From Gluconobacter vitians (lineage in GTDB: Bacteria > Pseudomonadota > Alphaproteobacteria > Acetobacterales > Acetobacteraceae), in assembly GCF_015244565.1 (NCBI RefSeq), contig NZ_JABCQG010000009.1, forward strand, positions 1-64,000: a stretch of DNA of 64,000 bases, in the 5' to 3' direction. The notes under the pieces were generated by a model. It was given only the letters and a program-made list of their open reading frames with translations. It made no database searches and was not told the DNA's origin. The translations under genes were made by a program, and so were the position numbers. This document shows, in pieces, positions 1 to 64,000 of this stretch; the stretch's first letter is position 1; each line of letters begins with the position of its first letter.

Positions 1-10
1 CAGGTCGCCA

Positions 11-48
11 GACAAGCGTCTCGGGGGCATGCCCCCGAGACGCTTGTC
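11..48. repeat. perfect 38-bp palindrome
   Basis: Every base from 11 to 48 pairs with its mirror partner around the central AT at 29-30. As RNA it would form a very stable hairpin with a GC-rich core. No T-run follows on either strand, so it is not a textbook intrinsic terminator. It lies just upstream of a broken aldehyde dehydrogenase gene and could be the transcription stop of a gene left of the window or a trace of a rearrangement. Confidence 0.8.
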
Positions 49-93
49 ATCCCATCAACCCCAAACCATAAAAACCGGAAACTCTCTTTTTGA

Positions 94-459
94 GTGGTAA
101 CAAAAAGGGGGCATGTCAAACCCACCATCCTGACGGATGTCTCAAAGGACAATCCGGTCTTCTATCAGGAGATTTTCGGTCCTGTGGCGGTTGTGCACAA
201 GGTTGCATCCGAACAGGCGGCTATTGAGCTGGCCAATGACTCTCCTTACGGTCTTGGCGGAGCAGTGTTCTCGCGGGATATCGCCCGTGCAGAAAAGGTC
301 GCCGAACAGGTTGAGACCGGCATGGTTTTCATCAATACGGCCACCGCAGCTGCACCGGAACTGCCTTTCGGAGGCATCAAGAATTCCGGTTTCGGGAGAG
401 AGCTGTCTTTCCTCGGCATTGAGGAGTTTATCAACCGCAAGCTTGTCCGGGTTGGCTAG
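94..459 (+). pseudogene. aldehyde dehydrogenase, C-terminal remnant
   Basis: From about residue 8 the reading frame matches the end of the NAD(P)-dependent aldehyde dehydrogenase family: a KPTIL stretch, an EIFGPV motif, ANDSPYGL and the PFGGIKNSG segment near the C-terminus. Family members have about 480-500 residues; only about 115 homologous residues are present. The frame is closed by TGA at 91-93, and the bases before about 105 do not resemble the family. The NAD-binding domain and catalytic cysteine are therefore missing. The GTG at 94 has no convincing ribosome binding site. The best reading is a 5'-truncated pseudogene; a succinate-semialdehyde-type enzyme is possible but not provable. 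Confidence 0.75.
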
Positions 460-693
460 GATATATCGTCAGTTAATAGGCGATAATAGCGGTCCTGAAC
501 TTTCCGTCTGTCTGCCGCTCTTCTTGTTGAAAAGCACGAACAGCGGCAGATCATATTGGCTATTATTCCTGGAATTCACTGACGCTACGTTCCAGATCCT
601 GACCCGGGCCTGATGATCGAAAGGGCTGGAGAGATAGAGTTTTCTTTTGCCTGTCCTCTCCGATATTCTCCCTTTTTTTGGAGGGTTGGAAAC

Positions 694-1182
694 ATGGCTA
701 TTAAAGATCCAGTGGTGATCGAGCATCTGAATACGCAGCTCACGAACGAGCTGACGGCGATCAACCAGTACTTCCTTCATGCCCGCACGCTGAGGCACTG
801 GGGTGTCACGCATCTGGGGAAGAAGGAATATGACGAGTCCATCGAAGAGATGCGTCATGCGGACTGGCTGATCGAGCGCATCCTGTTTCTGGGTGGCTTG
901 CCGAATGTTCAGCGTCTGAACCCGATCCTGATCGGCCAGACTGTTCAGGAAATTCTGGAATGCGATCTGAAGCTTGAAGAGAAAGCCATCCAGGATCTGC
1001 GGGACGGAATCGCTTACTGTGAGAGCGTTCGGGATTATGTCTCGCGTGACCTTCTGCTGAAAATCCTCGTTAATGAAGAAGAGCATGAGGACTTCATCGA
1101 TCGCCAGTTCGACCTGATCAGACAGGTCGGGATTGAGCGTTATATCCAGAAGAATTCTGCTGCGGCTCCCGAACAGGAATAA
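694..1182 (+). CDS. bfr: bacterioferritin
   Basis: Haem-containing iron-storage protein of 162 residues, the usual family length, that oxidises Fe(II) and stores it as a ferric mineral in a 24-subunit shell. The ferroxidase ligands are visible at Glu19, Glu52 and His55, followed by an EEEHEDFID segment that carries the second Glu/His pair. Met53 is the expected axial haem ligand. The ATG at 694 is preceded by a good TTTGGAGG site. The gene faces the bacterioferritin-associated ferredoxin gene across a shared terminator, which fits joint control of iron storage and release. Identification is secure. Confidence 0.95.
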   Translation: MAIKDPVVIEHLNTQLTNELTAINQYFLHARTLRHWGVTHLGKKEYDESIEEMRHADWLIERILFLGGLPNVQRLNPILIGQTVQEILECDLKLEEKAIQDLRDGIAYCESVRDYVSRDLLLKILVNEEEHEDFIDRQFDLIRQVGIERYIQKNSAAAPEQE

Positions 1183-1197
1183 GGCAGCAGGGCTTGG

Positions 1198-1227
1198 AAC
1201 AACCCGGCATTGTCCGGGTTGTTTTTT
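1198..1227. terminator. intrinsic terminator between bfr and bfd
   Basis: A ten-base stem (AACAACCCGG paired with CCGGGTTGTT) encloses a six-base loop and is followed by a T-run on the plus strand. It sits 16 bp after the bfr stop and reaches the bfd stop, so it ends bfr transcription and may also serve the opposing gene. Confidence 0.85.
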
Positions 1228-1426
1228 ATGCGGCGTTAAGCTGCGCCTGTTCAGCCTGGGTTTTCTGAAGAGCCGAGCGCAGAAGACAGACGATGCCGGG
1301 CACGCAGTTGCCACACTTCGCCTTGCATTTTCTGGCTGAGTAGATTTCCGCTGGCCGGGAAGCTCCGTTGTGAATTGCGATTTCGATGTCCCGATGGGAC
1401 AGCGCATTGCATGAACAGACGATCAT
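1226..1426 (-). CDS. bfd: bacterioferritin-associated ferredoxin
   Basis: A 66-residue [2Fe-2S] protein of the Fer2_BFD family that delivers electrons to bacterioferritin to mobilise stored iron. The four cluster ligands are Cys4, Cys6, Cys38 and Cys41, the same spacing as in E. coli Bfd; an additional Cys34 is present. The gene converges on bfr with only the terminator between them. Such genes are normally induced by iron starvation through Fur, but I do not see a clear Fur box in the short upstream region. Confidence 0.93.
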   Translation of the reverse strand: MIVCSCNALSHRDIEIAIHNGASRPAEIYSARKCKAKCGNCVPGIVCLLRSALQKTQAEQAQLNAA

Positions 1427-1516
1427 GGAAAATCAGGCTTTCGTTCACAGGGACCGATGAATCGAGCCTAATTCAAATGCAAATGGTTCGCAAATGCATT
1501 TTTATGTTTTTGCGAA

Positions 1517-1981
1517 TCAGGCGGGATCCTGATTGATCCAGCGCTGGACGACGGGGCGGATTGCGAAATTGCTCTGGATGCGGACGACGCCGGGCAGGCG
1601 GGAAAGCTCTTCCTTGTGGATGCGCTCATAGTCGGCCAGATCGCGGGCGGCGACATGGAGAAGGTAATCGGCTTCTCCCGTCATGAGATAGCATTCACGG
1701 ACATCGGGACATTCGCGGATGCGGGCTTCGAAGCGACGGAGCGTTTCATCCGTCAGACGTTCGAGTGTGATCTGGACGATGACCGTTGTCAGTTTGTGGG
1801 CCGAGCGTTCGTCGATAACGGCACGATAGCCGCGGATGACGCCCTGTTCTTCCAGCAGCCGCACCCGCCGCAGACAGGCGGACGGGGACAGGCCGACGCG
1901 CTGTGCGAGGTCGGCATTGCTGAGGCGTCCGTCGTGCTGAAGGATGCGTAGAATGGATTCGGTGATGCGGTCGAAGATCAT
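1517..1981 (-). CDS. Lrp/AsnC-family transcriptional regulator
   Basis: A 154-residue one-domain-plus-sensor regulator. Residues 1-60 form an AsnC-type winged helix-turn-helix (LSNADLAQRVGLSPSACLRR), and residues 65-150 form the ligand-binding RAM domain. It is transcribed divergently from alanine racemase, with about 115 bp between the starts and a palindrome in the gap. That is the arrangement of DadR-like regulators that respond to alanine and control racemase genes, so control of the neighbouring alr is a reasonable inference. Length and domain order are normal. Confidence 0.9.
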   Translation of the reverse strand: MIFDRITESILRILQHDGRLSNADLAQRVGLSPSACLRRVRLLEEQGVIRGYRAVIDERSAHKLTTVIVQITLERLTDETLRRFEARIRECPDVRECYLMTGEADYLLHVAARDLADYERIHKEELSRLPGVVRIQSNFAIRPVVQRWINQDPA

Positions 1982-2033
1982 GTTGGAATTATCGGTCTAT
2001 TTTCGCAGAATCGGTCATAGTTTTTTTGTTAAT

Positions 2034-2045
2034 CAGAATATTCTG
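2034..2045. promoter_or_regulatory. palindrome in asnC-alr divergent promoter
   Basis: CAGAATATTCTG is a perfect 12-bp palindrome, with further partial symmetry (AATCA before, TGATT just after). It lies in the AT-rich stretch between the divergent regulator and alr, the expected place for an Lrp/AsnC-type binding site. Confidence 0.45.
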
Positions 2046-2095
2046 TGATTATCCGGCAGGATATTCTAACGGGGAAGGGGATAGTCTCATCTTTC

Positions 2096-3235
2096 ATGAT
2101 GAGCGCATGTCCTGATCCTCTGTGGCCTTCTTCCCGTGCCGGAGCCCGCCTTACGGTGGATCTGGACGCGATTGCTTCAAACTACCGGTATCTTCAGAAC
2201 TGCGTGGGTAACGCGTCCTGTGCTGCTGTCGTCAAGGCAGATGCCTATGGACTCGGCATCGCGCGTGTTGCGCCGGTGCTTGAGCGTGCCGGCGCAAAAG
2301 ATTTTTTCGTTGCGCATGTTGATGAAGGCATCAGGCTGCGCTCGGTCGTGTCAAAGGATGCGCGGATTACGGTGTTGCATGGTCCGCGGCCGAATGCGGC
2401 CGGTGCCTGTGCGTATTATGGGCTGCGGCCGGTTCTGAACAGTATTGAGCAGATTGCGGTCTGGCGTGATGCTGCGGGGCAGGCGCGAGCTCCGCTGGAG
2501 GCGGCTCTTCAGGTTGATAGCGGGATGTCCCGGTTCGGTCTTTCGCAGGCGGATCTTGAAGCTTTGCGAGAAGATGAAGGGCTTATGGACGGGCTGGATG
2601 TCAGTCTGGTCATGAGCCATCTCGCCTGTGCCGATACGCCCGACCATCCTGCCAATCCGTCGCAGAAAGCCCGGTTGCTTGAGATGTCTGCACAGTTGCC
2701 AGCTGCGCCGCTGAGCCTGTCGGCGTCCTCGGGGATTTTTCTGGGGCCAGATTATCATCTGGACATGGTGCGGCCGGGCGCTGCGCTTTACGGACTTGCT
2801 CCGAACCAGAACGGACCCAATCCGCTGGCACCGGTTGTCCGGCTTCAGGCTCATATTCTACAGATCCGTGATCTTCTGCCGGGTGAGGGGGTCGGGTACG
2901 GGCTGACCTACCGGCCGACGATGCCGCGTCGGATTGCGACTGTGGCTGTGGGCTATGCGGATGGATTTTCCCGGCATGGAGCCGGGCAGGGCTGTGCGTG
3001 GTTTGAGGATTTCTGTCTGCCGCTTCTCGGGCGTGTTTCGATGGATTCCCTGATTGTGGATATTTCAGATGTGCCGGATGGAAAACTTGGTCCCGACATG
3101 ATGGTCGATCTGATTGGACCCAGGCGTAGCGTGGATGATGTCGCGGCAGCGGCAGGGACGATCGGATATGAGGTCCTGACGTCGCTGGGGCACCGTTTTC
3201 ATCGGGAATATGTTGGAAATGGGGAGATGCCCTGA
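2096..3235 (+). CDS. alr: alanine racemase
   Basis: PLP-dependent enzyme interconverting L- and D-alanine, supplying D-alanine for peptidoglycan or starting alanine catabolism. Lys47 in AVVKADAYGLG is the PLP lysine, and Tyr268 in GVGYGLTYR is the second catalytic base. With the ATG at 2096 the protein has 379 residues, normal for the family; a GTG at 2045 would add 17 residues with no family resemblance. A GGGGAAGGGG stretch lies about 15 bp before 2096, and a second ATG follows at 2099. The divergent AsnC-type gene suggests alanine-responsive control. Confidence 0.94.
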   Translation: MMSACPDPLWPSSRAGARLTVDLDAIASNYRYLQNCVGNASCAAVVKADAYGLGIARVAPVLERAGAKDFFVAHVDEGIRLRSVVSKDARITVLHGPRPNAAGACAYYGLRPVLNSIEQIAVWRDAAGQARAPLEAALQVDSGMSRFGLSQADLEALREDEGLMDGLDVSLVMSHLACADTPDHPANPSQKARLLEMSAQLPAAPLSLSASSGIFLGPDYHLDMVRPGAALYGLAPNQNGPNPLAPVVRLQAHILQIRDLLPGEGVGYGLTYRPTMPRRIATVAVGYADGFSRHGAGQGCAWFEDFCLPLLGRVSMDSLIVDISDVPDGKLGPDMMVDLIGPRRSVDDVAAAAGTIGYEVLTSLGHRFHREYVGNGEMP

Positions 3236-3332
3236 AAGGGCGATTGACATTCCAGCATGGAAAACAAGATAGACGAACTGAAATCGGGCTATGTCATGAT
3301 GATGTTGTCTGTCGCAGAAAATCGGAATTTTC

Positions 3333-3779
3333 ATGTATCTCCGTCGTGATAGAGCTTTGACCGCCATATCCATCATGCTGGATGTCGCCTTTCATGCAGG
3401 CCGGTCCGGAGTTGTGAGCGGTGCGGATATTGCCCGGCGGGGTGATATGCTCCGTCGCGGAATTGAGCCGGTGCTGCAGGCACTGTCCCGGGCTGGACTG
3501 CTGTCGAGTGTGCGTGGCCCGAAGGGGGGATATCGTCTGGGGCGGCCGCCGCGGACCATCACACTGAATGAGATCGTCCGGACTGTGACGGAAGATCCGG
3601 AAATGCCCGAAGAAGGCACGAATCTTCTGCGGACCAAGGTGCTGGAGCCGTTCTGGCAGTCGGTGGACCAGGAAGTTTCGGAAAAGATGGCGTCGGTCAC
3701 GCTGGAGCACCTGCTTCAGAATGCGGAAGTGGCCGGGATGCAGCGTCCAAGCCGGGCACCGATTTCTTTCTCTATATAA
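3333..3779 (+). CDS. Rrf2-family regulator lacking Fe-S cysteines
   Basis: A 148-residue protein with the Rrf2/IscR winged helix in residues 1-75, including the family signature GPKGGYRLGRPP and the following dimerisation helix. IscR and related sensors use a three-cysteine cluster site near residues 90-105; this protein contains no cysteine at all, so it cannot bind a cluster that way. It lies directly upstream of the sulfite-reductase operon in the same direction. A CymR-like role controlling sulfur assimilation through a protein or metabolite signal is inference. The start is supported by the conserved MYLRRDRAL opening. Confidence 0.85.
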   Translation: MYLRRDRALTAISIMLDVAFHAGRSGVVSGADIARRGDMLRRGIEPVLQALSRAGLLSSVRGPKGGYRLGRPPRTITLNEIVRTVTEDPEMPEEGTNLLRTKVLEPFWQSVDQEVSEKMASVTLEHLLQNAEVAGMQRPSRAPISFSI

Positions 3780-3801
3780 CCAATAAAAAAAGTATTTTGT
3801 A

Positions 3802-3821
3802 AAAACCACGAAATGGGTTTT
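3802..3821. promoter_or_regulatory. inverted repeat upstream of sulfite-reductase operon
   Basis: AAAACC and GGTTTT arms separated by eight bases lie in the AT-rich stretch just after the Rrf2 gene and about 165 bp before the operon. This is a candidate operator for the neighbouring regulator, on position and symmetry only. Confidence 0.25.
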
Positions 3822-3985
3822 AGAGGACTGGTTATCTTACCATGATGGATCAATGTTATCCGTTGTGGTGAGTTCCTTGTCTCTGAAATGTTTGCGGCCT
3901 TCTGTTCAGGTGCGGAGACGGGGACAGATTCATGATGGGTCCAGCCGCAGGGTGAGATCGGGATTCATCAGGAAGGTGAGCGCTG

Positions 3986-4303
3986 ATGAAACGTCCTGTC
4001 CGACTTGAACCTGGCCAGAAGCTGGTTCTGACCGCCAACCGCCTGCTGGATGGTCGTACCGTCTGGTGGTGTGCGGACGGGACGTGGGATCTTCATATTG
4101 GACGTGCGGCCCTTCTGGATGCGGATGAGGCGGAAGCAGTGCTCGCGCGCGTGGTGGCAGAGGCCCAACGTGATGGGGTGGTGGGTGTCTATGATACGGC
4201 GGTGCAGGCTGCTGTTCCGCCGGAGCCCGTCACGGTTCGTGAAAAGATCCGGGCACATGGCCCGACAGTTCATCCCGAATTTGCAGTGGAGACCGAACAG
4301 TGA
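3986..4303 (+). CDS. DUF2849 protein
   Basis: A 105-residue protein of the DUF2849 family, found in alpha-Proteobacteria almost always directly before cysI. No catalytic motif is apparent; the sequence has a short beta-rich N-terminal part (LTANRLLDGRTVWW) and a charged helical middle. It begins after an AGGAAGGTGAG ribosome binding site and its stop overlaps the start of the reductase gene (GTGA), so translation is coupled. A helper role for the sulfite reductase, such as assembly or electron supply, is suggested only by context. Confidence 0.85.
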   Translation: MKRPVRLEPGQKLVLTANRLLDGRTVWWCADGTWDLHIGRAALLDADEAEAVLARVVAEAQRDGVVGVYDTAVQAAVPPEPVTVREKIRAHGPTVHPEFAVETEQ

Positions 4304-5973
4304 GCATTCCTGTCGGCCATTACCAGTATGACCGGATTGACCGGGATTTCCTTCAGGCGCGGATTGCCGAGTTTGAGGGGCAGGTGCAGCGTCGTCTGGA
4401 CGGGACGCTGAGCGAGGATGAGTTCAAGCCGCTTCGGCTGATGAACGGGCTCTATTTGCAGCTCCACGCCTATATGCTTCGGGTTGCCATTCCTTATGGG
4501 ATTCTGGATAGCCGGCAACTGCGCAAGCTGGGCGAGATTGCCCGGCGGTATGACCGCGATTACGGTCATTTCACGACGCGGCAGAACATCCAGTTCAACT
4601 GGATCAGGCTTGAGGATACGCCGGCCATTCTGCGTGAGCTGGCTGAGGTGGACATGCATGCCATCCAGACCAGCGGGAACTGCATCCGTAACGTGACGGC
4701 GGATGAGTATGCGGGCGCTGCGGCGGATGAACTGGTGGACCCTCGGGTTCATGCGGAGATCCTGCGTCAGTGGTCCACGCTGCATCCCGAGTTCACGTTC
4801 CTGCCGCGCAAGTTCAAGATTGCGATTTCGGGCAGTCCGAATGATCGGGTGGCGGCGCGCTTCCATGATATCGGGATTCTGGCCCGTCCGGGTGAGGATG
4901 GGGCGCCAGTGTTCCGGATTTTCGTGGGTGGTGGTCTGGGGCGGACCCCGGTCATCGGTCAGGAGCTGTTTGACAGTGTGCGGGAAGAGCATCTTCTGGC
5001 GACGCTGGAGGCCATCCTGCGCGTCTATAATGCGCATGGACGGCGGGACAATATCTACAAGGCGCGGATCAAGATCCTGGTGCAGGCCATCGGGGTTGAG
5101 GCCTATCGCGAGGCTGTCGAGGCGGAGCTCGCCCAGATGGATCTGGAGCGGTATCGGCTGACGCCGGAGGCGGTTGCGGCGATCCAGTCGCGGTTTGCCG
5201 TGCCACAGCTTGAGGCTCCGGCTGATGCGGATGCTGTTCTGGCGCAGCAGCGGCGGGATGATCCGCTTTTTGACCGCTGGGTGCGGAGTAACACGCATGT
5301 CCACCGCGATCCGGGGCATATCATTGCCACCATTTCGCTGAAGCCGGCGGGTGGCATTCCGGGGGATGCGACATCGGCCCAGATTGCGCGGCTGGCGGAT
5401 CTGGCGGATGCGTATTCGTTCGGGGAAATCCGGATCACGCATTTGCAGAATGTGGTTCTGGGGCATGTGCGCAAGGACCGGCTGCGGGATCTGTGGATGG
5501 GGCTGGCGGAAGTCGGACTGGCGGAAGCGAATATCGGTCTGATTGGCGATATCGTGGCGTGCCCGGGGCTGGATTACTGTGCGCTGGCGAATGCGCGGTC
5601 CATTCCGATTGCGCAGAAGCTGGGGGCCCGGTTTGCGGATACGGCGCTTCAGGCCGAAATCGGGGCGCTGCGGATCAATATCTCGGGCTGCATCAATGCC
5701 TGTGGGCATCATCATGCCGGGCATATCGGGCTTCTGGGTGTGGACAAGCGCGGGGAAGAATTCTTCCAGCTGACGGTTGGTGGCCGGGCCGAGAATGGCG
5801 CGGCGATCGGGACGATTCTGGGGGCGGCTCTGCCGGAAGACGAGACCGTGGATGCGATTGCGCGGCTTGTGGACTGCTATCTCGGGCGCCGGGAGAGCGG
5901 GGAGACGTTCCTCGATACGCTGACGCGTCTGGGGCATGAGCCTTTCAGGGAGGCGGCATATGAAACTGTTTGA
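4300..5973 (+). CDS. cysI: assimilatory sulfite (nitrite/sulfite) reductase haemoprotein
   Basis: Six-electron reduction of sulfite to sulfide for cysteine synthesis, using sirohaem and a [4Fe-4S] cluster. The protein has 557 residues with the duplicated ferredoxin-like and catalytic domains of the family. The cluster ligands are visible as Cys421-X5-Cys427 and Cys464-X3-Cys468 (CPGLDYC and CINAC), the latter being the sirohaem-bridging site. The GTG start at 4300 overlaps the previous stop, and the gene runs 14 bp into the next. No flavoprotein CysJ is adjacent, so a ferredoxin-type electron donor is likely. Nitrite reduction is possible for the family, but the DUF934 partner favours sulfite. 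Confidence 0.92.
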   Translation: MSIPVGHYQYDRIDRDFLQARIAEFEGQVQRRLDGTLSEDEFKPLRLMNGLYLQLHAYMLRVAIPYGILDSRQLRKLGEIARRYDRDYGHFTTRQNIQFNWIRLEDTPAILRELAEVDMHAIQTSGNCIRNVTADEYAGAAADELVDPRVHAEILRQWSTLHPEFTFLPRKFKIAISGSPNDRVAARFHDIGILARPGEDGAPVFRIFVGGGLGRTPVIGQELFDSVREEHLLATLEAILRVYNAHGRRDNIYKARIKILVQAIGVEAYREAVEAELAQMDLERYRLTPEAVAAIQSRFAVPQLEAPADADAVLAQQRRDDPLFDRWVRSNTHVHRDPGHIIATISLKPAGGIPGDATSAQIARLADLADAYSFGEIRITHLQNVVLGHVRKDRLRDLWMGLAEVGLAEANIGLIGDIVACPGLDYCALANARSIPIAQKLGARFADTALQAEIGALRINISGCINACGHHHAGHIGLLGVDKRGEEFFQLTVGGRAENGAAIGTILGAALPEDETVDAIARLVDCYLGRRESGETFLDTLTRLGHEPFREAAYETV

Positions 5974-6406
5974 ACTCGGCGAGCGGACGGCACAGGTTCA
6001 TGATGTGCTGGTGACGGTTGCGGAACTGGCGGAGCGGGATGATGCGCGGGCGGTTCTGCTGGAGAGTGCGGATGATCCGGCGCTTCTGAAACCTTATCTG
6101 AACCGGCTGGAGCTTGTGGTGCTGCGGTTCCCGATTTTCCGGGACGGGCGTGGGTTCACGCAGGCCCGGGAGCTTCGGGAATATCTGCGGTTTTCGGGCG
6201 AGATCCGGGCGGAAGGACATATTCTGCCGGATCAGGCGGCGTTTCTGCGTCGCTGCGGGGTAGACAGTGTCGTTCTGCCGAAGGACGGCAATGGTGACCC
6301 GGCTTTGTGGGAAAAGCAGCTCCGGCAGTTTCCGGTGGCGTATCAGCGCTCGGTTCTGCCGGAGCGGTCCGTGGGGCCGGGGCTTCGGGTGGAAGAGGCG
6401 TCCTAG
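5960..6406 (+). CDS. DUF934 protein of the sulfite-reductase operon
   Basis: A 148-residue DUF934 protein, typically encoded between cysI and cysH in Proteobacteria. The family core is visible in FPIFRDGRGFTQARELRE and the later LRRCGVDSVVLP. The ATG at 5960 follows GGGAGGCGG and lies inside the 3' end of cysI, giving a 14-bp overlap. The usual third member, cysH, is not here; the next gene is corA on the other strand. The stop codons of this gene and corA share the palindrome CTAG at 6403-6406. Molecular function is unknown. Confidence 0.85.
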   Translation: MKLFELGERTAQVHDVLVTVAELAERDDARAVLLESADDPALLKPYLNRLELVVLRFPIFRDGRGFTQARELREYLRFSGEIRAEGHILPDQAAFLRRCGVDSVVLPKDGNGDPALWEKQLRQFPVAYQRSVLPERSVGPGLRVEEAS

Positions 6407-7380
6407 CGGGCGCCGAACCAGCCGCGGCGCCAGAACCAGAAGAGGGGCAGGACGACCGAAAGGACCATGAGGGTCAGGCCGTAGGGGTAGCCGTATTTCC
6501 ATGACAGTTCGGGCATGTTGTGGAAGTTCATGCCATAGATGCCGGCAATCAGGGTCGGCAGGATGCCGATCGCGCTGACCACGGTCAGGACCTTCATGCC
6601 GTCATTCTGTTCGATGCTGATGAAGCCGAGTGTGGCGTCCAGCAGGAACTGGACCTTGTTGACGGTCTGGGTATCGAAGTCGTTGAGGGAGGCGATGTCG
6701 CGTCCTGCGACCTTGATGCGGGTTCTTAGGGCCTGGGGATCCTTTTCGGTCCTGTCGCCGATATAGATCAGGATCCGGTCCAGGCCGAGCAGGCTGTCGC
6801 GGGTCATGGAGGCAAGGTCGCCGCCATGGCCGAGGCGTCGCAGGGTTTCACGCAGCATCTCACCGGCCCGGGCCGGGTCACGGGGGCGGTCGGTGTTGAA
6901 GACCCGTTTGGAGATGGCGTCCAGGTCGCGGCCCAGGCCTTCCAGGATATCTGCCAAACGGTTGATGACTTCCTCGATGATCTCGACGAGGATTTCGTTG
7001 GCGGAGGGCTCGCCTTTGGCGGGATCACGTTCGGCCTGACGGCGACCGACGATGTCGAAGCCATAATAGTCGGCATAACGGACGGTGATGAGGCGTCTGT
7101 CGGTCAGGACGAAGCCGATCGGCAGGGAAAATGCTGTGTCTTCCGCGCGTCTGACGAGGGGGGTTGAAAGATAGAGAACCCCACTTTCTTCGTGGTGGCG
7201 GGAGGAGCTTTCGATTTCCTCAAGTTCTTCCCGGCGCGGGATATGGGTGCCAAGGGCCTTTTCAGCACGGTCGATTTCGTCCGTGGTCGGATTGATGAGA
7301 TCGAGCCAGACCGCTTTGGAAATATCGATATCCGGTCCGATTTCCCGGGCCGGAACGCCAGCGGGGCGCACGAGGAACAT
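6403..7380 (-). CDS. corA: CorA-family magnesium/cobalt transporter
   Basis: Pentameric inner-membrane channel for Mg2+ (also Co2+/Ni2+). The 325 residues comprise a long soluble N-terminal domain and two C-terminal membrane helices. The signature GMN motif at residues 283-285 ends the first helix (IYGMNFHNMPE), and a short loop leads to the second (LTLMVLSVVLPLFWFW). The length is typical. It is a single gene, convergent with the sulfur operon and divergent from trpB with about 180 bp between them. Confidence 0.93.
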   Translation of the reverse strand: MFLVRPAGVPAREIGPDIDISKAVWLDLINPTTDEIDRAEKALGTHIPRREELEEIESSSRHHEESGVLYLSTPLVRRAEDTAFSLPIGFVLTDRRLITVRYADYYGFDIVGRRQAERDPAKGEPSANEILVEIIEEVINRLADILEGLGRDLDAISKRVFNTDRPRDPARAGEMLRETLRRLGHGGDLASMTRDSLLGLDRILIYIGDRTEKDPQALRTRIKVAGRDIASLNDFDTQTVNKVQFLLDATLGFISIEQNDGMKVLTVVSAIGILPTLIAGIYGMNFHNMPELSWKYGYPYGLTLMVLSVVLPLFWFWRRGWFGAR

Positions 7381-7560
7381 CAGGCAGATCCTTGGGACAA
7401 ATGAAATGGCTGTGAGGCTCTCTCATGTCCTGCCTGCCGCGGGATCGCAAGGTCCTGTCCCGGAATTGTTTCAGGAGGCGTCGGAAATCAGAGAGGTGGA
7501 TGGACGGCGGGGGCTGCCCTTGGTATCGCATTGGGGCCCTGAAGTGGAACCGAGTGCGGT

Positions 7561-8799
7561 ATGACGAACACATCTTCCCCCCTGTCATCTCCTTTGGCCA
7601 ACTCCCTCCGTTCCGGTCCGGATGACCGGGGGCGGTTCGGGATTTTCGGTGGCCGCTTCGTCGCGGAAACGCTGATGCCGCTGCTGCTGGAGCTGGATGA
7701 GGCCTATCGCGCCGCGCAGGCCGATCCGGAATTCCGCAGGGAGCTGGACTATTACCTGAAGGATTATGTCGGCCGTCCCAGTCCGCTGTGGTTTGCTCAG
7801 CATCTGACGGAAGAGCTTGGCGGGGCGAAGGTCTACTTCAAGCGTGAAGAGCTGAACCATACCGGTTCACACAAGCTTAACAATGTCATGGGCCAGATTC
7901 TCGTGGCCCGGCGGATGGGCAAGACGCGGATTGTTGCGGAGACCGGCGCGGGGCAGCACGGTGTGGCGACGGCGACGGTCTGTGCGCTTTTCGGGCTGAA
8001 ATGCACGATCTACATGGGCGCGACCGACGTTGAGCGGCAGAAGCCCAATGTGTTCCGCATGCATCTTCTGGGCGCGGAAGTGAAGCCGGTGACGGCCGGG
8101 GCGGGGACGCTCAAGGATGCGATGAACGAGGCGATGCGTGACTGGGTGGCCAATGTCGCCGACACGTATTTCCTCGTTGGTACGGTCGCAGGACCGCATC
8201 CGTATCCGGAGATGGTGCGTGATTTCCAGTCCGTGATCGGGGTTGAGGTCAAAGAGCAGATGACCCAGGCCGAGGGACGTCTGCCGGATGTGATCGTGGC
8301 GGCGATTGGTGGCGGGTCGAATGCGATGGGGATTTTCCATCCGTTCCTCGATGATGCGGACGTCAGGCTGATTGGTGTCGAGGCGGCGGGGCATGGGCTG
8401 GATACCGGGAAGACGGCGGCGTCCATTTCCCGTGGTCGGCCGGGTGTGCTCCATGGCAACCGGACGTATCTGCTTCAGGACAGGCACGGGCAGATCGAGG
8501 AAGCGCATTCGATCAGCGCTGGGCTGGATTATCCGGGGATCGGGCCGGAGCATTCCTGGCTGAATGATATCGGCCGGGCCGAATATGTTGGTGTGACGGA
8601 TGAGGAGGCGCTTGAGGCGTTCCAGGTCTGCACGCGGACTGAGGGCATTATCCCGGCGCTCGAATGTGCGCATGGGTTGGCGCATGTCATGAAGATCGCG
8701 CCCACGATGGCGAAGGACCAGATCATCGTCCTGAATGTCTCCGGGCGTGGGGACAAGGACATCTTTACTGTGGCGCATCATCTGGGAGTGAAGCTGTGA
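7561..8799 (+). CDS. trpB: tryptophan synthase beta subunit
   Basis: PLP enzyme joining indole and serine to make tryptophan, acting in a complex with TrpA. The protein has 412 residues; Lys105 in HTGSHKLNN is the PLP lysine, and a GGGSNAMG loop binds the phosphate. The first 20 residues are a variable extension. TGA at 8797-8799 overlaps the GTG start of trpA, so the two are translationally coupled. No trpF is present upstream, which differs from the common alpha-proteobacterial trpF-B-A order. Confidence 0.96.
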
Positions 8800-9608
8800 G
8801 CCGTATCCAGACACGTTTTGCAGCTCTGAAGAAGGAAGGGCGCGGTGCGCTGATCCCGTATCTTCAGGCCTGTGACCCGGATTATGATACTTCGCTGGAG
8901 CTACTTCGGGCGATGCCGGCGGCGGGGGCGGACCTGATCGAGATCGGGGTGCCGTTTTCCGATCCGTCCGCGGATGGGCCCACGATTCAGGCGGCAGCAC
9001 TTCGTGGCCTCAAGGCCGGGGCGACGCTGGGGCGTGTGCTGGAGATGGTCCGGGCGTTCCGTGAGACCGACAATGAAACGCCGATCGTGCTGATGGGGTA
9101 TCTGAACCCGATCGACAGCTATGGTCCGGCCGAGTTCTGCTTTGATGCGGCTCAGGCGGGTGTGGACGGGATCATCGTCGTCGACATGCCGACCGAAGAG
9201 GCGGATCTGCTCGATGCGCATGCGCGGGAAGCTGGCCTCGATATCATCTCGCTGGTGGCACCGACGACGTCGAACTCCCGGCTGTTTCATGTCCTGCGGG
9301 AGGCGAGTGGGTTCGTCTATTATGTGAGCATTACCGGGATTACCGGGACGAACAGTGCGAGTGCGGCGGATCTGGAGAAGGCGCTGCCGCGGATCCGGGA
9401 GGCGACCAGCCTGCCGGTGGCCATCGGGTTCGGGATTTCCACGCCGGAGCAGGCACGGACGGCGTCGCGGATCGGGGATGCGGCTGTTGTGGCTTCGGCC
9501 TTGATCAAGACCATGGCTTCAACGCTGGAAAATGGTCAGGCGACGGAGCGGACTGTTCCGGCTGTTCTGAAGCAGCTTGAAAGTCTGGCGGCGGCCGTTC
9601 GGGTCTGA
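8796..9608 (+). CDS. trpA: tryptophan synthase alpha subunit
   Basis: TIM-barrel enzyme that cleaves indole-3-glycerol phosphate to indole and passes it through a tunnel to TrpB. The catalytic pair is at the canonical positions Glu49 ([11 protein letters not shown]) and Asp60. The GTG start overlaps the trpB stop; the 270-residue length is standard. This is the second gene of a two-gene operon. Confidence 0.96.
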
Positions 9609-9616
9609 TTTGTGAT

Positions 9617-9644
9617 GTTCCGGCAGGCTGGTGCCTGCCGGAAC
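9617..9644. terminator. hairpin between trpA and HdeD-like gene
   Basis: An 11-bp stem (GTTCCGGCAGG with CCTGCCGGAAC) and six-base loop lie midway between two convergent stop codons. No T-run follows on either strand. A bidirectional stop is plausible from position, but termination strength is uncertain. Confidence 0.5.
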
Positions 9645-9651
9645 AGGATAC

Positions 9652-10218
9652 TCAGGCGCCGTTGTTGCGCAGGGACAGCCCGAAGAGGACGGTTGCAACG
9701 CCGGCCATGAGCAGTTCCACGGCGATGAACATGCCGATCAGCCACAGGCCGGACCAGGGCAGCGTCATGTAGAGCATGATGCCGATGAGCAGTGTGACAA
9801 GGCCGCTGATGGCGAGAGCGAGCCAGCTTCTGTTGTTGCGGTGGCCGCCAGCCCAGAAGGTGCGGGCGAGGCCTGCGAAGATCAGGCAGCCAGCGAGGAT
9901 GGCGGTCAGGAAGATCGAGCCGGTGGCGGGCTCTTCGATCAGGAGAATGCCGCCGAGAATGTAGAGGCCGCCGATCAGTCCGGAGAGCCACTGGTTCGGG
10001 ACTGGCAGGCCGCGATGGGCGAAGCTCTGCATGACCTGCGCAACGCCGCCGATGATCATCAGGACGCCGAGGATGACCATGCTGGTCAGGGTGGTGGTGA
10101 TGGCATCCAGGGCAGCCAGGATGCCGAGAATGATCAGGAAAGCTCCGAAGCCGATGAACCAGCCGGGCTTGAGGCCCTGTGGGCTGGGGAAGCGGATGGT
10201 GTTGAAACTGTCTGACAT
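9652..10218 (-). CDS. HdeD/DUF308-family membrane protein
   Basis: A 188-residue inner-membrane protein with about six hydrophobic helices (for example FGAFLIILGILAALDAI and ILGVLMIIGGVAQVM), matching the HdeD-type repeat of paired helices. Family members are linked to acid resistance in enterobacteria, which would suit an acid-producing organism, but the mechanism is not established. It stands alone, convergent with trpA, with its promoter in the 270-bp gap shared with accD. Confidence 0.8.
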   Translation of the reverse strand: MSDSFNTIRFPSPQGLKPGWFIGFGAFLIILGILAALDAITTTLTSMVILGVLMIIGGVAQVMQSFAHRGLPVPNQWLSGLIGGLYILGGILLIEEPATGSIFLTAILAGCLIFAGLARTFWAGGHRNNRSWLALAISGLVTLLIGIMLYMTLPWSGLWLIGMFIAVELLMAGVATVLFGLSLRNNGA

Positions 10219-10491
10219 GGTCTTCTCCGTTCAGGAACGTGGTCTGTCGGGCTGGCCCTTGTTCGGGAAAGGGGCCGGATGCCGGACATGACGTCCGCTG
10301 TAATGGGTCGTGTCGGGGAAGATGGCATGATTTGTGATGCAGGCGGGAGAGATAAGACGGGCCCGCTGATGGTTGGGCTGGCATATTTGGCCTCCGGGCG
10401 TTAAAACGCGCCAGAGAATGCAGCCCTTCGCCGGGCTTTAACCCCCACTCCGTCCTTTGTCCTGAAGGCGGGCAGAAAGTAACGAGACGAC

Positions 10492-11361
10492 ATGAGCTGG
10501 ATGACCGACTACGTCCGACCCAAGCTGCGTGGCCTGCTTCAGCGGGACGTGCCGGACAATCTGTGGACCAACTGCGAATCCTGCGGGCAGATGATGCTCA
10601 CCAAGGAGCTGGAGCGGTCCGAGAAGGTCTGTCCGCATTGCGGACACCACATGCGGGCGACGGCGAAGGAGCGTCTGGGTTGGACATTCGACGGAGGGGA
10701 ATACACCACCATCGAGCTGCCGAAGATGCCGGTCGATCCGCTGGGGTTCAAGGATTCCAAGCGTTATACGGACCGTCTGAAGGATGCGCGGAACAAGTCG
10801 CATCTTGATGAGGCACTGGTCGTTGCTCATGGCATGATCAAGGGGCAGAAGGCTGTTGTTGCCGTCATGGCGCCCGAGTTCCTGCTGGGGACGATGGGCG
10901 CTGCGCTGGGCGAGGCTTTTGTGGCCGCCTGCCGTCTGGCTGTTCTGCAGAAGGCGCCGCTGGTGGTCTATACGGCTTCGGGTGGAGCGCGGATGCAGGA
11001 AGGTGTTGTCAGCCTGATGCAGATGCCGCGCACGACGATCGGTGTGCAGATGCTTCAGGAAGCGGGTCTGCCTTATGTTGTCGTGTTCACGAACCCGACG
11101 ACAGGTGGTGTTTCGGCGTCTTTCGCGATGCTGGGTGATGTGCATATCGCCGAGCCCAATGCGCTGATCGCGTTTGCGGGGCCGCGCGTCATTCAGGATA
11201 CCGTTCGCGAGAAGCTACCGGAAGGCTTCCAGCGTTCGGAGTATCTGCGTGAGCATGGCATGGTCGATATCGTGGCCAAGCGCTCCGAGCTTCCGGAACT
11301 GCTGGGGCGGATTCTGGGCATTATGATGCGCCAGAAAACCGTTTCTGACGCGGCGGCCTGA
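10492..11361 (+). CDS. accD: acetyl-CoA carboxylase carboxyltransferase beta subunit
   Basis: Transfers carboxyl from biotin to acetyl-CoA in the first step of fatty-acid synthesis, as part of the AccA-AccD complex. The N-terminal zinc finger has Cys28, Cys31, Cys47 and Cys50, followed by the crotonase-like domain with GGARMQEG and TTGGVSASFAMLGD oxyanion segments. It has 289 residues, and its TGA overlaps the ATG of folC by one base. The accD-folC pair, often following trp genes, is a conserved proteobacterial arrangement. Confidence 0.96.
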   Translation: MSWMTDYVRPKLRGLLQRDVPDNLWTNCESCGQMMLTKELERSEKVCPHCGHHMRATAKERLGWTFDGGEYTTIELPKMPVDPLGFKDSKRYTDRLKDARNKSHLDEALVVAHGMIKGQKAVVAVMAPEFLLGTMGAALGEAFVAACRLAVLQKAPLVVYTASGGARMQEGVVSLMQMPRTTIGVQMLQEAGLPYVVVFTNPTTGGVSASFAMLGDVHIAEPNALIAFAGPRVIQDTVREKLPEGFQRSEYLREHGMVDIVAKRSELPELLGRILGIMMRQKTVSDAAA

Positions 11362-12683
11362 TGACCGTGGAGCGTGGGGCGCCGGTTCGGCTGTCCGGCG
11401 AATATCAGGGACGGCCAGGTGCCGTTCTTGCGCGCTTGCAGGAGTTGTATCCGGCGCTGATTGATCTTTCGCTGGGGCGGCTTGAGGCGCTTCTGGCGAA
11501 GCTGGGCAATCCCGAGCGTCATCTGCCGCCGGTCATTCATGTGGCCGGGACGAACGGCAAGGGCAGTACCTGTGCCAATCTGCGAGCCATTGCCGAGGTG
11601 GGTGGTCTGCGCGTTCATGTCATGAGCAGCCCGCATCTGGTGAGCGTGACCGAGCGCTTCCGGCTGGCGGGGCGGCTTGTGGATGAGGATGTTCTGGTTG
11701 CCGCGCTCGAGAAGGTCGAGCAGGTCAATGCCGGCGCTCCGATTACGGTTTTCGAAGTTCTGACGGCGGCGGGGTTCCTGCTGTTCTCGCAGGTTCCGGC
11801 TGATCTGGTGGTGCTGGAAGTCGGGCTTGGCGGGCGGCTGGATGCGACCAATGTCGTGCCGAAGCCTGCGGCCTGCGTGATTACGCCGATCAGTCTGGAT
11901 CATGAGGCGTTTCTGGGCAGTACGGTTGCGGCCATTGCCGGGGAGAAGGCCGGGATCATCAAGGAGGGTGTGCCGGTTGTTTCGGCGGCTCAGGCACCGG
12001 AAGCGCTGGATGTCATTCGTCGCCGGGCCTCAGAGCTGAATGCACCGCTTCGGGTGATCGGGGAGGATGTTGTCTTCACCGAGTGTGCGGATGGTCTGGA
12101 ATATCGGGATGCGGATGGTGCGCTCGCGCTGCCGCTGCCGGCTCTGAAAGGGCGGCATCAGGCCGGGAATGCGGCGCTGGCTGTGGCCGCATTGCGGGTT
12201 TCGGGGCTGGCTCTGCCGGTTTCGGCTTATCAGGGTATTTCCAGAACCTTCTGGCCTGCGCGGTTGCAGAAACTGGATGGCACGCTGGCGCAGATGCTTC
12301 CTGCCGGATGGGAGCTCTACCTGGATGGTGGGCATAATCCGGATGCCGGTCAGGTGCTGGGAACGGTTCTGGATGGCTGGAAAGACCGGCCTGTCTATGT
12401 GATCGCGGGTGTGAAGCAGACCAAAGACGCATCGGGATTCTTGAAGCCGATTGTTGAGCGGGCGGCTTCGGTTCAGGCGGTGGCGGAGCCGGGGCAGCAT
12501 CTGGCGATGCCGGTCGAAGAGATCATTACGGCTTCGGGGGGGCGGGCGATTGCTGGTCCGACTGTCAGGGAAGCTCTGGAGCGTCTTGTGGCGGAAGGGG
12601 GGGCGCCTGCACGCGTATTGATCTGTGGCAGTCTTTATCTGGCGGGTGTGGTTCTGGCAGAGGATGGTTGGATCGCGCGGTAA
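11361..12683 (+). CDS. folC: folylpolyglutamate/dihydrofolate synthase
   Basis: Mur-ligase-like ATP-dependent enzyme adding glutamate to dihydropteroate and to folates. The P-loop is at residues 63-69 (GTNGKGS); the dihydropteroate-binding SSPHLVSVTERF stretch and a second-domain YLDGGHNPDAG motif follow. Its 440 residues are standard. The start overlaps the accD stop (TGATG), indicating coupling. Confidence 0.95.
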   Translation: MTVERGAPVRLSGEYQGRPGAVLARLQELYPALIDLSLGRLEALLAKLGNPERHLPPVIHVAGTNGKGSTCANLRAIAEVGGLRVHVMSSPHLVSVTERFRLAGRLVDEDVLVAALEKVEQVNAGAPITVFEVLTAAGFLLFSQVPADLVVLEVGLGGRLDATNVVPKPAACVITPISLDHEAFLGSTVAAIAGEKAGIIKEGVPVVSAAQAPEALDVIRRRASELNAPLRVIGEDVVFTECADGLEYRDADGALALPLPALKGRHQAGNAALAVAALRVSGLALPVSAYQGISRTFWPARLQKLDGTLAQMLPAGWELYLDGGHNPDAGQVLGTVLDGWKDRPVYVIAGVKQTKDASGFLKPIVERAASVQAVAEPGQHLAMPVEEIITASGGRAIAGPTVREALERLVAEGGAPARVLICGSLYLAGVVLAEDGWIAR

Positions 12684-12722
12684 TCCGTTTCTGGTCGCGG
12701 TGCAGGATGTTAGAAGGGCAGC

Positions 12723-14243
12723 GTGAACATGATCGAATCGCATTTCTCTCCGACCGTCTCTGATGCTTCCTCGAACGATGGAGATCTGGGTGTCCTGCTG
12801 AGGCGCAGTCCGCCGTCCAGCACGGCTGCCGAGCAGGCGCTGCTGGGCGCCATCCTGACCAATAACAAGGCGTATGAGCGGGTTTCGGACTTTCTGGAGC
12901 CGGCTCATTTTTCCGACCCGGTCAACGGGCGGATTTACGAAGCCATTGCCCGGCGGATCGAGCGCGGACAGCTGGCCGATCCCGTGACCATGCGGGCGGA
13001 ATTCGAGCATACGGGTGTTCTGGATGCCGCGGGTGGTCCGGCCTATCTGGCGAAGCTGCTGACGGCGATGGTGGGTATCGTCAATGCGGGTGATTATGGG
13101 CGGGTGATCCATGATGCCTGGGTGCGTCGCCAGCTGATCGATATTGGTGAAACGGTCGTCAACAATGCCTTTGGGGCGCGGCCGGATCTGGATGGTTCCG
13201 ATCAGATTGCGGCGTCTGAAGAGGCGTTGTTCAAGCTGGCGACGGAGCGGGGACAGGAAGGCGGGTTTGTCTCGTTTACCAAGGCGCTGACGGAAGCAGT
13301 CAGTGTTGCAACCAAGGCCTATCAGCGCACTGGCGATGTGGTGGGTCTGACGTCGGGTCTGCGGGACTTCGACAAGCGGACGGGTGGTCTGCATCCTTCC
13401 GATCTGATCATCCTTGCCGGGCGTCCTGCGATGGGCAAGACGGCGCTGGCGACCAAGATCGCGTTCTCGGCGGCACGCTCGATCCTGCGGGATGCCGAGG
13501 ATAGTGGTGAGAAGCCCAAGGGATCGGTGGCGATTTTCTCTCTGGAAATGTCATCCGAGCAGCTGGCCACCCGTATTCTTTCTGGTGAAGCCGAAGTTTC
13601 GGGTGAAAAAATCCGGCGCGGTGATATCGGGCAGAAGGAATTTGACCGGTTTGTCCGGGTTGCGCGCGAGCTTCAGCGACTGCCGCTCTATATTGACGAT
13701 ACGCCGGCGATTTCCCTGTCTGCCATGCGGACGCGGTGCCGCCGCCTGGCACGGACGCAGGGGTTGAGCCTGGTGGTAGTGGATTACCTGCAGCTGATGC
13801 GGCCCGCTATCGGGACGAAGCCTGACAGTCGTGTTCTGGAAATCTCGATGATCACGCAGGGACTCAAGGCGATTGCGAAAGAGCTTTCTGTTCCAGTGAT
13901 TGCCCTGTCCCAGCTCTCACGTCAGGTCGAATCGCGTGAGGACAAGCGGCCGATGCTGTCGGATCTGCGCGAATCGGGATCGATCGAGCAGGATGCGGAT
14001 GCGGTTATGTTCGTTTATCGCGACGAATATTATCTGCAGCAGCGTCAGCCCAAGGACAGTGCCTACGACAGCAATGACAAGTTCCAGGCTGCGACAGAAG
14101 AGTGGCAGCGCAAGATGGCTCTTGTGCACAACAAGGCAGAGCTGATTCTTGAGAAGCAGCGGCATGGCCCTACCGGAATGATCCAGCTGTATTTCGAAGG
14201 GGAATATACCCGGTTCGGAGATCTGGATGTCATTCACGAGTAA
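12723..14243 (+). CDS. dnaB: replicative DNA helicase DnaB
   Basis: Hexameric ring helicase of the replication fork. The N-terminal domain (residues about 30-135) recruits primase; the RecA-like motor follows a linker. Walker A is GRPAMGKT with Lys239, Walker B is in SLVVVDYLQLM, and the SREDKRP-SDLRESGSIEQDAD motif is intact. There is no intein. The start may be GTG at 12723 or ATG at 12729; an AGAAGGG site lies before both. A short CACTCC/GGAGTG hairpin at 14244-14259 follows, without a T-run. It is the last housekeeping gene before the phage-like element. Confidence 0.95.
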   Translation: MNMIESHFSPTVSDASSNDGDLGVLLRRSPPSSTAAEQALLGAILTNNKAYERVSDFLEPAHFSDPVNGRIYEAIARRIERGQLADPVTMRAEFEHTGVLDAAGGPAYLAKLLTAMVGIVNAGDYGRVIHDAWVRRQLIDIGETVVNNAFGARPDLDGSDQIAASEEALFKLATERGQEGGFVSFTKALTEAVSVATKAYQRTGDVVGLTSGLRDFDKRTGGLHPSDLIILAGRPAMGKTALATKIAFSAARSILRDAEDSGEKPKGSVAIFSLEMSSEQLATRILSGEAEVSGEKIRRGDIGQKEFDRFVRVARELQRLPLYIDDTPAISLSAMRTRCRRLARTQGLSLVVVDYLQLMRPAIGTKPDSRVLEISMITQGLKAIAKELSVPVIALSQLSRQVESREDKRPMLSDLRESGSIEQDADAVMFVYRDEYYLQQRQPKDSAYDSNDKFQAATEEWQRKMALVHNKAELILEKQRHGPTGMIQLYFEGEYTRFGDLDVIHE

Positions 14244-14593
14244 CACTCCAGCGGGAGTGAGTACTTTGAATGCAGCCTTGCTGCTTCCATCACGCATTTT
14301 CTGACGAGGGTATCGTCCGGCGAGGAAAAAAAACCAGCCGGACGCTTCGATCGTGAAAAAAGCGCCAAGATTCTTTTTGGAAAAATTTTTGCAGCGACTG
14401 AAATGCAATGTTGCATTTTTTCAAATCAATACTTGAACAGTACAGATTGATGCTGAAGCTGCTGCTTGAAAAAAAGCTGTAATATGAAACTCTTCAGCGC
14501 AGTTTCTCTGTAAAATCTCAGGAAAAAAGCACGGGCGCATTCCCCGATTGTGGCTGCAATGCGGAAAATCGGAGGCAGCCAAAACCTGTATTA
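14244..14593. other. AT-rich gene-free stretch between dnaB and the phage element
   Basis: No credible gene is seen. It holds a short hairpin after dnaB, a GTCCGGC/GCCGGAC inverted repeat at 14315-14343 and an 18-bp palindrome at 14401-14418, with long runs of A and T. The composition is clearly richer in AT than dnaB on its left. It could contain the left junction of the element; I find no tRNA gene or integrase here. Confidence 0.6.
14401..14418. repeat. 18-bp perfect palindrome
   Basis: AAATGCAA and TTGCATTT arms meet around a central TG with more T following. It could be a protein-binding site or, with its trailing T-run, a weak terminator for dnaB on the plus strand. Confidence 0.5.
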
Positions 14594-14608
14594 ATGGCTC
14601 AAAGCCAT
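14594..14608. promoter_or_regulatory. operator 1, TGGC-N5-GCCA
   Basis: ATGGCTCAAAGCCAT, an inverted repeat of the same class as three other sites around the repressor gene. Its centre is 32 bp (about three helical turns) from operator 2, so two repressor dimers could bind the same DNA face. Confidence 0.65.
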
Positions 14609-14617
14609 ATTTGTTCC

Positions 14618-14646
14618 TTGACCCAATGGCACAGTGCCATTAATTT
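14618..14646 (+). promoter_or_regulatory. repressible promoter with operator 2 in the spacer
   Basis: A -35 TTGACC at 14618-14623 and a -10 TAATTT at 14641-14646 are separated by exactly 17 bp. Bases 14626-14640 of the spacer are the perfect operator ATGGCACAGTGCCAT. Repressor bound there would block RNA polymerase. The promoter reads toward the 38-codon ORF at 14704 and then antisense through the repressor gene. Confidence 0.65.
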
Positions 14647-14654
14647 ATCGTTAA
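14641..14654 (+). repeat. 14-bp repeat TAATTTATCGTTAA, copy A
   Basis: It overlaps the -10 box of the repressible promoter. An exact inverted copy lies at 16181-16194, just before the putative late promoter. Confidence 0.6.
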
Positions 14655-14703
14655 TCGGTGGTTGCCATGGGGGCGATCAACGGGGAAGGAGGGGAGCCGG
14701 TCA

Positions 14704-14820
14704 ATGAATCCAGACGATCTGATGGCCGGTAACGTTTCCGATTTGTTCATTCCATCGATGATTCGAGCTTATCGTGTCGTATCGAATGGGGGGCGCCTGA
14801 ATGCGTATGGAAACCGGTGA
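14704..14820 (+). CDS. 38-residue small ORF under repressor control
   Basis: An ATG at 14704 opens 38 codons to TGA at 14818-14820. A very strong ribosome binding site (GGGGAAGGAGGGG) ends about 9 bp before it, and a well-formed promoter with an operator in its spacer lies 58 bp upstream. The peptide begins MNPDDLMAGNVSDLFIPSMI and has an arginine-rich end; I recognise no family. It stops 9 bp short of the repressor stop on the opposite strand. The signals argue for real expression, possibly as a small regulator of the repressor or lytic switch; function is unknown. Confidence 0.5.
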   Translation: MNPDDLMAGNVSDLFIPSMIRAYRVVSNGGRLNAYGNR

Positions 14821-14828
14821 AACAGTCA

Positions 14829-15221
14829 CTAATGGATCTCCTCATCTGGTCTCTTGGGCGGATCAGGTGTGTCGGAAGACATGTTTCTGTCCGTGCTCGG
14901 AGCCATGTCTTGCCGCTGGAGCACCAACTCTGGGTGCAGGGCAGCCAGCCGCAGGGCCAGTTCTTCGTCGGTACGACCGTTCAGGACGCCTTTCAGAAGA
15001 AAATCTGTCGACACGCGCAGGCGGTTCGACAGTGCCGCAATGAGGAAGACGCTGGGCGCACGATCGCCGCGTTCGATCTTGTTGAGGGTCGAAGCGTCAA
15101 CGCCCAGCAGGCGGGCGCATTCGCTCTGATTGGGCATGACGAGTTCACGAGCCCAGGAAATGCGAGTTCCGATGGCTCGTTGGAGTGCAGTCAGAGAGTC
15201 CGGGCGCTTGTGTTTGGCCAT
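14829..15221 (-). CDS. Xre-type phage repressor
   Basis: A 130-residue protein with a Cro/CI-type helix-turn-helix at about residues 28-72 (MPNQSECARLLGVDASTLNK, then ERGDRAPS). The rest is short, ending in a Pro/Asp-rich tail, and has no LexA/CI-like peptidase. It therefore cannot be inactivated by RecA-stimulated self-cleavage. It lies between two pairs of TGGC-N5-GCCA operators and is divergent from the first plus-strand gene, the classic layout of a lysogeny repressor that regulates itself. Repressor function is inferred from fold and context. Confidence 0.82.
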   Translation of the reverse strand: MAKHKRPDSLTALQRAIGTRISWARELVMPNQSECARLLGVDASTLNKIERGDRAPSVFLIAALSNRLRVSTDFLLKGVLNGRTDEELALRLAALHPELVLQRQDMAPSTDRNMSSDTPDPPKRPDEEIH

Positions 15222-15237
15222 GAGGCCTTTTTAGCAA

Positions 15238-15250
15238 TGGCTTTATGCCA
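15238..15250. promoter_or_regulatory. operator 3, TGGC-N5-GCCA
   Basis: TGGCTTTATGCCA lies 17 bp upstream of the repressor start codon, downstream of the proposed repressor promoter. Binding there would dampen repressor synthesis. Confidence 0.6.
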
Positions 15251-15268
15251 AATCCAGAAGAAGTTTTT

Positions 15269-15296
15269 TTTATCACACGCTGTGGCATTTTGCCAA
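15269..15296 (-). promoter_or_regulatory. repressor promoter
   Basis: On the minus strand, -35 TTGGCA (complement of 15291-15296) and -10 GATAAA (complement of 15269-15274) are 16 bp apart. The -35 box is part of operator 4, so the repressor can control its own gene. Confidence 0.5.
15283..15295. promoter_or_regulatory. operator 4, TGGC-N5-GCCA
   Basis: TGGCATTTTGCCA lies between the divergent repressor and the first early gene. It overlaps the -35 box of the repressor promoter and a possible plus-strand -35 (TTGCCA, 15290-15295; weak -10 TACTGA at 15314), so one bound dimer could act on both directions. Confidence 0.6.
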
Positions 15297-15333
15297 AGTT
15301 GGAAACAGTTCTGTACTGATAAAGGATGTTGAG

Positions 15334-15642
15334 ATGAGGCAGGTCAAGTCAGGTTTCGTACCCCGTCGGGTCTCCGCAAGCGCTCTCGCTGCCATGCTTG
15401 CTTCCGATGGCTGGCTACCTGAGCAGGGCAGTGCCCGCAAGGGACGGGGACGTTCTGCCAAGAAAACATCCGGTACGTCCTCGTCGCGTACCCGAATGGT
15501 GACGGACAGGGAAACGGCTGAGGCGCTTCCTGCCGGTCATCCCGTGAGCTGGAATGCGCTGTGGGGTGCGGATCTGGTGCCGGTCTTTCCGGGGCTGCAG
15601 CCGATGGGTGGACGTGATGCTGCTGGCATGGAGATCAACTGA
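15334..15642 (+). CDS. phage early hypothetical protein
   Basis: A 102-residue basic protein of no family I recognise. The N-terminal part (VSASALAAMLASDGWLPEQ) may be helical; the middle is a Lys/Arg/Ser-rich linker typical of DNA- or RNA-binding proteins. An AAAGGA ribosome binding site lies about 8 bp before the ATG. It is the first gene rightward from operator 4, so it should be expressed when repression is lifted, and its stop overlaps the next start (TGATG). Confidence 0.65.
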   Translation: MRQVKSGFVPRRVSASALAAMLASDGWLPEQGSARKGRGRSAKKTSGTSSSRTRMVTDRETAEALPAGHPVSWNALWGADLVPVFPGLQPMGGRDAAGMEIN

Positions 15643-16184
15643 TGTTCAATATGGTGCAGGACGTGTCTCCGTCGGGTGTATGTGGAATACCTGATGTTGT
15701 GGTGAAGCCTACTGCGGAGCGGTACCAGCATTCGGACATCCGCGAAGTCGCAAACACGTTCCGGGTCGTGAATGCGGTGCAGTCCATGTATGACGCGGGC
15801 GATATCGGGGATGATGAACTGGCAGCAGCTGACAGGTGGTATCGCGAGTATGTTTTTGCGTCGCTCGGTGTTGTGGAAAATCCGCCATCTGATGGCCGTA
15901 TCCGTGAGCGCGGAGACATTCATACCTGGATGATGGGGCGGGGGCAGTGTTCTGCACGGATTACGCAGATTCGGGACATGCTTGGACTGTGTGCGCATGT
16001 TCGTCTCGAAATGCTTCTGGCGCGTGAAATGTCCTTCTCGGCAATGGCTCGCCACCTTTATCCAGCTTTGTCGGAAGGGCGTGCACGGATGAAGGTTTCA
16101 GCTCAGTGCGCCCTGCTTCTGGAGCAGCTCGCGCATGTGTATGAAACGATGTCCAGAAACAAGAACAGGAAAAAATCTCGTTAA
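15642..16184 (+). CDS. phage hypothetical protein, possible late-gene regulator
   Basis: A 180-residue protein, mostly helical, with a basic end (RNKNRKKSR). The C-terminal half (LGLCAHVRLEMLLAREMSFSA then ARHLYPALSEGRARMKVSAQ) reads like a helix-turn-helix regulator. It is translationally coupled to the preceding gene. Immediately after it come a promoter and then an intrinsic terminator before the structural genes, which is the position held by antiterminator Q in lambdoid phages. Sequence similarity to Q is not evident to me, so that role is inference from position. Confidence 0.6.
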   Translation: MFNMVQDVSPSGVCGIPDVVVKPTAERYQHSDIREVANTFRVVNAVQSMYDAGDIGDDELAAADRWYREYVFASLGVVENPPSDGRIRERGDIHTWMMGRGQCSARITQIRDMLGLCAHVRLEMLLAREMSFSAMARHLYPALSEGRARMKVSAQCALLLEQLAHVYETMSRNKNRKKSR

Positions 16185-16194
16185 CGATAAATTA
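16181..16194 (-). repeat. 14-bp repeat TAATTTATCGTTAA, copy B
   Basis: Exact inverted copy of 14641-14654. It overlaps the stop codon of the preceding gene and ends 5 bp before the -35 of the putative late promoter. Confidence 0.6.
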
Positions 16195-16198
16195 TCAC

Positions 16199-16227
16199 TT
16201 GCTATTCGAATGCGGTTTTATTATAAG
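16199..16227 (+). promoter_or_regulatory. putative late promoter
   Basis: TTGCTA at 16199-16204 and TATAAG at 16222-16227 are 17 bp apart in an AT-rich gap. Transcription would begin near 16234 and meet the terminator at 16263-16298 at once, giving a short leader RNA unless terminator readthrough occurs. Confidence 0.5.
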
Positions 16228-16262
16228 AAATACACACTGAAGAATTACATCATAAAAATACA

Positions 16263-16298
16263 AAGCTGCTCTTCCGCAAGGAGAGCGGCTTTTATTTT
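16263..16298 (+). terminator. intrinsic terminator before the structural operon
   Basis: A stem of about 12 pairs with one G-U pair and one bulge, a GCAA tetraloop and a following T-rich run (TTTTATTTT). It ends the early transcript or the short late leader, and lies 17 bp before the next gene. Confidence 0.75.
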
Positions 16299-16314
16299 GG
16301 AAGTTTCCTGAATT

Positions 16315-16749
16315 ATGGGAAAATGTGAAATTTCTTCTGGAAGCGTAGTTTTGTCTGGCCGACAGACATTTATTGTTATTCAGAAAAATTCCGGTTCATT
16401 TGTGGGTTGTCCTCTTGTTTATGAAGGAGAGCCGGTGCACAGGGCTGATGTTGTTCTGCAGTGGCATGATCTGGTGGATGCGGGGCTTTCCCGGCTGGAT
16501 GTCAGGTGTCGGTCCATTCCCTGTCAGCGATCGGTTCTGTCGGCTCGGGTGATCGGTCGTGTTGCACCGGAAATCGTGTCTCGTCTGGCCGTAGGGGCGG
16601 AACGGGAACAGACCCAGCGGAACGGAGAAATCCCGACACGTAAGGATGTCAACAGCAGGAAGCGTTTCCGGCAGGCCCCGGTCCGGGCGGTCTGGCTGGA
16701 CGGTGGCATGATGATGAGCCGCAGGGAGGCTTCGCTGAGAGCCGGGTGA
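16315..16749 (+). CDS. hypothetical phage protein, distantly PemK/MazF-like
   Basis: A 144-residue protein at the head of the packaging operon. The segment from GSVVLSGRQTFIVIQ to SARVIGRVAPEIVSRL has the order of beta strands and the closing R-x-IGR-x-x-P element seen in the MazF/PemK toxin fold. The similarity is weak and no antitoxin partner is adjacent. The C-terminal third is basic. It may instead be a phage-specific SH3-like packaging or regulatory protein. The start has no strong ribosome binding site. Confidence 0.5.
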   Translation: MGKCEISSGSVVLSGRQTFIVIQKNSGSFVGCPLVYEGEPVHRADVVLQWHDLVDAGLSRLDVRCRSIPCQRSVLSARVIGRVAPEIVSRLAVGAEREQTQRNGEIPTRKDVNSRKRFRQAPVRAVWLDGGMMMSRREASLRAG

Positions 16750-16791
16750 GGGTTGGTTCTCGGGTCGATCCGGGAGAAAAGGTTGAAGCAG

Positions 16792-17244
16792 ATGGATGAA
16801 GACGTATCTGGTAAATGTTCTTTGCGACGGGAACGGTCATGGGAACGGAAAAAGAGATTTCTCGAACATCTGTCTGTCAGTGGAAATATTTCGGAAGCCG
16901 GGCGTGTCGCCGAGGTCCGGCGCAGTACGTTATATCTCTGGAAAGATACGGATAAGGAATTTTCTGCGCGTTGGGAGGAGGCTCTCGAAGAGGCTGTGGA
17001 TGCCCTGGAAGCGGAAGCGCGTCGACGCGCCGTGGAAGGATATGACGAGCCTATCACCTATGCGGGGCGAGTTGTCTGCGATCCGGATACGGGTAATCCG
17101 ATTGTTCGCAAACGGTATAGCGACGGACTGATGGCGTTTCTGCTTCGGGCACATCGTCCGTCCCGTTTCAGGGCGGGTATGGAATCCGAGGGGCGTTCGG
17201 GGACGATCTCGATCAGCATCAGCAGTGATGACAACGCCCTTTAG
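16792..17244 (+). CDS. terminase small subunit-like protein
   Basis: A 150-residue DNA-recognition subunit of the packaging motor. An N-terminal helix-turn-helix (LSVSGNISEAGRVAEVRRST, then LYLWK) is followed by a coiled helical stretch and a conserved C-terminal RYSDGLMAFLLRAHRPSRFR, a pattern common in small terminases beside TerL. ATG at 16792 follows GGGAGAAAAGG; an upstream TTG at 16753 is less likely. The 3' end overlaps terL by 17 bp. Confidence 0.75.
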   Translation: MDEDVSGKCSLRRERSWERKKRFLEHLSVSGNISEAGRVAEVRRSTLYLWKDTDKEFSARWEEALEEAVDALEAEARRRAVEGYDEPITYAGRVVCDPDTGNPIVRKRYSDGLMAFLLRAHRPSRFRAGMESEGRSGTISISISSDDNAL

Positions 17245-18541
17245 GCTCAATGATTCGCAGCGTGAGGCGGTGCGGCTGCTGGGTGGGCCGGCGCGGCATA
17301 TTCTTCTGAGGGGCGGGTCGCGGTCGGGGAAGACCTTTGTTCTGGTTCGGGCCGTTGTGATCAGGGCGCTGAAGGCACCGGACAGTCGGCATGGCATTTT
17401 TCGCCATCGGCTGACGGCGCTGAAGGCGTCGGTTTTGCGGGACACGTTTCCGAAGGTCATGCGGATGTGTTTTCCGCAGGTCGGGTGGAAGCTGGACCGG
17501 CAGGACTGTGTCGTGACGTTCCCGAATGGATCGACGATCTTTTTTGGGGGGCTGGATGACGAGCAGCGGACCGAGAAGATCCTCGGTCTGGAATTCGCGA
17601 CGGTTTATCTGAACGAGGCCAGCCAGATCAGTTATGGCGCGCGGAATATGCTTCTGACGCGTCTGGCGCAGAAAACCGGCCTTGCGGTGAAGGAATATAT
17701 CGATGCCAATCCGCCGAGTATGGGACACTGGCTTTATGCGCTTTTCGAAAGCGGGATCGAGCCGAAGTCGGGGGAACCGTTAGCGGACAAATCGCTGTAT
17801 GCGACGATGATCCTCAATCCGCAGGCTAACCGGGATAATCTGAGCGAGGATTATCTCGCCAGCCTTGAAGCGCTCCCTGAGCGGGAAAAGCGGCGGTTTC
17901 TTTATGGTGAATATCAATCGGTTGTTGAAGGCGCGCTGTGGCGGCTGGAAATGTTCCGGCGTGAGGTGGCGATTACGGCGCAGAGCCGGGCGGATGTGGC
18001 GGCCCGTATGCGGCGTATTCTGGTGTCTGTTGATCCTTCGGGGGCTGCGGGACCGGAAGATTACAGATCCGATGAAATCGGGATTGTGGTCTGCGGCATT
18101 GATGCGGCTGGTGTGGGGCATGTTCTGGAAGATCTGTCTGCCAGGGATAGTCCGGCGGGCTGGGCTGCCAGGGCCCTGCGGGCATTTGATGAATGGGGTG
18201 CTGAACGCATTGTTGCGGAGCGGAACTTCGGCGGGGCTCTGGTAGAGGGCACGATCCGGAGTGTGCGGGCGCATGCCTCGGTCAAGCTGGTGACGGCGGC
18301 GCGGGGCAAGGCGGCGCGCGCAGAGCCGGTTGCAGCGCTCTATGAGGTTGGCAGGGTTGTTCATCATGGCCGGTTTACGGCTCTGGAGGATCAGCTCTGT
18401 CATTTCTCGGTCAGCGGATATCGCGGGCCACGGTCTCCGGATCGGGCGGATGCGATGGTCTGGGGGCTGAGTGAACTGATGCTTGCCGGAAGCGGCGGCA
18501 TGACGGGCTGGGGTCCGTCTGGATTTTCGCTGGCGCGCTGA
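17228..18541 (+). CDS. terL: terminase large subunit
   Basis: ATPase-nuclease that packages DNA into the capsid. With the ATG at 17228 it has 437 residues; GTG at 17225 adds one. Walker A is GGSRSGKT with Lys35, Walker B is FATVYLNEAS near residue 130, and the RNase H-like nuclease domain starts around RILVSVDPSG near residue 260. All motor and nuclease segments appear intact, so the element could package DNA. Cutting mode (cos or headful) cannot be told from this alone. Confidence 0.9.
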   Translation: MTTPFRLNDSQREAVRLLGGPARHILLRGGSRSGKTFVLVRAVVIRALKAPDSRHGIFRHRLTALKASVLRDTFPKVMRMCFPQVGWKLDRQDCVVTFPNGSTIFFGGLDDEQRTEKILGLEFATVYLNEASQISYGARNMLLTRLAQKTGLAVKEYIDANPPSMGHWLYALFESGIEPKSGEPLADKSLYATMILNPQANRDNLSEDYLASLEALPEREKRRFLYGEYQSVVEGALWRLEMFRREVAITAQSRADVAARMRRILVSVDPSGAAGPEDYRSDEIGIVVCGIDAAGVGHVLEDLSARDSPAGWAARALRAFDEWGAERIVAERNFGGALVEGTIRSVRAHASVKLVTAARGKAARAEPVAALYEVGRVVHHGRFTALEDQLCHFSVSGYRGPRSPDRADAMVWGLSELMLAGSGGMTGWGPSGFSLAR

Positions 18542-18587
18542 ACTGACCCTCCGGGTCGGGATCGCGGCCTGAAACAATGGAGAACAC

Positions 18588-20006
18588 ATGGACTGGTTGT
18601 CCCTGCAACAGCGTTACGCTGTTCCCGCAGGTGCGTCCGCGCGGACGGCGCGGCTGCTGGCGCTCAAGCGTGTTCTGGACGGGACGCAGTATGATGCGCT
18701 GCCGCATCCGTTCTCGATGGAGAAGTCGGGGGCGGGGGAATATATCCCGCTGTCGAGCCGGCGTCCTTCGGTGCGGACGAATCTGTGCCGCACAGTAGTT
18801 GATGAGTCGGTTTCGCTGCTGTTTGGGGATACGCACTGGCCGGGTCTGGTGACGGATGATGCGCGGGTGACGGAAGCCTTGAGCACGTTTGCTTCGCAGA
18901 CCAGGCTGGCGTCGCTGCTGATGGAGGCGGCGCGGCTGGGGTCGGTGGGGTCGGTTGCGATCCTGTTCGAAGTCTCGGCCGGGGTTCCGAAGCTGTCTGT
19001 TCTGGAAACGGCGTATCTGACGCCGTTCTGGGATGATGCGACGGGGGAACTGCTTCGGGTTGAGGAGCGGTTTCTGGTCCGGGGGCGGGATCTGGCGGCG
19101 CAGGGTTATCCGATAGCGGATGAGCTTCTGGGGGCGCAGTTCTGGTGGCAGCGGGTCTGGACGCCGCTGGATTGTGCAGTGTCCGTGCCCTGGCTGGTGG
19201 GAATGGATGGCGGGGTTCGGGATGAGAGTCGGTCCGTGCGGCATGGGCTGGGGTTCGTTCCGATCGTCTGGACGCGCAATCTGGGCGGCCCTTGCGGGCG
19301 TGATCCGGAAGGTGAGTGCACGTTCGAGCGGGCCATCGATACGGTGATCGAGGCGGATTATTTGCTGTCACAGGCAGGTCGGGGGCTGAAATATGGCTCA
19401 GATCCGACACTGGTGCTGAAGACGGGTGGGTTTTCCGACGGTGTGGCGCATCAGGGTGGTGCGGCTTCGGCGCTGACGCTACCGCCTGAGGGTGATGCCA
19501 AGCTGCTGGAAATCAACGGGAATGCGGCGGGGGCGGTGCTCGATCATTATCGGGAGCTGCGTCTGGTGGTGCTTGAGCAGTTGCATGGCAACCGGGCGCA
19601 TGGCGACCGGGTTGGTGGTGCGCAGTCGGGCAAGGCCATGGAGATGATGTGTCAGCCGCTGATCTGGCTGGTGGATCGTCTGCGGCATTCCTACGGCGAG
19701 GGAGCACTGCTCTCGATCTACCGGATGGCGTGCCGGTTTTCCTGTGTTCTGGAAAACGGGCTGCGGATCGGGGGAACGCTGGTCAAGGACCTGCCGTATT
19801 GCCGCATGAGTTTGCGGTGGCCGGCATGGTTTCCCTCTACCGATCCGGAGCTGCTGTCATTGACGCAGGGTCTGGTGACGGCGGTCTCCAATGGAATTCT
19901 GAGCCGCGAAACGGCGGTTCGGATGTTTGCGATGGCATCGGGAAATTCTGATCCGAATACGGAATGGAAAATGCTGGAGCAATGGTGTGCTTCTGAACAA
20001 GCATGA
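18588..20006 (+). CDS. phage portal protein
   Basis: A 472-residue portal of the SPP1 gp6-like type, forming the dodecameric channel at the capsid vertex. Family features include the N-terminal NLCRTVVDESVSLLFGD helix region, a central beta domain and the C-terminal clip and crown helices. It lies directly after terL and overlaps the scaffold start by four bases (ATGA). Confidence 0.85.
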   Translation: MDWLSLQQRYAVPAGASARTARLLALKRVLDGTQYDALPHPFSMEKSGAGEYIPLSSRRPSVRTNLCRTVVDESVSLLFGDTHWPGLVTDDARVTEALSTFASQTRLASLLMEAARLGSVGSVAILFEVSAGVPKLSVLETAYLTPFWDDATGELLRVEERFLVRGRDLAAQGYPIADELLGAQFWWQRVWTPLDCAVSVPWLVGMDGGVRDESRSVRHGLGFVPIVWTRNLGGPCGRDPEGECTFERAIDTVIEADYLLSQAGRGLKYGSDPTLVLKTGGFSDGVAHQGGAASALTLPPEGDAKLLEINGNAAGAVLDHYRELRLVVLEQLHGNRAHGDRVGGAQSGKAMEMMCQPLIWLVDRLRHSYGEGALLSIYRMACRFSCVLENGLRIGGTLVKDLPYCRMSLRWPAWFPSTDPELLSLTQGLVTAVSNGILSRETAVRMFAMASGNSDPNTEWKMLEQWCASEQA

Positions 20007-20518
20007 GTGTTGACGGGGGAATGATGTCCGGAACTGATGACACCATTGAGGATGTGGAGGCTCTGCGTCGGGCGCTGAATGAAGCGCGGAGCGAGGTTGA
20101 GGCGGTCCGTCAGGAAATGACGGATGTTGTGACGCGGCAGGAGACGCTTCAGCGCAGTCATGAGGAAGCGCTGGCCCGCGTGCGGGAGGACAGTGACCGG
20201 GAAGTCATTGTGGCGGCGCTTCGGGCGGAGGCGATCCGCAATGGTGCGCATAATCCTGATGATGTCGTGCGGCTGATTGATCTGGAAGGGATCAACCGGG
20301 GCGAGGATGGTTCCGTGGTCGGTGTGGCCGAGGCTTTGCAGCAGGCGCGTCAGGAGCGGGCCTATCTGTTCGGCGAGGTGCTGCGGCCCGGATATTCGAG
20401 CGGGACCACGGTCGGGCAGGCAGCGCCTCGCCCGGGCGGGATCGAACCGTTCAATGCGCGCGCCGTCAGCGAGGCGGATTATGAAGCGCGCAAATGGCAG
20501 TTTCTGGCCCAGGGCTGA
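20003..20518 (+). CDS. capsid scaffold protein
   Basis: A 171-residue protein with an uninterrupted acidic coiled coil over about residues 15-75 (DVEALRRALNEARSEVEAVR), typical of scaffolds, and a C-terminal YEARKWQFLAQ tail that probably contacts the capsid protein. It sits between portal and capsid genes, the usual position. No head-maturation protease is encoded next to it. A GGCCCGG/CCGGGCC hairpin follows at about 20518-20545. Confidence 0.75.
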   Translation: MSVDGGMMSGTDDTIEDVEALRRALNEARSEVEAVRQEMTDVVTRQETLQRSHEEALARVREDSDREVIVAALRAEAIRNGAHNPDDVVRLIDLEGINRGEDGSVVGVAEALQQARQERAYLFGEVLRPGYSSGTTVGQAAPRPGGIEPFNARAVSEADYEARKWQFLAQG

Positions 20519-20588
20519 GGCCCGGGACGATATTTGACCGGGCCTGATGGCAGGCCGGGTTCAGAAAACACATTTACGGAAAAAATAC

Positions 20589-21968
20589 ATGAGCATTGAT
20601 AATTTTCCTGTTCAGCTTCAGGCCGCCATTCAGCAGGGTTTTCTAGCCCGCGAATTCGAGAATGGTCTGAAATCCCGGCTGGGTTTTCGCCAGGTTGCCG
20701 ATCGTGAAGTGTTCCCGAACGCCATCGGTGAGACGCTGACGAAAACCCGTAAGAGCCTCAAGGCTCCGGTGACGACGCCGCTGAACCCGACGGGCAATAC
20801 GAATTTCGATAATGGTCTGAGCCCGTCCGGCTGGTCGATCGAGCAGTATACGCTCTCCATCAACCAGTATGGCGATACGATCGACCTGAACATGGTGACC
20901 AGTGGCGTGGGGATTGCGTCGCAGTTCCTGGCCAATGCCAACACCAATGGCGTGCAGGCGATGCAGTCTCTGGACCGTCTGGCACGCAATACGCTGTTTG
21001 GCGGTGCACAGAATGGTGTGGGTGGCTATCTGGGTGGCAATACGCGTGTGACGGCGACGCTGGGAAGTGCTGATAATACCATTGCTGTCGATGATATCCG
21101 TGGTTTTCAGTCCGTGATCGTGAATGGTCAGGTGACGCCGATCAGCGCGACCAATGGCATGACCGTGACGGTGGGCGGGGATGTTTACACACTTGTCAGC
21201 GTGACGGCGGATGCGACGAATGTCTCCATGGCGCCGGGCGGTGTTTCGGGTCGGATGACCTTCTCCGCGTCCGTGTCGGTTGCCGATGGGACGGAAGGTC
21301 AGGCGGTTGTGGCGTCCACGGCGCCGCTGGTGATCCGCCCGAACGGGCGTCTGACCACGGCGGCACTGCAGACGGCAAGCTCGAGTGGTCTGGCGGATAC
21401 GCTGGGCATCCAGCAGGTTCTGGCCGGTGTGGCGACGCTTCGGCGTAACAACGTGCCGATGATCAATGGTGCGTATCACTGTTACCTGGATGATCTGCAG
21501 CTTCTCTCGCTGTTCCGTGATCCGGATTTCAAGCATCTGTACCGTGGCGCATATGGTTCGGAAGAGTATCGTTCCGGTCAGGTGATCGAGCTTCTGGGTG
21601 TGCGGTTTATCCCGACGACGGAAGCGCCGCAGCAGGCGTCTCTGGGTTCCGGTTCCATTCATCGTGCCCTTCTGCTGGGTCAGGGTGCGCTGATTGAGGG
21701 TGACTGCGCGCTCACGGGTCATTCCGATATTCCGGATTCCGAGCGCGCGCTGATCGAGATGGTGGACAGCGTGGCAATGGTGACGCGTGAGCCGCTGGAT
21801 CGTCTGCGCCAGATCATTGCGCAGTCCTGGTACTGGATTGGCGGTTTTGCGCTGCCGACGGACGTAACGGCGGACATGACGGTCATTCCGACGGCCACGA
21901 ACAGCTATCTCAAGCGTGGTGTCGTGATCGAGAGCCTTGGTACGGATGCGCTTGGTCTGACGTTCTGA
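20589..21968 (+). CDS. major capsid protein
   Basis: A 459-residue shell protein. The helical N-terminus (AAIQQGFLAREFENGLKSRL) and the C-terminal ALIEMVDSVAMVTREPLDRL region with IAQSWYWIGGFALPTDV fit an HK97-type fold. A beta-rich, Thr/Val/Gly-rich segment at roughly residues 150-255 looks like an inserted surface or stabilising domain. The ATG at 20589 was chosen because an earlier in-frame codon lies in the preceding hairpin region. Long intergenic spacing and balanced codon use suit a highly expressed gene. Confidence 0.85.
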   Translation: MSIDNFPVQLQAAIQQGFLAREFENGLKSRLGFRQVADREVFPNAIGETLTKTRKSLKAPVTTPLNPTGNTNFDNGLSPSGWSIEQYTLSINQYGDTIDLNMVTSGVGIASQFLANANTNGVQAMQSLDRLARNTLFGGAQNGVGGYLGGNTRVTATLGSADNTIAVDDIRGFQSVIVNGQVTPISATNGMTVTVGGDVYTLVSVTADATNVSMAPGGVSGRMTFSASVSVADGTEGQAVVASTAPLVIRPNGRLTTAALQTASSSGLADTLGIQQVLAGVATLRRNNVPMINGAYHCYLDDLQLLSLFRDPDFKHLYRGAYGSEEYRSGQVIELLGVRFIPTTEAPQQASLGSGSIHRALLLGQGALIEGDCALTGHSDIPDSERALIEMVDSVAMVTREPLDRLRQIIAQSWYWIGGFALPTDVTADMTVIPTATNSYLKRGVVIESLGTDALGLTF

Positions 21969-22022
21969 GGTTTTTCCGGCCCCTGTCTGTAAGGCGGGGG
22001 CCTCTCTTGCGGGGAGAATGAC

Positions 22023-22424
22023 ATGTCCGGAACGGTTGGTTTATCGACGGATATTCTCTCGGAAGGAGAGAAAATGGATATCCGTCGGTTCTGTGGTTAT
22101 CCCGCGATCGGGTCGAGGGAGGGTAATCAGGAATCCTGGCGTTTCTTTCAGGTGGAAGGAGCGCTGGAATGGCGGATGAACTATCTGTCCGGGGCGGAAC
22201 TTCAGCAGATCCGGCTTTATCTGTCGCAGCTTTATCCGCTGGAAAATGCGATTACGGCGTCGTCGGACAATCTGGATACGGCGCGGGCGGCGGCCTGGTA
22301 TCACAATGGCCGGGAAGTGCAGGACCGGGTGATGCTGTTCACGCTGTGGCGGCGGCGTCTGTGTGCGTTTCTGGGGGTGACGGGTGGTCTGGAGTTGCAG
22401 GACGGCCGGGCGATCGTGGTTTGA
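22023..22424 (+). CDS. head-tail connector-type protein
   Basis: A 133-residue protein directly after the capsid gene, in the slot for head-completion adaptors that bind the portal. The start MSGTVGLSTDILSEGEKMDIRRFCGYP and the helical YLSGAELQQIRLYLSQLYPL segment fit a small helical adaptor. A GGGGAGAATGAC ribosome binding site precedes the ATG. I assign it by position and size; no specific family motif is certain. Confidence 0.6.
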   Translation: MSGTVGLSTDILSEGEKMDIRRFCGYPAIGSREGNQESWRFFQVEGALEWRMNYLSGAELQQIRLYLSQLYPLENAITASSDNLDTARAAAWYHNGREVQDRVMLFTLWRRRLCAFLGVTGGLELQDGRAIVV

Positions 22425-22434
22425 GGAGAGCGAT

Positions 22435-23034
22435 GTGCAGCAGGCGATGATCGCGGCCAGGCTCTCCAAAGGATATGCGAGGGCTGCGGCCGTGCTTGGG
22501 GCCTCGGCGGAGCAGTATCGTCCTTCGGGCGGTCTGTTGCCGATGGAGACCCTTCATGCACAACCCATGCTGGCTTTTGACGTCGATGCCGGGTTTTCGT
22601 TTGCGAGGCCGATCGGGTGGGGCATTCCGACGGAATATGTCCTGACGGATCGGCGGGATGATACGCAGGTTGCCGATATTCTTGTGGCGAGCGGGCGGAC
22701 GTATTTTGTGGCGTCCGTGGAGCCGTTGCGGCCTCCCCTGTGTGTGGTGTGCAGCCGGACGGTGTCGGTCAGCGGTGTTACGGGAACGGTGCAGACGCTG
22801 GTTTCGGACTGTCCGGCGGCTATCATCATGCGGGCGAAGGGAGAGTCTTCGGGCAGTGGCGTTCCGGGAGCGACGCGGCCGGGTCAGTCCGTGATGTATC
22901 TTCCGCTTCTGCCAGGGGTGGTGCTGACGCCTTACATGACGGTCACGACTGATCTGGGCACGACTTATACAGTCAATGCGGTGGAAATGTCCGGGTTCGG
23001 GATCCGGTGTACCATGTCGCTTCAGCAGGTCTGA
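22435..23034 (+). CDS. phage head-tail joining protein
   Basis: A 199-residue protein starting at GTG 22435 with GAGGAGAG as ribosome binding site, 11 bp after the previous stop. The N-terminal part is helical, and the central region (PTEYVLTDRRDDTQVADILV) onward is beta-rich, as in minor head or neck proteins. Location between connector and tail terminator supports that role. The exact function is unresolved. Confidence 0.55.
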   Translation: MQQAMIAARLSKGYARAAAVLGASAEQYRPSGGLLPMETLHAQPMLAFDVDAGFSFARPIGWGIPTEYVLTDRRDDTQVADILVASGRTYFVASVEPLRPPLCVVCSRTVSVSGVTGTVQTLVSDCPAAIIMRAKGESSGSGVPGATRPGQSVMYLPLLPGVVLTPYMTVTTDLGTTYTVNAVEMSGFGIRCTMSLQQV

Positions 23035-23046
23035 GGGAGGGCAAAA

Positions 23047-24027
23047 ATGACAGATGCCTCCAAAGTCGGATTGGCGCTGGCTTATAACTGTGCGCAGGTC
23101 CTGTATCCGGACGGGCTTTCGGGAGCTTCAGTGACGGGGCGTCAGGTGGTGCTGCGGCGGGGGTGGCTGTTGCCGAGCGATCTTTTTGCGGCGCAGAACA
23201 TTCGCAACAACATCGATTTCGTGACTGTTACCATGGCGCCGCGGAAAATGCCTGAATGGGCTGAACCTCTGGGGCGGCCCTGGCGGGTGCAGCAGAAGGT
23301 GGAGCCTACGGTTGGGGTTGTGGTTACGGACGGGACGGTTGAGATCGTCTTTTCCGGGACATCCACGCCTGCGGGTGTGGTGGCGGTCTGGCTGGATGAC
23401 ATGCCGCATGGGGGAGCGCCTTCCGCGGCTTATGCGGTGACGGCGCAGGATACGCCAGCGACGGTTGCGGCGGCTCTGGCGGCGGCGTTGACGGATGGTG
23501 TGGCGAGCGGGGCGACGGTCAGTGTGCCGGGACGGGTTCTGAACGGTCATGCCGGTGGGTATGGGCAGTCGGTCCGGGTGACGCGGCGGCAGGCGCAGCT
23601 GTATCGGGTTTCGATCTGGACGGCTGATGCAACGGCGCGGGAGACACTGGCGTCCGTACTGGATGCGGCCCTGGCGGAGCAGAGCTGGATCAGCACTCTG
23701 GACGGGCGGGAGGCTCAGCTCCGGTTCCAGAGCGTGGAAGACGTCGACACGATGCAGAACGAAGCGTTGTACCGGCGGGATTATTTCTATGAGCTGGTTT
23801 TCGATACCCTTCAGGTGCAGTGGGCCTCCGAAATGCTGTGTGGCATTGGAAACCTGTCCGGCCAAGAGGGGCTTCCGGCGTCTTTCGGTATTCTGGCACC
23901 GGGTACGGCAAACCAGACAGTGACGGCGGCTCTGGAGGCCATGCAGGCTGCGGTTGCGGCGCAGGCGGCGGCTTCGTCCTATCCGGGGCTGGGTGTTGAC
24001 CGGTTCGGGACGGTGATTGCCGCCTGA
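23047..24027 (+). CDS. neck/tail-terminator-type protein
   Basis: A 326-residue protein with an inserted beta domain (VEIVFSGTSTPAGVVAVWLD) followed by an Ala-rich helix, and a C-terminal part (EALYRRDYFYELVFDTLQVQ) resembling the beta sheet of tail-completion proteins. It precedes the sheath gene, as tail terminators do in contractile phages. The end is Ala-rich. The assignment rests mainly on order. Confidence 0.55.
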   Translation: MTDASKVGLALAYNCAQVLYPDGLSGASVTGRQVVLRRGWLLPSDLFAAQNIRNNIDFVTVTMAPRKMPEWAEPLGRPWRVQQKVEPTVGVVVTDGTVEIVFSGTSTPAGVVAVWLDDMPHGGAPSAAYAVTAQDTPATVAAALAAALTDGVASGATVSVPGRVLNGHAGGYGQSVRVTRRQAQLYRVSIWTADATARETLASVLDAALAEQSWISTLDGREAQLRFQSVEDVDTMQNEALYRRDYFYELVFDTLQVQWASEMLCGIGNLSGQEGLPASFGILAPGTANQTVTAALEAMQAAVAAQAAASSYPGLGVDRFGTVIAA

Positions 24028-24123
24028 CGGACAGGCTGAGTCAAAGGGCTGAAATTTCATCAGGAAAGCGGGTGGCTTCTGTCGGAAGCGCCCGCTTTCT
24101 GCATTTTGGAGAGCGATCCGGGG

Positions 24124-25611
24124 ATGTCTCTGGTCTATCAGGCGGGAACGCTGAATACCACGGCACTGACCGTGCCAAATCTTTATGTGCAGATTGCCCA
24201 GCCGCAGACGCTGGCCCTGGCGGGCGCGTCCTCTTCGCAGCTGGGTGTCGTTGGGACTGCCGGCTGGGGGCCGGTGGGGATGCCGCTGCCGATTGGGGGC
24301 ATGAGCGATTATGTCGCGGCGTTCGGCGCCAAGCAGAACAGGACGACGGATGCGGGTCTGGCGGTCAATATCGCCGTGATGCAGGAAGCGTCGTCCTTTG
24401 TGGTCGTCCGTGTGACGGACGGGACGGATGTGGCGGCATCTGGCACGATCGATGGCGTGGAAATCCAGGCTGTCCATACAGGCAGCGTGGGTAATGGCAT
24501 CGTAGCGGCCGTGACGGCGACAGGTTCCGGATATGGGCTTGCAGTCACGCATGCGGATCTGGGGGCGGCGACCTATGCGGGGGCGGACTGGTCTGCCATT
24601 GCGGCGGCTGTGGCGCAGGATCTGAATGCGCTGGTGAAGGTTGCGCTTCCGGAGACGGTTCCGGCTGTGGCCGCAGCGAACGTTACGCTTTCGGGCGGTA
24701 CGGATGGTGGTGTACCGACGACGGCTCAATTCATAGGGCAGGACAGCACGGTGCGGACCGGCATGTATGCGCTGCGCGGGCAGGGCTGTGCGGTGGCGCT
24801 GCTGCATGGTGTGACGGACAGCACGTCCTATACGGCTCAGGCGGCTTTCGGGACGTCCGAAGGGATCTACATGGTCGCGGCGGGGCCAACGTCCGATACG
24901 GTGACGAATGCCATTTCGGTCAAGGCAGCGTGTGGTCTGGATGCGTCCTCGGTCAAGCTGATGTTTGGTGACTGGCTGTGGTGGAATGATGACACCAACG
25001 GCATGATGCTGGTCAGTCCGCAGGCGTTTGCAGGTGGCAAGCTGGTGGCGCTTTCGCCGGAACAGTCCAGTCTCAACAAGGCGCTGTCGGGAGTAGTTGG
25101 CAGCCAGAAAGCTGGTCTGACGGGGAGCAGTGCGACCTATTCCGCGGCTGAGCTGTCTGCCCTGTTTACGGCCGGGATTGATGTGATCTGCAATCCGGCG
25201 CCGGGTGGAACGTACTGGGCTGTGCGTTGCGGTCACAACTCGTCCAGCAAGAGCACCATGAATGGTGATAACTACACGCGCCTGACGAATTACATTGCGG
25301 CTTCGCTTGCTGGCGGCATGGGCAGTTATGTGGGTGAAGTGATCAACGATACGCTGTTCAGCGATATTCGTTCGACGCTTCTGGGTTTTCTGTCGTCGCT
25401 GCTGTCGCAGGGTATTCTGGGCGTTCAGAATGGTGAACTGCCTTACAGCGTGGTCTGTGATTCGAGCAACAATCCGCAGTCCCGCACGGCGCTGGGCTAT
25501 GTGCAGGCGGATGTGGCGGTTCGCTACCAGGGCATCAACGAGAAATTCATCGTCAATCTGCAGGGTGGTGCGTCTGTTACCGTGTCCTCTGCATCGGGGA
25601 GTATCGGCTAA
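24124..25611 (+). CDS. contractile tail sheath protein
   Basis: A 495-residue sheath subunit. The N-terminal TVPNLYVQIAQPQTLALAGA strand, the variable surface domain (residues about 110-190) and the conserved C-terminal region (GINEKFIVNLQGGASVTVSS) are typical of myovirus sheaths, as is the NDTLFSDIRSTLLGFLSSLL helix. The presence of this gene makes the tail contractile. ATG at 24124 is preferred over TTG at 24106. It abuts the tube gene without a gap. Confidence 0.88.
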   Translation: MSLVYQAGTLNTTALTVPNLYVQIAQPQTLALAGASSSQLGVVGTAGWGPVGMPLPIGGMSDYVAAFGAKQNRTTDAGLAVNIAVMQEASSFVVVRVTDGTDVAASGTIDGVEIQAVHTGSVGNGIVAAVTATGSGYGLAVTHADLGAATYAGADWSAIAAAVAQDLNALVKVALPETVPAVAAANVTLSGGTDGGVPTTAQFIGQDSTVRTGMYALRGQGCAVALLHGVTDSTSYTAQAAFGTSEGIYMVAAGPTSDTVTNAISVKAACGLDASSVKLMFGDWLWWNDDTNGMMLVSPQAFAGGKLVALSPEQSSLNKALSGVVGSQKAGLTGSSATYSAAELSALFTAGIDVICNPAPGGTYWAVRCGHNSSSKSTMNGDNYTRLTNYIAASLAGGMGSYVGEVINDTLFSDIRSTLLGFLSSLLSQGILGVQNGELPYSVVCDSSNNPQSRTALGYVQADVAVRYQGINEKFIVNLQGGASVTVSSASGSIG

Positions 25612-26037
25612 ATGGCAAATCCATACAGCATTGGCCGGGATTGCCGGATTACCGTTTTGTGGAATGGTCAGCGGGTTGACCTGAGGGATGTCACGTCTTT
25701 CAGTGCCGCCCAGGAAACGCAGGCTCTGCGTGCCAACCCGCTGAACGGCGTGCCGCTGGAGTTCAATGTTCCGAATGGTTGGCGGGGAGCGTTCCAGATT
25801 GCCCGGGCCAACGCGGCGCTGGACAATCTGGTGGCGGCTGTCGAGGCCGCTTACTGGAATGCCGGGACGGTCGGGAGCGGGACGATCTATCAGTACGTGA
25901 CCGAACCGGATGGTACGACCAGCACTTGGGAATTCAGCAATGTTTCTATGCAGCTGAAGAGTGATCCCTGGCAGGCGGATCACATGATCCATCAAACGGT
26001 TCAGTTCTTTGCTTCTACGAGGACGAAAATTTCGTGA
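25612..26037 (+). CDS. tail tube protein
   Basis: A 141-residue tube subunit of the inner channel. Sheath followed directly by a tube of this size is the standard order of contractile tails. The sequence is beta-rich with a single central helix (RANAALDNLVAAVEAAYWNA), as in tube folds. Its TGA overlaps the start of the chaperone gene (GTGAGTGA). Confidence 0.82.
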   Translation: MANPYSIGRDCRITVLWNGQRVDLRDVTSFSAAQETQALRANPLNGVPLEFNVPNGWRGAFQIARANAALDNLVAAVEAAYWNAGTVGSGTIYQYVTEPDGTTSTWEFSNVSMQLKSDPWQADHMIHQTVQFFASTRTKIS

Positions 26038-26351
26038 GTGATTTTCCGCAGGAAGTTGTTCTGTCCGACAAGCGCCGTCTGACGCTGCGCGAGATTGATC
26101 CGGCGGATATGCTGGATCTGATCGAGGCGGCTGGCAGTGCGATCAATGGCGCTTCGGCATCTGCATGGCTTGGCTATGCGGAAATGATCTGTTCGGTGAC
26201 GGCCATTGACGGTGTGCCGGTTCAGATGCCGCAGACGAAGGATGAAATCCGCGATCTGGCGCGTCGCGTCGGGAAGGCCGGGATTGCTGCGCTGACGCCG
26301 CTTTTCGAGCGTGATGCGGATGAGGATCTGCGGGACGTCGCAAAAAACTGA
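26034..26351 (+). CDS. tail assembly chaperone, short form
   Basis: A 105-residue helical protein in the position of the G/gpE chaperone that keeps the tape measure soluble before tail assembly. It starts at GTG 26034 and ends at TGA 26349-26351. Its last three sense codons are GCA AAA AAC, which form a perfect -1 slippery heptamer with the preceding reading frame, so a fraction of ribosomes should continue into the next segment. Short and long forms in unequal amounts are a conserved feature of tailed phages. Confidence 0.85.
   Translation: MSDFPQEVVLSDKRRLTLREIDPADMLDLIEAAGSAINGASASAWLGYAEMICSVTAIDGVPVQMPQTKDEIRDLARRVGKAGIAALTPLFERDADEDLRDVAKN
26342..26348 (+). other. -1 ribosomal frameshift site A AAA AAC
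   Basis: The heptamer has the exact X XXY YYZ register against the zero frame (GCA AAA AAC, then TGA). A stop codon directly after it and an open -1 frame of 57 codons downstream match known tail-chaperone frameshifts. Confidence 0.85.
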
Positions 26352-26521
26352 GCCGGCACTCCGGGTTCCAGGAGATGCTTTATCTGCTGGATCACGGGGT
26401 GCCGTGGGATGTTTTGCGAGGATGGTCGAGAGCGCGGCGTCTGGCGGCCTGTGTCATTACCGCAGAGCGGGACGGGCACAGTTTTGACTGGGACATGATG
26501 TCCTATCGGGGAGAGGTATGA
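26348..26521 (+). CDS. tail assembly chaperone, frameshift extension (GT-type)
   Basis: After slippage the -1 frame reads 57 codons to TGA at 26519-26521, giving a fusion of about 162 residues with the upstream 105. The extension has the usual features of T/E' segments: helical, with MLYLLDHGVPWDVLRGWSRA followed by an SFDWDMMSY motif near the end. It has no start codon of its own in a suitable place. Its stop overlaps the ATG of the next gene by four bases, coupling that gene to the long form. Confidence 0.8.
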   Translation: MSRHSGFQEMLYLLDHGVPWDVLRGWSRARRLAACVITAERDGHSFDWDMMSYRGEV

Positions 26522-27411
26522 TGCGGGAGGCTATCTGGCGGAATATTCTCTCGATCAGGGCGTTTCATGTCAGATCTTCCAGAGGGATGGCACGAAGGTC
26601 GATTCTGGTTTCGGCTGTGCCCCGTTTGAAAAGACGGGTCGGGGTTGTTGCGTTTCGTGGGCGAAGCCATTCTGTTTTGGAAGTTGGGAACAGGTTTTCC
26701 GGAACACGTAGAGGCTCTGATGCGCCGGACAAAGTTTTTGTCCGAAAGGCGGAAAGCATTGTTCATGCACCGTTATTTTCCGGATATACGAAGTTCCGGT
26801 CAGGGATGATGGTGAGGTCGGTTCAGTCTTCATCAAGGCCTGTTTCGAGCGTGATGAAGATGAAGAGCAGAGCTGCCATCGTTCCGGATATTGTAGTTGC
26901 TCGGAAGCAGATTTCGCGACCGGTTGAAAAGCCGGTGCGGAGTGCAGGAACGTGGACGCGGGTTGCTCCTGTGATTGCGCGAGGTACGGCAGCCGTCAGG
27001 CGTCCGGTACCGATTGCTGCCGTAGCGATGAAGCGGCGTCACCATAACGCTGCGGCAGAATTCCCTGCTCTCCGCAAAGTGGTCAGGACAGGTGTGAGGG
27101 GCGGAGGCAGGGCTGCCGCCAGGAGCAATATCGGCAACGGGGTGAGTTACGTACCGGTGGTTCGTAGAACTGTGGCCAGCGGGCAGTTTCATGAGAGCGG
27201 TGGTCAGAAGAATGCGCGGCATCAGCCTGTTCTTGGCTCCGAACGTCATCACGAGCCAGAGGCCCTAGATACTCATCTGGATCATGGGGCGGGACATGTT
27301 GATTTTCTCCTAGGAAATCGACGTTCCCGTCTGACTGCGCGCCGCTCTGGCAGTGGTGTCGATGAAATCATGCAACCTCAGTATCCGGGCCGAAGTATCG
27401 GATTTTTCTGA
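26518..27411 (+). CDS. unknown basic protein in the tape-measure position
   Basis: A 297-residue, strongly basic protein rich in Arg, Val and Ser, with a more acidic, His-containing C-terminal third ending VDEIMQPQYPGRSIGFF. It lies exactly where the tape measure gene normally is, between chaperone and baseplate hub genes. It lacks the long hydrophobic and coiled-coil stretches of tape measures, which usually have 600 residues or more. It may be an unusually short tape measure, a replacement protein, or the product of a deletion. No family recognised. The frame is the only long one here and uses ordinary codons. Confidence 0.6.
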   Translation: MMREAIWRNILSIRAFHVRSSRGMARRSILVSAVPRLKRRVGVVAFRGRSHSVLEVGNRFSGTRRGSDAPDKVFVRKAESIVHAPLFSGYTKFRSGMMVRSVQSSSRPVSSVMKMKSRAAIVPDIVVARKQISRPVEKPVRSAGTWTRVAPVIARGTAAVRRPVPIAAVAMKRRHHNAAAEFPALRKVVRTGVRGGGRAAARSNIGNGVSYVPVVRRTVASGQFHESGGQKNARHQPVLGSERHHEPEALDTHLDHGAGHVDFLLGNRRSRLTARRSGSGVDEIMQPQYPGRSIGFF

Positions 27412-27429
27412 CAGAGGAGATGTTCCCTG

Positions 27430-28344
27430 ATGGGTATTGGCCTTTCTGACATAGAAAATGCCATTGGCGCTGTAGGGCGGCTGGAATCATCATCACCCGT
27501 CATACTGGGAAATCTGGTTCTGACAGGAATTGAGGTTCCTGACACATTGCAGGTCGGCGGGCGTCAGATGCTTGTCGTACACCGTTTGCCGGGAGGTGGG
27601 CGGGTTGTTGATGCGCTGGGGAATGATCCGGGCCGTCTGGAGCTGAAAGGCCGGTTTCTTGGTCCGGATGCACAGATGCGGGCGCAGGCGGTCGAGCGTA
27701 TGCGGATGGCGGGGCAGCAGGTTGCCTTTTCGGCGGCCGGTCTGTCCGTGCAGGTCTGGATCGCCCAGTTCACTTATGTCTACCAGGCAAAAGGGGCTGT
27801 CTGTTCCTATACGCTGATCCTTGAAAGACCGCAGGAAACAGCATCCACACAGATTTCGAGCACTCTGTCCGGAGTGCTTGGGGATGATGTGGGGAGTGCT
27901 CTGGACAGTTTTTCGGGGGTGGTTTCGGACGTTTCCGAAGGTGTGTTTACGGCTGCTGGACAGGTGTCTTCGGTTGTGGGGCAGATCATGCCGCTGGCCA
28001 GTCTGGTGGGAGCTGGTGGATTTGCTGCGAAGGTGACGGATGCTCTGGGGACGGTCAACGGTGTGGCGCAGAGTGGCATGAATCTCGCCACGGTTCCGTC
28101 CGCACTGGCGTCTGTTGCGGGTGGGCTGGAAAGTGCGGGAAGCGGTTTGCAGTCTGTGATTACTGGGGCAGGACAGAACGTCGAAGCCATCCAGCCGGTC
28201 AATAGTGTTTCGCTGAATGCTCTGGGTCAGAACGCAGCACTTCTGAGTGCTGCGACGGATGCAGGAAGTCTGGTTAATCGAGCTGCGGCGAATGTGGCCG
28301 TGGCGCAGGGACAGGAAACGTCTGTGCCGTCCGTTTTCGCATGA
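27430..28344 (+). CDS. tail/DNA-circularisation-type protein
   Basis: A 304-residue protein. Residues 15-135 form a beta-rich domain (VPDTLQVGGRQMLVVHRLPG and ELKGRFLGPDAQMRAQAVER) resembling the N-terminal domain of DNA-circularisation proteins (Mu gp43-like) that in fact cap the tail near the baseplate. The rest is Ala/Ser/Gly-rich with small hydrophobic helices, such as VVGQIMPLASLVGAGGFAAK. The position before the LysM and hub genes agrees with a tail-tip adaptor. Confidence 0.65.
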   Translation: MGIGLSDIENAIGAVGRLESSSPVILGNLVLTGIEVPDTLQVGGRQMLVVHRLPGGGRVVDALGNDPGRLELKGRFLGPDAQMRAQAVERMRMAGQQVAFSAAGLSVQVWIAQFTYVYQAKGAVCSYTLILERPQETASTQISSTLSGVLGDDVGSALDSFSGVVSDVSEGVFTAAGQVSSVVGQIMPLASLVGAGGFAAKVTDALGTVNGVAQSGMNLATVPSALASVAGGLESAGSGLQSVITGAGQNVEAIQPVNSVSLNALGQNAALLSAATDAGSLVNRAAANVAVAQGQETSVPSVFA

Positions 28345-28348
28345 GGAA

Positions 28349-28561
28349 ATGATGCAGGATATTATTGTCAGTGCTGCGGATATTTCCCTGTTTCATGTGG
28401 CTGCGCGTGAACTGGGGGATGCGTCCCAGTGGTGGAGAATTGCGCAGGTCAACGGGATGACGGATCCGGATCTGGGGAAAATCCCGGAAACTGTCGTGCT
28501 GAAGCTTCCAACGGTTGAACGTGATCTGGTGTCCGGTCTGCCGGATGGAGCCGGGTCATGA
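28349..28561 (+). CDS. LysM-type tail protein X
   Basis: A 70-residue protein corresponding to phage tail protein X, a single LysM-like domain thought to bind the tail tube end or peptidoglycan. The pattern SLFHVAARELGDASQWWRIA then NGM and a closing PETVVLKLP fits. Two adjacent ATGs (28349, 28352) follow a GAGG site. The end overlaps the hub gene by four bases (ATGA). Confidence 0.75.
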   Translation: MMQDIIVSAADISLFHVAARELGDASQWWRIAQVNGMTDPDLGKIPETVVLKLPTVERDLVSGLPDGAGS

Positions 28562-29619
28562 ATGTCAGAAATCTGGAAGCCCGGGTCCTTTTTGACGGCC
28601 AAGTTGATCCGGTTCTGGCGCTTGTGCAGTTTGAAATCGATGCCAGCCGGTATGAAGCCTGTGATGTTGCCTCGCTGCGTTTTGCAGTTCGGAATCAGGA
28701 TCAGGGAAACCTGTGGTTTGAGGTAGAGCAGCCGGCGCGGAAATGGGTGACGCTTCAGATGCGGAATACCCAGAGCGCCAATTCATCCTGGACCACGCTG
28801 TTCGAGGGGCGGCTGGATCATATCGAATATGCGGCTGAGCATGCCTGTCTGGAAATGGAATGCCGGGATGCGCTGGCGGCTCTGATGGATCTGCGGGTTC
28901 AGGATGCCTGGCTTAACCATACCCAGCAGGAGCTTCTGGAAATTATGGCGCAGGCTGCAGGACTGGATGCGACGATTTCGCTGCCTGCAGATCAGGCCAC
29001 GCTTATGGCTGGTCAGTTCTGGCAGATCGAGCATAAACGCGGTGCTCTCATGGGGCAGCATCGGTTCCAGACGGCGGCTGATCTGGCTTTTACGATTGCA
29101 CGGGATGCGTTCTGTGATCTTTACGCAGAAGGAACGTCCCTTGTCTGTCAGCCGCTGGGCTCTGCTTCCGATGCGGGCGCGCAGGTCACGGATATGCGTC
29201 ATGCCGTTCTTGAGACGAATGTTGCGCGGGACCTTCAGCTTTTATCCGGTGTCGTTGTGCATATGGCGTCGTGGGATTCACGACAGAGAAGCACGACGCA
29301 GGTCTATTACGATGGTGTTTCATTTTCTCAGGATGCACCGGCGGGAAGTGCCAGCATCCATACGTTCCGTGTTCCTGGACGCAGGCTGGATGAGTTGCAG
29401 CGGCTGGCTCGTGGCAAACATGCGCGGATTGCTGCTCATGCCTTGTCCGTGCGGATCAGGATTCCGGGCGTCATTGGTATTGCGCCACGGAATTTCATGA
29501 CCGTCGTGACTGGCAGTCAAGAAAAGACCTTGGGAATTGATCAGGTTATTTCCCGTTTTTCTGTGGAAAAGGGATTTGTGCAGCAGGTTGTCCTGCGGGA
29601 TCGCGGAGGGAAAGCATGA
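28558..29619 (+). CDS. late control D-type baseplate hub protein
   Basis: A 353-residue protein of the gpD/gp27-like hub family, forming the trimeric platform on which the spike sits. The fold is beta-rich with a split tube-like domain; QELLEIMAQAAGLDATISLP is the typical mid-protein helix and strand. It is coupled to both neighbours by four-base overlaps (28558-28561, 29616-29619), showing a tightly packed baseplate cluster. Confidence 0.82.
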   Translation: MNVRNLEARVLFDGQVDPVLALVQFEIDASRYEACDVASLRFAVRNQDQGNLWFEVEQPARKWVTLQMRNTQSANSSWTTLFEGRLDHIEYAAEHACLEMECRDALAALMDLRVQDAWLNHTQQELLEIMAQAAGLDATISLPADQATLMAGQFWQIEHKRGALMGQHRFQTAADLAFTIARDAFCDLYAEGTSLVCQPLGSASDAGAQVTDMRHAVLETNVARDLQLLSGVVVHMASWDSRQRSTTQVYYDGVSFSQDAPAGSASIHTFRVPGRRLDELQRLARGKHARIAAHALSVRIRIPGVIGIAPRNFMTVVTGSQEKTLGIDQVISRFSVEKGFVQQVVLRDRGGKA

Positions 29620-30239
29620 CTGATGCCCGGTTTGATGCCGCTGTGCTGCAGGGCCGGACGGCGCATACGATGTTCGGGATTGTCTCGGCCGTTGATCCTG
29701 TCAATCATGCCGTAAAAGTCCGGATTCAGCCTGAAAATGTGGAGACTGGCTGGATACCGGATGCGGGTGGCGTTCATGCGGGGGATCTGCGGATTGCATG
29801 TCCGTCTTCGCCCGGAACGCATGTTGTCCTGCAGCCGGTTGAAGGGGATGGCGAACATCTGGTCGTGACGGGATGTGTGTTTGATACCGTCGTGATGGCG
29901 CCTGTTTCTCCGTTCACCGGTTCTGCTGCCCAGCCTGGTGAACTGCTGGTGAGGGGCGGGTGTGGACGCCCGCCGGTTTCATCCTCCGGAGCGTCGGGAG
30001 CTGCCTCTTCCGAGGCTGGCTGGCTGCATATCGGGCCAAGTGGTGTTGCTGCGGGGGCAGGTAATGCACGGCTGGTTCTCAGGGACGGAGAGATCAGTTT
30101 TTCCGTGGGAGGCACAGCTATGACACTGAGTTCCGCCGGGCTGAAGGTTTCGGGTGGGGATGTGCGGACGGACCAGCATTCCCTTAACGGGCATGTCCAT
30201 GTTGCAGGCAGCCAGAATACGGGAGGGCCGATTGGATGA
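29616..30239 (+). CDS. baseplate assembly protein V, tail spike
   Basis: A 207-residue spike protein that punctures the target membrane. An N-terminal OB-type domain (FGIVSAVDPVNHAVKVRIQ) is followed by a Gly/Ser-rich linker and a repetitive beta-helix region. The C-terminus LNGHVHVAGSQNTGGPIG contains the His-x-His pair that binds a metal ion at the apex of P2-type spikes. The gene overlaps both neighbours. Confidence 0.85.
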   Translation: MTDARFDAAVLQGRTAHTMFGIVSAVDPVNHAVKVRIQPENVETGWIPDAGGVHAGDLRIACPSSPGTHVVLQPVEGDGEHLVVTGCVFDTVVMAPVSPFTGSAAQPGELLVRGGCGRPPVSSSGASGAASSEAGWLHIGPSGVAAGAGNARLVLRDGEISFSVGGTAMTLSSAGLKVSGGDVRTDQHSLNGHVHVAGSQNTGGPIG

Positions 30240-30595
30240 TCGCTCTTTCACATGTTTTTGGAAATGATCTGGTTCTGAACTCTGGCCGAGTTGGGACGGT
30301 TTCCGGGACGGAACTGACGCGGCAGAGTCTGCTGAGACGTTTGCTGACCGTGCCGGGGGATTATATCTGGCAGCTTGATTATGGTGTGGGGCTGCCGCTC
30401 ATGGTTGGTCAGGTTATTGCGCCGGAAGCCATGGAATCTGTCATCCAGGCGCAGGTGCAGGCGGATGCCGGCGTGGATTCATCGCAGGCGGTGACTGTAA
30501 CTGTAACGGACGAAGGGAGCGGCGTTTGCAGATGCAACGTCTCTTATGTCGATGCCGGATCCGGTCAGCAGCAGAGCCTGTCTTTTTCCTACTGA
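30236..30595 (+). CDS. baseplate wedge protein W (gp25-like)
   Basis: A 119-residue GPW/gp25-family protein that links hub and sheath at the baseplate. The conserved core QSLLRRLLTVPGDYIWQLDY then GVGLP is clear, as is the glutamate-containing VIAPEAMESVIQAQV helix. The ATG overlaps the spike stop (ATGA). Confidence 0.85.
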   Translation: MIALSHVFGNDLVLNSGRVGTVSGTELTRQSLLRRLLTVPGDYIWQLDYGVGLPLMVGQVIAPEAMESVIQAQVQADAGVDSSQAVTVTVTDEGSGVCRCNVSYVDAGSGQQQSLSFSY

Positions 30596-30639
30596 AATGA
30601 TGAGAGCGGCACGTTACTGAACCGCTCCAAGAGGATGCG

Positions 30640-31779
30640 ATGTCTCTCTCCTTACGTTCCTTTTCCACGACTGTTTCCACAGCCGTGACAGCAGCGCAGG
30701 CCTCCTGTTCCCAGTTGCTGGATGTATCCATCGGTTCTCCTGCGCGGGCTTTGATGGAAAGTGTGGGCGGTGTTGGCCTGTGGTTGCAGTATCTGGTGCT
30801 GCAGTCGCTGCTGCGGACCCGTCTTGCGACGTCCACGGGCTCCGATTGCGACAGTTTCGTCAATGATTTCGGGATGACCCGGCTGCCGGGTACGCCTGCG
30901 ACGGGGCTTGTGACGTTTACGTCTTTCATGGCCAGCGAGCAGTCGGCGGTTGTGCCGCCTGGCGTTATTGTACGGACTGTGGGAGGAATTTCGTTTGTCG
31001 TGACGCAGGACCAGTCCCTGCCGACATGGTCTGCGTCTGCTGGAGGGTATGTGCGGGCAGCGGGTGTTGCCACGTTATCTGTCCCGGTTTCATGTCAGGT
31101 GGCCGGGTCGGCAGGGAATGTTTCGGCTGGCGCGATCTGCCTTATGGGCACTGCGGTATCGGGACTGGATACCGTGACGAATACGGCTCCTTTCCTCAAT
31201 GGTTCCGATCAGGAGACGGATAGCCAGTTGAGGGCACGTTTTCCGCTCTGGCTGGCAGCTAAGGCGTCCGCAAGTCGTGCAGCGGTCGGGAATGCCATTG
31301 CGAATGTCCAGACGGATCTGAGTTACTCGCTGCGGGATGGTCTTGATGCGGCAGGGCAGGCGCGGAGCGGGTATTTCACCGCCGTGATTAACGATGGGAG
31401 TGGTGTTCCTTCAGATCAGCTGCTGTCAGAGGTCTATGAGGTTATTGATTCGGTCCGGGCGCTCGGGGTCGGGTTTGGTGTGCAGGCGCCTCAGGTTCTG
31501 AGCGTGGATGTCTCCATGGATGTGGTGGTGCCGTCTTCCGTAACGGTACAGCAGGCGCAGAGTGCCATTCAGTCCGTTGTGGCAAAGGATATTGCGTCGA
31601 TGACGGTAGGCGATGGCTATCCGTATAGCCGCCTGTCCTATTTGGCCTATGCCGGTGCAGGCATTTCCGTGACGTCGGTTCTGAATGTCCGTCTGAACGG
31701 GGGGCAGGCTGATATTCCTGCAAACGGCAATCAGGCTCTGGTTGTCGGAAACATTCAGATCAATGTCACTCAGGGCTGA
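30640..31779 (+). CDS. baseplate J-like protein
   Basis: A 379-residue wedge protein of the baseplate J/gp47 family. Recognisable are the N-terminal region ending in GSDCDSFVNDFGMTR and the central ASAGGYVRAAG / VAGSAGNVSAGAI beta segment, followed by GSDQETDSQLRARFPLWLAA, a hallmark of J proteins. A 44-bp gap separates it from gene W, so it may have its own translation start signals. Confidence 0.85.
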   Translation: MSLSLRSFSTTVSTAVTAAQASCSQLLDVSIGSPARALMESVGGVGLWLQYLVLQSLLRTRLATSTGSDCDSFVNDFGMTRLPGTPATGLVTFTSFMASEQSAVVPPGVIVRTVGGISFVVTQDQSLPTWSASAGGYVRAAGVATLSVPVSCQVAGSAGNVSAGAICLMGTAVSGLDTVTNTAPFLNGSDQETDSQLRARFPLWLAAKASASRAAVGNAIANVQTDLSYSLRDGLDAAGQARSGYFTAVINDGSGVPSDQLLSEVYEVIDSVRALGVGFGVQAPQVLSVDVSMDVVVPSSVTVQQAQSAIQSVVAKDIASMTVGDGYPYSRLSYLAYAGAGISVTSVLNVRLNGGQADIPANGNQALVVGNIQINVTQG

Positions 31780-31821
31780 GGATTCGGAATCTGGCTCTAT
31801 CGGTAGGGATGAGGAATTCTC

Positions 31822-33060
31822 ATGGCTGTCTTTAATACATATCCGAAACTCGACGCCCTAACGGGCGAAGAGGTCTTTGTTCTGGCGGATTCCACCGGAA
31901 CGCGGACGGTTACGGCTACTGTGGCGCAGGTGATTGAGGCACCTGTCAGCGTTGAGGCCAGTGGTCAGTTCTATTCGGACAAGGGCGCACAGGTAAAACG
32001 GTTTGCGGACCGGCTTCTGGTTGGTGTTGCAGCGGAAAATCCGGCTCTGAGTGACCGGGCCAGTTCTTCGCAGAATGACTGGCTCTCGGAAACCATGGCG
32101 GCGACGTCGATTGGTCCATGGGCTCTGCAGGATGCCCAGTGCGCTTCCGTTGCGCAGTTCGGTAACAGCGCGTTTGTGGCTGGTTCGCGGACGTCCGATG
32201 CACTGAGTGGGTCTTCAGTTCTGGGTTTTCAGCCAAGCAGTATCGGAGTGGCGTCATGGGGAATTTCCGATGACACGTCCAATCCCACGACTACGACTGC
32301 CTATGCCTATTATGGCGAGGCATGGCGCATGGCGGGTGTGGATTATCAGCCTACTTTCGGAATGGAGCTTGAGGCGGTCAATTTCGGTGGTCTTGCTGTC
32401 GGACAGTCAACGCCTTATGCGCCAAATGTCGGTGGTGGCGTGTATGGGATCCAGCTTGGGGCTGGAGGTGGCCAGACGTCCGGAACCTCGGATGCCGCGG
32501 CGGGAATGGTTTTCGTATCCAATCCGAATTCCTGGCAGACGGGGATTGTCTTCGGGGCGCAATCCCTGACGGGAACGGACGGGAAAGATTCCGGATATGC
32601 ATCGGCTGTCTCGCTGGCCCGCAATCATGCTGTTGAGTGGCATACGCCTGAAACGGTTTCCGGCGTTGCAGGTGCTAATGTAGGCGCGTTTGTCCGTTCG
32701 ACAGTGACCGAGCGCTCCAACGGTACACGGCAGGAATTTACCGACAACGGAATCCTGTTTGCCAATATTGAAGGGGAAACGCTTTTCTCGATCGCTACGA
32801 TGGAGAACCCGACCAATGCGCTTCAGGTGCAGGCCGGCGCCGGAATGCAGGCAGCGGGTCTGTATGTCCAGGAAGGAACTGGAGGTTCCGGAAATCTGGG
32901 TCTTTTCCCGGCGAGTGGTGGAGAATTGCAGATTACATCGCCGGTTACGGGGGCAGGAACCACGATGCCGAGTGTCGCTGATGGTGGGTTCCTGCACATC
33001 AACATCAATGGCGCGGATTATCGTATCCCGCTAATGAGTGCTGCCCAGGCCGGGGGTTGA
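31822..33060 (+). CDS. tail fibre/spike-like protein between J and I
   Basis: A 412-residue, Gly/Ser/Thr-rich, low-Lys protein of beta character. The opening VFNTYPKLDALTGEEVFVLA resembles an anchor domain of fibre proteins. A C-terminal FLHININGADYRIPL strand occurs in trimeric fibres. Its position, between the J and I genes, is unusual since fibres normally follow I. Receptor binding or baseplate decoration are possible roles; no enzyme motif seen. Confidence 0.6.
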   Translation: MAVFNTYPKLDALTGEEVFVLADSTGTRTVTATVAQVIEAPVSVEASGQFYSDKGAQVKRFADRLLVGVAAENPALSDRASSSQNDWLSETMAATSIGPWALQDAQCASVAQFGNSAFVAGSRTSDALSGSSVLGFQPSSIGVASWGISDDTSNPTTTTAYAYYGEAWRMAGVDYQPTFGMELEAVNFGGLAVGQSTPYAPNVGGGVYGIQLGAGGGQTSGTSDAAAGMVFVSNPNSWQTGIVFGAQSLTGTDGKDSGYASAVSLARNHAVEWHTPETVSGVAGANVGAFVRSTVTERSNGTRQEFTDNGILFANIEGETLFSIATMENPTNALQVQAGAGMQAAGLYVQEGTGGSGNLGLFPASGGELQITSPVTGAGTTMPSVADGGFLHININGADYRIPLMSAAQAGG

Positions 33061-33064
33061 TGGC

Positions 33065-33751
33065 ATGGGTATTCTTTATGATGAAGAGCGGAATATTCTC
33101 CGGGCATCGGATGGAAGTATCCTGTTCGATACAGACCCGGCGCCGGGCTCGGCAGAGGATTTTGCAGGCCGCTTGAGGCGACTGTTGCCGAAGGGATGGT
33201 TTCCGCCCGAGCCTCAGGGACTGGATGAAGAGGCTGCACCGGTACTGGCGGCTCTTCTGAAGGGGTTTGGAGCTGTTCTGGCCGGGATCTGGCAGTTGAT
33301 GCTGGAATGCTCGCAGCAGATGCGTCTTTCGATGATGAGCGGTGCGTTTCTGGATATGGCCGCCAATGACTATTTTGGCGAAAGCGGTCTGGTGCGACAG
33401 ACGTCCGAGACGGATGGTGTCTATCGAAATCGGATCAGGACGTCCCTGTTCGCCGAACGCAATACACGTCAGGCCGTGACAAACGCGATCGTGGCGGCAA
33501 CCGGTGTTCAGCCGGTGATCATTGAGACACTGAACGCCGCTGACTGTCATGCTCTTGCCTGTGCCTCGTCTCCAGCCATGGGCGGGGGATATGGTTATGG
33601 GGCAACCGGTCTGCGCTATGGCAGCCTTCAGGGTGGCCAGTTTTTTGTAGAAACACAGTTGGGAAAAGCTGCGGATCTGGCAGCAGTCTGCCGTGCTGTC
33701 GACCAGACGGCGGCCATGGGCGTTACCGGCTGGATCAAGGTGAAAAGTTAA
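33065..33751 (+). CDS. baseplate protein I-like
   Basis: A 228-residue protein in the gpI slot after J, which joins the fibres to the wedge. Residues 30-130 are helical (DFAGRLRRLLPKGWFPPEPQ, then LAALLKGFGAVLAGIWQLML), as in the tail-protein I/DUF2313 group. The C-terminal half is Gly/Ala-rich. The ATG at 33065 lies 5 bp after the previous stop, and its own last base is the first of the next start (AATGG). Confidence 0.65.
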   Translation: MGILYDEERNILRASDGSILFDTDPAPGSAEDFAGRLRRLLPKGWFPPEPQGLDEEAAPVLAALLKGFGAVLAGIWQLMLECSQQMRLSMMSGAFLDMAANDYFGESGLVRQTSETDGVYRNRIRTSLFAERNTRQAVTNAIVAATGVQPVIIETLNAADCHALACASSPAMGGGYGYGATGLRYGSLQGGQFFVETQLGKAADLAAVCRAVDQTAAMGVTGWIKVKS

Positions 33752-35007
33752 TGGATCGGGCAATCGTTTATGCGGGATCGATCCCGCTTGATACGGATCT
33801 TCTGCGTGCAGGGCGTTACACCAAGGCTGCGCTCGGAAACCTGGCATCAATGCTTTATGGCCCGAACGTCACGGCAGCCTCCGGACTGGGATATGCCGCG
33901 TCTGTCAGTGATCTGAGCCTGACAGTTTATGCGGGGTCGATCGTGGCGCCAGGCGTCATGGATGTTTCGACTATTGGCGGAAATGGCGGGGGGCTCGGTG
34001 CGGATACGACCGCTCTGACATGCCAGTACTGTAGCACTGCGGCGCAGACTGTCACGATGCCCGGGACGGGGAATACCTATACGGTTTATGCCATCTGTTC
34101 CGAACAGGACGCTGATCCGACGGTGCTGCCATTCTTCAATGCCAGCAATCCGTCTCAGACACAGGCCGGTATCCAGAACTCCGGTGGGGCGCTCCCTGTC
34201 CGGCGATCGGGTATCATCACGCTGGTCGTGGCTACCAATCCTCCAGCAACTCCGGCAGGAGGACATGTTGTCGCACTTTATACGATTGCGGTCCCACAGG
34301 GGGCCAGCAGTCTCGCGGGTGTGACGGTTCAGCCGGGACAGGTTTTCTGGCCGACCATTCCCGAGCTGGCAACCCAGGCACTCCTCAAGGCATCCACGGA
34401 ACCCATGACGCTTGTGACCGGGAATGGCTCGGTTCCTGTTCCGGCCTGGGCATCCAGGGTGGAACTGCGCGCTATTGGCGGCGGCGGCGGCGGGGCAGCC
34501 TCGCAGGCCATGACGACAACCGGTTCGTTTTCAGGCGCGGGTGGTGGCGGCGGCGGAGATGCCTGGGGCATTTATGCTGTCAGCCCGACCCAGGGAAATG
34601 GTCTTGCCATTACTGTTGGAAACGGCGGTGCATCCGAGCAGACTGGTGGGACGTCCCTTGTAAGTTACAATGGACAGACACTCTTGCAGGCTGAAGGCGG
34701 TCAGGGCGGAACGTTCTATTCCACAACCGGCTCAGCCGGTGGTGTTGGCGGGAATGCGTCTGGTGGAACGGTCTGGAACCAGAGCGGAACTTCCGGCGGC
34801 GACGGGCAGTGCAATGCCTATACGTTCTCCGGCTATGGCGGTGATGGTCCATGGGGTGGCGCAGGGCGTTGCGGCAATCAGGGGGGCCGGAACGCCACAC
34901 GCTATGGCGCAGGTGGAGGCGGTTCCTATTCAGCAACGACTGATGGAACGGCTTCCAGTGGTGGCTCGGGATATCAAGGCTGTATCCTGTATCGTTTCCT
35001 CCCCTGA
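33751..35007 (+). CDS. tail fibre with polyglycine-rich receptor-binding domain
   Basis: A 418-residue fibre. The N-terminal 200 residues contain beta segments that attach it to the baseplate. From about residue 240 there are runs of Gly (GGGGGAAS, GAGGGGGGDAWG, GGVGGNASGG, GYGGDGPWGGAGRCGNQGGR) of the kind that form polyglycine-II helices in phage adhesins such as those of T2/S16-like phages. It would recognise a cell-surface receptor. It is the last gene of the element and stops 8 bp before the stop of the opposing cytochrome gene. Confidence 0.75.
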   Translation: MDRAIVYAGSIPLDTDLLRAGRYTKAALGNLASMLYGPNVTAASGLGYAASVSDLSLTVYAGSIVAPGVMDVSTIGGNGGGLGADTTALTCQYCSTAAQTVTMPGTGNTYTVYAICSEQDADPTVLPFFNASNPSQTQAGIQNSGGALPVRRSGIITLVVATNPPATPAGGHVVALYTIAVPQGASSLAGVTVQPGQVFWPTIPELATQALLKASTEPMTLVTGNGSVPVPAWASRVELRAIGGGGGGAASQAMTTTGSFSGAGGGGGGDAWGIYAVSPTQGNGLAITVGNGGASEQTGGTSLVSYNGQTLLQAEGGQGGTFYSTTGSAGGVGGNASGGTVWNQSGTSGGDGQCNAYTFSGYGGDGPWGGAGRCGNQGGRNATRYGAGGGGSYSATTDGTASSGGSGYQGCILYRFLP

Positions 35008-35015
35008 AGACAAAC

Positions 35016-36329
35016 TCAGTTCAGCGAAAGTGCGTCATCCGCCATGTCTGGAGGAGGCATGCTTTTGCTGAGCCGTTTCACGTCCTCTGTCGAAACCGGG
35101 GAAGCATTGTTGCCCCAGGCATGGCGAATGAATGTCACGACATCAGCGATCTGTTCATCCGTCAGTTTGTGTTTGAACGCTGGCATGACGATGGATGATG
35201 GCGCTGCTGTCATCGGGGGGAGAGTTGCACCGCTCTGGGTGATGTGGATGAGGGAAACGGGATCATCCTGCATCATGACAGGGTTGCCGGCGAGAGGCGG
35301 AAAGACGGAAGGATAGCCTTTCCCATCAGTGCGATGACATGCCGCGCAGCGATCGACATAGATGCGTGCACCCCGATATGAGAGATCTGCCTTGTGAAGC
35401 TGATCGGTTATCGTGGAGTCATAGGTCCATGGTTTCTGGGTCTGATCGGCAGCTTTCAGACTCTTGAGATAATGAGCGATGGCATGCAGGTCATCATCCG
35501 TCAGTTTCTGTGTTCCATGCAGCACGGCGGATGTCATAGATCCGAAAACACTACCGGTTGCTGCACGGCCGGTTTTGAGGAAAGATACGATGTCATCCTC
35601 GCTCCAGCGGCCCAGTCCAGTACGGTTTTCCTGCCGGAGTGATGGGGGCGTCCACCCATCCACCATGGCACCACCGGCGAGGTAAAGACTTCCATCTGTC
35701 GCTGTGAGTGCCTTTTCCTGCATTGTGATAGCGCGGGGGGAATGACAGGCCCCGCAATGGGCTGGACCTTCTACGAGATAGGCACCGCGGGCAAGCTCGG
35801 GATCAGTAAATTCTCCCGAGGTTTTGGGGATGGCTTTTGTGGGAGTAGGGGCAAAAGCCAAGCGCCAGAAAGTCAGCGGCCAGCGGATGGAGAGTGGCCA
35901 AACAATCCCGTTCTTCGGGGGAGAAATAGGTGCTGGTTTGACGCCTTTCCGAAAATAGACAAACAGGGCGTGGATATCGCTGTCCGTCAGACGCGCATAG
36001 GATGGAAAGGGCATGGCGGGGTAAAGCGTTGAGCCATCACGACGCACGCCTTCACGCAAGGCTCTTCCAAACTGGGCTTCCGTATAATGACCGATTCCAT
36101 GGTCCGCATCTGGTGTGATGTTGGTGGAATAGATTTTTCCCATAGGCAGGGAGAATGAAATTCCACCAGAATATTCTGGTTTTCCGTGTGCTGAATGGCA
36201 GGCTGCGCAATCTGAAGCCGCGGCTAGATAACGTCCTTTTTCTAAAGTGGCGTTATCAGCATCCTGCGCTACGGCGTTTCCAGCCAGACTGCTCCCGAGG
36301 ATGCATACCGCAAGCAGAGGCCATTTCAT
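35016..36329 (-). CDS. triple-haem cytochrome c subunit of a membrane dehydrogenase
   Basis: A 437-residue periplasmic cytochrome with a Sec signal peptide (about residues 1-21) and three CxxCH haem sites at Cys41-His45, Cys192-His196 and Cys328-His332. It passes electrons from the dehydrogenase to ubiquinone in the membrane. The neighbouring large and small subunits identify it as the third part of a gluconate 2-dehydrogenase-type complex; alcohol-dehydrogenase-type cytochromes look alike. It overlaps the large-subunit stop by four bases. Confidence 0.9.
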   Translation of the reverse strand: MKWPLLAVCILGSSLAGNAVAQDADNATLEKGRYLAAASDCAACHSAHGKPEYSGGISFSLPMGKIYSTNITPDADHGIGHYTEAQFGRALREGVRRDGSTLYPAMPFPSYARLTDSDIHALFVYFRKGVKPAPISPPKNGIVWPLSIRWPLTFWRLAFAPTPTKAIPKTSGEFTDPELARGAYLVEGPAHCGACHSPRAITMQEKALTATDGSLYLAGGAMVDGWTPPSLRQENRTGLGRWSEDDIVSFLKTGRAATGSVFGSMTSAVLHGTQKLTDDDLHAIAHYLKSLKAADQTQKPWTYDSTITDQLHKADLSYRGARIYVDRCAACHRTDGKGYPSVFPPLAGNPVMMQDDPVSLIHITQSGATLPPMTAAPSSIVMPAFKHKLTDEQIADVVTFIRHAWGNNASPVSTEDVKRLSKSMPPPDMADDALSLN

Positions 36330-38104
36330 GCCTGCACCAGCGGGCCAGGGGATTTCAGATAGGTCGTACGAATATGGTGTGCAGCCCAGTATGCAAGAGC
36401 GGCGACCATTCCTGTTGGGTTATACCCCATGCCCTGCGGAAACGCGTTTGATCCAATGACGAAGACGTTTGAGACGTCCCAGCTCTGGAGATAGCGGTTC
36501 AGCGCGCTGGTCTGGGGATTTTCTCCCATGATGGCGCCTCCGCCCAGATGGGTGGTCTGATATTTGCGGGTGTCAAAAGGTTGACCCGGATTGAGGTGAA
36601 CCAGATTCATTTTTGTCGCACCCATGGCGCGTGCGACGGGTTCAATTTTGCTGACGACATACTGGTTCATGCGGATATCGTTGTCCTTCCAGGTGAAGGT
36701 CATGCGAAGCAGCGGTTGTCCGTAGGCGTCTTTCCAGGTGGGATCGAGGTCCAGATAGACGTCCCGATACGCCATGTTGCTGCCATGTGCATCAATACCC
36801 AGCGAATGCTTGTAGGTATTGATCAGGGCGTCCTTATAGGCAGAACCCCAGCGTGGTGTGCCTCCGCCTCCGGCACCGGTTGCAGCAGCGATCGGCTTCA
36901 TTCCGGCCTGATTGACCCAGACAGGGGAGCCTCCCACAAAACCAAGTGGTCCGTGGTCAAAGTTCATGCTGTTGAAATCGTCAATGGCAACGCCGGCACC
37001 ACCTGCCCCAACAAACTGATTGGTATAAGTTGAGGAAGGAAGCCAGACGCGTGAGGACGTGATGGTCTGGTAGACGAAATTGCGTCCGACCGTCCCCGTG
37101 TTGCTGACAGGATCATAAGGTTTGCCGATACCGGAAACCAGCATCAGATGAACATTATTGAACTGGAATGCTCCCAGAATGACCAGATCGGCGGAAAGTG
37201 ACGTTTCCTTCCGGGTCTTGGTGTCCAGATAAGTGACACCGGTCGCCTTTGTTTTCGTACTATCGAGATCGACGCGAAGAACATGAGCATTTGGGATAAG
37301 GGAAAATCTCGGATCCTGCCGTAATGCGGGCAGGATATTTACGTTGGGTGAGGCCTTGGAATACAGGTAGCAGTCATACCCGCTGCAATATCCGCAAAAA
37401 TTGCATGGTCCCATCTGGCAGCCATAGGTGTTCGTGTACTGGCGCGATGCGTTGGCGGCGGGAAGTGCGTAAGGATGATATCCCGCATTTTTAGCCGCAT
37501 CGCGGAAAATCGACGCCGAGAAAGTATCCTTCATTACTGGCAATGGAAAATCGCTGGAACGATCCGGAGAAAAAACATTTCCGTTTCCGACGATTTTTCC
37601 CTGAACCTTGTAGGCTTCGCCCGATGTGCCGAACACTTTTTCTGCCTTGTCGAAAAAGGGCTCCAGATCTTCATAGGTGACACCATAGTCCTGCAGGTTC
37701 ATCCCTTCGGGAATGAATTTCTCGCCATAGCGTTCGACCACGGAACTGCGCAGTCTCAGATCTTCAGGCGCAACGCGGAAATGGACGCCCGACCAGTGAA
37801 GCCCAGCCCCTCCTACGCCTTCACCGGGCAGGAACGCTGATAGTTGCCGGTAAGGTAGAGCCGTCTGGTCCATGGTATTGCGGATGGTCACCGTGGACTG
37901 GGACAGGTTCTGGAAAAGGCGTTTGCGCACAGCGCCGCGGAGTTCATCAATCGAATCCGGATAGGCACCTTCGATCTGTGTCGTCCTTTCGGCGCCACGC
38001 TCGAGCATGACCACGGAGAGCCCTGCTTCGGTCAGTTCCTTGGCGAGGATCGCGCCAGCCCAGCCAGCCCCCACGATAATGGCATCGACATGCTTTTTGC
38101 CCAT
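36326..38104 (-). CDS. FAD-dependent GMC dehydrogenase large subunit
   Basis: A 592-residue flavoprotein of the GMC family. The dinucleotide motif GAGWAG is at residues 12-17, and a C-terminal NPTGMVAALAYWAAHHI closes the flavin site. CQMGPCNFCGYCSGYDC is the cysteine-rich stretch that binds an iron-sulfur cluster in three-subunit dehydrogenases. The ATG at 38104 is preferred because the flavin fold begins just after it. Substrate is probably gluconate or a related sugar acid or polyol; sequence alone does not separate gluconate, 2-ketogluconate and sorbitol enzymes. Confidence 0.88.
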   Translation of the reverse strand: MGKKHVDAIIVGAGWAGAILAKELTEAGLSVVMLERGAERTTQIEGAYPDSIDELRGAVRKRLFQNLSQSTVTIRNTMDQTALPYRQLSAFLPGEGVGGAGLHWSGVHFRVAPEDLRLRSSVVERYGEKFIPEGMNLQDYGVTYEDLEPFFDKAEKVFGTSGEAYKVQGKIVGNGNVFSPDRSSDFPLPVMKDTFSASIFRDAAKNAGYHPYALPAANASRQYTNTYGCQMGPCNFCGYCSGYDCYLYSKASPNVNILPALRQDPRFSLIPNAHVLRVDLDSTKTKATGVTYLDTKTRKETSLSADLVILGAFQFNNVHLMLVSGIGKPYDPVSNTGTVGRNFVYQTITSSRVWLPSSTYTNQFVGAGGAGVAIDDFNSMNFDHGPLGFVGGSPVWVNQAGMKPIAAATGAGGGGTPRWGSAYKDALINTYKHSLGIDAHGSNMAYRDVYLDLDPTWKDAYGQPLLRMTFTWKDNDIRMNQYVVSKIEPVARAMGATKMNLVHLNPGQPFDTRKYQTTHLGGGAIMGENPQTSALNRYLQSWDVSNVFVIGSNAFPQGMGYNPTGMVAALAYWAAHHIRTTYLKSPGPLVQA

Positions 38105-38105
38105 T

Positions 38106-38819
38106 TTACGCGGTCTCCCCCGAAATGGAGACCGGTCCGATAGGGTAGGGCGCACCTTCCTGGTTTACCCAGTCCATGAAATCCGCTCTGGCTCCTGGAA
38201 AGCCGAGCATGACCCAGCCTGCGAGGCCCCGGTTGCCACCATAAAGAGGGTCGGCAAACACGCCTTCAAGGGTATTGGTCCGGAGCTGTTCGAAAAACAC
38301 GCGTCCCGGAATTTCGCCGAGCTGGACGGATCCCCCTTCCAGCACAGTCAGGATTTCATCCTGCTGTACGGCCGCAAGGGCTGCAAACTCCTTGCCGTAG
38401 TGCTGTCTAGCATAAGTTTCGACGCCAGCAATACCTTTGCGATAGAGGTCGCGCGGAACGAATGGAAGCTGATAGCCAAGATTGGCAGGTCCCTGCTGGA
38501 ACGGACCGGACATATACCAGTTTTCCCCATGTCCATAAGGGGTCTGCATCTGTCGGTCGATGAATTCGGCCACACCCAGTGCCTTACCGCCCGGACTGTT
38601 ATGATCGGAAGGGAAGAGACGGTCGCTGGCCGCTTCCAGAAACTGGTATTCCTTCATATCAAAGAAGGCGGGCTGATAGGACTGAGCTGCCGTTTCCGCC
38701 GCCAGAGCTTCGGCCCACTGGGTACTTCCTGCAGCCATCCAGAATGATGTGGTTCCCAGAAGCCCTTTCATGAAACTGCGGCGGAGCGGACGGTTCAGTG
38801 TCAGTTCCATGGGTGGCAC
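38106..38819 (-). CDS. dehydrogenase small subunit (gluconate 2-dehydrogenase subunit 3 family)
   Basis: A 237-residue gamma subunit with a twin-arginine signal (LRRSFMKGLLG) that probably carries the folded large subunit across the membrane as a partner. The mature part has family elements YQFLEAASDRLFPSD and GEIPGRVFFEQLRTNTLEG. The start is GTG at 38819 because GGAGAG lies 6 bp before it; an ATG at 38810 is the alternative. It leads the operon in the order small, large, cytochrome c, as in Gluconobacter gnd and sld clusters. tatA is encoded elsewhere in the window. Confidence 0.87.
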   Translation of the reverse strand: MPPMELTLNRPLRRSFMKGLLGTTSFWMAAGSTQWAEALAAETAAQSYQPAFFDMKEYQFLEAASDRLFPSDHNSPGGKALGVAEFIDRQMQTPYGHGENWYMSGPFQQGPANLGYQLPFVPRDLYRKGIAGVETYARQHYGKEFAALAAVQQDEILTVLEGGSVQLGEIPGRVFFEQLRTNTLEGVFADPLYGGNRGLAGWVMLGFPGARADFMDWVNQEGAPYPIGPVSISGETA

Positions 38820-38960
38820 AGGTCTCTCCGGAAAATAGAACCAAAAATCACAGAAAATCTGAAAATGGATGCTTTACAAAATCCAGATCCCTGTCCCCTA
38901 TCGAAGACAGGCCCGGACTTCCAGCGTCGTGCTCATCACAACATGACGAGAGATGTAAAC

Positions 38961-39773
38961 TCAGTGCGTTGCGGTGCCGGTCGTTGACGGAAGTTGTAAC
39001 GTTCCAGGCTGGGGAGAATGCTGGGTAACGGGAGCCGCTGTTGTTTCGCTATCTGCTCCTGTCGGAAAAATGGCATCCGGTCCGCTCGCAGCGGCTACCG
39101 GTGTCACTGTTTTTTCGGGAGCGGTTGGAGCAGCAGGTGCAGTGGGCGTTGTTGCAGTAGGGGCGGGCACTGGCTCTGTTCCCGGCGCTCCAAGTGTCTG
39201 CTGCTGGATACCGCCATTGACGAGAGGTGTACCAGTTGCATCCGTCATCCACGACATCAGCTTCTTGCGGATCTGGAATTCCAGCTCCACGTTCATATCC
39301 TGCATCATCTGGCTGGTCAGAGCGTAGAGTTCCTTGCGGGATGTCGGATCACGGTCACCTGTATCGAGCTTGCGCGTGATACGGGCATGAACGAAGCCGG
39401 TATGCTGGTTTCCGGCATCCGCGATATTCAACTGCACATCCATCGCTCCCGTCACAGCATTGTCGCCTGCCCGGTTCAGATAGGCCTGCTTAATGATGAA
39501 ATCGGCTTTGCCAGAACTGCCGCTGGCAATCAGGCGCTGACTGGCCATAGCCTTCAAAGCTTCATCGGGAGTAGTCGGCGCCTTGGCTGAAAGTGAATCC
39601 GGCGCGGCAGGAGCTTCGTCCTGCACGTCGATGGAGGCTACATTCAGATGAATCTGTGAAAGATAGCTGTAATCGAGCGGGGGAAAGGTCTGGTTCCCGT
39701 TCCCGTCAGAACATGCGGCTACGCCAAGGGACAACGCCAGAGCACCCAGACCAGTCCAGTAACGTACGCGCAT
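38961..39773 (-). CDS. predicted lipoprotein with Pro/Thr/Ala-rich tail
   Basis: A 270-residue protein with a lipobox LGVAAC, giving a lipidated Cys21. Residues 30-180 form a compact domain (FIIKQAYLNRAGDNAVTGAM, then DVQLNIADAG) of no recognised family. The last 80 residues are a low-complexity Pro/Ala/Thr tail likely to span the periplasm or lie unfolded. A periplasmic domain anchored in a membrane is likely; function unknown. It may share an upstream operon with the gene at 39793-40818, 20 bp away. Confidence 0.7.
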   Translation of the reverse strand: MRVRYWTGLGALALSLGVAACSDGNGNQTFPPLDYSYLSQIHLNVASIDVQDEAPAAPDSLSAKAPTTPDEALKAMASQRLIASGSSGKADFIIKQAYLNRAGDNAVTGAMDVQLNIADAGNQHTGFVHARITRKLDTGDRDPTSRKELYALTSQMMQDMNVELEFQIRKKLMSWMTDATGTPLVNGGIQQQTLGAPGTEPVPAPTATTPTAPAAPTAPEKTVTPVAAASGPDAIFPTGADSETTAAPVTQHSPQPGTLQLPSTTGTATH

Positions 39774-39792
39774 ATCCTGTCTCCTGAAGACG

Positions 39793-40818
39793 TTACAGCC
39801 GACCGAAAAGGGACTTGAGCCGGCTCTTAAGTCCCTGTTTAGACGTCTGAGAGGCCGAAGCGGAAGTCGGTTGTTCGGCCTGAGGTGAAGAAGGACTTGT
39901 CCGACTTGTTTCGGGCTCAGGTGTTACCTCAGCACGCTCGTCCCTGATTCTGGAGGGAGAAACCGTTTCAACCCCAGATGCCGGTGTATTTTCCGCTGGC
40001 TCTTTCTGACGCAGGCCTGATGCCTGTCCAAGGCCGAAATCCTCAGCCTTGAACGGCCGCGCCTCACGAATGAGAGCCGCATGTTCAGGATGGCGTGCGT
40101 ACCAACCCAGGATCAGCCCCGGAATTATTGCTGCGCCGGGATCATCGCTGATCAGAAGTGGACCGTCAGGATAATAAAAGGATGAACGAAGCGCAGGGAG
40201 GTTTTCGTTCCAGATCAGATAGAAGACCGTATCACCGTCCTGAAAACGACTGACACTCAGCGGCCCCGTCTGGAATGTGATCTGGGCCAGAAGAGGCAGT
40301 GCCGTAAAGGGCGACGAAACAATCAGTGGCCCGGAGCCCCGCTGGGCGGACAGCAGAGCGGTTATCCGGTTCTCACCGATCTGGCGACCGTTCGGACACG
40401 ACAAGGCTTCTCCGCTGTCCGCATGACCTGAAGGCAGCAGAAGTGTATGAGGTGCATACCCTTCCAGCCAGGGGCCCGACATCTCGTTGACAGCGATTTC
40501 AGGCAGGTGTTCACAGGACACGGGCGCCTGCTCGGGAAGAGGCGCTCCCAGAACACCTGTCGCCAAGGGCCAGAAAACATAGTCCATGGCTGTCAGAAGA
40601 CGCCGTCGGACAGATTCATGCAGCGCTAAGATATGGCTTGCGCTGTAATTTTCGCCTTCAAGCCACCAGCAGGCCTGTCGCCCGCTGCTGTCTTCGCCAA
40701 AAACGACGACACTGAAATCGTTCACAACCGGGATGCGGCTGACAGGAACCCAGCCGGGATAAAGCTGCTCGACCGGAAAGCCATCGAGCTTTACGCCATC
40801 AAGCAGTGTCAGCGTCAT
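39793..40818 (-). CDS. uncharacterised protein with cationic C-terminus
   Basis: A 341-residue protein I do not recognise. The first 230 residues form a beta/alpha domain (VPVSRIPVVNDFSVVVFGED), and the last 100 are a disordered Ser/Pro/Glu-rich linker ending in a cationic amphipathic helix (SKQGLKSRLKSLFGRL). This may bind membrane. There is no signal peptide. Its start overlaps the hslO stop by four bases, so it is co-translated with the chaperone gene. Confidence 0.65.
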   Translation of the reverse strand: MTLTLLDGVKLDGFPVEQLYPGWVPVSRIPVVNDFSVVVFGEDSSGRQACWWLEGENYSASHILALHESVRRRLLTAMDYVFWPLATGVLGAPLPEQAPVSCEHLPEIAVNEMSGPWLEGYAPHTLLLPSGHADSGEALSCPNGRQIGENRITALLSAQRGSGPLIVSSPFTALPLLAQITFQTGPLSVSRFQDGDTVFYLIWNENLPALRSSFYYPDGPLLISDDPGAAIIPGLILGWYARHPEHAALIREARPFKAEDFGLGQASGLRQKEPAENTPASGVETVSPSRIRDERAEVTPEPETSRTSPSSPQAEQPTSASASQTSKQGLKSRLKSLFGRL

Positions 40819-41747
40819 TCAGACCGTTCTCCAAGTTCATCACGCGTAAAGCGGAAGCCCACATTACAGAACTCACAGTTCATCGTAATGGCCCCGTTCT
40901 CGACCATATGGTCAAGATCGTCATCCGGGAATGTTTCCAGAACGGATGCCAGCCTTGCCCGGTTGCATCGGCAACCATAGGCCAGCGCGCGCGGGGTACC
41001 TAGACGAACATCCAGCGTACCGAAAAGCCGATGAATCAGCTGCTCGTTCGAAAGCTCCGGATCAAGAACTTCCTGCTCCGTGACCGTCTCCGCCAGAGTG
41101 CAGGCGGTTTCCCAGGCATCTTCATCCTGCTCGGTCGCCTCGATCCCGCCTTCGGCCGCAATCCGTTCCAGAACCAGCGCTCCGGCCTTCCAGCCATCTG
41201 CCGATTTCGCACAGAACAGCCGGATCCAGCAGTCATGCTGTTCGCTGGTGCGGAAATAGTGCATCGCCATTTCGGCAAGCGCCGTGCCGGTCAGATCAAC
41301 AATGCCCTGATGCCGGTCCATGTCCGGCCCCTGATCAATGGTGAAGGCCATATAGCCGTCACCCAGAAGCTCCTTGGCGGCCTCAGGCAGTGCATTCCGG
41401 TCAGCATCTTCGCGCAGACGCGCAAAGAACCGCAGATCTCCACTATCCGTTGCGTCTGCAACAAGCATGGAGACCGGTCCATCCCCCTTGATCTGCAGGG
41501 AAAAGGCTCCCTTGAACTTCAGGGCCGAGACCATGGCGGCCACCAGCGCCAGAGCCTCGCCTCCCAGCCGGGAAACGGCATCAGGATTGTCATGACGGGA
41601 CAGGATGGCATCAGCCAGCGGCCCAAGCCGGACCAGACGGCCCCGGACAGGTGAGCGTTCCAGATAGAACGGCATCACCCCGCCGGAGACGACCATGTTC
41701 GGAACGTCAGGACGATTCGTGTCGAGGAATGGTGGTGTATCCATCAC
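40815..41747 (-). CDS. hslO: Hsp33 redox-regulated chaperone
   Basis: A 310-residue cytoplasmic holdase that turns on when its zinc cysteines oxidise. The C-terminal zinc site has a CRC pair and a CEFC pair, the known Hsp33 Cys-X-Cys and Cys-X-X-Cys. The N-terminal substrate domain carries typical LQIKGDGPVSMLVADATDSG. Its start overlaps the argF stop by four bases, and the downstream gene overlaps its own stop, so it belongs to the argD-argF transcription unit. Confidence 0.93.
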   Translation of the reverse strand: MMDTPPFLDTNRPDVPNMVVSGGVMPFYLERSPVRGRLVRLGPLADAILSRHDNPDAVSRLGGEALALVAAMVSALKFKGAFSLQIKGDGPVSMLVADATDSGDLRFFARLREDADRNALPEAAKELLGDGYMAFTIDQGPDMDRHQGIVDLTGTALAEMAMHYFRTSEQHDCWIRLFCAKSADGWKAGALVLERIAAEGGIEATEQDEDAWETACTLAETVTEQEVLDPELSNEQLIHRLFGTLDVRLGTPRALAYGCRCNRARLASVLETFPDDDLDHMVENGAITMNCEFCNVGFRFTRDELGERSE

Positions 41748-42718
41748 CCGTTTTCTCTCCCAAGGGCCCAGAGCAGCAGGCCCTTCTGCGTGTGCAGGCG
41801 GTTTTCCGCCTCATCAAAGACAACGGACGCCGGGCCTTCAAAGACTTCGGACGTCACTTCCTCTCCGATATGGGCAGGCAGACAGTGCAGGAACAGGGCA
41901 TCAGGCGCAGCTTTCGCCATCAGGGCCGTATCGACCTGATAGGGCTGGAACACCTTGAGCCGTCTTTCGCGGTCCTTGTCCCCCATGCTGACCCAGGTAT
42001 CGGTCAGGACGGCATCGGCGCCGGCAACCGCTTCGGCCGGATCACGGAAGACCTCGATTGTCGCGCCATGGGCACGGGCCCATTCTACCGCCTCGGGGTT
42101 GGGAGAGAAGCTCTCCGGCGTGGCCAGACGGACATTGAAGCCCAGAAGAGCCGCACCTTCCATCAGTGAGGTGGCGACATTGTTGCCGTCACCAATCCAG
42201 GCCAGCGTTTTCTCACGGATCGGACCGCGATGTTCCTCGAACGTCAGGACGTCCGCCAGGATCTGGATCGGATGGGAGACAGGCGTCAGGCCGTTGATGA
42301 CCGGCACCGAACTCCATTTTGCCAGTTCGCGCAGATTGGCGTCATTGCCGGTCCGCAGCACGATCACGTCCAGAAAACGCGACAACACGCGGGCGGTGTC
42401 CGCCACGGTCTCGCCCCGGCCAAGCTGCATGTCGCCCGGCGAGAGGACCGAAACCGACCCGCCAAGCTGTCCCATCCCGACCTCGAACGACACGCGGGTG
42501 CGCGTCGAAGGCTGGGCGAGGATCAGGCCGAGGCTTCGTCCTTCCAGCGGGCGATCCGGATGCAGCGGTTGGCGACGGCCGTTCTGCATCGCCTTGACCT
42601 TTGCGGACAGGTCGATGATTTGCCGGATAACCTCAGGCGTAAAATCGCGCAGATCGAGAAAATGCCGGGGCGCCTGCTGATCCGTGGCGGTCGTGCGACT
42701 TGCAGTTGCTGCGCTCAC
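41744..42718 (-). CDS. argF: ornithine carbamoyltransferase
   Basis: Makes citrulline from ornithine and carbamoyl phosphate in arginine synthesis. The 324-residue protein has the carbamoyl-phosphate motif STRTR, the ornithine region with HCLPAH and the SMG loop. GTG at 42718 is chosen because it overlaps the argD stop (GTGA) and has AGGAGAA 7 bp upstream; the longer frame upstream has no family resemblance. Confidence 0.95.
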   Translation of the reverse strand: MSAATASRTTATDQQAPRHFLDLRDFTPEVIRQIIDLSAKVKAMQNGRRQPLHPDRPLEGRSLGLILAQPSTRTRVSFEVGMGQLGGSVSVLSPGDMQLGRGETVADTARVLSRFLDVIVLRTGNDANLRELAKWSSVPVINGLTPVSHPIQILADVLTFEEHRGPIREKTLAWIGDGNNVATSLMEGAALLGFNVRLATPESFSPNPEAVEWARAHGATIEVFRDPAEAVAGADAVLTDTWVSMGDKDRERRLKVFQPYQVDTALMAKAAPDALFLHCLPAHIGEEVTSEVFEGPASVVFDEAENRLHTQKGLLLWALGRENG

Positions 42719-43917
42719 GAGGCGTTCTCCTGGGTCTTTGTGGTCTGTGCGTTCAGGGCAGCGGCAGCCCGGATGAGCCGCTCGCACGCCTCGCGGCACT
42801 CGGCTTCCGTGACGATCAGGGGCGGCACGAGCCGCAGGACATTGTCTCCTGCGCCCACAGCCAGAAGATCCTGATCCAGAATTGCCGCCATGACATCGGC
42901 GACCGGCGGGACGCAGTGCAGTCCACGCATCAGCCCGACTCCACGCACGCTGTCGAAAACACCCCCAGAGCGCTTCACGACATCCTCAAGCATGGTACCA
43001 AAGGCGCTACCGACGGTCCGCACATGTTCGAGAAAACCGGGGCTGAGAACTTCCTCCAGCACTGCAAGACCCGCCGAGCAGGCCAGCGGATTGCCGCCAT
43101 AGGTCGTGCCGTGAGAGCCCGGCGTCAGATGCTTGGCCACCTCTTCGGTCGCCAGAACAGCGCCGAGCGGGAAGCCGCCGCCAATGCCCTTGGCCACGGA
43201 AATGACATCCGGCTTCACGTCATAAAGTTCATGGGCAAACAGGCGTCCCGTACGGCCCACGCCGGTCTGGACCTCATCGAAGCCCAGATAGAGGCCGTAT
43301 TCGTCACAGGCGGTGCGGAGGGCCGACATGAATTCCTGAGTGGCCGGCTTGATGCCGCTCTCACCCTGGACCGGCTCGACGACGATACCAGCCGTTTCAG
43401 GTGTGATGGCCTCACGCAGCGTGTTGGTGTTGTTGAACGGCGCATGGTCGAAACCGGCCACGACCGGCCCGAACCCTTTCTGATAGGCCGGATTACCAGT
43501 GGCCGAAATCATGCCCAGCGTCCGTCCGTGGAAGGCGCCGTTGAAGCACAGGATATGCGTGCGTTCCGGATGGCTGTTCTCGAACTGGGCGCGCCGGATC
43601 ATCTTGACCATGGCCTCGTTGGCCTCGGCGCCCGAATTGCAGAACAGCACCGAGTCCGCAAACGTGTTCTGTACCAGAAGCTGTGCCAGCTTTTCAGCCT
43701 GGGGCACTCGGTACAGGTTCGAGACATGCATGACCTTTGCGGCCTGATCCGAAATGGCCTTCACCAGTTTCGGATGGGCATGTCCCAGCGAGGACACGGC
43801 GATGCCGGCCCCGAAATCCAGATATCGTCGCCCGTTCGTCGCCGTCAGCCAGACGCCTTCGCCCTGCTCGAAAGCAAGGTCGGCACGTTTGTAATTCGGC
43901 ATCAGCGCGGGGATCAT
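42715..43917 (-). CDS. argD: acetylornithine aminotransferase
   Basis: PLP enzyme converting N-acetylglutamate semialdehyde to N-acetylornithine; it may also act in lysine synthesis. The 400-residue protein shows the PLP lysine in DVISVAKGIGGG and the nearby FDEVQTGVGRTG. The ATG at 43917 was chosen because family similarity begins at about its MPNYKRADLAF; a start at 44019 would add 34 unrelated residues. It is the first gene of the argD-argF-hslO operon. Confidence 0.94.
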   Translation of the reverse strand: MIPALMPNYKRADLAFEQGEGVWLTATNGRRYLDFGAGIAVSSLGHAHPKLVKAISDQAAKVMHVSNLYRVPQAEKLAQLLVQNTFADSVLFCNSGAEANEAMVKMIRRAQFENSHPERTHILCFNGAFHGRTLGMISATGNPAYQKGFGPVVAGFDHAPFNNTNTLREAITPETAGIVVEPVQGESGIKPATQEFMSALRTACDEYGLYLGFDEVQTGVGRTGRLFAHELYDVKPDVISVAKGIGGGFPLGAVLATEEVAKHLTPGSHGTTYGGNPLACSAGLAVLEEVLSPGFLEHVRTVGSAFGTMLEDVVKRSGGVFDSVRGVGLMRGLHCVPPVADVMAAILDQDLLAVGAGDNVLRLVPPLIVTEAECREACERLIRAAAALNAQTTKTQENAS

Positions 43918-44085
43918 GATGGATCTCTGAATATCTGGTTGAGAACGAAACGGTTGTTGCGGAATCGCAAAACCCTGCTCTGGTTGCCCGGAGCAGGGCT
44001 TCAAAATCCGCCTGTGCATAGTGAAGGGCGGAAAGGGGTTCCGTCAAACCCCATGACCGGATAACTGCCCTGCGCGGGGTCTGGG

Positions 44086-45663
44086 TCAGACGCGCTGATA
44101 CACGAGATCCCGCGCCAGCCAGCACCCGACCCGCACTGCGGCCACGCTGCTGCCCTGTCGCTCGAACGCCAGCGTCCAGTCTCCAGGAGCCGTATGATCC
44201 AGTGCGCGCGGACAGGGAAGTACCCACACATCCCGTGCCAGACGCTGGAGCATTTCCATCCGGCCGTCTCCGAGAATCCCCGAGAAACCGCCATAAACCA
44301 CGCCACCTGCCAGTTCGATAGTGACTTCGGCCTCATCCAGTTCCTCGCAGCGATAGATTCCGGCCAGTTCGGCGATGTCCTCACCGGGCGTTTCATCGCA
44401 TCGCGTCAGGACACCCGTCCGGTTCTCGCCCAGACGTTCCATCAGGGCTTCCGTGCCTTCCGCAGTATCCTGTGCCCTTACGACAACCGATCCTGCTTCA
44501 GCCCGCGTGTCTGAGACCCCTTCCAGCAGTTCCGGCACCATCAGATAACGCAGCTTTGCGCCGCCCGGTGCAGGCTCGACTCGGGCCGATAGTCCCGTTT
44601 CCCGTTCCAGATAGGTCCCATAGAGTGCCGTCGGTTGCTGGGTGCTGCGGTCTGGTTCGTAAGGAACGCCGAGTGCTGCCGCCAGAATCTGTGCCGCTGC
44701 GACCTGCGCTGCGCTCATATGGTTGAACATCACCACAACCGACAGCCGTTCCGAAGCGACATGCAAACGATGCGACCGCCAGCCCCGGAGGGCGCCACCG
44801 TGCATCGTCACGTCCCGGCCGAACATCGTGCTGCGCTGCAGGCCGAATCCATAAGGTGCAGGCTGCCCGTCGCTGAATGTCACCGGAACGGTCAGACGGC
44901 GGTAAAGACTGTCCGGAGCATCGCGGGTTTCATCAATGAACCGCTCCCAGGCGATCATGTCATCGAGCGATGCCCCCAGTCCGGCATCGCCCGTCCACAG
45001 CACATTGTTGATGGCCGGACGGAATCCGCTCTCCACGGTCCCTTCATATCCGACCGTCCCATCCGGCATGGCGCGCGTTTCGGCCGCAAGGATCGCCCGT
45101 TCCATGCCGACCGGATTGAAGATTGACGTCTGGAGCAGTTCGGCGAAGCTGCGTCCCGTCCGGTCCTGAAGAATGTCGGAAATCAGCCGGAAATTCTGGT
45201 TCACATAGGAATAGGACGTACCCGGCTGGAACTGGAGCGTCCGTGTCCCGTCAATGACGCGACGGGCTTCCCGGTCCCCGAAATACCCTTCAATGGGCGC
45301 GCCATGAAGCATCGCCACCGCCCAGTAATCCCGCAGACCCGACTGGTTATGCGCCAGATGCAGCAGCCCCGGTGAGGGTTCATCCAGTTGTGGCAGGCGC
45401 GCATCTACATCCCCATCCAGTTCGGACGGATCGTCATACAGGTCCAGCAGCGTTCCGCAGGTGAACTGCTTGGTGATGGAGCACATGCGGAACAGCGTGG
45501 ACGGTGTGAACGGGATGCGACGTTCCACATTCGCATAGCCCCAGCCATGCCGGATCAGAACCTCTCCGTCCTTCAGAACGGCCACGGCCCCGCCGGGGCC
45601 GGGAAAGCGGGCAGGGAGGGCGGAGATGGCCGCTTCAAGACGGGCAGAAAATGAATCGCTCAT
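44086..45663 (-). CDS. dap: D-aminopeptidase (serine hydrolase, S12)
   Basis: A 525-residue penicillin-binding-protein-like hydrolase that releases N-terminal D-amino acids from peptides. The catalytic Ser62-x-x-Lys65 (SITK), Tyr153-Val-Asn155 and His288-Gly-Gly match those of Ochrobactrum anthropi DAP, which has about 520 residues. The C-terminal part (about 330-525) corresponds to its two beta-barrel domains. No signal peptide is seen, so it is probably cytoplasmic. It may recycle D-alanine-containing peptides; the alr gene is elsewhere in the window. Confidence 0.88.
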   Translation of the reverse strand: MSDSFSARLEAAISALPARFPGPGGAVAVLKDGEVLIRHGWGYANVERRIPFTPSTLFRMCSITKQFTCGTLLDLYDDPSELDGDVDARLPQLDEPSPGLLHLAHNQSGLRDYWAVAMLHGAPIEGYFGDREARRVIDGTRTLQFQPGTSYSYVNQNFRLISDILQDRTGRSFAELLQTSIFNPVGMERAILAAETRAMPDGTVGYEGTVESGFRPAINNVLWTGDAGLGASLDDMIAWERFIDETRDAPDSLYRRLTVPVTFSDGQPAPYGFGLQRSTMFGRDVTMHGGALRGWRSHRLHVASERLSVVVMFNHMSAAQVAAAQILAAALGVPYEPDRSTQQPTALYGTYLERETGLSARVEPAPGGAKLRYLMVPELLEGVSDTRAEAGSVVVRAQDTAEGTEALMERLGENRTGVLTRCDETPGEDIAELAGIYRCEELDEAEVTIELAGGVVYGGFSGILGDGRMEMLQRLARDVWVLPCPRALDHTAPGDWTLAFERQGSSVAAVRVGCWLARDLVYQRV

Positions 45664-45729
45664 GGATGGAATGATGGCTCCAAGGCGTCTTGCCGTAAAT
45701 GCCTTTCACGCCGCATACTCCGAAGCATT

Positions 45730-46344
45730 ATGGAGGACAGTCCCGCCCCGCCACCCGTTCCGGATGCCGCGTCCCTGCGTGAAGCGGCGCTGGCGCATCT
45801 TGCTCGCTTCGCCACAACCGAACAGGGCCTGCGTCAGGTGCTGGACCGTCGCCTGCGCCGCTGGGGCGTGCGCGCCTCCCGGGCGGGTCTGCCGAACGAA
45901 GACATCGAATCCACTATTGCGGCTGTCCGCCCCGCCATCGACGGAATCGTCGCATCCATGACCGATCTCGGTGCGGTGGACGATGCCGGCTATGCCCGCA
46001 ATCGCGCCGTCAGCCTGACCCGGACTGGTCGTTCCCGTCGTGCCGTGGAAGCCCATCTCGCCAACAAGGGCGTGGATCAGGACACGACCCGCGAAGCCCT
46101 CAACGACTCGCTCGGTGAGCGCTCGGACAGCAGCGCGCAGGATGCGGAACTCGCCGCAGCCCTCGTTCTGGCCCGCAAGCGCCGCCTCGGTCCGTTCCAG
46201 AGACCGGACCGGGAGGAAGAAGACCCGCTCAAGGCGCTGGGTGTTTTCGCCCGCAATGGCTTCTCCCGCGATGTCGCGCAGAGCGTGCTCGACATGGACC
46301 CCGATGAGGCGGAAGACCGCATCATCGCCTTCCGTAGCCTCTGA
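45730..46344 (+). CDS. recX: regulatory protein RecX
   Basis: A 204-residue all-helical protein that modulates RecA filaments. The three-helix repeats are visible, including ATTEQGLRQVLDRRLRRWG and VDDAGYARNRAVSLTRTGRS, followed by the C-terminal repeat GVFARNGFSRDVAQSVLD. recA is not adjacent. It is the first gene of a plus-strand run of seven, with two bases between its stop and the next start. Confidence 0.88.
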   Translation: MEDSPAPPPVPDAASLREAALAHLARFATTEQGLRQVLDRRLRRWGVRASRAGLPNEDIESTIAAVRPAIDGIVASMTDLGAVDDAGYARNRAVSLTRTGRSRRAVEAHLANKGVDQDTTREALNDSLGERSDSSAQDAELAAALVLARKRRLGPFQRPDREEEDPLKALGVFARNGFSRDVAQSVLDMDPDEAEDRIIAFRSL

Positions 46345-46346
46345 CG

Positions 46347-46835
46347 GTGATGATGTCCCGCGTTCTCCGCTTCCTGCCTCTTGGTCTTCTCGTGATCCTG
46401 GGGGCCTGCGGCAATCGCTATGAATACAGCCGTGCCAGCTTCAATGGTCCGCTGCAATGTGCTCCCTATGTCCGGGAGCGGACTGGCCTGAGACTCAGCG
46501 GAACTGCGGCCTCATGGTGGCGACAGTCCATCGGACGCTATGGTCATACCCACGCACCCCGTCCCGGAGAGGTGCTTGTCTTCCGCGCGACGTCCCGCGT
46601 CCCCAGCGGGCATGTCTCCATCGTGCGCCGGCAGATTTCGGATCGGACGATTCTCGTTGATCATGCCAACTGGGAACCCGGCCGCATTGACCGTGCCGTG
46701 CCCGTCACGGATGTTTCCGCCCGCAATGACTGGACGCTGGTACGGGTCTGGTGGGCACCGGTTCACAGCCTCGGAAAGCGCGCCTATCCGACCTACGGGT
46801 TCATTTCATCGCAGGACATTGACGACGCTTCCTGA
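46347..46835 (+). CDS. CHAP-domain lipoprotein (putative peptidoglycan amidase)
   Basis: A 162-residue lipoprotein: lipobox LVILGAC, then a CHAP domain with a catalytic cysteine in QCAPYVRER and a histidine in SGHVSIVRR. CHAP enzymes cleave peptide or amide bonds in the cell wall. Its small size and lipid anchor suggest wall turnover at a membrane. The coupling to recX is by spacing only. Confidence 0.8.
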   Translation: MMMSRVLRFLPLGLLVILGACGNRYEYSRASFNGPLQCAPYVRERTGLRLSGTAASWWRQSIGRYGHTHAPRPGEVLVFRATSRVPSGHVSIVRRQISDRTILVDHANWEPGRIDRAVPVTDVSARNDWTLVRVWWAPVHSLGKRAYPTYGFISSQDIDDAS

Positions 46836-46905
46836 CAGGAACGCTTGCACAATCGCCCAAGCCTTGCCACATGATGGTGGCCTTGGCTTTTCGGAGTAAT
46901 ACATT

Positions 46906-47160
46906 ATGGGCAGCATGAGCCCCGTTCACTGGCTGATCCTGGCGGTCGTCCTGCTCGTCGTGTTTGGCGGCGGCGGCAAAATCAGCGGCCTGATGGGAGA
47001 CTTCGCGAAGGGTATCAAGTCCTTCAAGAAGAACATGGCCGATGATGAATCCATGAGCGCGCCGGAAGCCGGTCAGGCTCCGGGTCACATCTCGCCGCCG
47101 AACCAGAATCCTGGCTACAACCAGACGACCACCAGCGAAACGCACCGCAACCAGGCCTGA
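46906..47160 (+). CDS. tatA: twin-arginine translocase TatA/E
   Basis: An 84-residue pore-forming Tat component: a membrane helix at about residues 6-22 ([18 protein letters not shown]), an amphipathic helix with [12 protein letters not shown] and a polar Gln/Pro/Thr tail. tatB and tatC are absent, so they are elsewhere in the genome. Its stop overlaps the mtnB start (TGATG). The Tat-signal-bearing dehydrogenase subunit at 38 kb would use it. Confidence 0.88.
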
Positions 47161-47783
47161 TGCAGACCAGGGTTGATGAAAGCTGGAGCAATGCCTGCCG
47201 CCAGATCGTGCAGGCAGGCCAGCGGATGGACCAGCGTGGCTGGGTGCCGGCTACGGCAGGCAACCTGTCCTGCCGCCTGCCGGATGGCCGCATCGCGATC
47301 ACGCGCTCGGGTGGCCACAAAGGCTTCCTGACGGATAGCGACGTTATCGAGATCACCCCCGATGGCGTTCCGGTTGATCCCGCAAACCGTGCCAGCGCGG
47401 AAACACTCCTGCACACGCAGCTTTATGCGCATGATCCCGCGATCGGGGCCGTATTGCATGGCCACTCCGTCGCTGCGACCATCCTGTCCATGGATGAACC
47501 ATCCGACGCCATCACGCTGGCGGGCTACGAGGTTCTCAAGGTGTTCGAGGGGCAGATGACTCACGACACCAGCCTCGAACTGCCCCTGTTCCACAACGAT
47601 CAGGACATCGCGCGTCTGGCCACGGTCGTCGCGCCGAAGCTGGCGCACATGCGGCTCGGCTATCTGATCCGCGGCCATGGCGTGTATGTCTGGGGCAAGG
47701 ACATGTTCACGGCCCTGGCCCGTCTCGAAGGGCTCGAGTTCCTGCTGTCCTGCGAACTGGCCCGTCTGCAGAAGAAGGCCTGA
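47160..47783 (+). CDS. mtnB: methylthioribulose-1-phosphate dehydratase
   Basis: Zinc-dependent class II aldolase-fold enzyme of the methionine salvage pathway, acting on methylthioribulose 1-phosphate. The 207 residues include metal-binding HGHS (VLHGHSVAATIL) and a later RGHGVYVWG. It begins one base before the tatA stop ends, and mtnD follows two bases after its stop. Confidence 0.92.
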   Translation: MQTRVDESWSNACRQIVQAGQRMDQRGWVPATAGNLSCRLPDGRIAITRSGGHKGFLTDSDVIEITPDGVPVDPANRASAETLLHTQLYAHDPAIGAVLHGHSVAATILSMDEPSDAITLAGYEVLKVFEGQMTHDTSLELPLFHNDQDIARLATVVAPKLAHMRLGYLIRGHGVYVWGKDMFTALARLEGLEFLLSCELARLQKKA

Positions 47784-47785
47784 CC

Positions 47786-48352
47786 ATGAGCCGTCTGACC
47801 GTCTATCGCGACGATGCTCCCGATACGATTCTGCTGGACGTCACCACGCCCGGCGAGATCGCAGAGACCCTGCGTCCCCACAACATCCGTTTCGACCGCT
47901 GGTCTGCTCCGGTCACCCCGGCGCCCGACGCGCCGGCGGAAGAGGTGCTGGAGGCCTATCGTCCCTATCTCGATACCCTGATGGGTGAGACAGGTGCTGG
48001 CAGCGCAGACGTGGTGCGGATCAACGCGTCCACACCGAACCTTCCGGAGCTTCGGAAAAAATTCCTGTCCGAACATACCCATAGCGAAGATGAAGTCCGC
48101 TTCTTCGTGCACGGACAGGGGGCGTTTGTCCTGCATATCCGTGGGCGCGTCTATTCCGTCCTGTGCACGGAAGGTGACCTGATTTCCGTTCCCGCAGGCA
48201 TCCCGCACTGGTTCGACGCCGGGCCATCGCCGGACGTCGTGGCCCTGCGCGTCTTCACCGACACGACCGGCTGGATCGCGCAATATACCGGCGATGACAT
48301 TGCCAACCATTTCCCGGCCGAAGTGCCTGCCGAAGCTTCCGGCAACTCCTGA
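47786..48352 (+). CDS. mtnD: acireductone dioxygenase
   Basis: Cupin metalloenzyme that oxidises acireductone to the keto-acid precursor of methionine. The metal ligands lie in HTHSEDEVRFFV and the later HWFDAG. The 188-residue length is typical. It sits between mtnB and mtnC, so the lower half of the salvage pathway is here; mtnA and the kinase are not in the window. Confidence 0.93.
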   Translation: MSRLTVYRDDAPDTILLDVTTPGEIAETLRPHNIRFDRWSAPVTPAPDAPAEEVLEAYRPYLDTLMGETGAGSADVVRINASTPNLPELRKKFLSEHTHSEDEVRFFVHGQGAFVLHIRGRVYSVLCTEGDLISVPAGIPHWFDAGPSPDVVALRVFTDTTGWIAQYTGDDIANHFPAEVPAEASGNS

Positions 48353-48361
48353 AAGTCTCCC

Positions 48362-49045
48362 ATGATCCGTCTCGTCCTGCTTGATATCGAGGGCACAACC
48401 CTGCCGATCTCTTTCGTGCGGGACGTCATGTTTCCCTATGCCGCGAAAGCCCTCCCGGCCCTGCTGCAGGACCATACAAACCCGACGGTTGTGGGTGCCC
48501 GCGCGGATATCGTCATGGAGCATCCGGGGCAGGACCCGCTGAAGGTCTGTCAGGACTGGATGAAGGCGGACGTGAAGGCCGCACCCCTCAAGACGCTTCA
48601 GGGTCTGACCTGGCGTCAGGGCTTCGAGGACGGCACACTTAAGGCACATCTTTACCCTGATGTCCCGCCCGCTCTGGAAGCATGGTCGAAAGGCGGCCTG
48701 CGTCTGGCCGTCTATTCCTCCGGATCCATCCCGTCCCAGAAGCTGCTCTACGGCCATAGCGAACAGGGTGATCTGACGCCGCTGTTCGAGGATTTCTTTG
48801 ACCTCTCAACGGGAGGAAAAAAAGACGCCGCCTCCTATGAAAAGATCACAGCCGCTGTCGGTCTGCTTGCAGACGAAATCCTGTTCCTGTCCGATATCGG
48901 CGCTGAACTGGACGCCGCTCAAAGAGCAGGCCTGACTGTCTGCCAGCTCGTCCGCGAGCAGGATGGCACCGTCCCCCATCCGGGCGTGCCGCAGGCACCG
49001 GACCTCAACGCCGTTTCCACCCAGTTCGGCCTGCCCGTCGCATGA
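48362..49045 (+). CDS. mtnC: enolase-phosphatase E1
   Basis: HAD-family bifunctional enzyme converting diketomethylthiopentyl phosphate to acireductone. The nucleophile motif is LLDIEGTTLPISFV at residues 6-19, with the later YSSGSIPSQKLLYG and FLSDIGAELDAA motifs; its 227 residues match the family. Its stop overlaps the ribF start by four bases (ATGA). Confidence 0.93.
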   Translation: MIRLVLLDIEGTTLPISFVRDVMFPYAAKALPALLQDHTNPTVVGARADIVMEHPGQDPLKVCQDWMKADVKAAPLKTLQGLTWRQGFEDGTLKAHLYPDVPPALEAWSKGGLRLAVYSSGSIPSQKLLYGHSEQGDLTPLFEDFFDLSTGGKKDAASYEKITAAVGLLADEILFLSDIGAELDAAQRAGLTVCQLVREQDGTVPHPGVPQAPDLNAVSTQFGLPVA

Positions 49046-49965
49046 TCCTGCATACGGACTGGCGCAATATTCCTGCCTCTGCCCGTAATACGGTTGCGGC
49101 CCTGGGCAATTTCGATGGCGTGCATCGCGGGCATGTCCATCTGCTCGACACACTGCGGATGGCCCGTCCCGATCACCCGCTTTCGGTCGTCACGTTCGAT
49201 CCCCATCCCCGCACGCTGTTCCGCCCGCAGGATCCACCGTTCCGCCTGATGCTGCCGGATGTCCGTGCCGCTGCTCTTGGTGAACAGGGCGTGGATCATG
49301 TCTTCCAGATTCCGTTCGATGCGGAGTTTTCCCGTCTGAGCGCCGAGCAGTTCGTGAACGATGTTCTGGTCAATGGCCTTGGCGTGGCGCATGTGGCCTG
49401 CGGAGCAGATTTCGCGTTTGGCCACCGTCGCACGGGCAATATCGAGCGCCTTGAAACCCTTCTGGCACCCCATGGAATCGGGCTGACCATCGTGCCCCAG
49501 CTTTCCGATGAGGGCGGTCCGATCTCCTCAAGCCGCATCCGTCGTCTGCTGCAGGAAGGCTATCCCCAACGCGCGGCGCAGGAACTCGGCCGTCCCTGGA
49601 GCATCACCGGCCCCGTCATGCACGGAGACCAGCGCGGACGCCTCCTTGGCTTCCCGACCGCCAACATCCCCCTGACGCAGCATGTCGAACCCGCCCGCGG
49701 CGTTTATGCCGCGCGTGTCACGCTGCCGGATGGGCGCGTCATTCCCGGCGTCGCCAATATCGGCCGCCGCCCGACAATCAATGACGGTCAGGAAAGCCGG
49801 CTCGAAGTCCATCTCTTCGATTTCAATGAAGACCTGTACGGCCAGACCCTGAGCGTCGCCCTGATCGCACTTCTGCGTGAGGAAAAGAAGTTCTCCGGTC
49901 TGGACGAACTCAAGGCGCAGATCGCAGCAGATGCCGTGCAGGCGCGGGCCATTCTAGGCGTCTGA
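49042..49965 (+). CDS. ribF: riboflavin kinase/FAD synthetase
   Basis: Bifunctional enzyme making FMN and FAD. The N-terminal adenylyltransferase domain has GNFDGVHRGH and the later SSSRIRRLL; the C-terminal kinase has GFPTANI and GVYAARV. It has 307 residues. It ends the operon and is followed by a strong terminator. FAD supply is relevant to the flavin dehydrogenases of this organism, but the operon link is to methionine salvage. Confidence 0.94.
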   Translation: MILHTDWRNIPASARNTVAALGNFDGVHRGHVHLLDTLRMARPDHPLSVVTFDPHPRTLFRPQDPPFRLMLPDVRAAALGEQGVDHVFQIPFDAEFSRLSAEQFVNDVLVNGLGVAHVACGADFAFGHRRTGNIERLETLLAPHGIGLTIVPQLSDEGGPISSSRIRRLLQEGYPQRAAQELGRPWSITGPVMHGDQRGRLLGFPTANIPLTQHVEPARGVYAARVTLPDGRVIPGVANIGRRPTINDGQESRLEVHLFDFNEDLYGQTLSVALIALLREEKKFSGLDELKAQIAADAVQARAILGV

Positions 49966-49994
49966 ATTCCTTCATTCATTTCCAAATTCTGCTG

Positions 49995-50028
49995 AACCCC
50001 TTCTTCGCCCTCGGAGAAGGGGTTTTTT
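49995..50028 (+). terminator. intrinsic terminator after ribF
   Basis: A perfect ten-base stem (AACCCCTTCT with AGAAGGGGTT) followed by six Ts, 30 bp after the ribF stop. It closes the recX-ribF transcription unit. Confidence 0.88.
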
Positions 50029-50030
50029 CG

Positions 50031-50060
50031 TATGTCGTTCTGTGTCGTTCTGTGTCGTTT
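50031..50060. repeat. three tandem 10-bp repeats
   Basis: Three copies of a TGTGTCGTTC-type unit in a row, the first and last with one mismatch. A period of one helical turn just upstream of the Fur-like sites might place bound proteins on one face, or may be replication slippage. Confidence 0.6.
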
Positions 50061-50083
50061 TCGCCACAATCAGACAAAGAGAA

Positions 50084-50098
50084 TGAGAATCTTTCGCA
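50084..50098. promoter_or_regulatory. Fur-box-like site 1
   Basis: TGAGAATCTTTCGCA has the 7-1-7 inverted-repeat layout of Fur operators. It lies 97 bp before the siderophore-receptor start and repeats at site 2. Confidence 0.6.
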
Positions 50099-50116
50099 AT
50101 GTTGCTGAATCTGTAT

Positions 50117-50131
50117 TGAGAATTATTCGCA
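50117..50131. promoter_or_regulatory. Fur-box-like site 2
   Basis: TGAGAATTATTCGCA repeats site 1 at 12 of 15 positions, 33 bp (three helical turns) away. A TTGAGA -35 at 50116 overlaps it, so a bound repressor would block the promoter when iron is plentiful. Confidence 0.62.
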
Positions 50132-50180
50132 TTAACATTTTAAGGGCAGCATCCGTTTTCGTTTGCAGGATCGTGCTCCG

Positions 50181-52568
50181 ATGTCGTCCAGAATACCCCG
50201 CCACCCTCTGGGACCACTCTCCCTTGCCGCAGGCCTGACGCTTGTCTGCACGGCCGCGCACGCCCAGGACGACACCCGGCACCACCACAAACCCCGTCGC
50301 CATCCTGTTCCCAGGAATGACGCCGCCCGCTCGCAGGACACAAAACCGGCAGCCCCAAAGAGTGCTCCGCCCGCGCCGAAGACAGCGGATAACAGCGTCA
50401 CGGCTGCGCCCGAGGAAGCCGAGCATCTTCAGGTCGTGGGTTCGCCCATGAACATCCTGCATGAATCGATGGGCCTGAGCCGCATGCCGCAGGATGCGCT
50501 GCACACGCCGCAGACCATCAACATCGTCCCGCAGCTCCTGATGCAGCAGCAGAACGTCAAATCGCTCGACGAGGCCCTGCGCAACGTGCCGGGCATAACC
50601 GCCTCGGTCGGGGAAGGCGAGGGCGGCATGGCGGGCGACCAGTTCCTGATCCGCGGTTTCCAGGCCCAGAACGATATCTATGAAAACGGCCTGCGCGATT
50701 TCGGGGTCTATACCCGTGACAGCTTCGATTATGACCACGTCTCGGTCATCAAGGGCCCGTCTTCGGAAGTCTTCGGCAACGGAACGACAGGTGGCGCCAT
50801 CAACATCACCACCAAGGTTGCCCATCTCGGCGACAGCTATGGCGGCAGCTTCTCGGGCGGCTCGGGTGCCTATTATCGCGGCACGCTCGACTTCAACAAA
50901 CAGATCGGCGAGTCCACGGCCATCCGCATTACCGGCATGGGCAACGAAAACAATGTCGTCGGCCGTGACCAACTTTATTCCCACCGCTGGGGCATCGCGC
51001 CGTCCATCGCCTTCGGTCTGGGCAAACGCACCACCTTCACGCTCGAATACTTCCATCAGAGCGATAACCGCATTCCCGATTATGGTGTCCCGGTCGTGAC
51101 GAAACCCGGTACGGCCTATGGCCTCCCGGTGACGGAATACGGTGTCAAACGGACCAACTGGTATGGTACGTCCTATGATCAGGATGCCTCGAACGTAGAC
51201 ATGCTGACCGGCCGCCTGAAATTCACGCTCAATCCGCACATCACGCTTTACGATGACCTGCGCGGTGGCATGTACGAGCGGTATTTCTCCTCCTCGCAGG
51301 AAGCCTGTGATGCGACCTGTACCGCCAATCTCTTCACCAATCCTTCTGCGGCAATGGTCAACCGTCGCGGTGGCGTGGGTGGGCCGGAGCCCTATCAGCA
51401 GAACGACTGGTCCGTGCAGAACGTCTTTTCAGCCGTCGCGAAGTTCGACACCGGCTCCATCCGGCATGAAATGATTGCCGGCTGGGATGTCTCGCATGTC
51501 TATGATCGCCGCACGAACTACGCCTATAATTTCGACGGACAGAACGGCACGCAGAAAGACACGACCAGCCTGCTCAACCCGAACCCCAATCAGCCGGGCC
51601 TGCTGCTGGGGTCTCTGGGTCAGTATGCCCCCAACATCGTAAACATTCCCGGCGTGGGCCATGCCATCTACAAAACGGGCGATGCCACGGATGTCGGCGC
51701 GTTCTTCTCCGAACAAATGTGGCTTCTGCCGGTCTTTTCCATCAAGGGCGGCTTCCGCTGGGATCACTGGAACAGCCATTATTCGGCCAATGGCGGCGTT
51801 GCCGGATCGGGCGTGGCTTTCGGGCAGGATCAGGACACGTTCAACCCGACCGTCAGCCTGATGTACACGCCTGACGACAACACGATGATCTATTTCAACT
51901 GGGCGCAGTCCACGACGCCGCTTGGCCTGTATGTCACCAACAGTTCCGAGCCGCTGAAATCCAGCACGGAAGGTTTCAAGCCCGAGCGCAGCAGCCTTTA
52001 CGAACTGGGCGCCAAGTACAATGCCTTCCACGGCCGCATGGGCTTTACGGCCTCCGTGTTCCGTCTTGAAAAGGGCAATTCGCTGCAGACGGACCAGAAC
52101 GGCGACGTCTCCTCGTCGAGCGACCGTCAGCGCAACCAGGGCGTGGAACTGAGCATATCGGGCGAGATCCTGAAGAACTGGACCATGATCGGCACCTACG
52201 CCTTCTACGACGCCAAGACCCTGGCAGGCACGGCCGCCGATGTCGGCAAGCGCATCCAGTATGCACCGAAGAACTCAGCCACGATCTGGTCCACCTACAC
52301 GATCGCGCCCAACAAACCCTATAACCTGACCTTCGGTGGGGGCCTGACATGGCGTGAAGGGGTGTGGCTCGATGCCGCCAACACGGCCCGCGTTCCGGCG
52401 ACGGTGGAATGGGATGCCATGATTTCCCACAACATCACCAAGCGCTGGCGCGTCGCCATGAACGGCTACAACCTCGACAACCGCCTGAACTACGGCAGCC
52501 TGTTCAGCAACCGCGCCACACCGTCGATCGGCCGGTCCTTTCTCTTCAACCTTTCGGCGACATACTGA
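50181..52568 (+). CDS. TonB-dependent siderophore receptor
   Basis: A 795-residue outer-membrane receptor for ferric siderophores. A signal peptide (about residues 1-29, ending AHAQ) is followed by a His/Pro-rich segment, a plug domain with LDEALRNVPGITASVGEGEG and VIKGPSSEVFGNG, and a 22-strand barrel ending in aromatic SFLFNLSATY. Two Fur-like boxes control it. The ATG at 50181 precedes the signal peptide. Its last 23 bp overlap the convergent Sel1 gene. Confidence 0.9.
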   Translation: MSSRIPRHPLGPLSLAAGLTLVCTAAHAQDDTRHHHKPRRHPVPRNDAARSQDTKPAAPKSAPPAPKTADNSVTAAPEEAEHLQVVGSPMNILHESMGLSRMPQDALHTPQTINIVPQLLMQQQNVKSLDEALRNVPGITASVGEGEGGMAGDQFLIRGFQAQNDIYENGLRDFGVYTRDSFDYDHVSVIKGPSSEVFGNGTTGGAINITTKVAHLGDSYGGSFSGGSGAYYRGTLDFNKQIGESTAIRITGMGNENNVVGRDQLYSHRWGIAPSIAFGLGKRTTFTLEYFHQSDNRIPDYGVPVVTKPGTAYGLPVTEYGVKRTNWYGTSYDQDASNVDMLTGRLKFTLNPHITLYDDLRGGMYERYFSSSQEACDATCTANLFTNPSAAMVNRRGGVGGPEPYQQNDWSVQNVFSAVAKFDTGSIRHEMIAGWDVSHVYDRRTNYAYNFDGQNGTQKDTTSLLNPNPNQPGLLLGSLGQYAPNIVNIPGVGHAIYKTGDATDVGAFFSEQMWLLPVFSIKGGFRWDHWNSHYSANGGVAGSGVAFGQDQDTFNPTVSLMYTPDDNTMIYFNWAQSTTPLGLYVTNSSEPLKSSTEGFKPERSSLYELGAKYNAFHGRMGFTASVFRLEKGNSLQTDQNGDVSSSSDRQRNQGVELSISGEILKNWTMIGTYAFYDAKTLAGTAADVGKRIQYAPKNSATIWSTYTIAPNKPYNLTFGGGLTWREGVWLDAANTARVPATVEWDAMISHNITKRWRVAMNGYNLDNRLNYGSLFSNRATPSIGRSFLFNLSATY

Positions 52569-53340
52569 CCGGACCAGCCGCGCCTGACGGAGAAATCCCC
52601 ATCTCCGTCAGGCGCCTGCGCACCCTTTCCAGCAACTCCGCATCGCCCTTCGGTCCCAAAGCCGTCAGCTTCTGATCCATCGCCAGGAGAATATCGGACG
52701 TCGCATCCACGACAGCCTTGCGCCACCAACCCAGCGCCTCATTGATCTTCCCAGCATCCACAAGCGCCGTGGCATGATTGTGCTGCCCCCGGTAATCGCC
52801 GCCTTCTGCCGATTTCCGGTACCAGTCCAGCGCCGCCGCCCGGTCCTGCGGCACCACCCATCCTTCTTCCAGAAACCGCGCATACAGGTTCATGGATTTC
52901 GCATGGCCGTTATTTGCCGCTGTCCGGAACAGATCCAGCGCCCGCGGCAGATCCGGCTCCATGCCGATCCCGCGCATGGTCATAATGCCCAGATTGTACC
53001 GGCCCCATTCGTCTCCGGCTTTTGCCGCAGCCTCATAACAGCGGGCCGCCTGCGGAAGATCCTTCTCGCAACCCCAGCCGAACTGGAAACACCGCCCACG
53101 CATATTATGTCCCGGTCCGAAGCCGGCATTGGCCGCGATCGTGAACCAGTCCAGCGCTGCCACCGGATCACGCGGAACATAGACGCTGTCCAGCAGCACC
53201 TGCCCCCACTGCACGATCTGAAGATGCTGTCCTTTTAATGCGCCCTGCCTGATTTCCTCGATCTGCGGTGGCAGGGCAGGGGCTTCGGGACGACGTGACG
53301 ATGGCTTCCGTCCCAAAAGTTTCTGAACGATCCGCTTCAT
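52546..53340 (-). CDS. Sel1-repeat (TPR-like) protein
   Basis: A 264-residue protein with several Sel1-type helical repeats, e.g. PQAARCYEAAAKAGDEWGRY and AAALDWYRKSAEGGDYRGQH. Such proteins mediate protein-protein contacts. There is no signal peptide, but the N-terminus is very basic (KRIVQKLLGRKPSSRR). Its start overlaps the end of the TraB-family gene by one base, suggesting coupling, and its 3' end overlaps the receptor gene. Confidence 0.8.
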   Translation of the reverse strand: MKRIVQKLLGRKPSSRRPEAPALPPQIEEIRQGALKGQHLQIVQWGQVLLDSVYVPRDPVAALDWFTIAANAGFGPGHNMRGRCFQFGWGCEKDLPQAARCYEAAAKAGDEWGRYNLGIMTMRGIGMEPDLPRALDLFRTAANNGHAKSMNLYARFLEEGWVVPQDRAAALDWYRKSAEGGDYRGQHNHATALVDAGKINEALGWWRKAVVDATSDILLAMDQKLTALGPKGDAELLERVRRRLTEMGISPSGAAGPVSMSPKG

Positions 53341-54338
53341 CAGGGCGCTGGCACGATCTGCTGGACCTCGAACCCGTCCTTGCGGAGCAGGGCGGGCAGA
53401 CCTTTCGGCCCCGCCATGTGCAGGGAGCCCACAGCCGCGAACAGTGATGTCCCGCTCTCATGGATCTTCTCGATTTTTGCCGCCATCCCGACATTCCGCT
53501 CATCCAGAAGCCGCGTCATGAAGCGCCGCTTCTGTGGCGTATCCAGGCAGTCGCACCAGTCCTGATACCGCTCCAGCCGCTTCACGTCGCTCGAGGCCCA
53601 CATTTCCGCCAGCCGCTGGTTCTCGGTCTGCGTCTTGCCGGACGACACACCTTTGACGATGTCATCAATAAATGCATCTTCATCCGTCTGATCCGGTCCA
53701 ATCAGCAACTCCCGCTGCATCTGCACCGTCTCCAGCCCGATCAGCGGCTTCTTCAGACTGCCCGCCATGCCCTGCAAAACGGCATCCACGGCATAATCCG
53801 GATAATATCCGTCCGGGCGTGATGACAGGGACTCAACCCCTGCCGCTTCCACACCAACTGCCACATGCGCGAACGCCGCGCTGGGCACGCATTGCTGATC
53901 CATAAGCGCATCCACCTTCGCCTTTCGTCCGGACTGGACGAGATGCGCCCATCGGGCCGGATCTTCCGGCTGCCGCAGCGTGATAGCCGTGTCCGGCGCA
54001 TTCAGATCAAGCTCCAGCGCGATCTCGCTGCTGTGCAGGATCGCAGCGCGCGTCAGCGGGCCGGGCAGCAGCCAGTCCTGCTTTGCGACATGCAGCGTTC
54101 CATACAGCCAAGACGAGTGACCATCTTTCGTCACTTTCCACAGGAACCCCCGGTCCGGTGATGTCTGGAACATCTGCGTCATCCGGGCCTTGTCCGGCAC
54201 GCTTGCCGCCGCCGGGCAACGGGGCGCCTGCGCGTGTGCGGCGATGCTGAATCCTGCACAGACACCCAGAACGGCTCCTGCAACAGACTGGAAGAAACGA
54301 AGTGCGTTCACGGATCTGCCTTCTGAAAAAAGCGCCAT
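53340..54338 (-). CDS. TraB/GumN-family protein
   Basis: A protein of 332 residues from ATG 54338 (336 if the ATG at 54350 is used). It has a Sec signal peptide (AGAVLGVCAGFSIAAHAQAP), then the TraB/GumN fold: the opening WKVTKDGHSSWLYGTLHVA and the closing FAAVGSLHMAGPKGLPALLR carry the paired GxxH motifs that bind metal in TIKI-like proteases. It is periplasmic or surface-exposed; function in bacteria is not established. Confidence 0.82.
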   Translation of the reverse strand: MALFSEGRSVNALRFFQSVAGAVLGVCAGFSIAAHAQAPRCPAAASVPDKARMTQMFQTSPDRGFLWKVTKDGHSSWLYGTLHVAKQDWLLPGPLTRAAILHSSEIALELDLNAPDTAITLRQPEDPARWAHLVQSGRKAKVDALMDQQCVPSAAFAHVAVGVEAAGVESLSSRPDGYYPDYAVDAVLQGMAGSLKKPLIGLETVQMQRELLIGPDQTDEDAFIDDIVKGVSSGKTQTENQRLAEMWASSDVKRLERYQDWCDCLDTPQKRRFMTRLLDERNVGMAAKIEKIHESGTSLFAAVGSLHMAGPKGLPALLRKDGFEVQQIVPAP

Positions 54339-54489
54339 ACCGCCCATCATCCGCGAGTCCCGCCGCCCCGGCAACCCGCTTTGGGGCGACCCTGCATTGC
54401 TGCCGCCCTTAACGCGGACTTGACCGGATTGGCCCGCAATCTCCATATGGTTCCCCCTTTGTGTGAATGACCGAAACTGGCCCGTCCCC

Positions 54490-57348
54490 ATGTCCGATAA
54501 GACCCCCGATCCTTCCGTCGCAGCCTTCAAGGAACAGCAGGACCGCTACCGCGATACCGTGTTTCTCCCCCGCACCGGTTTTCCGATGCGCGGCGGCCTG
54601 CCCAAGCGCGAGCCTGAAACGCTCGCCCGCTGGGCCGCGACAGGGCTGGACGAAAAGATCCGGGAGGCCGGGAAGGGACGTCCCGTCTTCACGCTTCATG
54701 ACGGACCTCCCTACGCCAACGGCCACATTCACATCGGACACGCCCTGAACAAGGTGATGAAGGACGTCATCAACCGCGCCCATCGCATGTCGGGGTATGA
54801 AGTCCGCTATCTTCCGGGCTGGGACTGCCACGGCCTGCCGATCGAATGGCGGATCGAGGAACAGTACCGCAAGGCCGGCAAGGACAAGGATCAGGTGCCC
54901 TTGCTCCAGTTCCGCGCCGAATGCCGCCAGTACGCTGCCGAATGGGTGCAGAAGCAGGCTGAGGACTTCAAGCGTATCGGCGTGCAGGCCGAATGGGCCA
55001 ACCGTTACGTGACGATGGACTTCAGCTCCGAAGCCAAGATCGTCGATGAGATCGGCAAGTTCCTGCTCAATGGCAGCCTCTATCGCGGCCTGCGCCCCGT
55101 CATGTGGAGTCCGGTCGAGAAGACGGCACTGGCCGAAGCCGAGATCGAATATCACGACATCGACTCCACCACGATCTTCGTGGCCTTCCCGATCATCAAG
55201 GACCCGACGCCCGCCCACGCCCTGAATGGCGTCTCGGCCGTCATCTGGACGACCACGCCCTGGACCATCCCGGCCAACCGCGCGCTCGCCTATGGTCCAG
55301 ACATCACCTATGTCGTCCTGCGCGTCGATGAGACGAACGAGAACAGCCTCGTCCCACAGGGCGCGAAGCTGCTGGTGGCCGAGGATCGTGTGGACGCGTT
55401 CTGCACGGATGCAGGCATCACAGCACATCACGTTCTCTACACCCTGCCGGGCAATGCGCTCGAAGGTGCAGTCTGCGCCCATCCGCTGCGGGGTCGTGGC
55501 TATGAATATGATGTGCCGATGCTGCCGGGCGACTTTGTCACGACCGATGCCGGCACGGGCCTCGTCCACATGGCGCCGTCCCACGGTCAGGACGACTTCA
55601 TGCTCTGCCGTCAGTACGGCATCGAAGTCCCCGAACTCGTGCAGGATGACGGCCGCTATGCACCGTGGGTTCCGCATCTGGCCGGCATCCATGTCTTCAA
55701 GGCAGCCGATCCGGTCTGCGACCTTCTGACCGAAGCCCGCCAGTCCGCCGAACATGACGATGCCCCGGCCACCGGCCTGATGGCCCGTGGAATGGTCCGT
55801 CATTCCTATCCGCATTCCTGGCGCTCCAAGGCTCCGATCATCTTCCGCGCCACGCCACAGTGGTTCATCGCGATGGATGGCCAGACGAAGCTGCGTGAAA
55901 AGGCCCTGAGCGCGCTGGACAACGTCACGTTCGTCCCCGAAGCCGCCCGCCGTCGCCTGACCTCCATGATCGAGCAGCGCCCCGACTGGTGCATCTCCCG
56001 TCAGCGCGCCTGGGGCGTGCCGATCGCAGTCTTCGTTGAAAAGCGCACCGGTGAAGTCCTGCGCGATGCGGCCGTCATGCAGCGTATCGTCGAGGCTTTC
56101 CGTGAAAAAGGGGCGGATGTCTGGTACGAAGCCGACCCGGCCATTTTCCTCGGCGCCGACCGTGATCCCGCCGATTACGAACAGGTCTTCGACATCGTGG
56201 ATGTCTGGTTCGAAAGCGGCTCCACCCATCGCTTCGATCTGGGACAGGAAGGCCTGAACTTCCCGGCTGATCTCTATCTTGAAGGCTCGGACCAGCATCG
56301 CGGCTGGTTCCAGTCCTCCCTGCTGGAAAGTGTCGGCACGATGGGGGTCGCACCCTACAGGGCGCTCGTGACCAACGGCTTCGTCATGGACGAGCAGGGC
56401 CGCAAGATGTCCAAGTCGCTGGGCAATGTCGTGGCCCCTTCGGACGTGACCGACAGCCTTGGCGCCGACATCCTGCGTCTGTGGGTCCTCAACTCCGACA
56501 CGAACGAAGATCTCCGCATCGGGCAGGAAATCCTCAAGCAGCAGGGCGAACTCTACCGCCGTCTGCGCAATACGCTGCGCTGGCTGCTCGGTGCGCTGGA
56601 TGGCTTCACGCTCGAAGAAGCCGTGCCTTACGCCGATCTGCCGCCGCTGGAGCAGTATATCCTGCACCGCCTGACGGAACTGCGCGGCCTGATCGCCAGC
56701 GCGGTCGAGACGCATCAGTGGGTCGGTGTCTATCCGGCACTGCACGGCTTCTGCACCACCGATCTCTCGGCGTTCTATTTCGACATCCGCAAGGATGCGA
56801 TCTACTGCGATGCCCCGTCCGATCCGACGCGGCGCGCGGCCCGCACGGTGCTGGACGCCCTGCATCGCGCCCTCTGCACCTGGCTTGCTCCCGTCCTCGT
56901 CTTCACGGCTGAGGAAGCCTGGCAGGCCCGCTTCGGCGAAGGAGAGAGCGTGCATCTTGCGCAGTTCTTCGAGCCGGACGCCGAATGGAACGATCCGGAA
57001 CTTGGCAACCGCTGGGAAGACATCCGCGCCTATCGCCGCCTGATCACGACCGAGCTGGAAACCGCCCGCCGCGACGGCACGATCGGCTCCTCGCTCGAAG
57101 CCAGCGTTACGCTGCCGCTTTCGCAGGAAGAAGCCGGGATCTTCGGCGGGCTGGACTGGGCCGAACTGCTCATCACCTCCCATGCGGAAACCGAGCTGCT
57201 GCCGGGGGACACGGCTCATGGCGGTCCGCAGGTCGAGCGTGCGCCGGGCCATAAATGTGCCCGCTGCTGGAAGGTCCTGCCCGAGGTCGGCGAGAACGCC
57301 GAACATCCGGCCCTGTGCCGCCGCTGCATCGACGTGGTGAGTGCCTGA
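54490..57348 (+). CDS. ileS: isoleucyl-tRNA synthetase
   Basis: A 952-residue class I synthetase. HIGH is at residues 81-84 and KMSKS at 639-643; between them lie the editing domain and the WFESGSTHRF active-site segment. A C-terminal zinc site begins at Cys923 and Cys926 (CARCWK) with a second CRRC pair. GTG at 54463 is an alternative start. It overlaps lspA by one base (TGATG), the conserved ileS-lspA pair. Confidence 0.96.
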   Translation: MSDKTPDPSVAAFKEQQDRYRDTVFLPRTGFPMRGGLPKREPETLARWAATGLDEKIREAGKGRPVFTLHDGPPYANGHIHIGHALNKVMKDVINRAHRMSGYEVRYLPGWDCHGLPIEWRIEEQYRKAGKDKDQVPLLQFRAECRQYAAEWVQKQAEDFKRIGVQAEWANRYVTMDFSSEAKIVDEIGKFLLNGSLYRGLRPVMWSPVEKTALAEAEIEYHDIDSTTIFVAFPIIKDPTPAHALNGVSAVIWTTTPWTIPANRALAYGPDITYVVLRVDETNENSLVPQGAKLLVAEDRVDAFCTDAGITAHHVLYTLPGNALEGAVCAHPLRGRGYEYDVPMLPGDFVTTDAGTGLVHMAPSHGQDDFMLCRQYGIEVPELVQDDGRYAPWVPHLAGIHVFKAADPVCDLLTEARQSAEHDDAPATGLMARGMVRHSYPHSWRSKAPIIFRATPQWFIAMDGQTKLREKALSALDNVTFVPEAARRRLTSMIEQRPDWCISRQRAWGVPIAVFVEKRTGEVLRDAAVMQRIVEAFREKGADVWYEADPAIFLGADRDPADYEQVFDIVDVWFESGSTHRFDLGQEGLNFPADLYLEGSDQHRGWFQSSLLESVGTMGVAPYRALVTNGFVMDEQGRKMSKSLGNVVAPSDVTDSLGADILRLWVLNSDTNEDLRIGQEILKQQGELYRRLRNTLRWLLGALDGFTLEEAVPYADLPPLEQYILHRLTELRGLIASAVETHQWVGVYPALHGFCTTDLSAFYFDIRKDAIYCDAPSDPTRRAARTVLDALHRALCTWLAPVLVFTAEEAWQARFGEGESVHLAQFFEPDAEWNDPELGNRWEDIRAYRRLITTELETARRDGTIGSSLEASVTLPLSQEEAGIFGGLDWAELLITSHAETELLPGDTAHGGPQVERAPGHKCARCWKVLPEVGENAEHPALCRRCIDVVSA

Positions 57349-57860
57349 TGTCCCTGTGGCATGAGGGCATGAGCCGGACCGGCCGTATGGTTCTGGGTCT
57401 CGCCCTGCTGGTTCTGGTCCTCGTTCTGGATCAGGCCAGCAAGGACTGGATCCTCTATGTTTACCATCTGCCGGACCGGGGGTCGGTCGAGATCCTGCCG
57501 TTCCTGAACTTCACAATGGTCTGGAACCACGCCGTGACGTTCGGCATGTTCGGCGGCCTCGGCAGCCGGGGACCGTGGATTTTCTGCGCGGTTTCCCTGA
57601 TCGCCGTAGGGCTTCTGGTCTGGACCCTGACACGCACGAAGCGCACGCTCGTGGCGGCATCCTGTGGTGCGATTGCCGGTGGCGCCATTGGCAATGTCAT
57701 TGACCGCCTGCGCTATGGGGCGGTTGTGGATTTCCTGCACGCCCATGCATTCGGCTGGTCATGGTATGTCTTCAATATCGCGGATTCAGGGATCGTCTGC
57801 GGCGTCATCGTCTGGCTGATCGACTCCCTGCTCGCGGAACGTCAGGCCGCGGCCAAGTGA
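57348..57860 (+). CDS. lspA: lipoprotein signal peptidase
   Basis: A 170-residue inner-membrane aspartic protease that cleaves lipoprotein signal peptides. Four hydrophobic helices are seen; catalytic Asp119 is in GGAIGNVIDR and Asp146 in VFNIADSGIV. It begins within the ileS stop. Several lipoproteins in the window would be substrates, including the next gene. Confidence 0.95.
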   Translation: MSLWHEGMSRTGRMVLGLALLVLVLVLDQASKDWILYVYHLPDRGSVEILPFLNFTMVWNHAVTFGMFGGLGSRGPWIFCAVSLIAVGLLVWTLTRTKRTLVAASCGAIAGGAIGNVIDRLRYGAVVDFLHAHAFGWSWYVFNIADSGIVCGVIVWLIDSLLAERQAAAK

Positions 57861-57925
57861 TGCGATTGCGGAACTTGTTCCAATGGCTTGCCCCCGCGTC
57901 GCGCGGACTGTAGGAGTGTTGCATC

Positions 57926-58498
57926 ATGATCGCGTCCCAGGGGCCCTCCATGCGTCGTAACCGTCTTTCCGTTGCCCGTCTCAGTGTCCAGATGGGTGCC
58001 ATGGCTTCCGTCGGCCTGCTGCTTTCGGGCTGCTCGGGTGCGGATGTCTCACGCGCGATCGGCCTCGAACGGGCCATGCCCGACGAGTACACCGTCACCA
58101 CCCGCGCCCCGCTGTCGATGCCGCCTTCCGAGCAGATGCAGCTTCCCGGCGCAGCCGACGCCCACCGTCCGGACGAAAGCCCGCGGATGCAGGCGCTTGA
58201 AACCCTGTCGCCGGACACGGCCCTGCACCCGGATGCCGGACAGGGCAGTTCGGGCCAGAGCGCGCTTGTCGGGCAGGTGGACAAGTCCGCCAATGCGCCG
58301 AACAATGCCGAACTCGGGACGGCTGACGCGGGCTTCGTGGACAACCTGATGTTCTGGAAAGGTGGCAGCGCCGGTTCCGTCGTTGATGGAGACGCCGAAA
58401 ACCGCCGCATCCGCGAAAACTCGGCTCTGGGCCGCAACCCGGCAACAGGTGCGACCCCAACCGTCCGCAAGAAGAAAGCTTTCCTGGGCGTTCTCTGA
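57926..58498 (+). CDS. DUF3035 lipoprotein
   Basis: A 190-residue lipoprotein of the DUF3035 family found after lspA in alpha-Proteobacteria. The lipobox LLLSGC gives a lipidated Cys36; the conserved family element GLERAMPDEYTVTTRAPLSM follows at about residue 46. The rest is polar and low in complexity, probably flexible. Function is not known. Hairpins at about 58506-58543 and 58554-58574 separate it from mutL. Confidence 0.82.
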   Translation: MIASQGPSMRRNRLSVARLSVQMGAMASVGLLLSGCSGADVSRAIGLERAMPDEYTVTTRAPLSMPPSEQMQLPGAADAHRPDESPRMQALETLSPDTALHPDAGQGSSGQSALVGQVDKSANAPNNAELGTADAGFVDNLMFWKGGSAGSVVDGDAENRRIRENSALGRNPATGATPTVRKKKAFLGVL

Positions 58499-58587
58499 AT
58501 ACCCTCCGTCCCGTCTGTCCTGATGACCGGGCAGAAGGGACGGCCCTGTCTGCCGTCCGGACTCTGTCCGGACGATGAGGAGGCATC

Positions 58588-60447
58588 GTGTCCGAGGCCC
58601 CGTCCTTTTCCCGCCCCACAATCCGTCGTCTTTCCGGCCATGTCATTGACCTGATTGCAGCCGGCGAGGTCATTGAACGCCCCGCCGCCGCTCTCAAGGA
58701 ACTGGTGGAGAACGCTGTTGATGCCGGCGCAACCCGCATTGTAGTTGCCCTGCGCGCTGGCGGGACGGACCGGATCGACGTCACCGACAATGGCTGCGGC
58801 ATGACCCCGGCCGAACTGGAACTGGCCGTCGAGCGGCACTGTACCTCCAAGCTTCAGGACGACCGCCTCGTCCAGATCCGCACGCTGGGTTTTCGGGGCG
58901 AGGCATTGCCGTCCATCGGCGCCAGTGCGCGCCTGTCCATCACGTCCCGTACGCCGGAGTCAGACACTGCATGGTGCATCCGCGTCGATGGCGGTGTCAT
59001 CACGCCACTACAGCCTGCATCCGGTCCGGTTGGCACGCGCATCGTCGTGACAGACCTGTTCTTTGCCACCCCGGCACGACGCAAGTTCCTCAAAAGCGCC
59101 CGGGTCGAGAGCGGCCATGCCGAATCCGTCATGCGTCGTCTGGCCCTGTCCGCGCCCCATTGCGCCATGCGCGTTCTGCTGGACGACAAGGTTCTGTTCG
59201 ACCTGCCGGAACAGAGCCCCATCGCCCGCACGGCCGCTGTTCTGGACACGACGCCCGACACGCTGATCCCGCTCGATGAACAGCGCGGTTCTGTCCGTCT
59301 GTCGGGTTTTGCCTGCGGCCCTGCCCGGACCCGCGCCACCGGGTCGGGCCAGTTCATTCTGGTCAACAACCGGCCTGTCACGGACCCGATGCTCCGCACA
59401 GCCATCCGCGTGGCCTATCGTCCCGTCATTGAGCGTGGCCGCTTCCCGGTTATGGCGCTGCATCTGAAAGTGCCGCTGGAACGGCTGGATGTGAACGTGC
59501 ATCCTGCCAAGACCGAACTGCGCTTTGCCGATGAAGCCGAAATCCGGTCTCTCGTCATTGGCGGTCTGGGCCGGGCGCTGGGTCATGGTTCGAATGGCGG
59601 TGGCGGCATTCATGCGAGCTTCGGTTCGCGCCCGTCCATCGTCTATCCGCCCCGCCTGCCGGAGCCACGGGACGCATCGGCCTCCGTACCGCTACAGGGC
59701 AGCCTGCCGACCGGTTATGCCCCACGGTCTTCGCCTCTGCGGGACGCTACTCCGCCTCTGGCCCGACCGGGTTTTGCGGAAACAGATCCGGCTTTTGCTC
59801 CCGCTGCCCGTGCTCCGCAGCAGCCAGAAGCCCTCGATCCTGCATTCCCGCTCGGTGCCGCCATTGCGCAGGTTTTTGACACATACATTCTGGCCCTAGC
59901 ACCCGATGGCGACCTCGTTCTCGTGGACCAGCATGCTGCCCATGAGCGCCTGACCCATGAGCGTCTGCGCGAACAATATGCCAGTGGTGGGACATTGCGG
60001 TCGCAGGCCCTGCTTCTACCGGAAGTGGTGGACCTGCCGCGTCGCGAGGCGGAAGCTCTCATGGCGCGCGCGGAGGAGCTTTCGAAGCTCGGGATCGATC
60101 TTGAATCTTTCGGTCCCGGCAGCGTGCTGCTGCGCTCGGTTCCCGCTCTTCTGGGGGCACAGGACATTCAGGGGCTTCTGAAAGACGTGGCCGACGAACT
60201 GGTCAGCGATCCGGATCTGGCCCCTGCAGGTACGGGAAGTCTTTCGCATCATCTGGATGCCATTCTGGCGCGGATGGCATGTCACGGCAGCATCCGCGCA
60301 GGTCGTCGTCTCAAGCCTGAGGAAATGGATGCCCTGTTGCGCGAGATGGAACTGACACCGCGTGCAAATACTTGTTCACACGGACGACCAACCTGGCTCA
60401 AACTGACACGGCGTGAACTTGAACGTCTTTTTGGACGCGTTAAATAA
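58588..60447 (+). CDS. mutL: DNA mismatch repair protein MutL
   Basis: A 619-residue GHKL ATPase that links MutS to strand incision. The N-terminal ATP site has ELVENAVDAGAT and DNGCGM; a Pro-rich linker (about residues 345-420) joins the dimerisation domain. There, DQHA-x2-E-x4-E at residues 447-458 is the metal-dependent endonuclease motif, so this MutL is expected to nick DNA itself, as in bacteria lacking MutH. A start GTG at 58588 follows GATGAGGAGG. Confidence 0.94.
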   Translation: MSEAPSFSRPTIRRLSGHVIDLIAAGEVIERPAAALKELVENAVDAGATRIVVALRAGGTDRIDVTDNGCGMTPAELELAVERHCTSKLQDDRLVQIRTLGFRGEALPSIGASARLSITSRTPESDTAWCIRVDGGVITPLQPASGPVGTRIVVTDLFFATPARRKFLKSARVESGHAESVMRRLALSAPHCAMRVLLDDKVLFDLPEQSPIARTAAVLDTTPDTLIPLDEQRGSVRLSGFACGPARTRATGSGQFILVNNRPVTDPMLRTAIRVAYRPVIERGRFPVMALHLKVPLERLDVNVHPAKTELRFADEAEIRSLVIGGLGRALGHGSNGGGGIHASFGSRPSIVYPPRLPEPRDASASVPLQGSLPTGYAPRSSPLRDATPPLARPGFAETDPAFAPAARAPQQPEALDPAFPLGAAIAQVFDTYILALAPDGDLVLVDQHAAHERLTHERLREQYASGGTLRSQALLLPEVVDLPRREAEALMARAEELSKLGIDLESFGPGSVLLRSVPALLGAQDIQGLLKDVADELVSDPDLAPAGTGSLSHHLDAILARMACHGSIRAGRRLKPEEMDALLREMELTPRANTCSHGRPTWLKLTRRELERLFGRVK

Positions 60448-60528
60448 CACGCAGGGTTGAAGAGCGGTTTCTTGCAACACCATGTTAGGACCAGCTGCGA
60501 TCACTTTGGCGGTAGGAAAGACAACAGA

Positions 60529-62259
60529 ATGTCAGCGTCCCTGAAAAGTAGTTCCGAGGTCAGCAACGCCTCGCTCATTCATTCCCTCCGTGCCATCGTG
60601 GGCGCGCGCCACGTCCTGACCAAGCCGAGCGCAACCTACCGTTTCCGCAAGGGCTTCCGATTCGGCATGGGTGACGTGGTTGCGGTTCTCCAGCCCAGCA
60701 GTCTGGTGGAGCTGTGGCGCGCCGCAAAGCTCTGCGCCGAGACGGGCCGGATCATCATCATGCAGGCCGCCAATACCGGCCTGACCGGCGGTTCTACCCC
60801 TGACGGCAATGACTACGACCGCGATGTCGTCATCATCAGCACGAACCGTCTGGACGGCATCCACCTGATCGGTCAGGGCAAGCAGGTCGTCTGCCTGCCG
60901 GGCTCCACCCTGCATGATCTGGAAGAAAAACTGGCTGCGATCGGTCGCGAACCCCATTCCGTGATCGGTTCGTCCTGTATCGGCGCCTCGGTTCTCGGCG
61001 GCGTCAGCAACAACTCCGGCGGCGCGTTGGTGCAGCGTGGACCGGCCTTTACCGAGATGGCCCTGTTCGGCCAGATGGGCGAGGACGGCAAACTCCATCT
61101 CGTCAATCATCTCGGCATCCGTCTTGAAGGCAATCCCGAGCAGATCCTTGCCGCCGTACAGGCCGGACAGCTTCCGGAAAGCGCCATCGACTGGAAAGCC
61201 GGTCGCGGTCATGACGAGAACTACGCCACCCATGTCCGGGACGTGGATGCCGACACTCCCGCCCGCTTCAATGCCGATCCCAACCGCTGGTATGAAGCCG
61301 CAGGCTGTGCGGGCAAGCTGGTCGTGTTTGCTGTCCGTCTCGACACGTTCGAAGCCAACAGGAATCCGGGCGTGTTCTATATCGGGACGAACAACACATC
61401 CGACCTCGAAGACCTCCGCCGTCACGCCCTGACCCATTTCGACGAGCTGCCGATCGCCGGTGAATACCTGCATCGCGATGCGTTCAATATTGCCGAAAAA
61501 TACGGCAAGGACACGTTTGCGGTCATCCGCTATTTCGGTACGAAATACCTGCCGATGTTCTTCTCCATGAAGTCCAGGTTCGACGTTTTCGCGCAGCGCC
61601 TGCCATTCCTGCCGGATCATTTCAGCGATCTGGCAATGCAGTTTATCAGCCGCTTTCTGCCGAAACAGCTTCCCCAACGCATGTGCGACTACCGCGACCG
61701 TTTCGAGCATCACCTGATGCTCAAGGTCTCCGCCCATATGACCGCACCCGTCCGTGCCTATCTGGAGCAGTGGGCCTCAAGCACAGGTGGCGCCTTCTTC
61801 GAATGTACGCCGGATGAAGGCACGCGCGCCTTCCTGCACCGCTTCGCCGCAGCCGGTGCCGCCGTGCGTTACCGTGCGGTCCATACGAAAACCGCTGAAG
61901 ACATCGTAGCGCTCGACGTTGCCCTGCGCCGCAACGACCGTGAATGGTTCGAGGTCCTTCCCAAGGAAATCGAGGACCGGATCATCGTCAAACTCTATTA
62001 CGGCCACTTCTTCTGCCACGTGATGCACCAGGATTACGTGATCAAGAAGGGTTACAACGCCATGAAGGTGGAGCACGACATGCTTCCCGGACTGGATGCC
62101 CGCGGGGCGCGCTATCCGGCGGAACACAATGTCGGACATCTCTACAAAGCGCCCGAGGAAATGGTCGAGCATTACCGCAGCCTCGACCCCTGCAACTGCT
62201 TCAATCCGGGCATCGGTCTGGCGACAAAGAAGCGGAACTGGGTTGCCGAGAGCGTCTGA
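60529..62259 (+). CDS. dld: quinone-dependent D-lactate dehydrogenase
   Basis: A 576-residue FAD enzyme that oxidises D-lactate to pyruvate and feeds electrons to membrane ubiquinone. The FAD-binding region has MQAANTGLTGGSTP and SSCIGASVLGGVSNNSGG; the membrane-binding and cap domains follow. The ATG at 60529 is preceded by TAGGAAAG. Lactate oxidation is a prominent trait of acetic acid bacteria. T-rich sequence after the stop (about 62284-62289) may belong to a terminator. Confidence 0.92.
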   Translation: MSASLKSSSEVSNASLIHSLRAIVGARHVLTKPSATYRFRKGFRFGMGDVVAVLQPSSLVELWRAAKLCAETGRIIIMQAANTGLTGGSTPDGNDYDRDVVIISTNRLDGIHLIGQGKQVVCLPGSTLHDLEEKLAAIGREPHSVIGSSCIGASVLGGVSNNSGGALVQRGPAFTEMALFGQMGEDGKLHLVNHLGIRLEGNPEQILAAVQAGQLPESAIDWKAGRGHDENYATHVRDVDADTPARFNADPNRWYEAAGCAGKLVVFAVRLDTFEANRNPGVFYIGTNNTSDLEDLRRHALTHFDELPIAGEYLHRDAFNIAEKYGKDTFAVIRYFGTKYLPMFFSMKSRFDVFAQRLPFLPDHFSDLAMQFISRFLPKQLPQRMCDYRDRFEHHLMLKVSAHMTAPVRAYLEQWASSTGGAFFECTPDEGTRAFLHRFAAAGAAVRYRAVHTKTAEDIVALDVALRRNDREWFEVLPKEIEDRIIVKLYYGHFFCHVMHQDYVIKKGYNAMKVEHDMLPGLDARGARYPAEHNVGHLYKAPEEMVEHYRSLDPCNCFNPGIGLATKKRNWVAESV

Positions 62260-62289
62260 CGCGCTCCCGGTTCTCCCGGCCCGGTTTTT

Positions 62290-64000
62290 TCAGAATGAGG
62301 CGGTCAGGTTCATGTTGAAGGACCGCCCCATTCCGGGCAACGGCCCCAGAACACCCGTGGCATCGTAATCACCCAGCGAGAGGCCGCCAAGCGGCAGGTA
62401 ATATCGCTGGTTCAGTACGTTCGCCAGTTCGGCATTGAGCGTGAAATACCGCCAGCGATAGCTCCCCCCAAGCCCCAGCAGCGCGTAGCCCGGCGTGCGG
62501 GGCTCGTTGCGCAGCCAGTCCACGGTGTCCTTGGATTTCACGAGCGTTACCTCGACGCGACCCGTCCAGTTCTCATAGGTCTCGTGCAGCCCGATCACGC
62601 CATTTGCCGGCATCTGGTGATACAGGCCCGAATGCGTCACCAGATCCACGCCGCGCACCCAGTTGATGTTTCCGACAAGCTCGCCCCGTCCGTAAGCCGG
62701 TCTGTCCCAGAGGCGTACGGACCCTGAGGCGTTGATGCCGTAGCTCTGCGCACTGTGGTTGACGAAACCCAGCATCGACAGCCCGTTCGAAAAGCTCTCC
62801 AGTCGCCGGACGTTAATGTAGTTGTGCGTGTAGGTGTAAAACGGCTGGATTTTCAGGTCCCAGCGCTGCGTCGGGTTGGGGTCATGCCAGTTCACCGTCA
62901 CGCTGGCCGTATTGGCGATTTCGGGCGACAGATTCAGGTTTCCCACATAGCCGTTGCCATCGCCAAACCAGCCGATCATGCGCGTCGCCATGCTGCCCAT
63001 GCCCCAGGCATAGCGCTCATACAGGTTCGGTGAGCGCGTCTTGCGGGCATAGCCCCCTTCAATGGACAGACTGTCCAGCGGCTTCCAGCGTCCTGTTGCC
63101 GTGACGTCGAAATTGACGTCCGTCCGGCCGCGTGACGTCTTGTTGAATGTCTCGGCTGCGGCCGCATCCGCCATCGACATCATGCTGCTCCAGGAATAGG
63201 GCGCGACTTTCCCGGTATTCATCATCACCACATCATTGCGGAACCCGAGCTGCGTGGAAAAGCGCGGCAGCCACTGCGCATCCCATTCCGCGAAATGTCC
63301 CAGCCGGTTCCGATGGCCGTTATTGATGTTGTGATAGGTGCCAGGTCCCATCATCATGCTGCGCTGCACAGGCGGCCACCAGTCGTTCAACCCGTTATGG
63401 TCGAAGGAACTGCCCAGCTTGAGCGTATGTTTAAGCCCGAGCGGAATGGTCGCCTTGATCGCATAGGCCGCCGTCCGCGCGTCCGTGTTCATCGGCATAC
63501 CCGTGGTGGCACTATGGCCGCCCTTGTCTGACAGCATATCCATGACATGCGTCACTCGCTGCCAGGATCCGCGCACATCCAGCGTGCCCCAGTTGAAATC
63601 GCCCTTGTACTTGCCGTTCACGAAAGTGGACCGGTTGTTCGTCATGTCCATATACTGGTTGGGAAAGCCCTCATACGGGATGTCCTGCTGCCCAAAGGTC
63701 AGGGCCAGCAGATGATTGGCTTTCTTCACGCCCAGCGTCACTGCATGGTTGAAGCTCAGATAGTCCGTGGACCGCACATGCTGCCCGTTCCCGCCAGCCT
63801 GATAGTCGCTGGCATGGGAATAAGACGCTGTATAGCGCAGGCTGAACATGTCATTGGCGACCGTCAGGGAACCCGAAGCCCCTGACCCGCCGCCATTGCT
63901 GCGATAATCGCCACGCACATGCCCCGTCACGAGGATATTGCCTGTCTTGGCGAATAGCGGGTCTTTCCGTTCGACCTCCACGGTGCCGCCGATACTGTCC
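62290..64000 (-). CDS. TonB-dependent receptor, probable copper type (5' end outside window)
   Basis: The minus-strand frame runs from the stop at 62290 to the window end with no start needed: the last visible residues DSIGGTVEVERKD belong to the plug domain, so the N-terminus and signal peptide lie beyond 64000. About 569 residues are visible, mostly barrel, ending with an aromatic strand. Met- and His-rich loops (SMMMGPGTYHNINNGHRNR, WSSMMSMADAAAAE) resemble OprC/NosA-like copper receptors. A siderophore or other substrate is possible. Confidence 0.7.
   Translation of the reverse strand, partial: DSIGGTVEVERKDPLFAKTGNILVTGHVRGDYRSNGGGSGASGSLTVANDMFSLRYTASYSHASDYQAGGNGQHVRSTDYLSFNHAVTLGVKKANHLLALTFGQQDIPYEGFPNQYMDMTNNRSTFVNGKYKGDFNWGTLDVRGSWQRVTHVMDMLSDKGGHSATTGMPMNTDARTAAYAIKATIPLGLKHTLKLGSSFDHNGLNDWWPPVQRSMMMGPGTYHNINNGHRNRLGHFAEWDAQWLPRFSTQLGFRNDVVMMNTGKVAPYSWSSMMSMADAAAAETFNKTSRGRTDVNFDVTATGRWKPLDSLSIEGGYARKTRSPNLYERYAWGMGSMATRMIGWFGDGNGYVGNLNLSPEIANTASVTVNWHDPNPTQRWDLKIQPFYTYTHNYINVRRLESFSNGLSMLGFVNHSAQSYGINASGSVRLWDRPAYGRGELVGNINWVRGVDLVTHSGLYHQMPANGVIGLHETYENWTGRVEVTLVKSKDTVDWLRNEPRTPGYALLGLGGSYRWRYFTLNAELANVLNQRYYLPLGGLSLGDYDATGVLGPLPGMGRSFNMNLTASF

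Follow-up and report, generated by a model that had tools for sequence, protein, structure and literature searches.

Defective phages of the PBSX type in Bacillus make headed contractile particles from genes in the order sheath, tube, frameshifted chaperone, tape measure and XkdP/Q/R/S/T/U-like baseplate proteins, and PBSX has a long tape measure and lysis genes of its own. A divergent repressor alongside is a feature of inducible phage-like elements. The tail of the gene transfer agent RcGTA is non-contractile. Where a ruler is helical, the helix rises by about 1.5 angstrom per residue, compared with about 3.5 for an extended chain, and disordered rulers are found in length control of the flagellar hook and the injectisome. 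The RcGTA tail measures 49 nm (PMC9662315) and contains five tube hexamers, with the tape measure forming a trimer with a long helix (PMC7296036); in excerpts of the gene transfer agent classification paper (PMC9662315), tails are non-contractile wherever the tail type is stated. For phage TP901-1, tape measure mutants without the N- or C-terminal 30 residues are described as non-infecting, while interior deletions shorten the tail (PMC5099701). Among the matches listed from open-licence papers, covering titles and the starts of abstracts, none described a gene transfer agent or a conserved contractile element in Gluconobacter or the Acetobacteraceae. According to an excerpt of PMC2241609, GOX1212 (portal), GOX1215, GOX1222 and GOX1224 are unique to Acetobacteraceae, and from gene order we infer that these are genes of the element described here.

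The window, that is, the whole stretch of 64,000 nucleotides of Gluconobacter vitians DNA that was analysed, carries a phage-like block at 15334-35007, flanked by dnaB and by minus-strand cytochrome c and GMC oxidoreductase genes. From reading its protein, we take the gene at 12723-14243 to be dnaB. Head, packaging and tail genes are present in the element together with several ORFs without known function (Table 1). No integrase, replication or lysis family was a best match when 24 element ORFs were compared with PHROGs and part of them also with Pfam. PF05838 occurs in only 6 of the 26 genomes of our genus set (Gluconobacter with Neokomagataea inside), and no common lysin was therefore found by that family. 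The repressor beside the element is likely its switch; it was found at 61 of 133 loci as 40 distinct sequences, in acetic acid bacteria, with two short matches (79 and 22 residues) and the rest 77-98% identical. The 412-residue protein encoded between the wedge genes had no match in the phiKX1 stretch searched, is strongly conserved in the genus and is possibly a receptor-binding spike or fibre. Going by its position, the small protein at 28247-28561 is presumably LysM-like, and the gene at 27430-28344 presumably corresponds to the Mu gp43 position. A 955-codon frame open on the minus strand at 23128-25995, antisense to joining, sheath and tube genes, is probably an effect of composition.

Table 1. 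Features of the element and its border, with the evidence for each assignment.
Feature	Coordinates	Strand	Evidence
Divergent helix-turn-helix repressor beside the element	14829..15221	-	PHROG repressor matches
Terminase small subunit	16753..17244	+	phrog_4044, E 7e-38; weak secondary transposase-family match, E 7e-4
Terminase large subunit	17225..18541	+	phrog_979, E 4e-79; TIGR01547 (PBSX family) E 3e-16, below its cut-off
Portal protein	18588..20006	+	phrog_145
Scaffold	20003..20518	+	phrog_194
Major capsid protein	20547..21968	+	phrog_1357; marker for distribution searches
Three genes (22023, 22384, 23047) between capsid and sheath, putative head-tail joining	22023..24027	+	phrog_14539, 14605, 13532; role inferred from position
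Tail sheath (contractile tail)	24106..25611	+	phrog_23
Tail tube	25612..26037	+	phrog_12993 (no function named); 43% identity to phiKX1 gene 3' of its sheath; role by position
Tail assembly chaperone, zero-frame product	26034..26351	+	phrog_20383 (no function named); 55% identity to phiKX1 over 91 aa; role by position and frameshift
Slippery heptamer A-AAA-AAC, -1 frameshift	26342..26348	+	slippery pattern near chaperone end in relatives
Chaperone -1 frame extension (KLSRHSGFQEMLYLLDHGVPWDVL...)	26345..26521	+	conserved extension frame
Slot protein, 297 aa, short and basic, probable tape measure	26518..27411	+	slot position as for phiKX1 and Emery tape measures
Slot protein N-terminus MMREAIWRNIL..., ~45 columns, moderately conserved	26518..26652	+	mean identity 0.63 (core group, 13 rows)
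Probable tape measure C-terminal anchor, residues 268-297, end GVDEIMQPQYPGRSIGFF	27319..27408	+	dN 0-0.046 in last 32 codons (8 pairs); profile match to phiKX1-type C-terminus, with controls
Baseplate hub ring protein, beta domain and C-terminal helices	27430..28344	+	fold matches: baseplates of Mu (9ki1), diffocin, phiCD508, others
Small protein, XkdP position	28247..28561	+	phrog_28233, phrog_21362; no domain match
Baseplate hub	28558..29619	+	phrog_52 tail protein, E 5e-4; hub role by position
Spike / baseplate V	29616..30239	+	phrog_6142; TIGR01644 below cut-off
Baseplate wedge: gp25-like 30236-30595, baseplate J 30640-31779	30236..31779	+	
Conserved protein, 412 residues, between wedge genes	31822..33060	+	no PHROG or Pfam family; median dN/dS 0.05
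Second wedge protein (baseplate I position)	33038..33751	+	phrog_26379, phrog_7378
Tail fibre	33751..35007	+	phrog_863

An earlier note on this DNA, made from the letters alone, had read the slot after the chaperone as coding for 297 basic residues with no long coiled coil, and had proposed a missing or drastically short tape measure. One open frame of 297 residues does fill the slot that separates the tail chaperone gene from the baseplate hub gene, with a pI of 12.0 and 55 lysines and arginines against 17 aspartates and glutamates, and the protein is drastically short when compared to the tape measures of phiKX1 (742 residues), a Luteibacter MAG (795-802) and phage Emery (999). It has no PHROG or Pfam family (E 0.001), and a direct search with it matched no phage record (E up to 1). 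Structure prediction bore out the absence of a long coiled coil: AlphaFold2, with 21 aligned homologues, returned a mean pLDDT of 44.9 and no fold, with only two helices, both short (residues 3-12 and 268-276), and none in the interior of this low-confidence model. The further claim that no other gene in the element could be a tape measure also stands. The gene at 27430-28344, with its long predicted C-terminal helices, was considered as a hidden tape measure and rejected, as its fold matches baseplate hubs and its phiKX1 homologue co-occurs with the 742-residue tape measure; the match to Mu baseplate chains has an E of 1.5e-7, with a query TM-score of only 0.28 and an rmsd of 27 over the whole length.

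The -1 shift extends the chaperone by 58 residues, and the TGA stop of this extension (26519-26521) overlaps the ATG of the slot gene at 26518 (ATGA), which suggests coupled translation. Of 125 chaperone hits, 112 carry a slippery pattern near the end, which corresponds to 84 of 97 distinct proteins, and 17 of 18 chaperone examples have both the pattern and a related extension.

A close phage comparison for the element is phiKX1, a complete 53 kb Komagataeibacter phage (LC644975) with matches to 17 element proteins from portal to fibre. Its tape measure gp610 lies between chaperone and hub, as does the annotated tape measure gp16 of phage Emery; unlike the element, phiKX1 has further genes between chaperone and hub. 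The phiKX1 tape measure, at 742 residues and with a pI of 5.9 and a match to PHROG tape measures (phrog_28, E 1.3e-6), differs from the slot protein, yet both have a common C-terminal motif ending PGR(S/A)IG. The phiKX1 protein matches the C-termini of short slot proteins of genus g84 (L138, L144 and L140; 373-500 aa) with E 3e-4 to 1.6e-3, and when profiles were compared with each other, C-termini from Gluconobacter and other acetic acid bacteria matched the phiKX1 type with a probability of 95.3% (E 2e-8). As controls, column-shuffled profiles reached no more than 5.2% (200 tries, a few repeating the preceding value), and 20 other element proteins gave no C-terminal value above 8.8%. The matched stretch comprises the C-terminal ~30-60 residues only and was reached via profiles and intermediates; the Gluconobacter C-terminal profile by itself failed to pick up phiKX1 even with E allowed up to 10, and no sequence similarity was found between the slot interior and any tape measure. 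When the loci, among which some genomes are present twice, were searched with a profile of the 45 C-terminal residues of the genus slot proteins, 60 ORFs were found; 57 were the top slot ORF and 3 lay in the slot region. The slot protein thus looks like a tape measure descendant and not a typical member, as its predicted interior is without long helix, coiled coil or hydrophobic segment. The name that fits it better is that of a remodelled tape measure with its C-terminal anchor retained.

The capsid gene is present as a single copy in each of the 26 genus genomes. Its relatives (E 1e-60), which include some prophage genes, occur in 110 of 249 family genomes and 54 of 102 genera, and are single copy in 103 of the 110. 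Pairwise search found the slot protein in 23 of the 26 genus genomes, source genome included, and synteny with the C-terminal profile brings this to 25, counting G022, where the ORF is cut by a contig end; two weak matches outside the genus (E ~0.007) were taken as chance. For Gluconobacter morbifer (G007; L052 / L148), tube, chaperone, slot and hub genes were not found and the sheath abuts the next hub gene; this copy of the element has decayed, whereas the rest of the genus conserves it.

Where the slot could be read, taking the longest slot ORF of each locus gives 83 distinct sequences, 73 of them with 240-500 residues, 3 longer (692, 742 and 802) and 7 shorter. The shorter ones comprise two from g92, one half of a split frame at L066, where the other half bears the C-terminal motif, one that comes from the drawing of the hub ORF (L072/L135) and three at L089, L113 and L124, which have no clean slot ORF. 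Being longest does not by itself identify an ORF as the slot protein; C-termini were checked for 60 ORFs by profile, for g84 by phiKX1 and in 11 genomes by the g120 profile. Long phiKX1-like tape measures are present at L069/L143, L076 and L139, with one cut by a contig end at L110/L145. Genome G097 carries both the long-form L143 and the short-slot L094, and the two forms can thus occur side by side. Genome G216 has a single-copy element (L139) with a 781-residue tape measure, which branches with genus g84 in both trees; shortness is therefore not universal, and L139 is either a prophage or an element that never shortened. In two loci from genera outside the acetic acid group (L119 and L131), the slot proteins are proline-rich (18-23%) and sometimes acidic (pI 4.7, L119), and the linker chemistry therefore differs between genera.

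In four genomes of the related genus g92, ~184-200 bases separate chaperone and hub (the hub start of G116 being extrapolated), which leaves room for the frameshift extension only. True absence of the tape measure was considered and rejected when a C-terminal profile built from the sister genus g120 found a relocated gene. This profile recovers the slot gene in 4/4 g120 genomes, its own source, and in 7/7 genomes of six other genera, for which the places of the genes were checked (L119, L126, L131, L116, L121, L132 and L122). In three g92 genomes the last gene of the element codes for a basic protein, 258-280 aa long, that bears the C-terminal motif, and in G116 a piece of such a protein, cut by the contig end, starts another contig. 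The E-values were 4.5e-7 for G269, 8.6e-6 for G116, 0.008 for G233 and 0.24 for G187, in which another place scored 0.025; the weak matches in G233 and G187 were accepted because position and motif fit. A search of g92 with phrog_28 found nothing. Since g92 keeps the relocated gene, the short protein seems to be retained even when moved. The g92 elements L217, L218 and L219 also contain three large fibre-like genes, with the relocated tape measure last, and in L218 and L219 genes for a small protein and, as read by eye, a muramidase-like product lie between these and the tape measure.

None of the same-genus matches found by similarity has a stop inside the slot frame. At genus loci, the full-length frame is open at 20/20, and each other forward frame has 4-26 stops per locus; since the longest open frames were the ones chosen, zero stops is partly by choice. 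The slot gene has dN/dS below 1 in 8/8 pairs, with a median of 0.49 for the whole gene, and in the same pairs dN is 0-0.046 in the last 32 codons and up to 0.86 in the middle. In the 13 core rows, mean identity is 32% in the middle and 92% in the last 32 columns, with a length of 274-297 aa (mean 284); over 21 genus rows the length is 249-309. Median dN/dS is 0.018-0.145 for the nine genes from the terminase large subunit to the tube, 0.18 for the chaperone and 0.05-0.14 for the eight genes 3' of the slot. The slot C-terminus is under strong purifying selection; purifying selection also acts on all 18 other element genes measured, with tube, capsid and portal the most constrained (0.018-0.029) and the terminase mid-range (0.075). 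The gp25-like gene gave high values (0.84 and 0.71) in two pairs with L022, and medians were kept. L022 (G018) shows only partial matches for the chaperone (34/105 residues) and the gp25-like protein (70/119), and these genes may be broken, misread or, the genome being a draft, affected by sequencing error. In the comparison with the nearest genome, dN is 0.27 and dS 0.43 for the slot gene, compared to dN ≤0.031 and dS 0.08-0.43 for the 18 other genes. Its dN is thus ~nine times the largest neighbour-gene value while its dS is still just within what the neighbours show, at the top, which points to fast protein evolution rather than import.

A tree of joined portal, capsid and sheath for 55 genomes has 31 of 52 splits in common with the RpoB tree; 200 label shuffles gave 0.2 on average and never more than 2. 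Among 32 well supported element splits, 22 are also well supported by RpoB and 4 are in conflict. The correlation of element and RpoB distances is 0.93 within the genus (26 genomes), 0.53 for the other 29 and 0.92 overall, each reached by 0 of 2000 permutations. The 55 genomes were taken from capsid matches, so element-free genomes are not represented, and G131, which is without RpoB, was left out. For the multi-copy genomes G026, G097, G104 and G196 the short-slot copy was used, a choice that favours our reading; the long form of G216 was included. By these sequence comparisons, inheritance of the element is largely vertical, and acetic acid bacteria seem to have inherited the particle for a very long time.

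The best reading of these genes is that the element would make a domesticated contractile-tailed particle with a short tail. On the scale of phiKX1 (98.9 nm for 742 aa), the slot protein would give a tail of 39.6 nm; the 98.9 nm was measured for the phiKX1 host strain (excerpt of PMC8566455) and is used here as scale only. At 1.5 angstrom per residue the estimate is 44.5 nm, which assumes a helix where none is predicted in the interior, and with a TP901-1-like intercept of 127 residues our own arithmetic gives ~25 nm (from part of PMC5099701). An extended linker chain could give a tail much longer than these estimates, and were the linker extended and not helical, the rule of so many angstroms per residue would not apply to such a tape measure. 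PMC8566455 lists Gluconobacter particles of 71.8-94.6 nm from three strains, which are not assignable to this element and, as its product, would require an extended linker. The text of section 7 of that paper puts the capsids at 41 nm and the tails at 156 nm, unsupported by its own Table 1 in the excerpt, and an Ameyamaea particle is given a 15 nm tail.

In the mechanism that we propose, the frameshifted chaperone would bind the nascent short tape measure, and the C-terminal anchor would dock on the baseplate hub encoded by the adjacent gene. The tube would then polymerise round the linker until the N-terminus is covered, giving a short tail if the protein acts as a ruler. On firing, the linker would exit, followed by the packaged DNA, which may be host DNA, as in a gene transfer agent rather than a killing particle.

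We consider it probable that the slot protein is the tape measure of the element, made of a short N-terminus, a fast-evolving basic linker of near-fixed length and a conserved C-terminal anchor, inside a vertically inherited, headed, contractile-tailed phage-like particle. The odd composition and missing family match of the frame would fit a non-coding artefact of base composition, but its being open at all 20 loci while the other forward frames are full of stops, together with a C-terminal dN near zero, makes this close to inconceivable. A decaying prophage is scarcely more credible. The earlier note had offered, besides a very short tail, an internally deleted gene that would make particles abnormal, and the great shortness of the protein relative to phage relatives, as well as the loss of four genes in G. 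morbifer, could be read in that way. That part of the note is not supported, as regards a recent deletion: the slot gene occurs in 25/26 genus genomes among collinear neighbours, short versions are common over much of the family and in many genera, the g92 copy was relocated but kept, and the 18 other genes are under purifying selection. That the protein is no ruler is an unlikely reading, in better standing than decay: it might be a lumen plug or a DNA-binding or injected protein with a C-terminal anchor, with tail length set otherwise. Its basic, unfolded and fast-evolving interior would suit such a role, as would the freely varying chemistry, acidic or proline-rich, in other genera and a g92 gene that no longer adjoins the chaperone. 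Against this, length in the core group stays near 284 while the sequence drifts, as a ruler predicts (yet it spans 249-309 over 21 genus rows), chaperone and frameshift are for the most part still present, and the conserved part matches a tape measure C-terminus.

If the slot protein is a tape measure, the particle could still serve different ends. It is possibly a gene transfer agent that moves DNA between cells, and we put forward, tentatively and at less than even confidence, that it is a contractile-tailed gene transfer agent which has followed much of one family, its tail length set not by a coiled coil but by a disordered, drifting, basic linker between a conserved start and a hub anchor. 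A PBSX-like killing particle, that is, a bacteriocin that has a head, a contractile tail and a short tape measure, is likewise a serious possibility held short of an even chance. The head and contractile tail, the tail-fibre gene and the adjoining divergent repressor agree with killing, as does a terminase similarity to the PBSX family that is partial and below its cut-off. Tube, capsid and portal are nevertheless the most constrained genes, and the spike candidate at 31822-33060 is conserved and not diversifying as a weapon against relatives would. We lean to a gene transfer agent, given how constrained capsid and portal are and that the spike candidate is conserved.

A vertically inherited contractile gene transfer agent in industrial acetic acid bacteria would, if true, be a new branch. 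The slot gene is also a natural experiment, in which almost free drift has spared the length and the C-terminal anchor, and it separates dispensable from required features of a tape measure. The TP901-1 tape measure, as described in excerpts of PMC5099701, is like the slot protein in that its ends are needed and its interior is free, but at ~937 residues it is largely helical and has a hydrophobic region needed for infection, and this need counts against the slot protein as a tape measure. R-type tailocins have a tail without capsid or packaging genes, unlike the element, in which terminase, portal, scaffold and capsid are present and constrained. PBSX-type defective Bacillus phages share with the element the gene order and the headed contractile design; PBSX has lysis genes, whereas no lysis family was matched in the element. 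The marker GTA_TIM (PF13547), one family of the RcGTA type, was found in 0/26 genus genomes, with Caulobacter vibrioides positive as a control. RcGTA is, like the element, a phage-derived alphaproteobacterial cluster with a short tape measure, g11 (Rcc01694), from which the element differs by its contractile tail.
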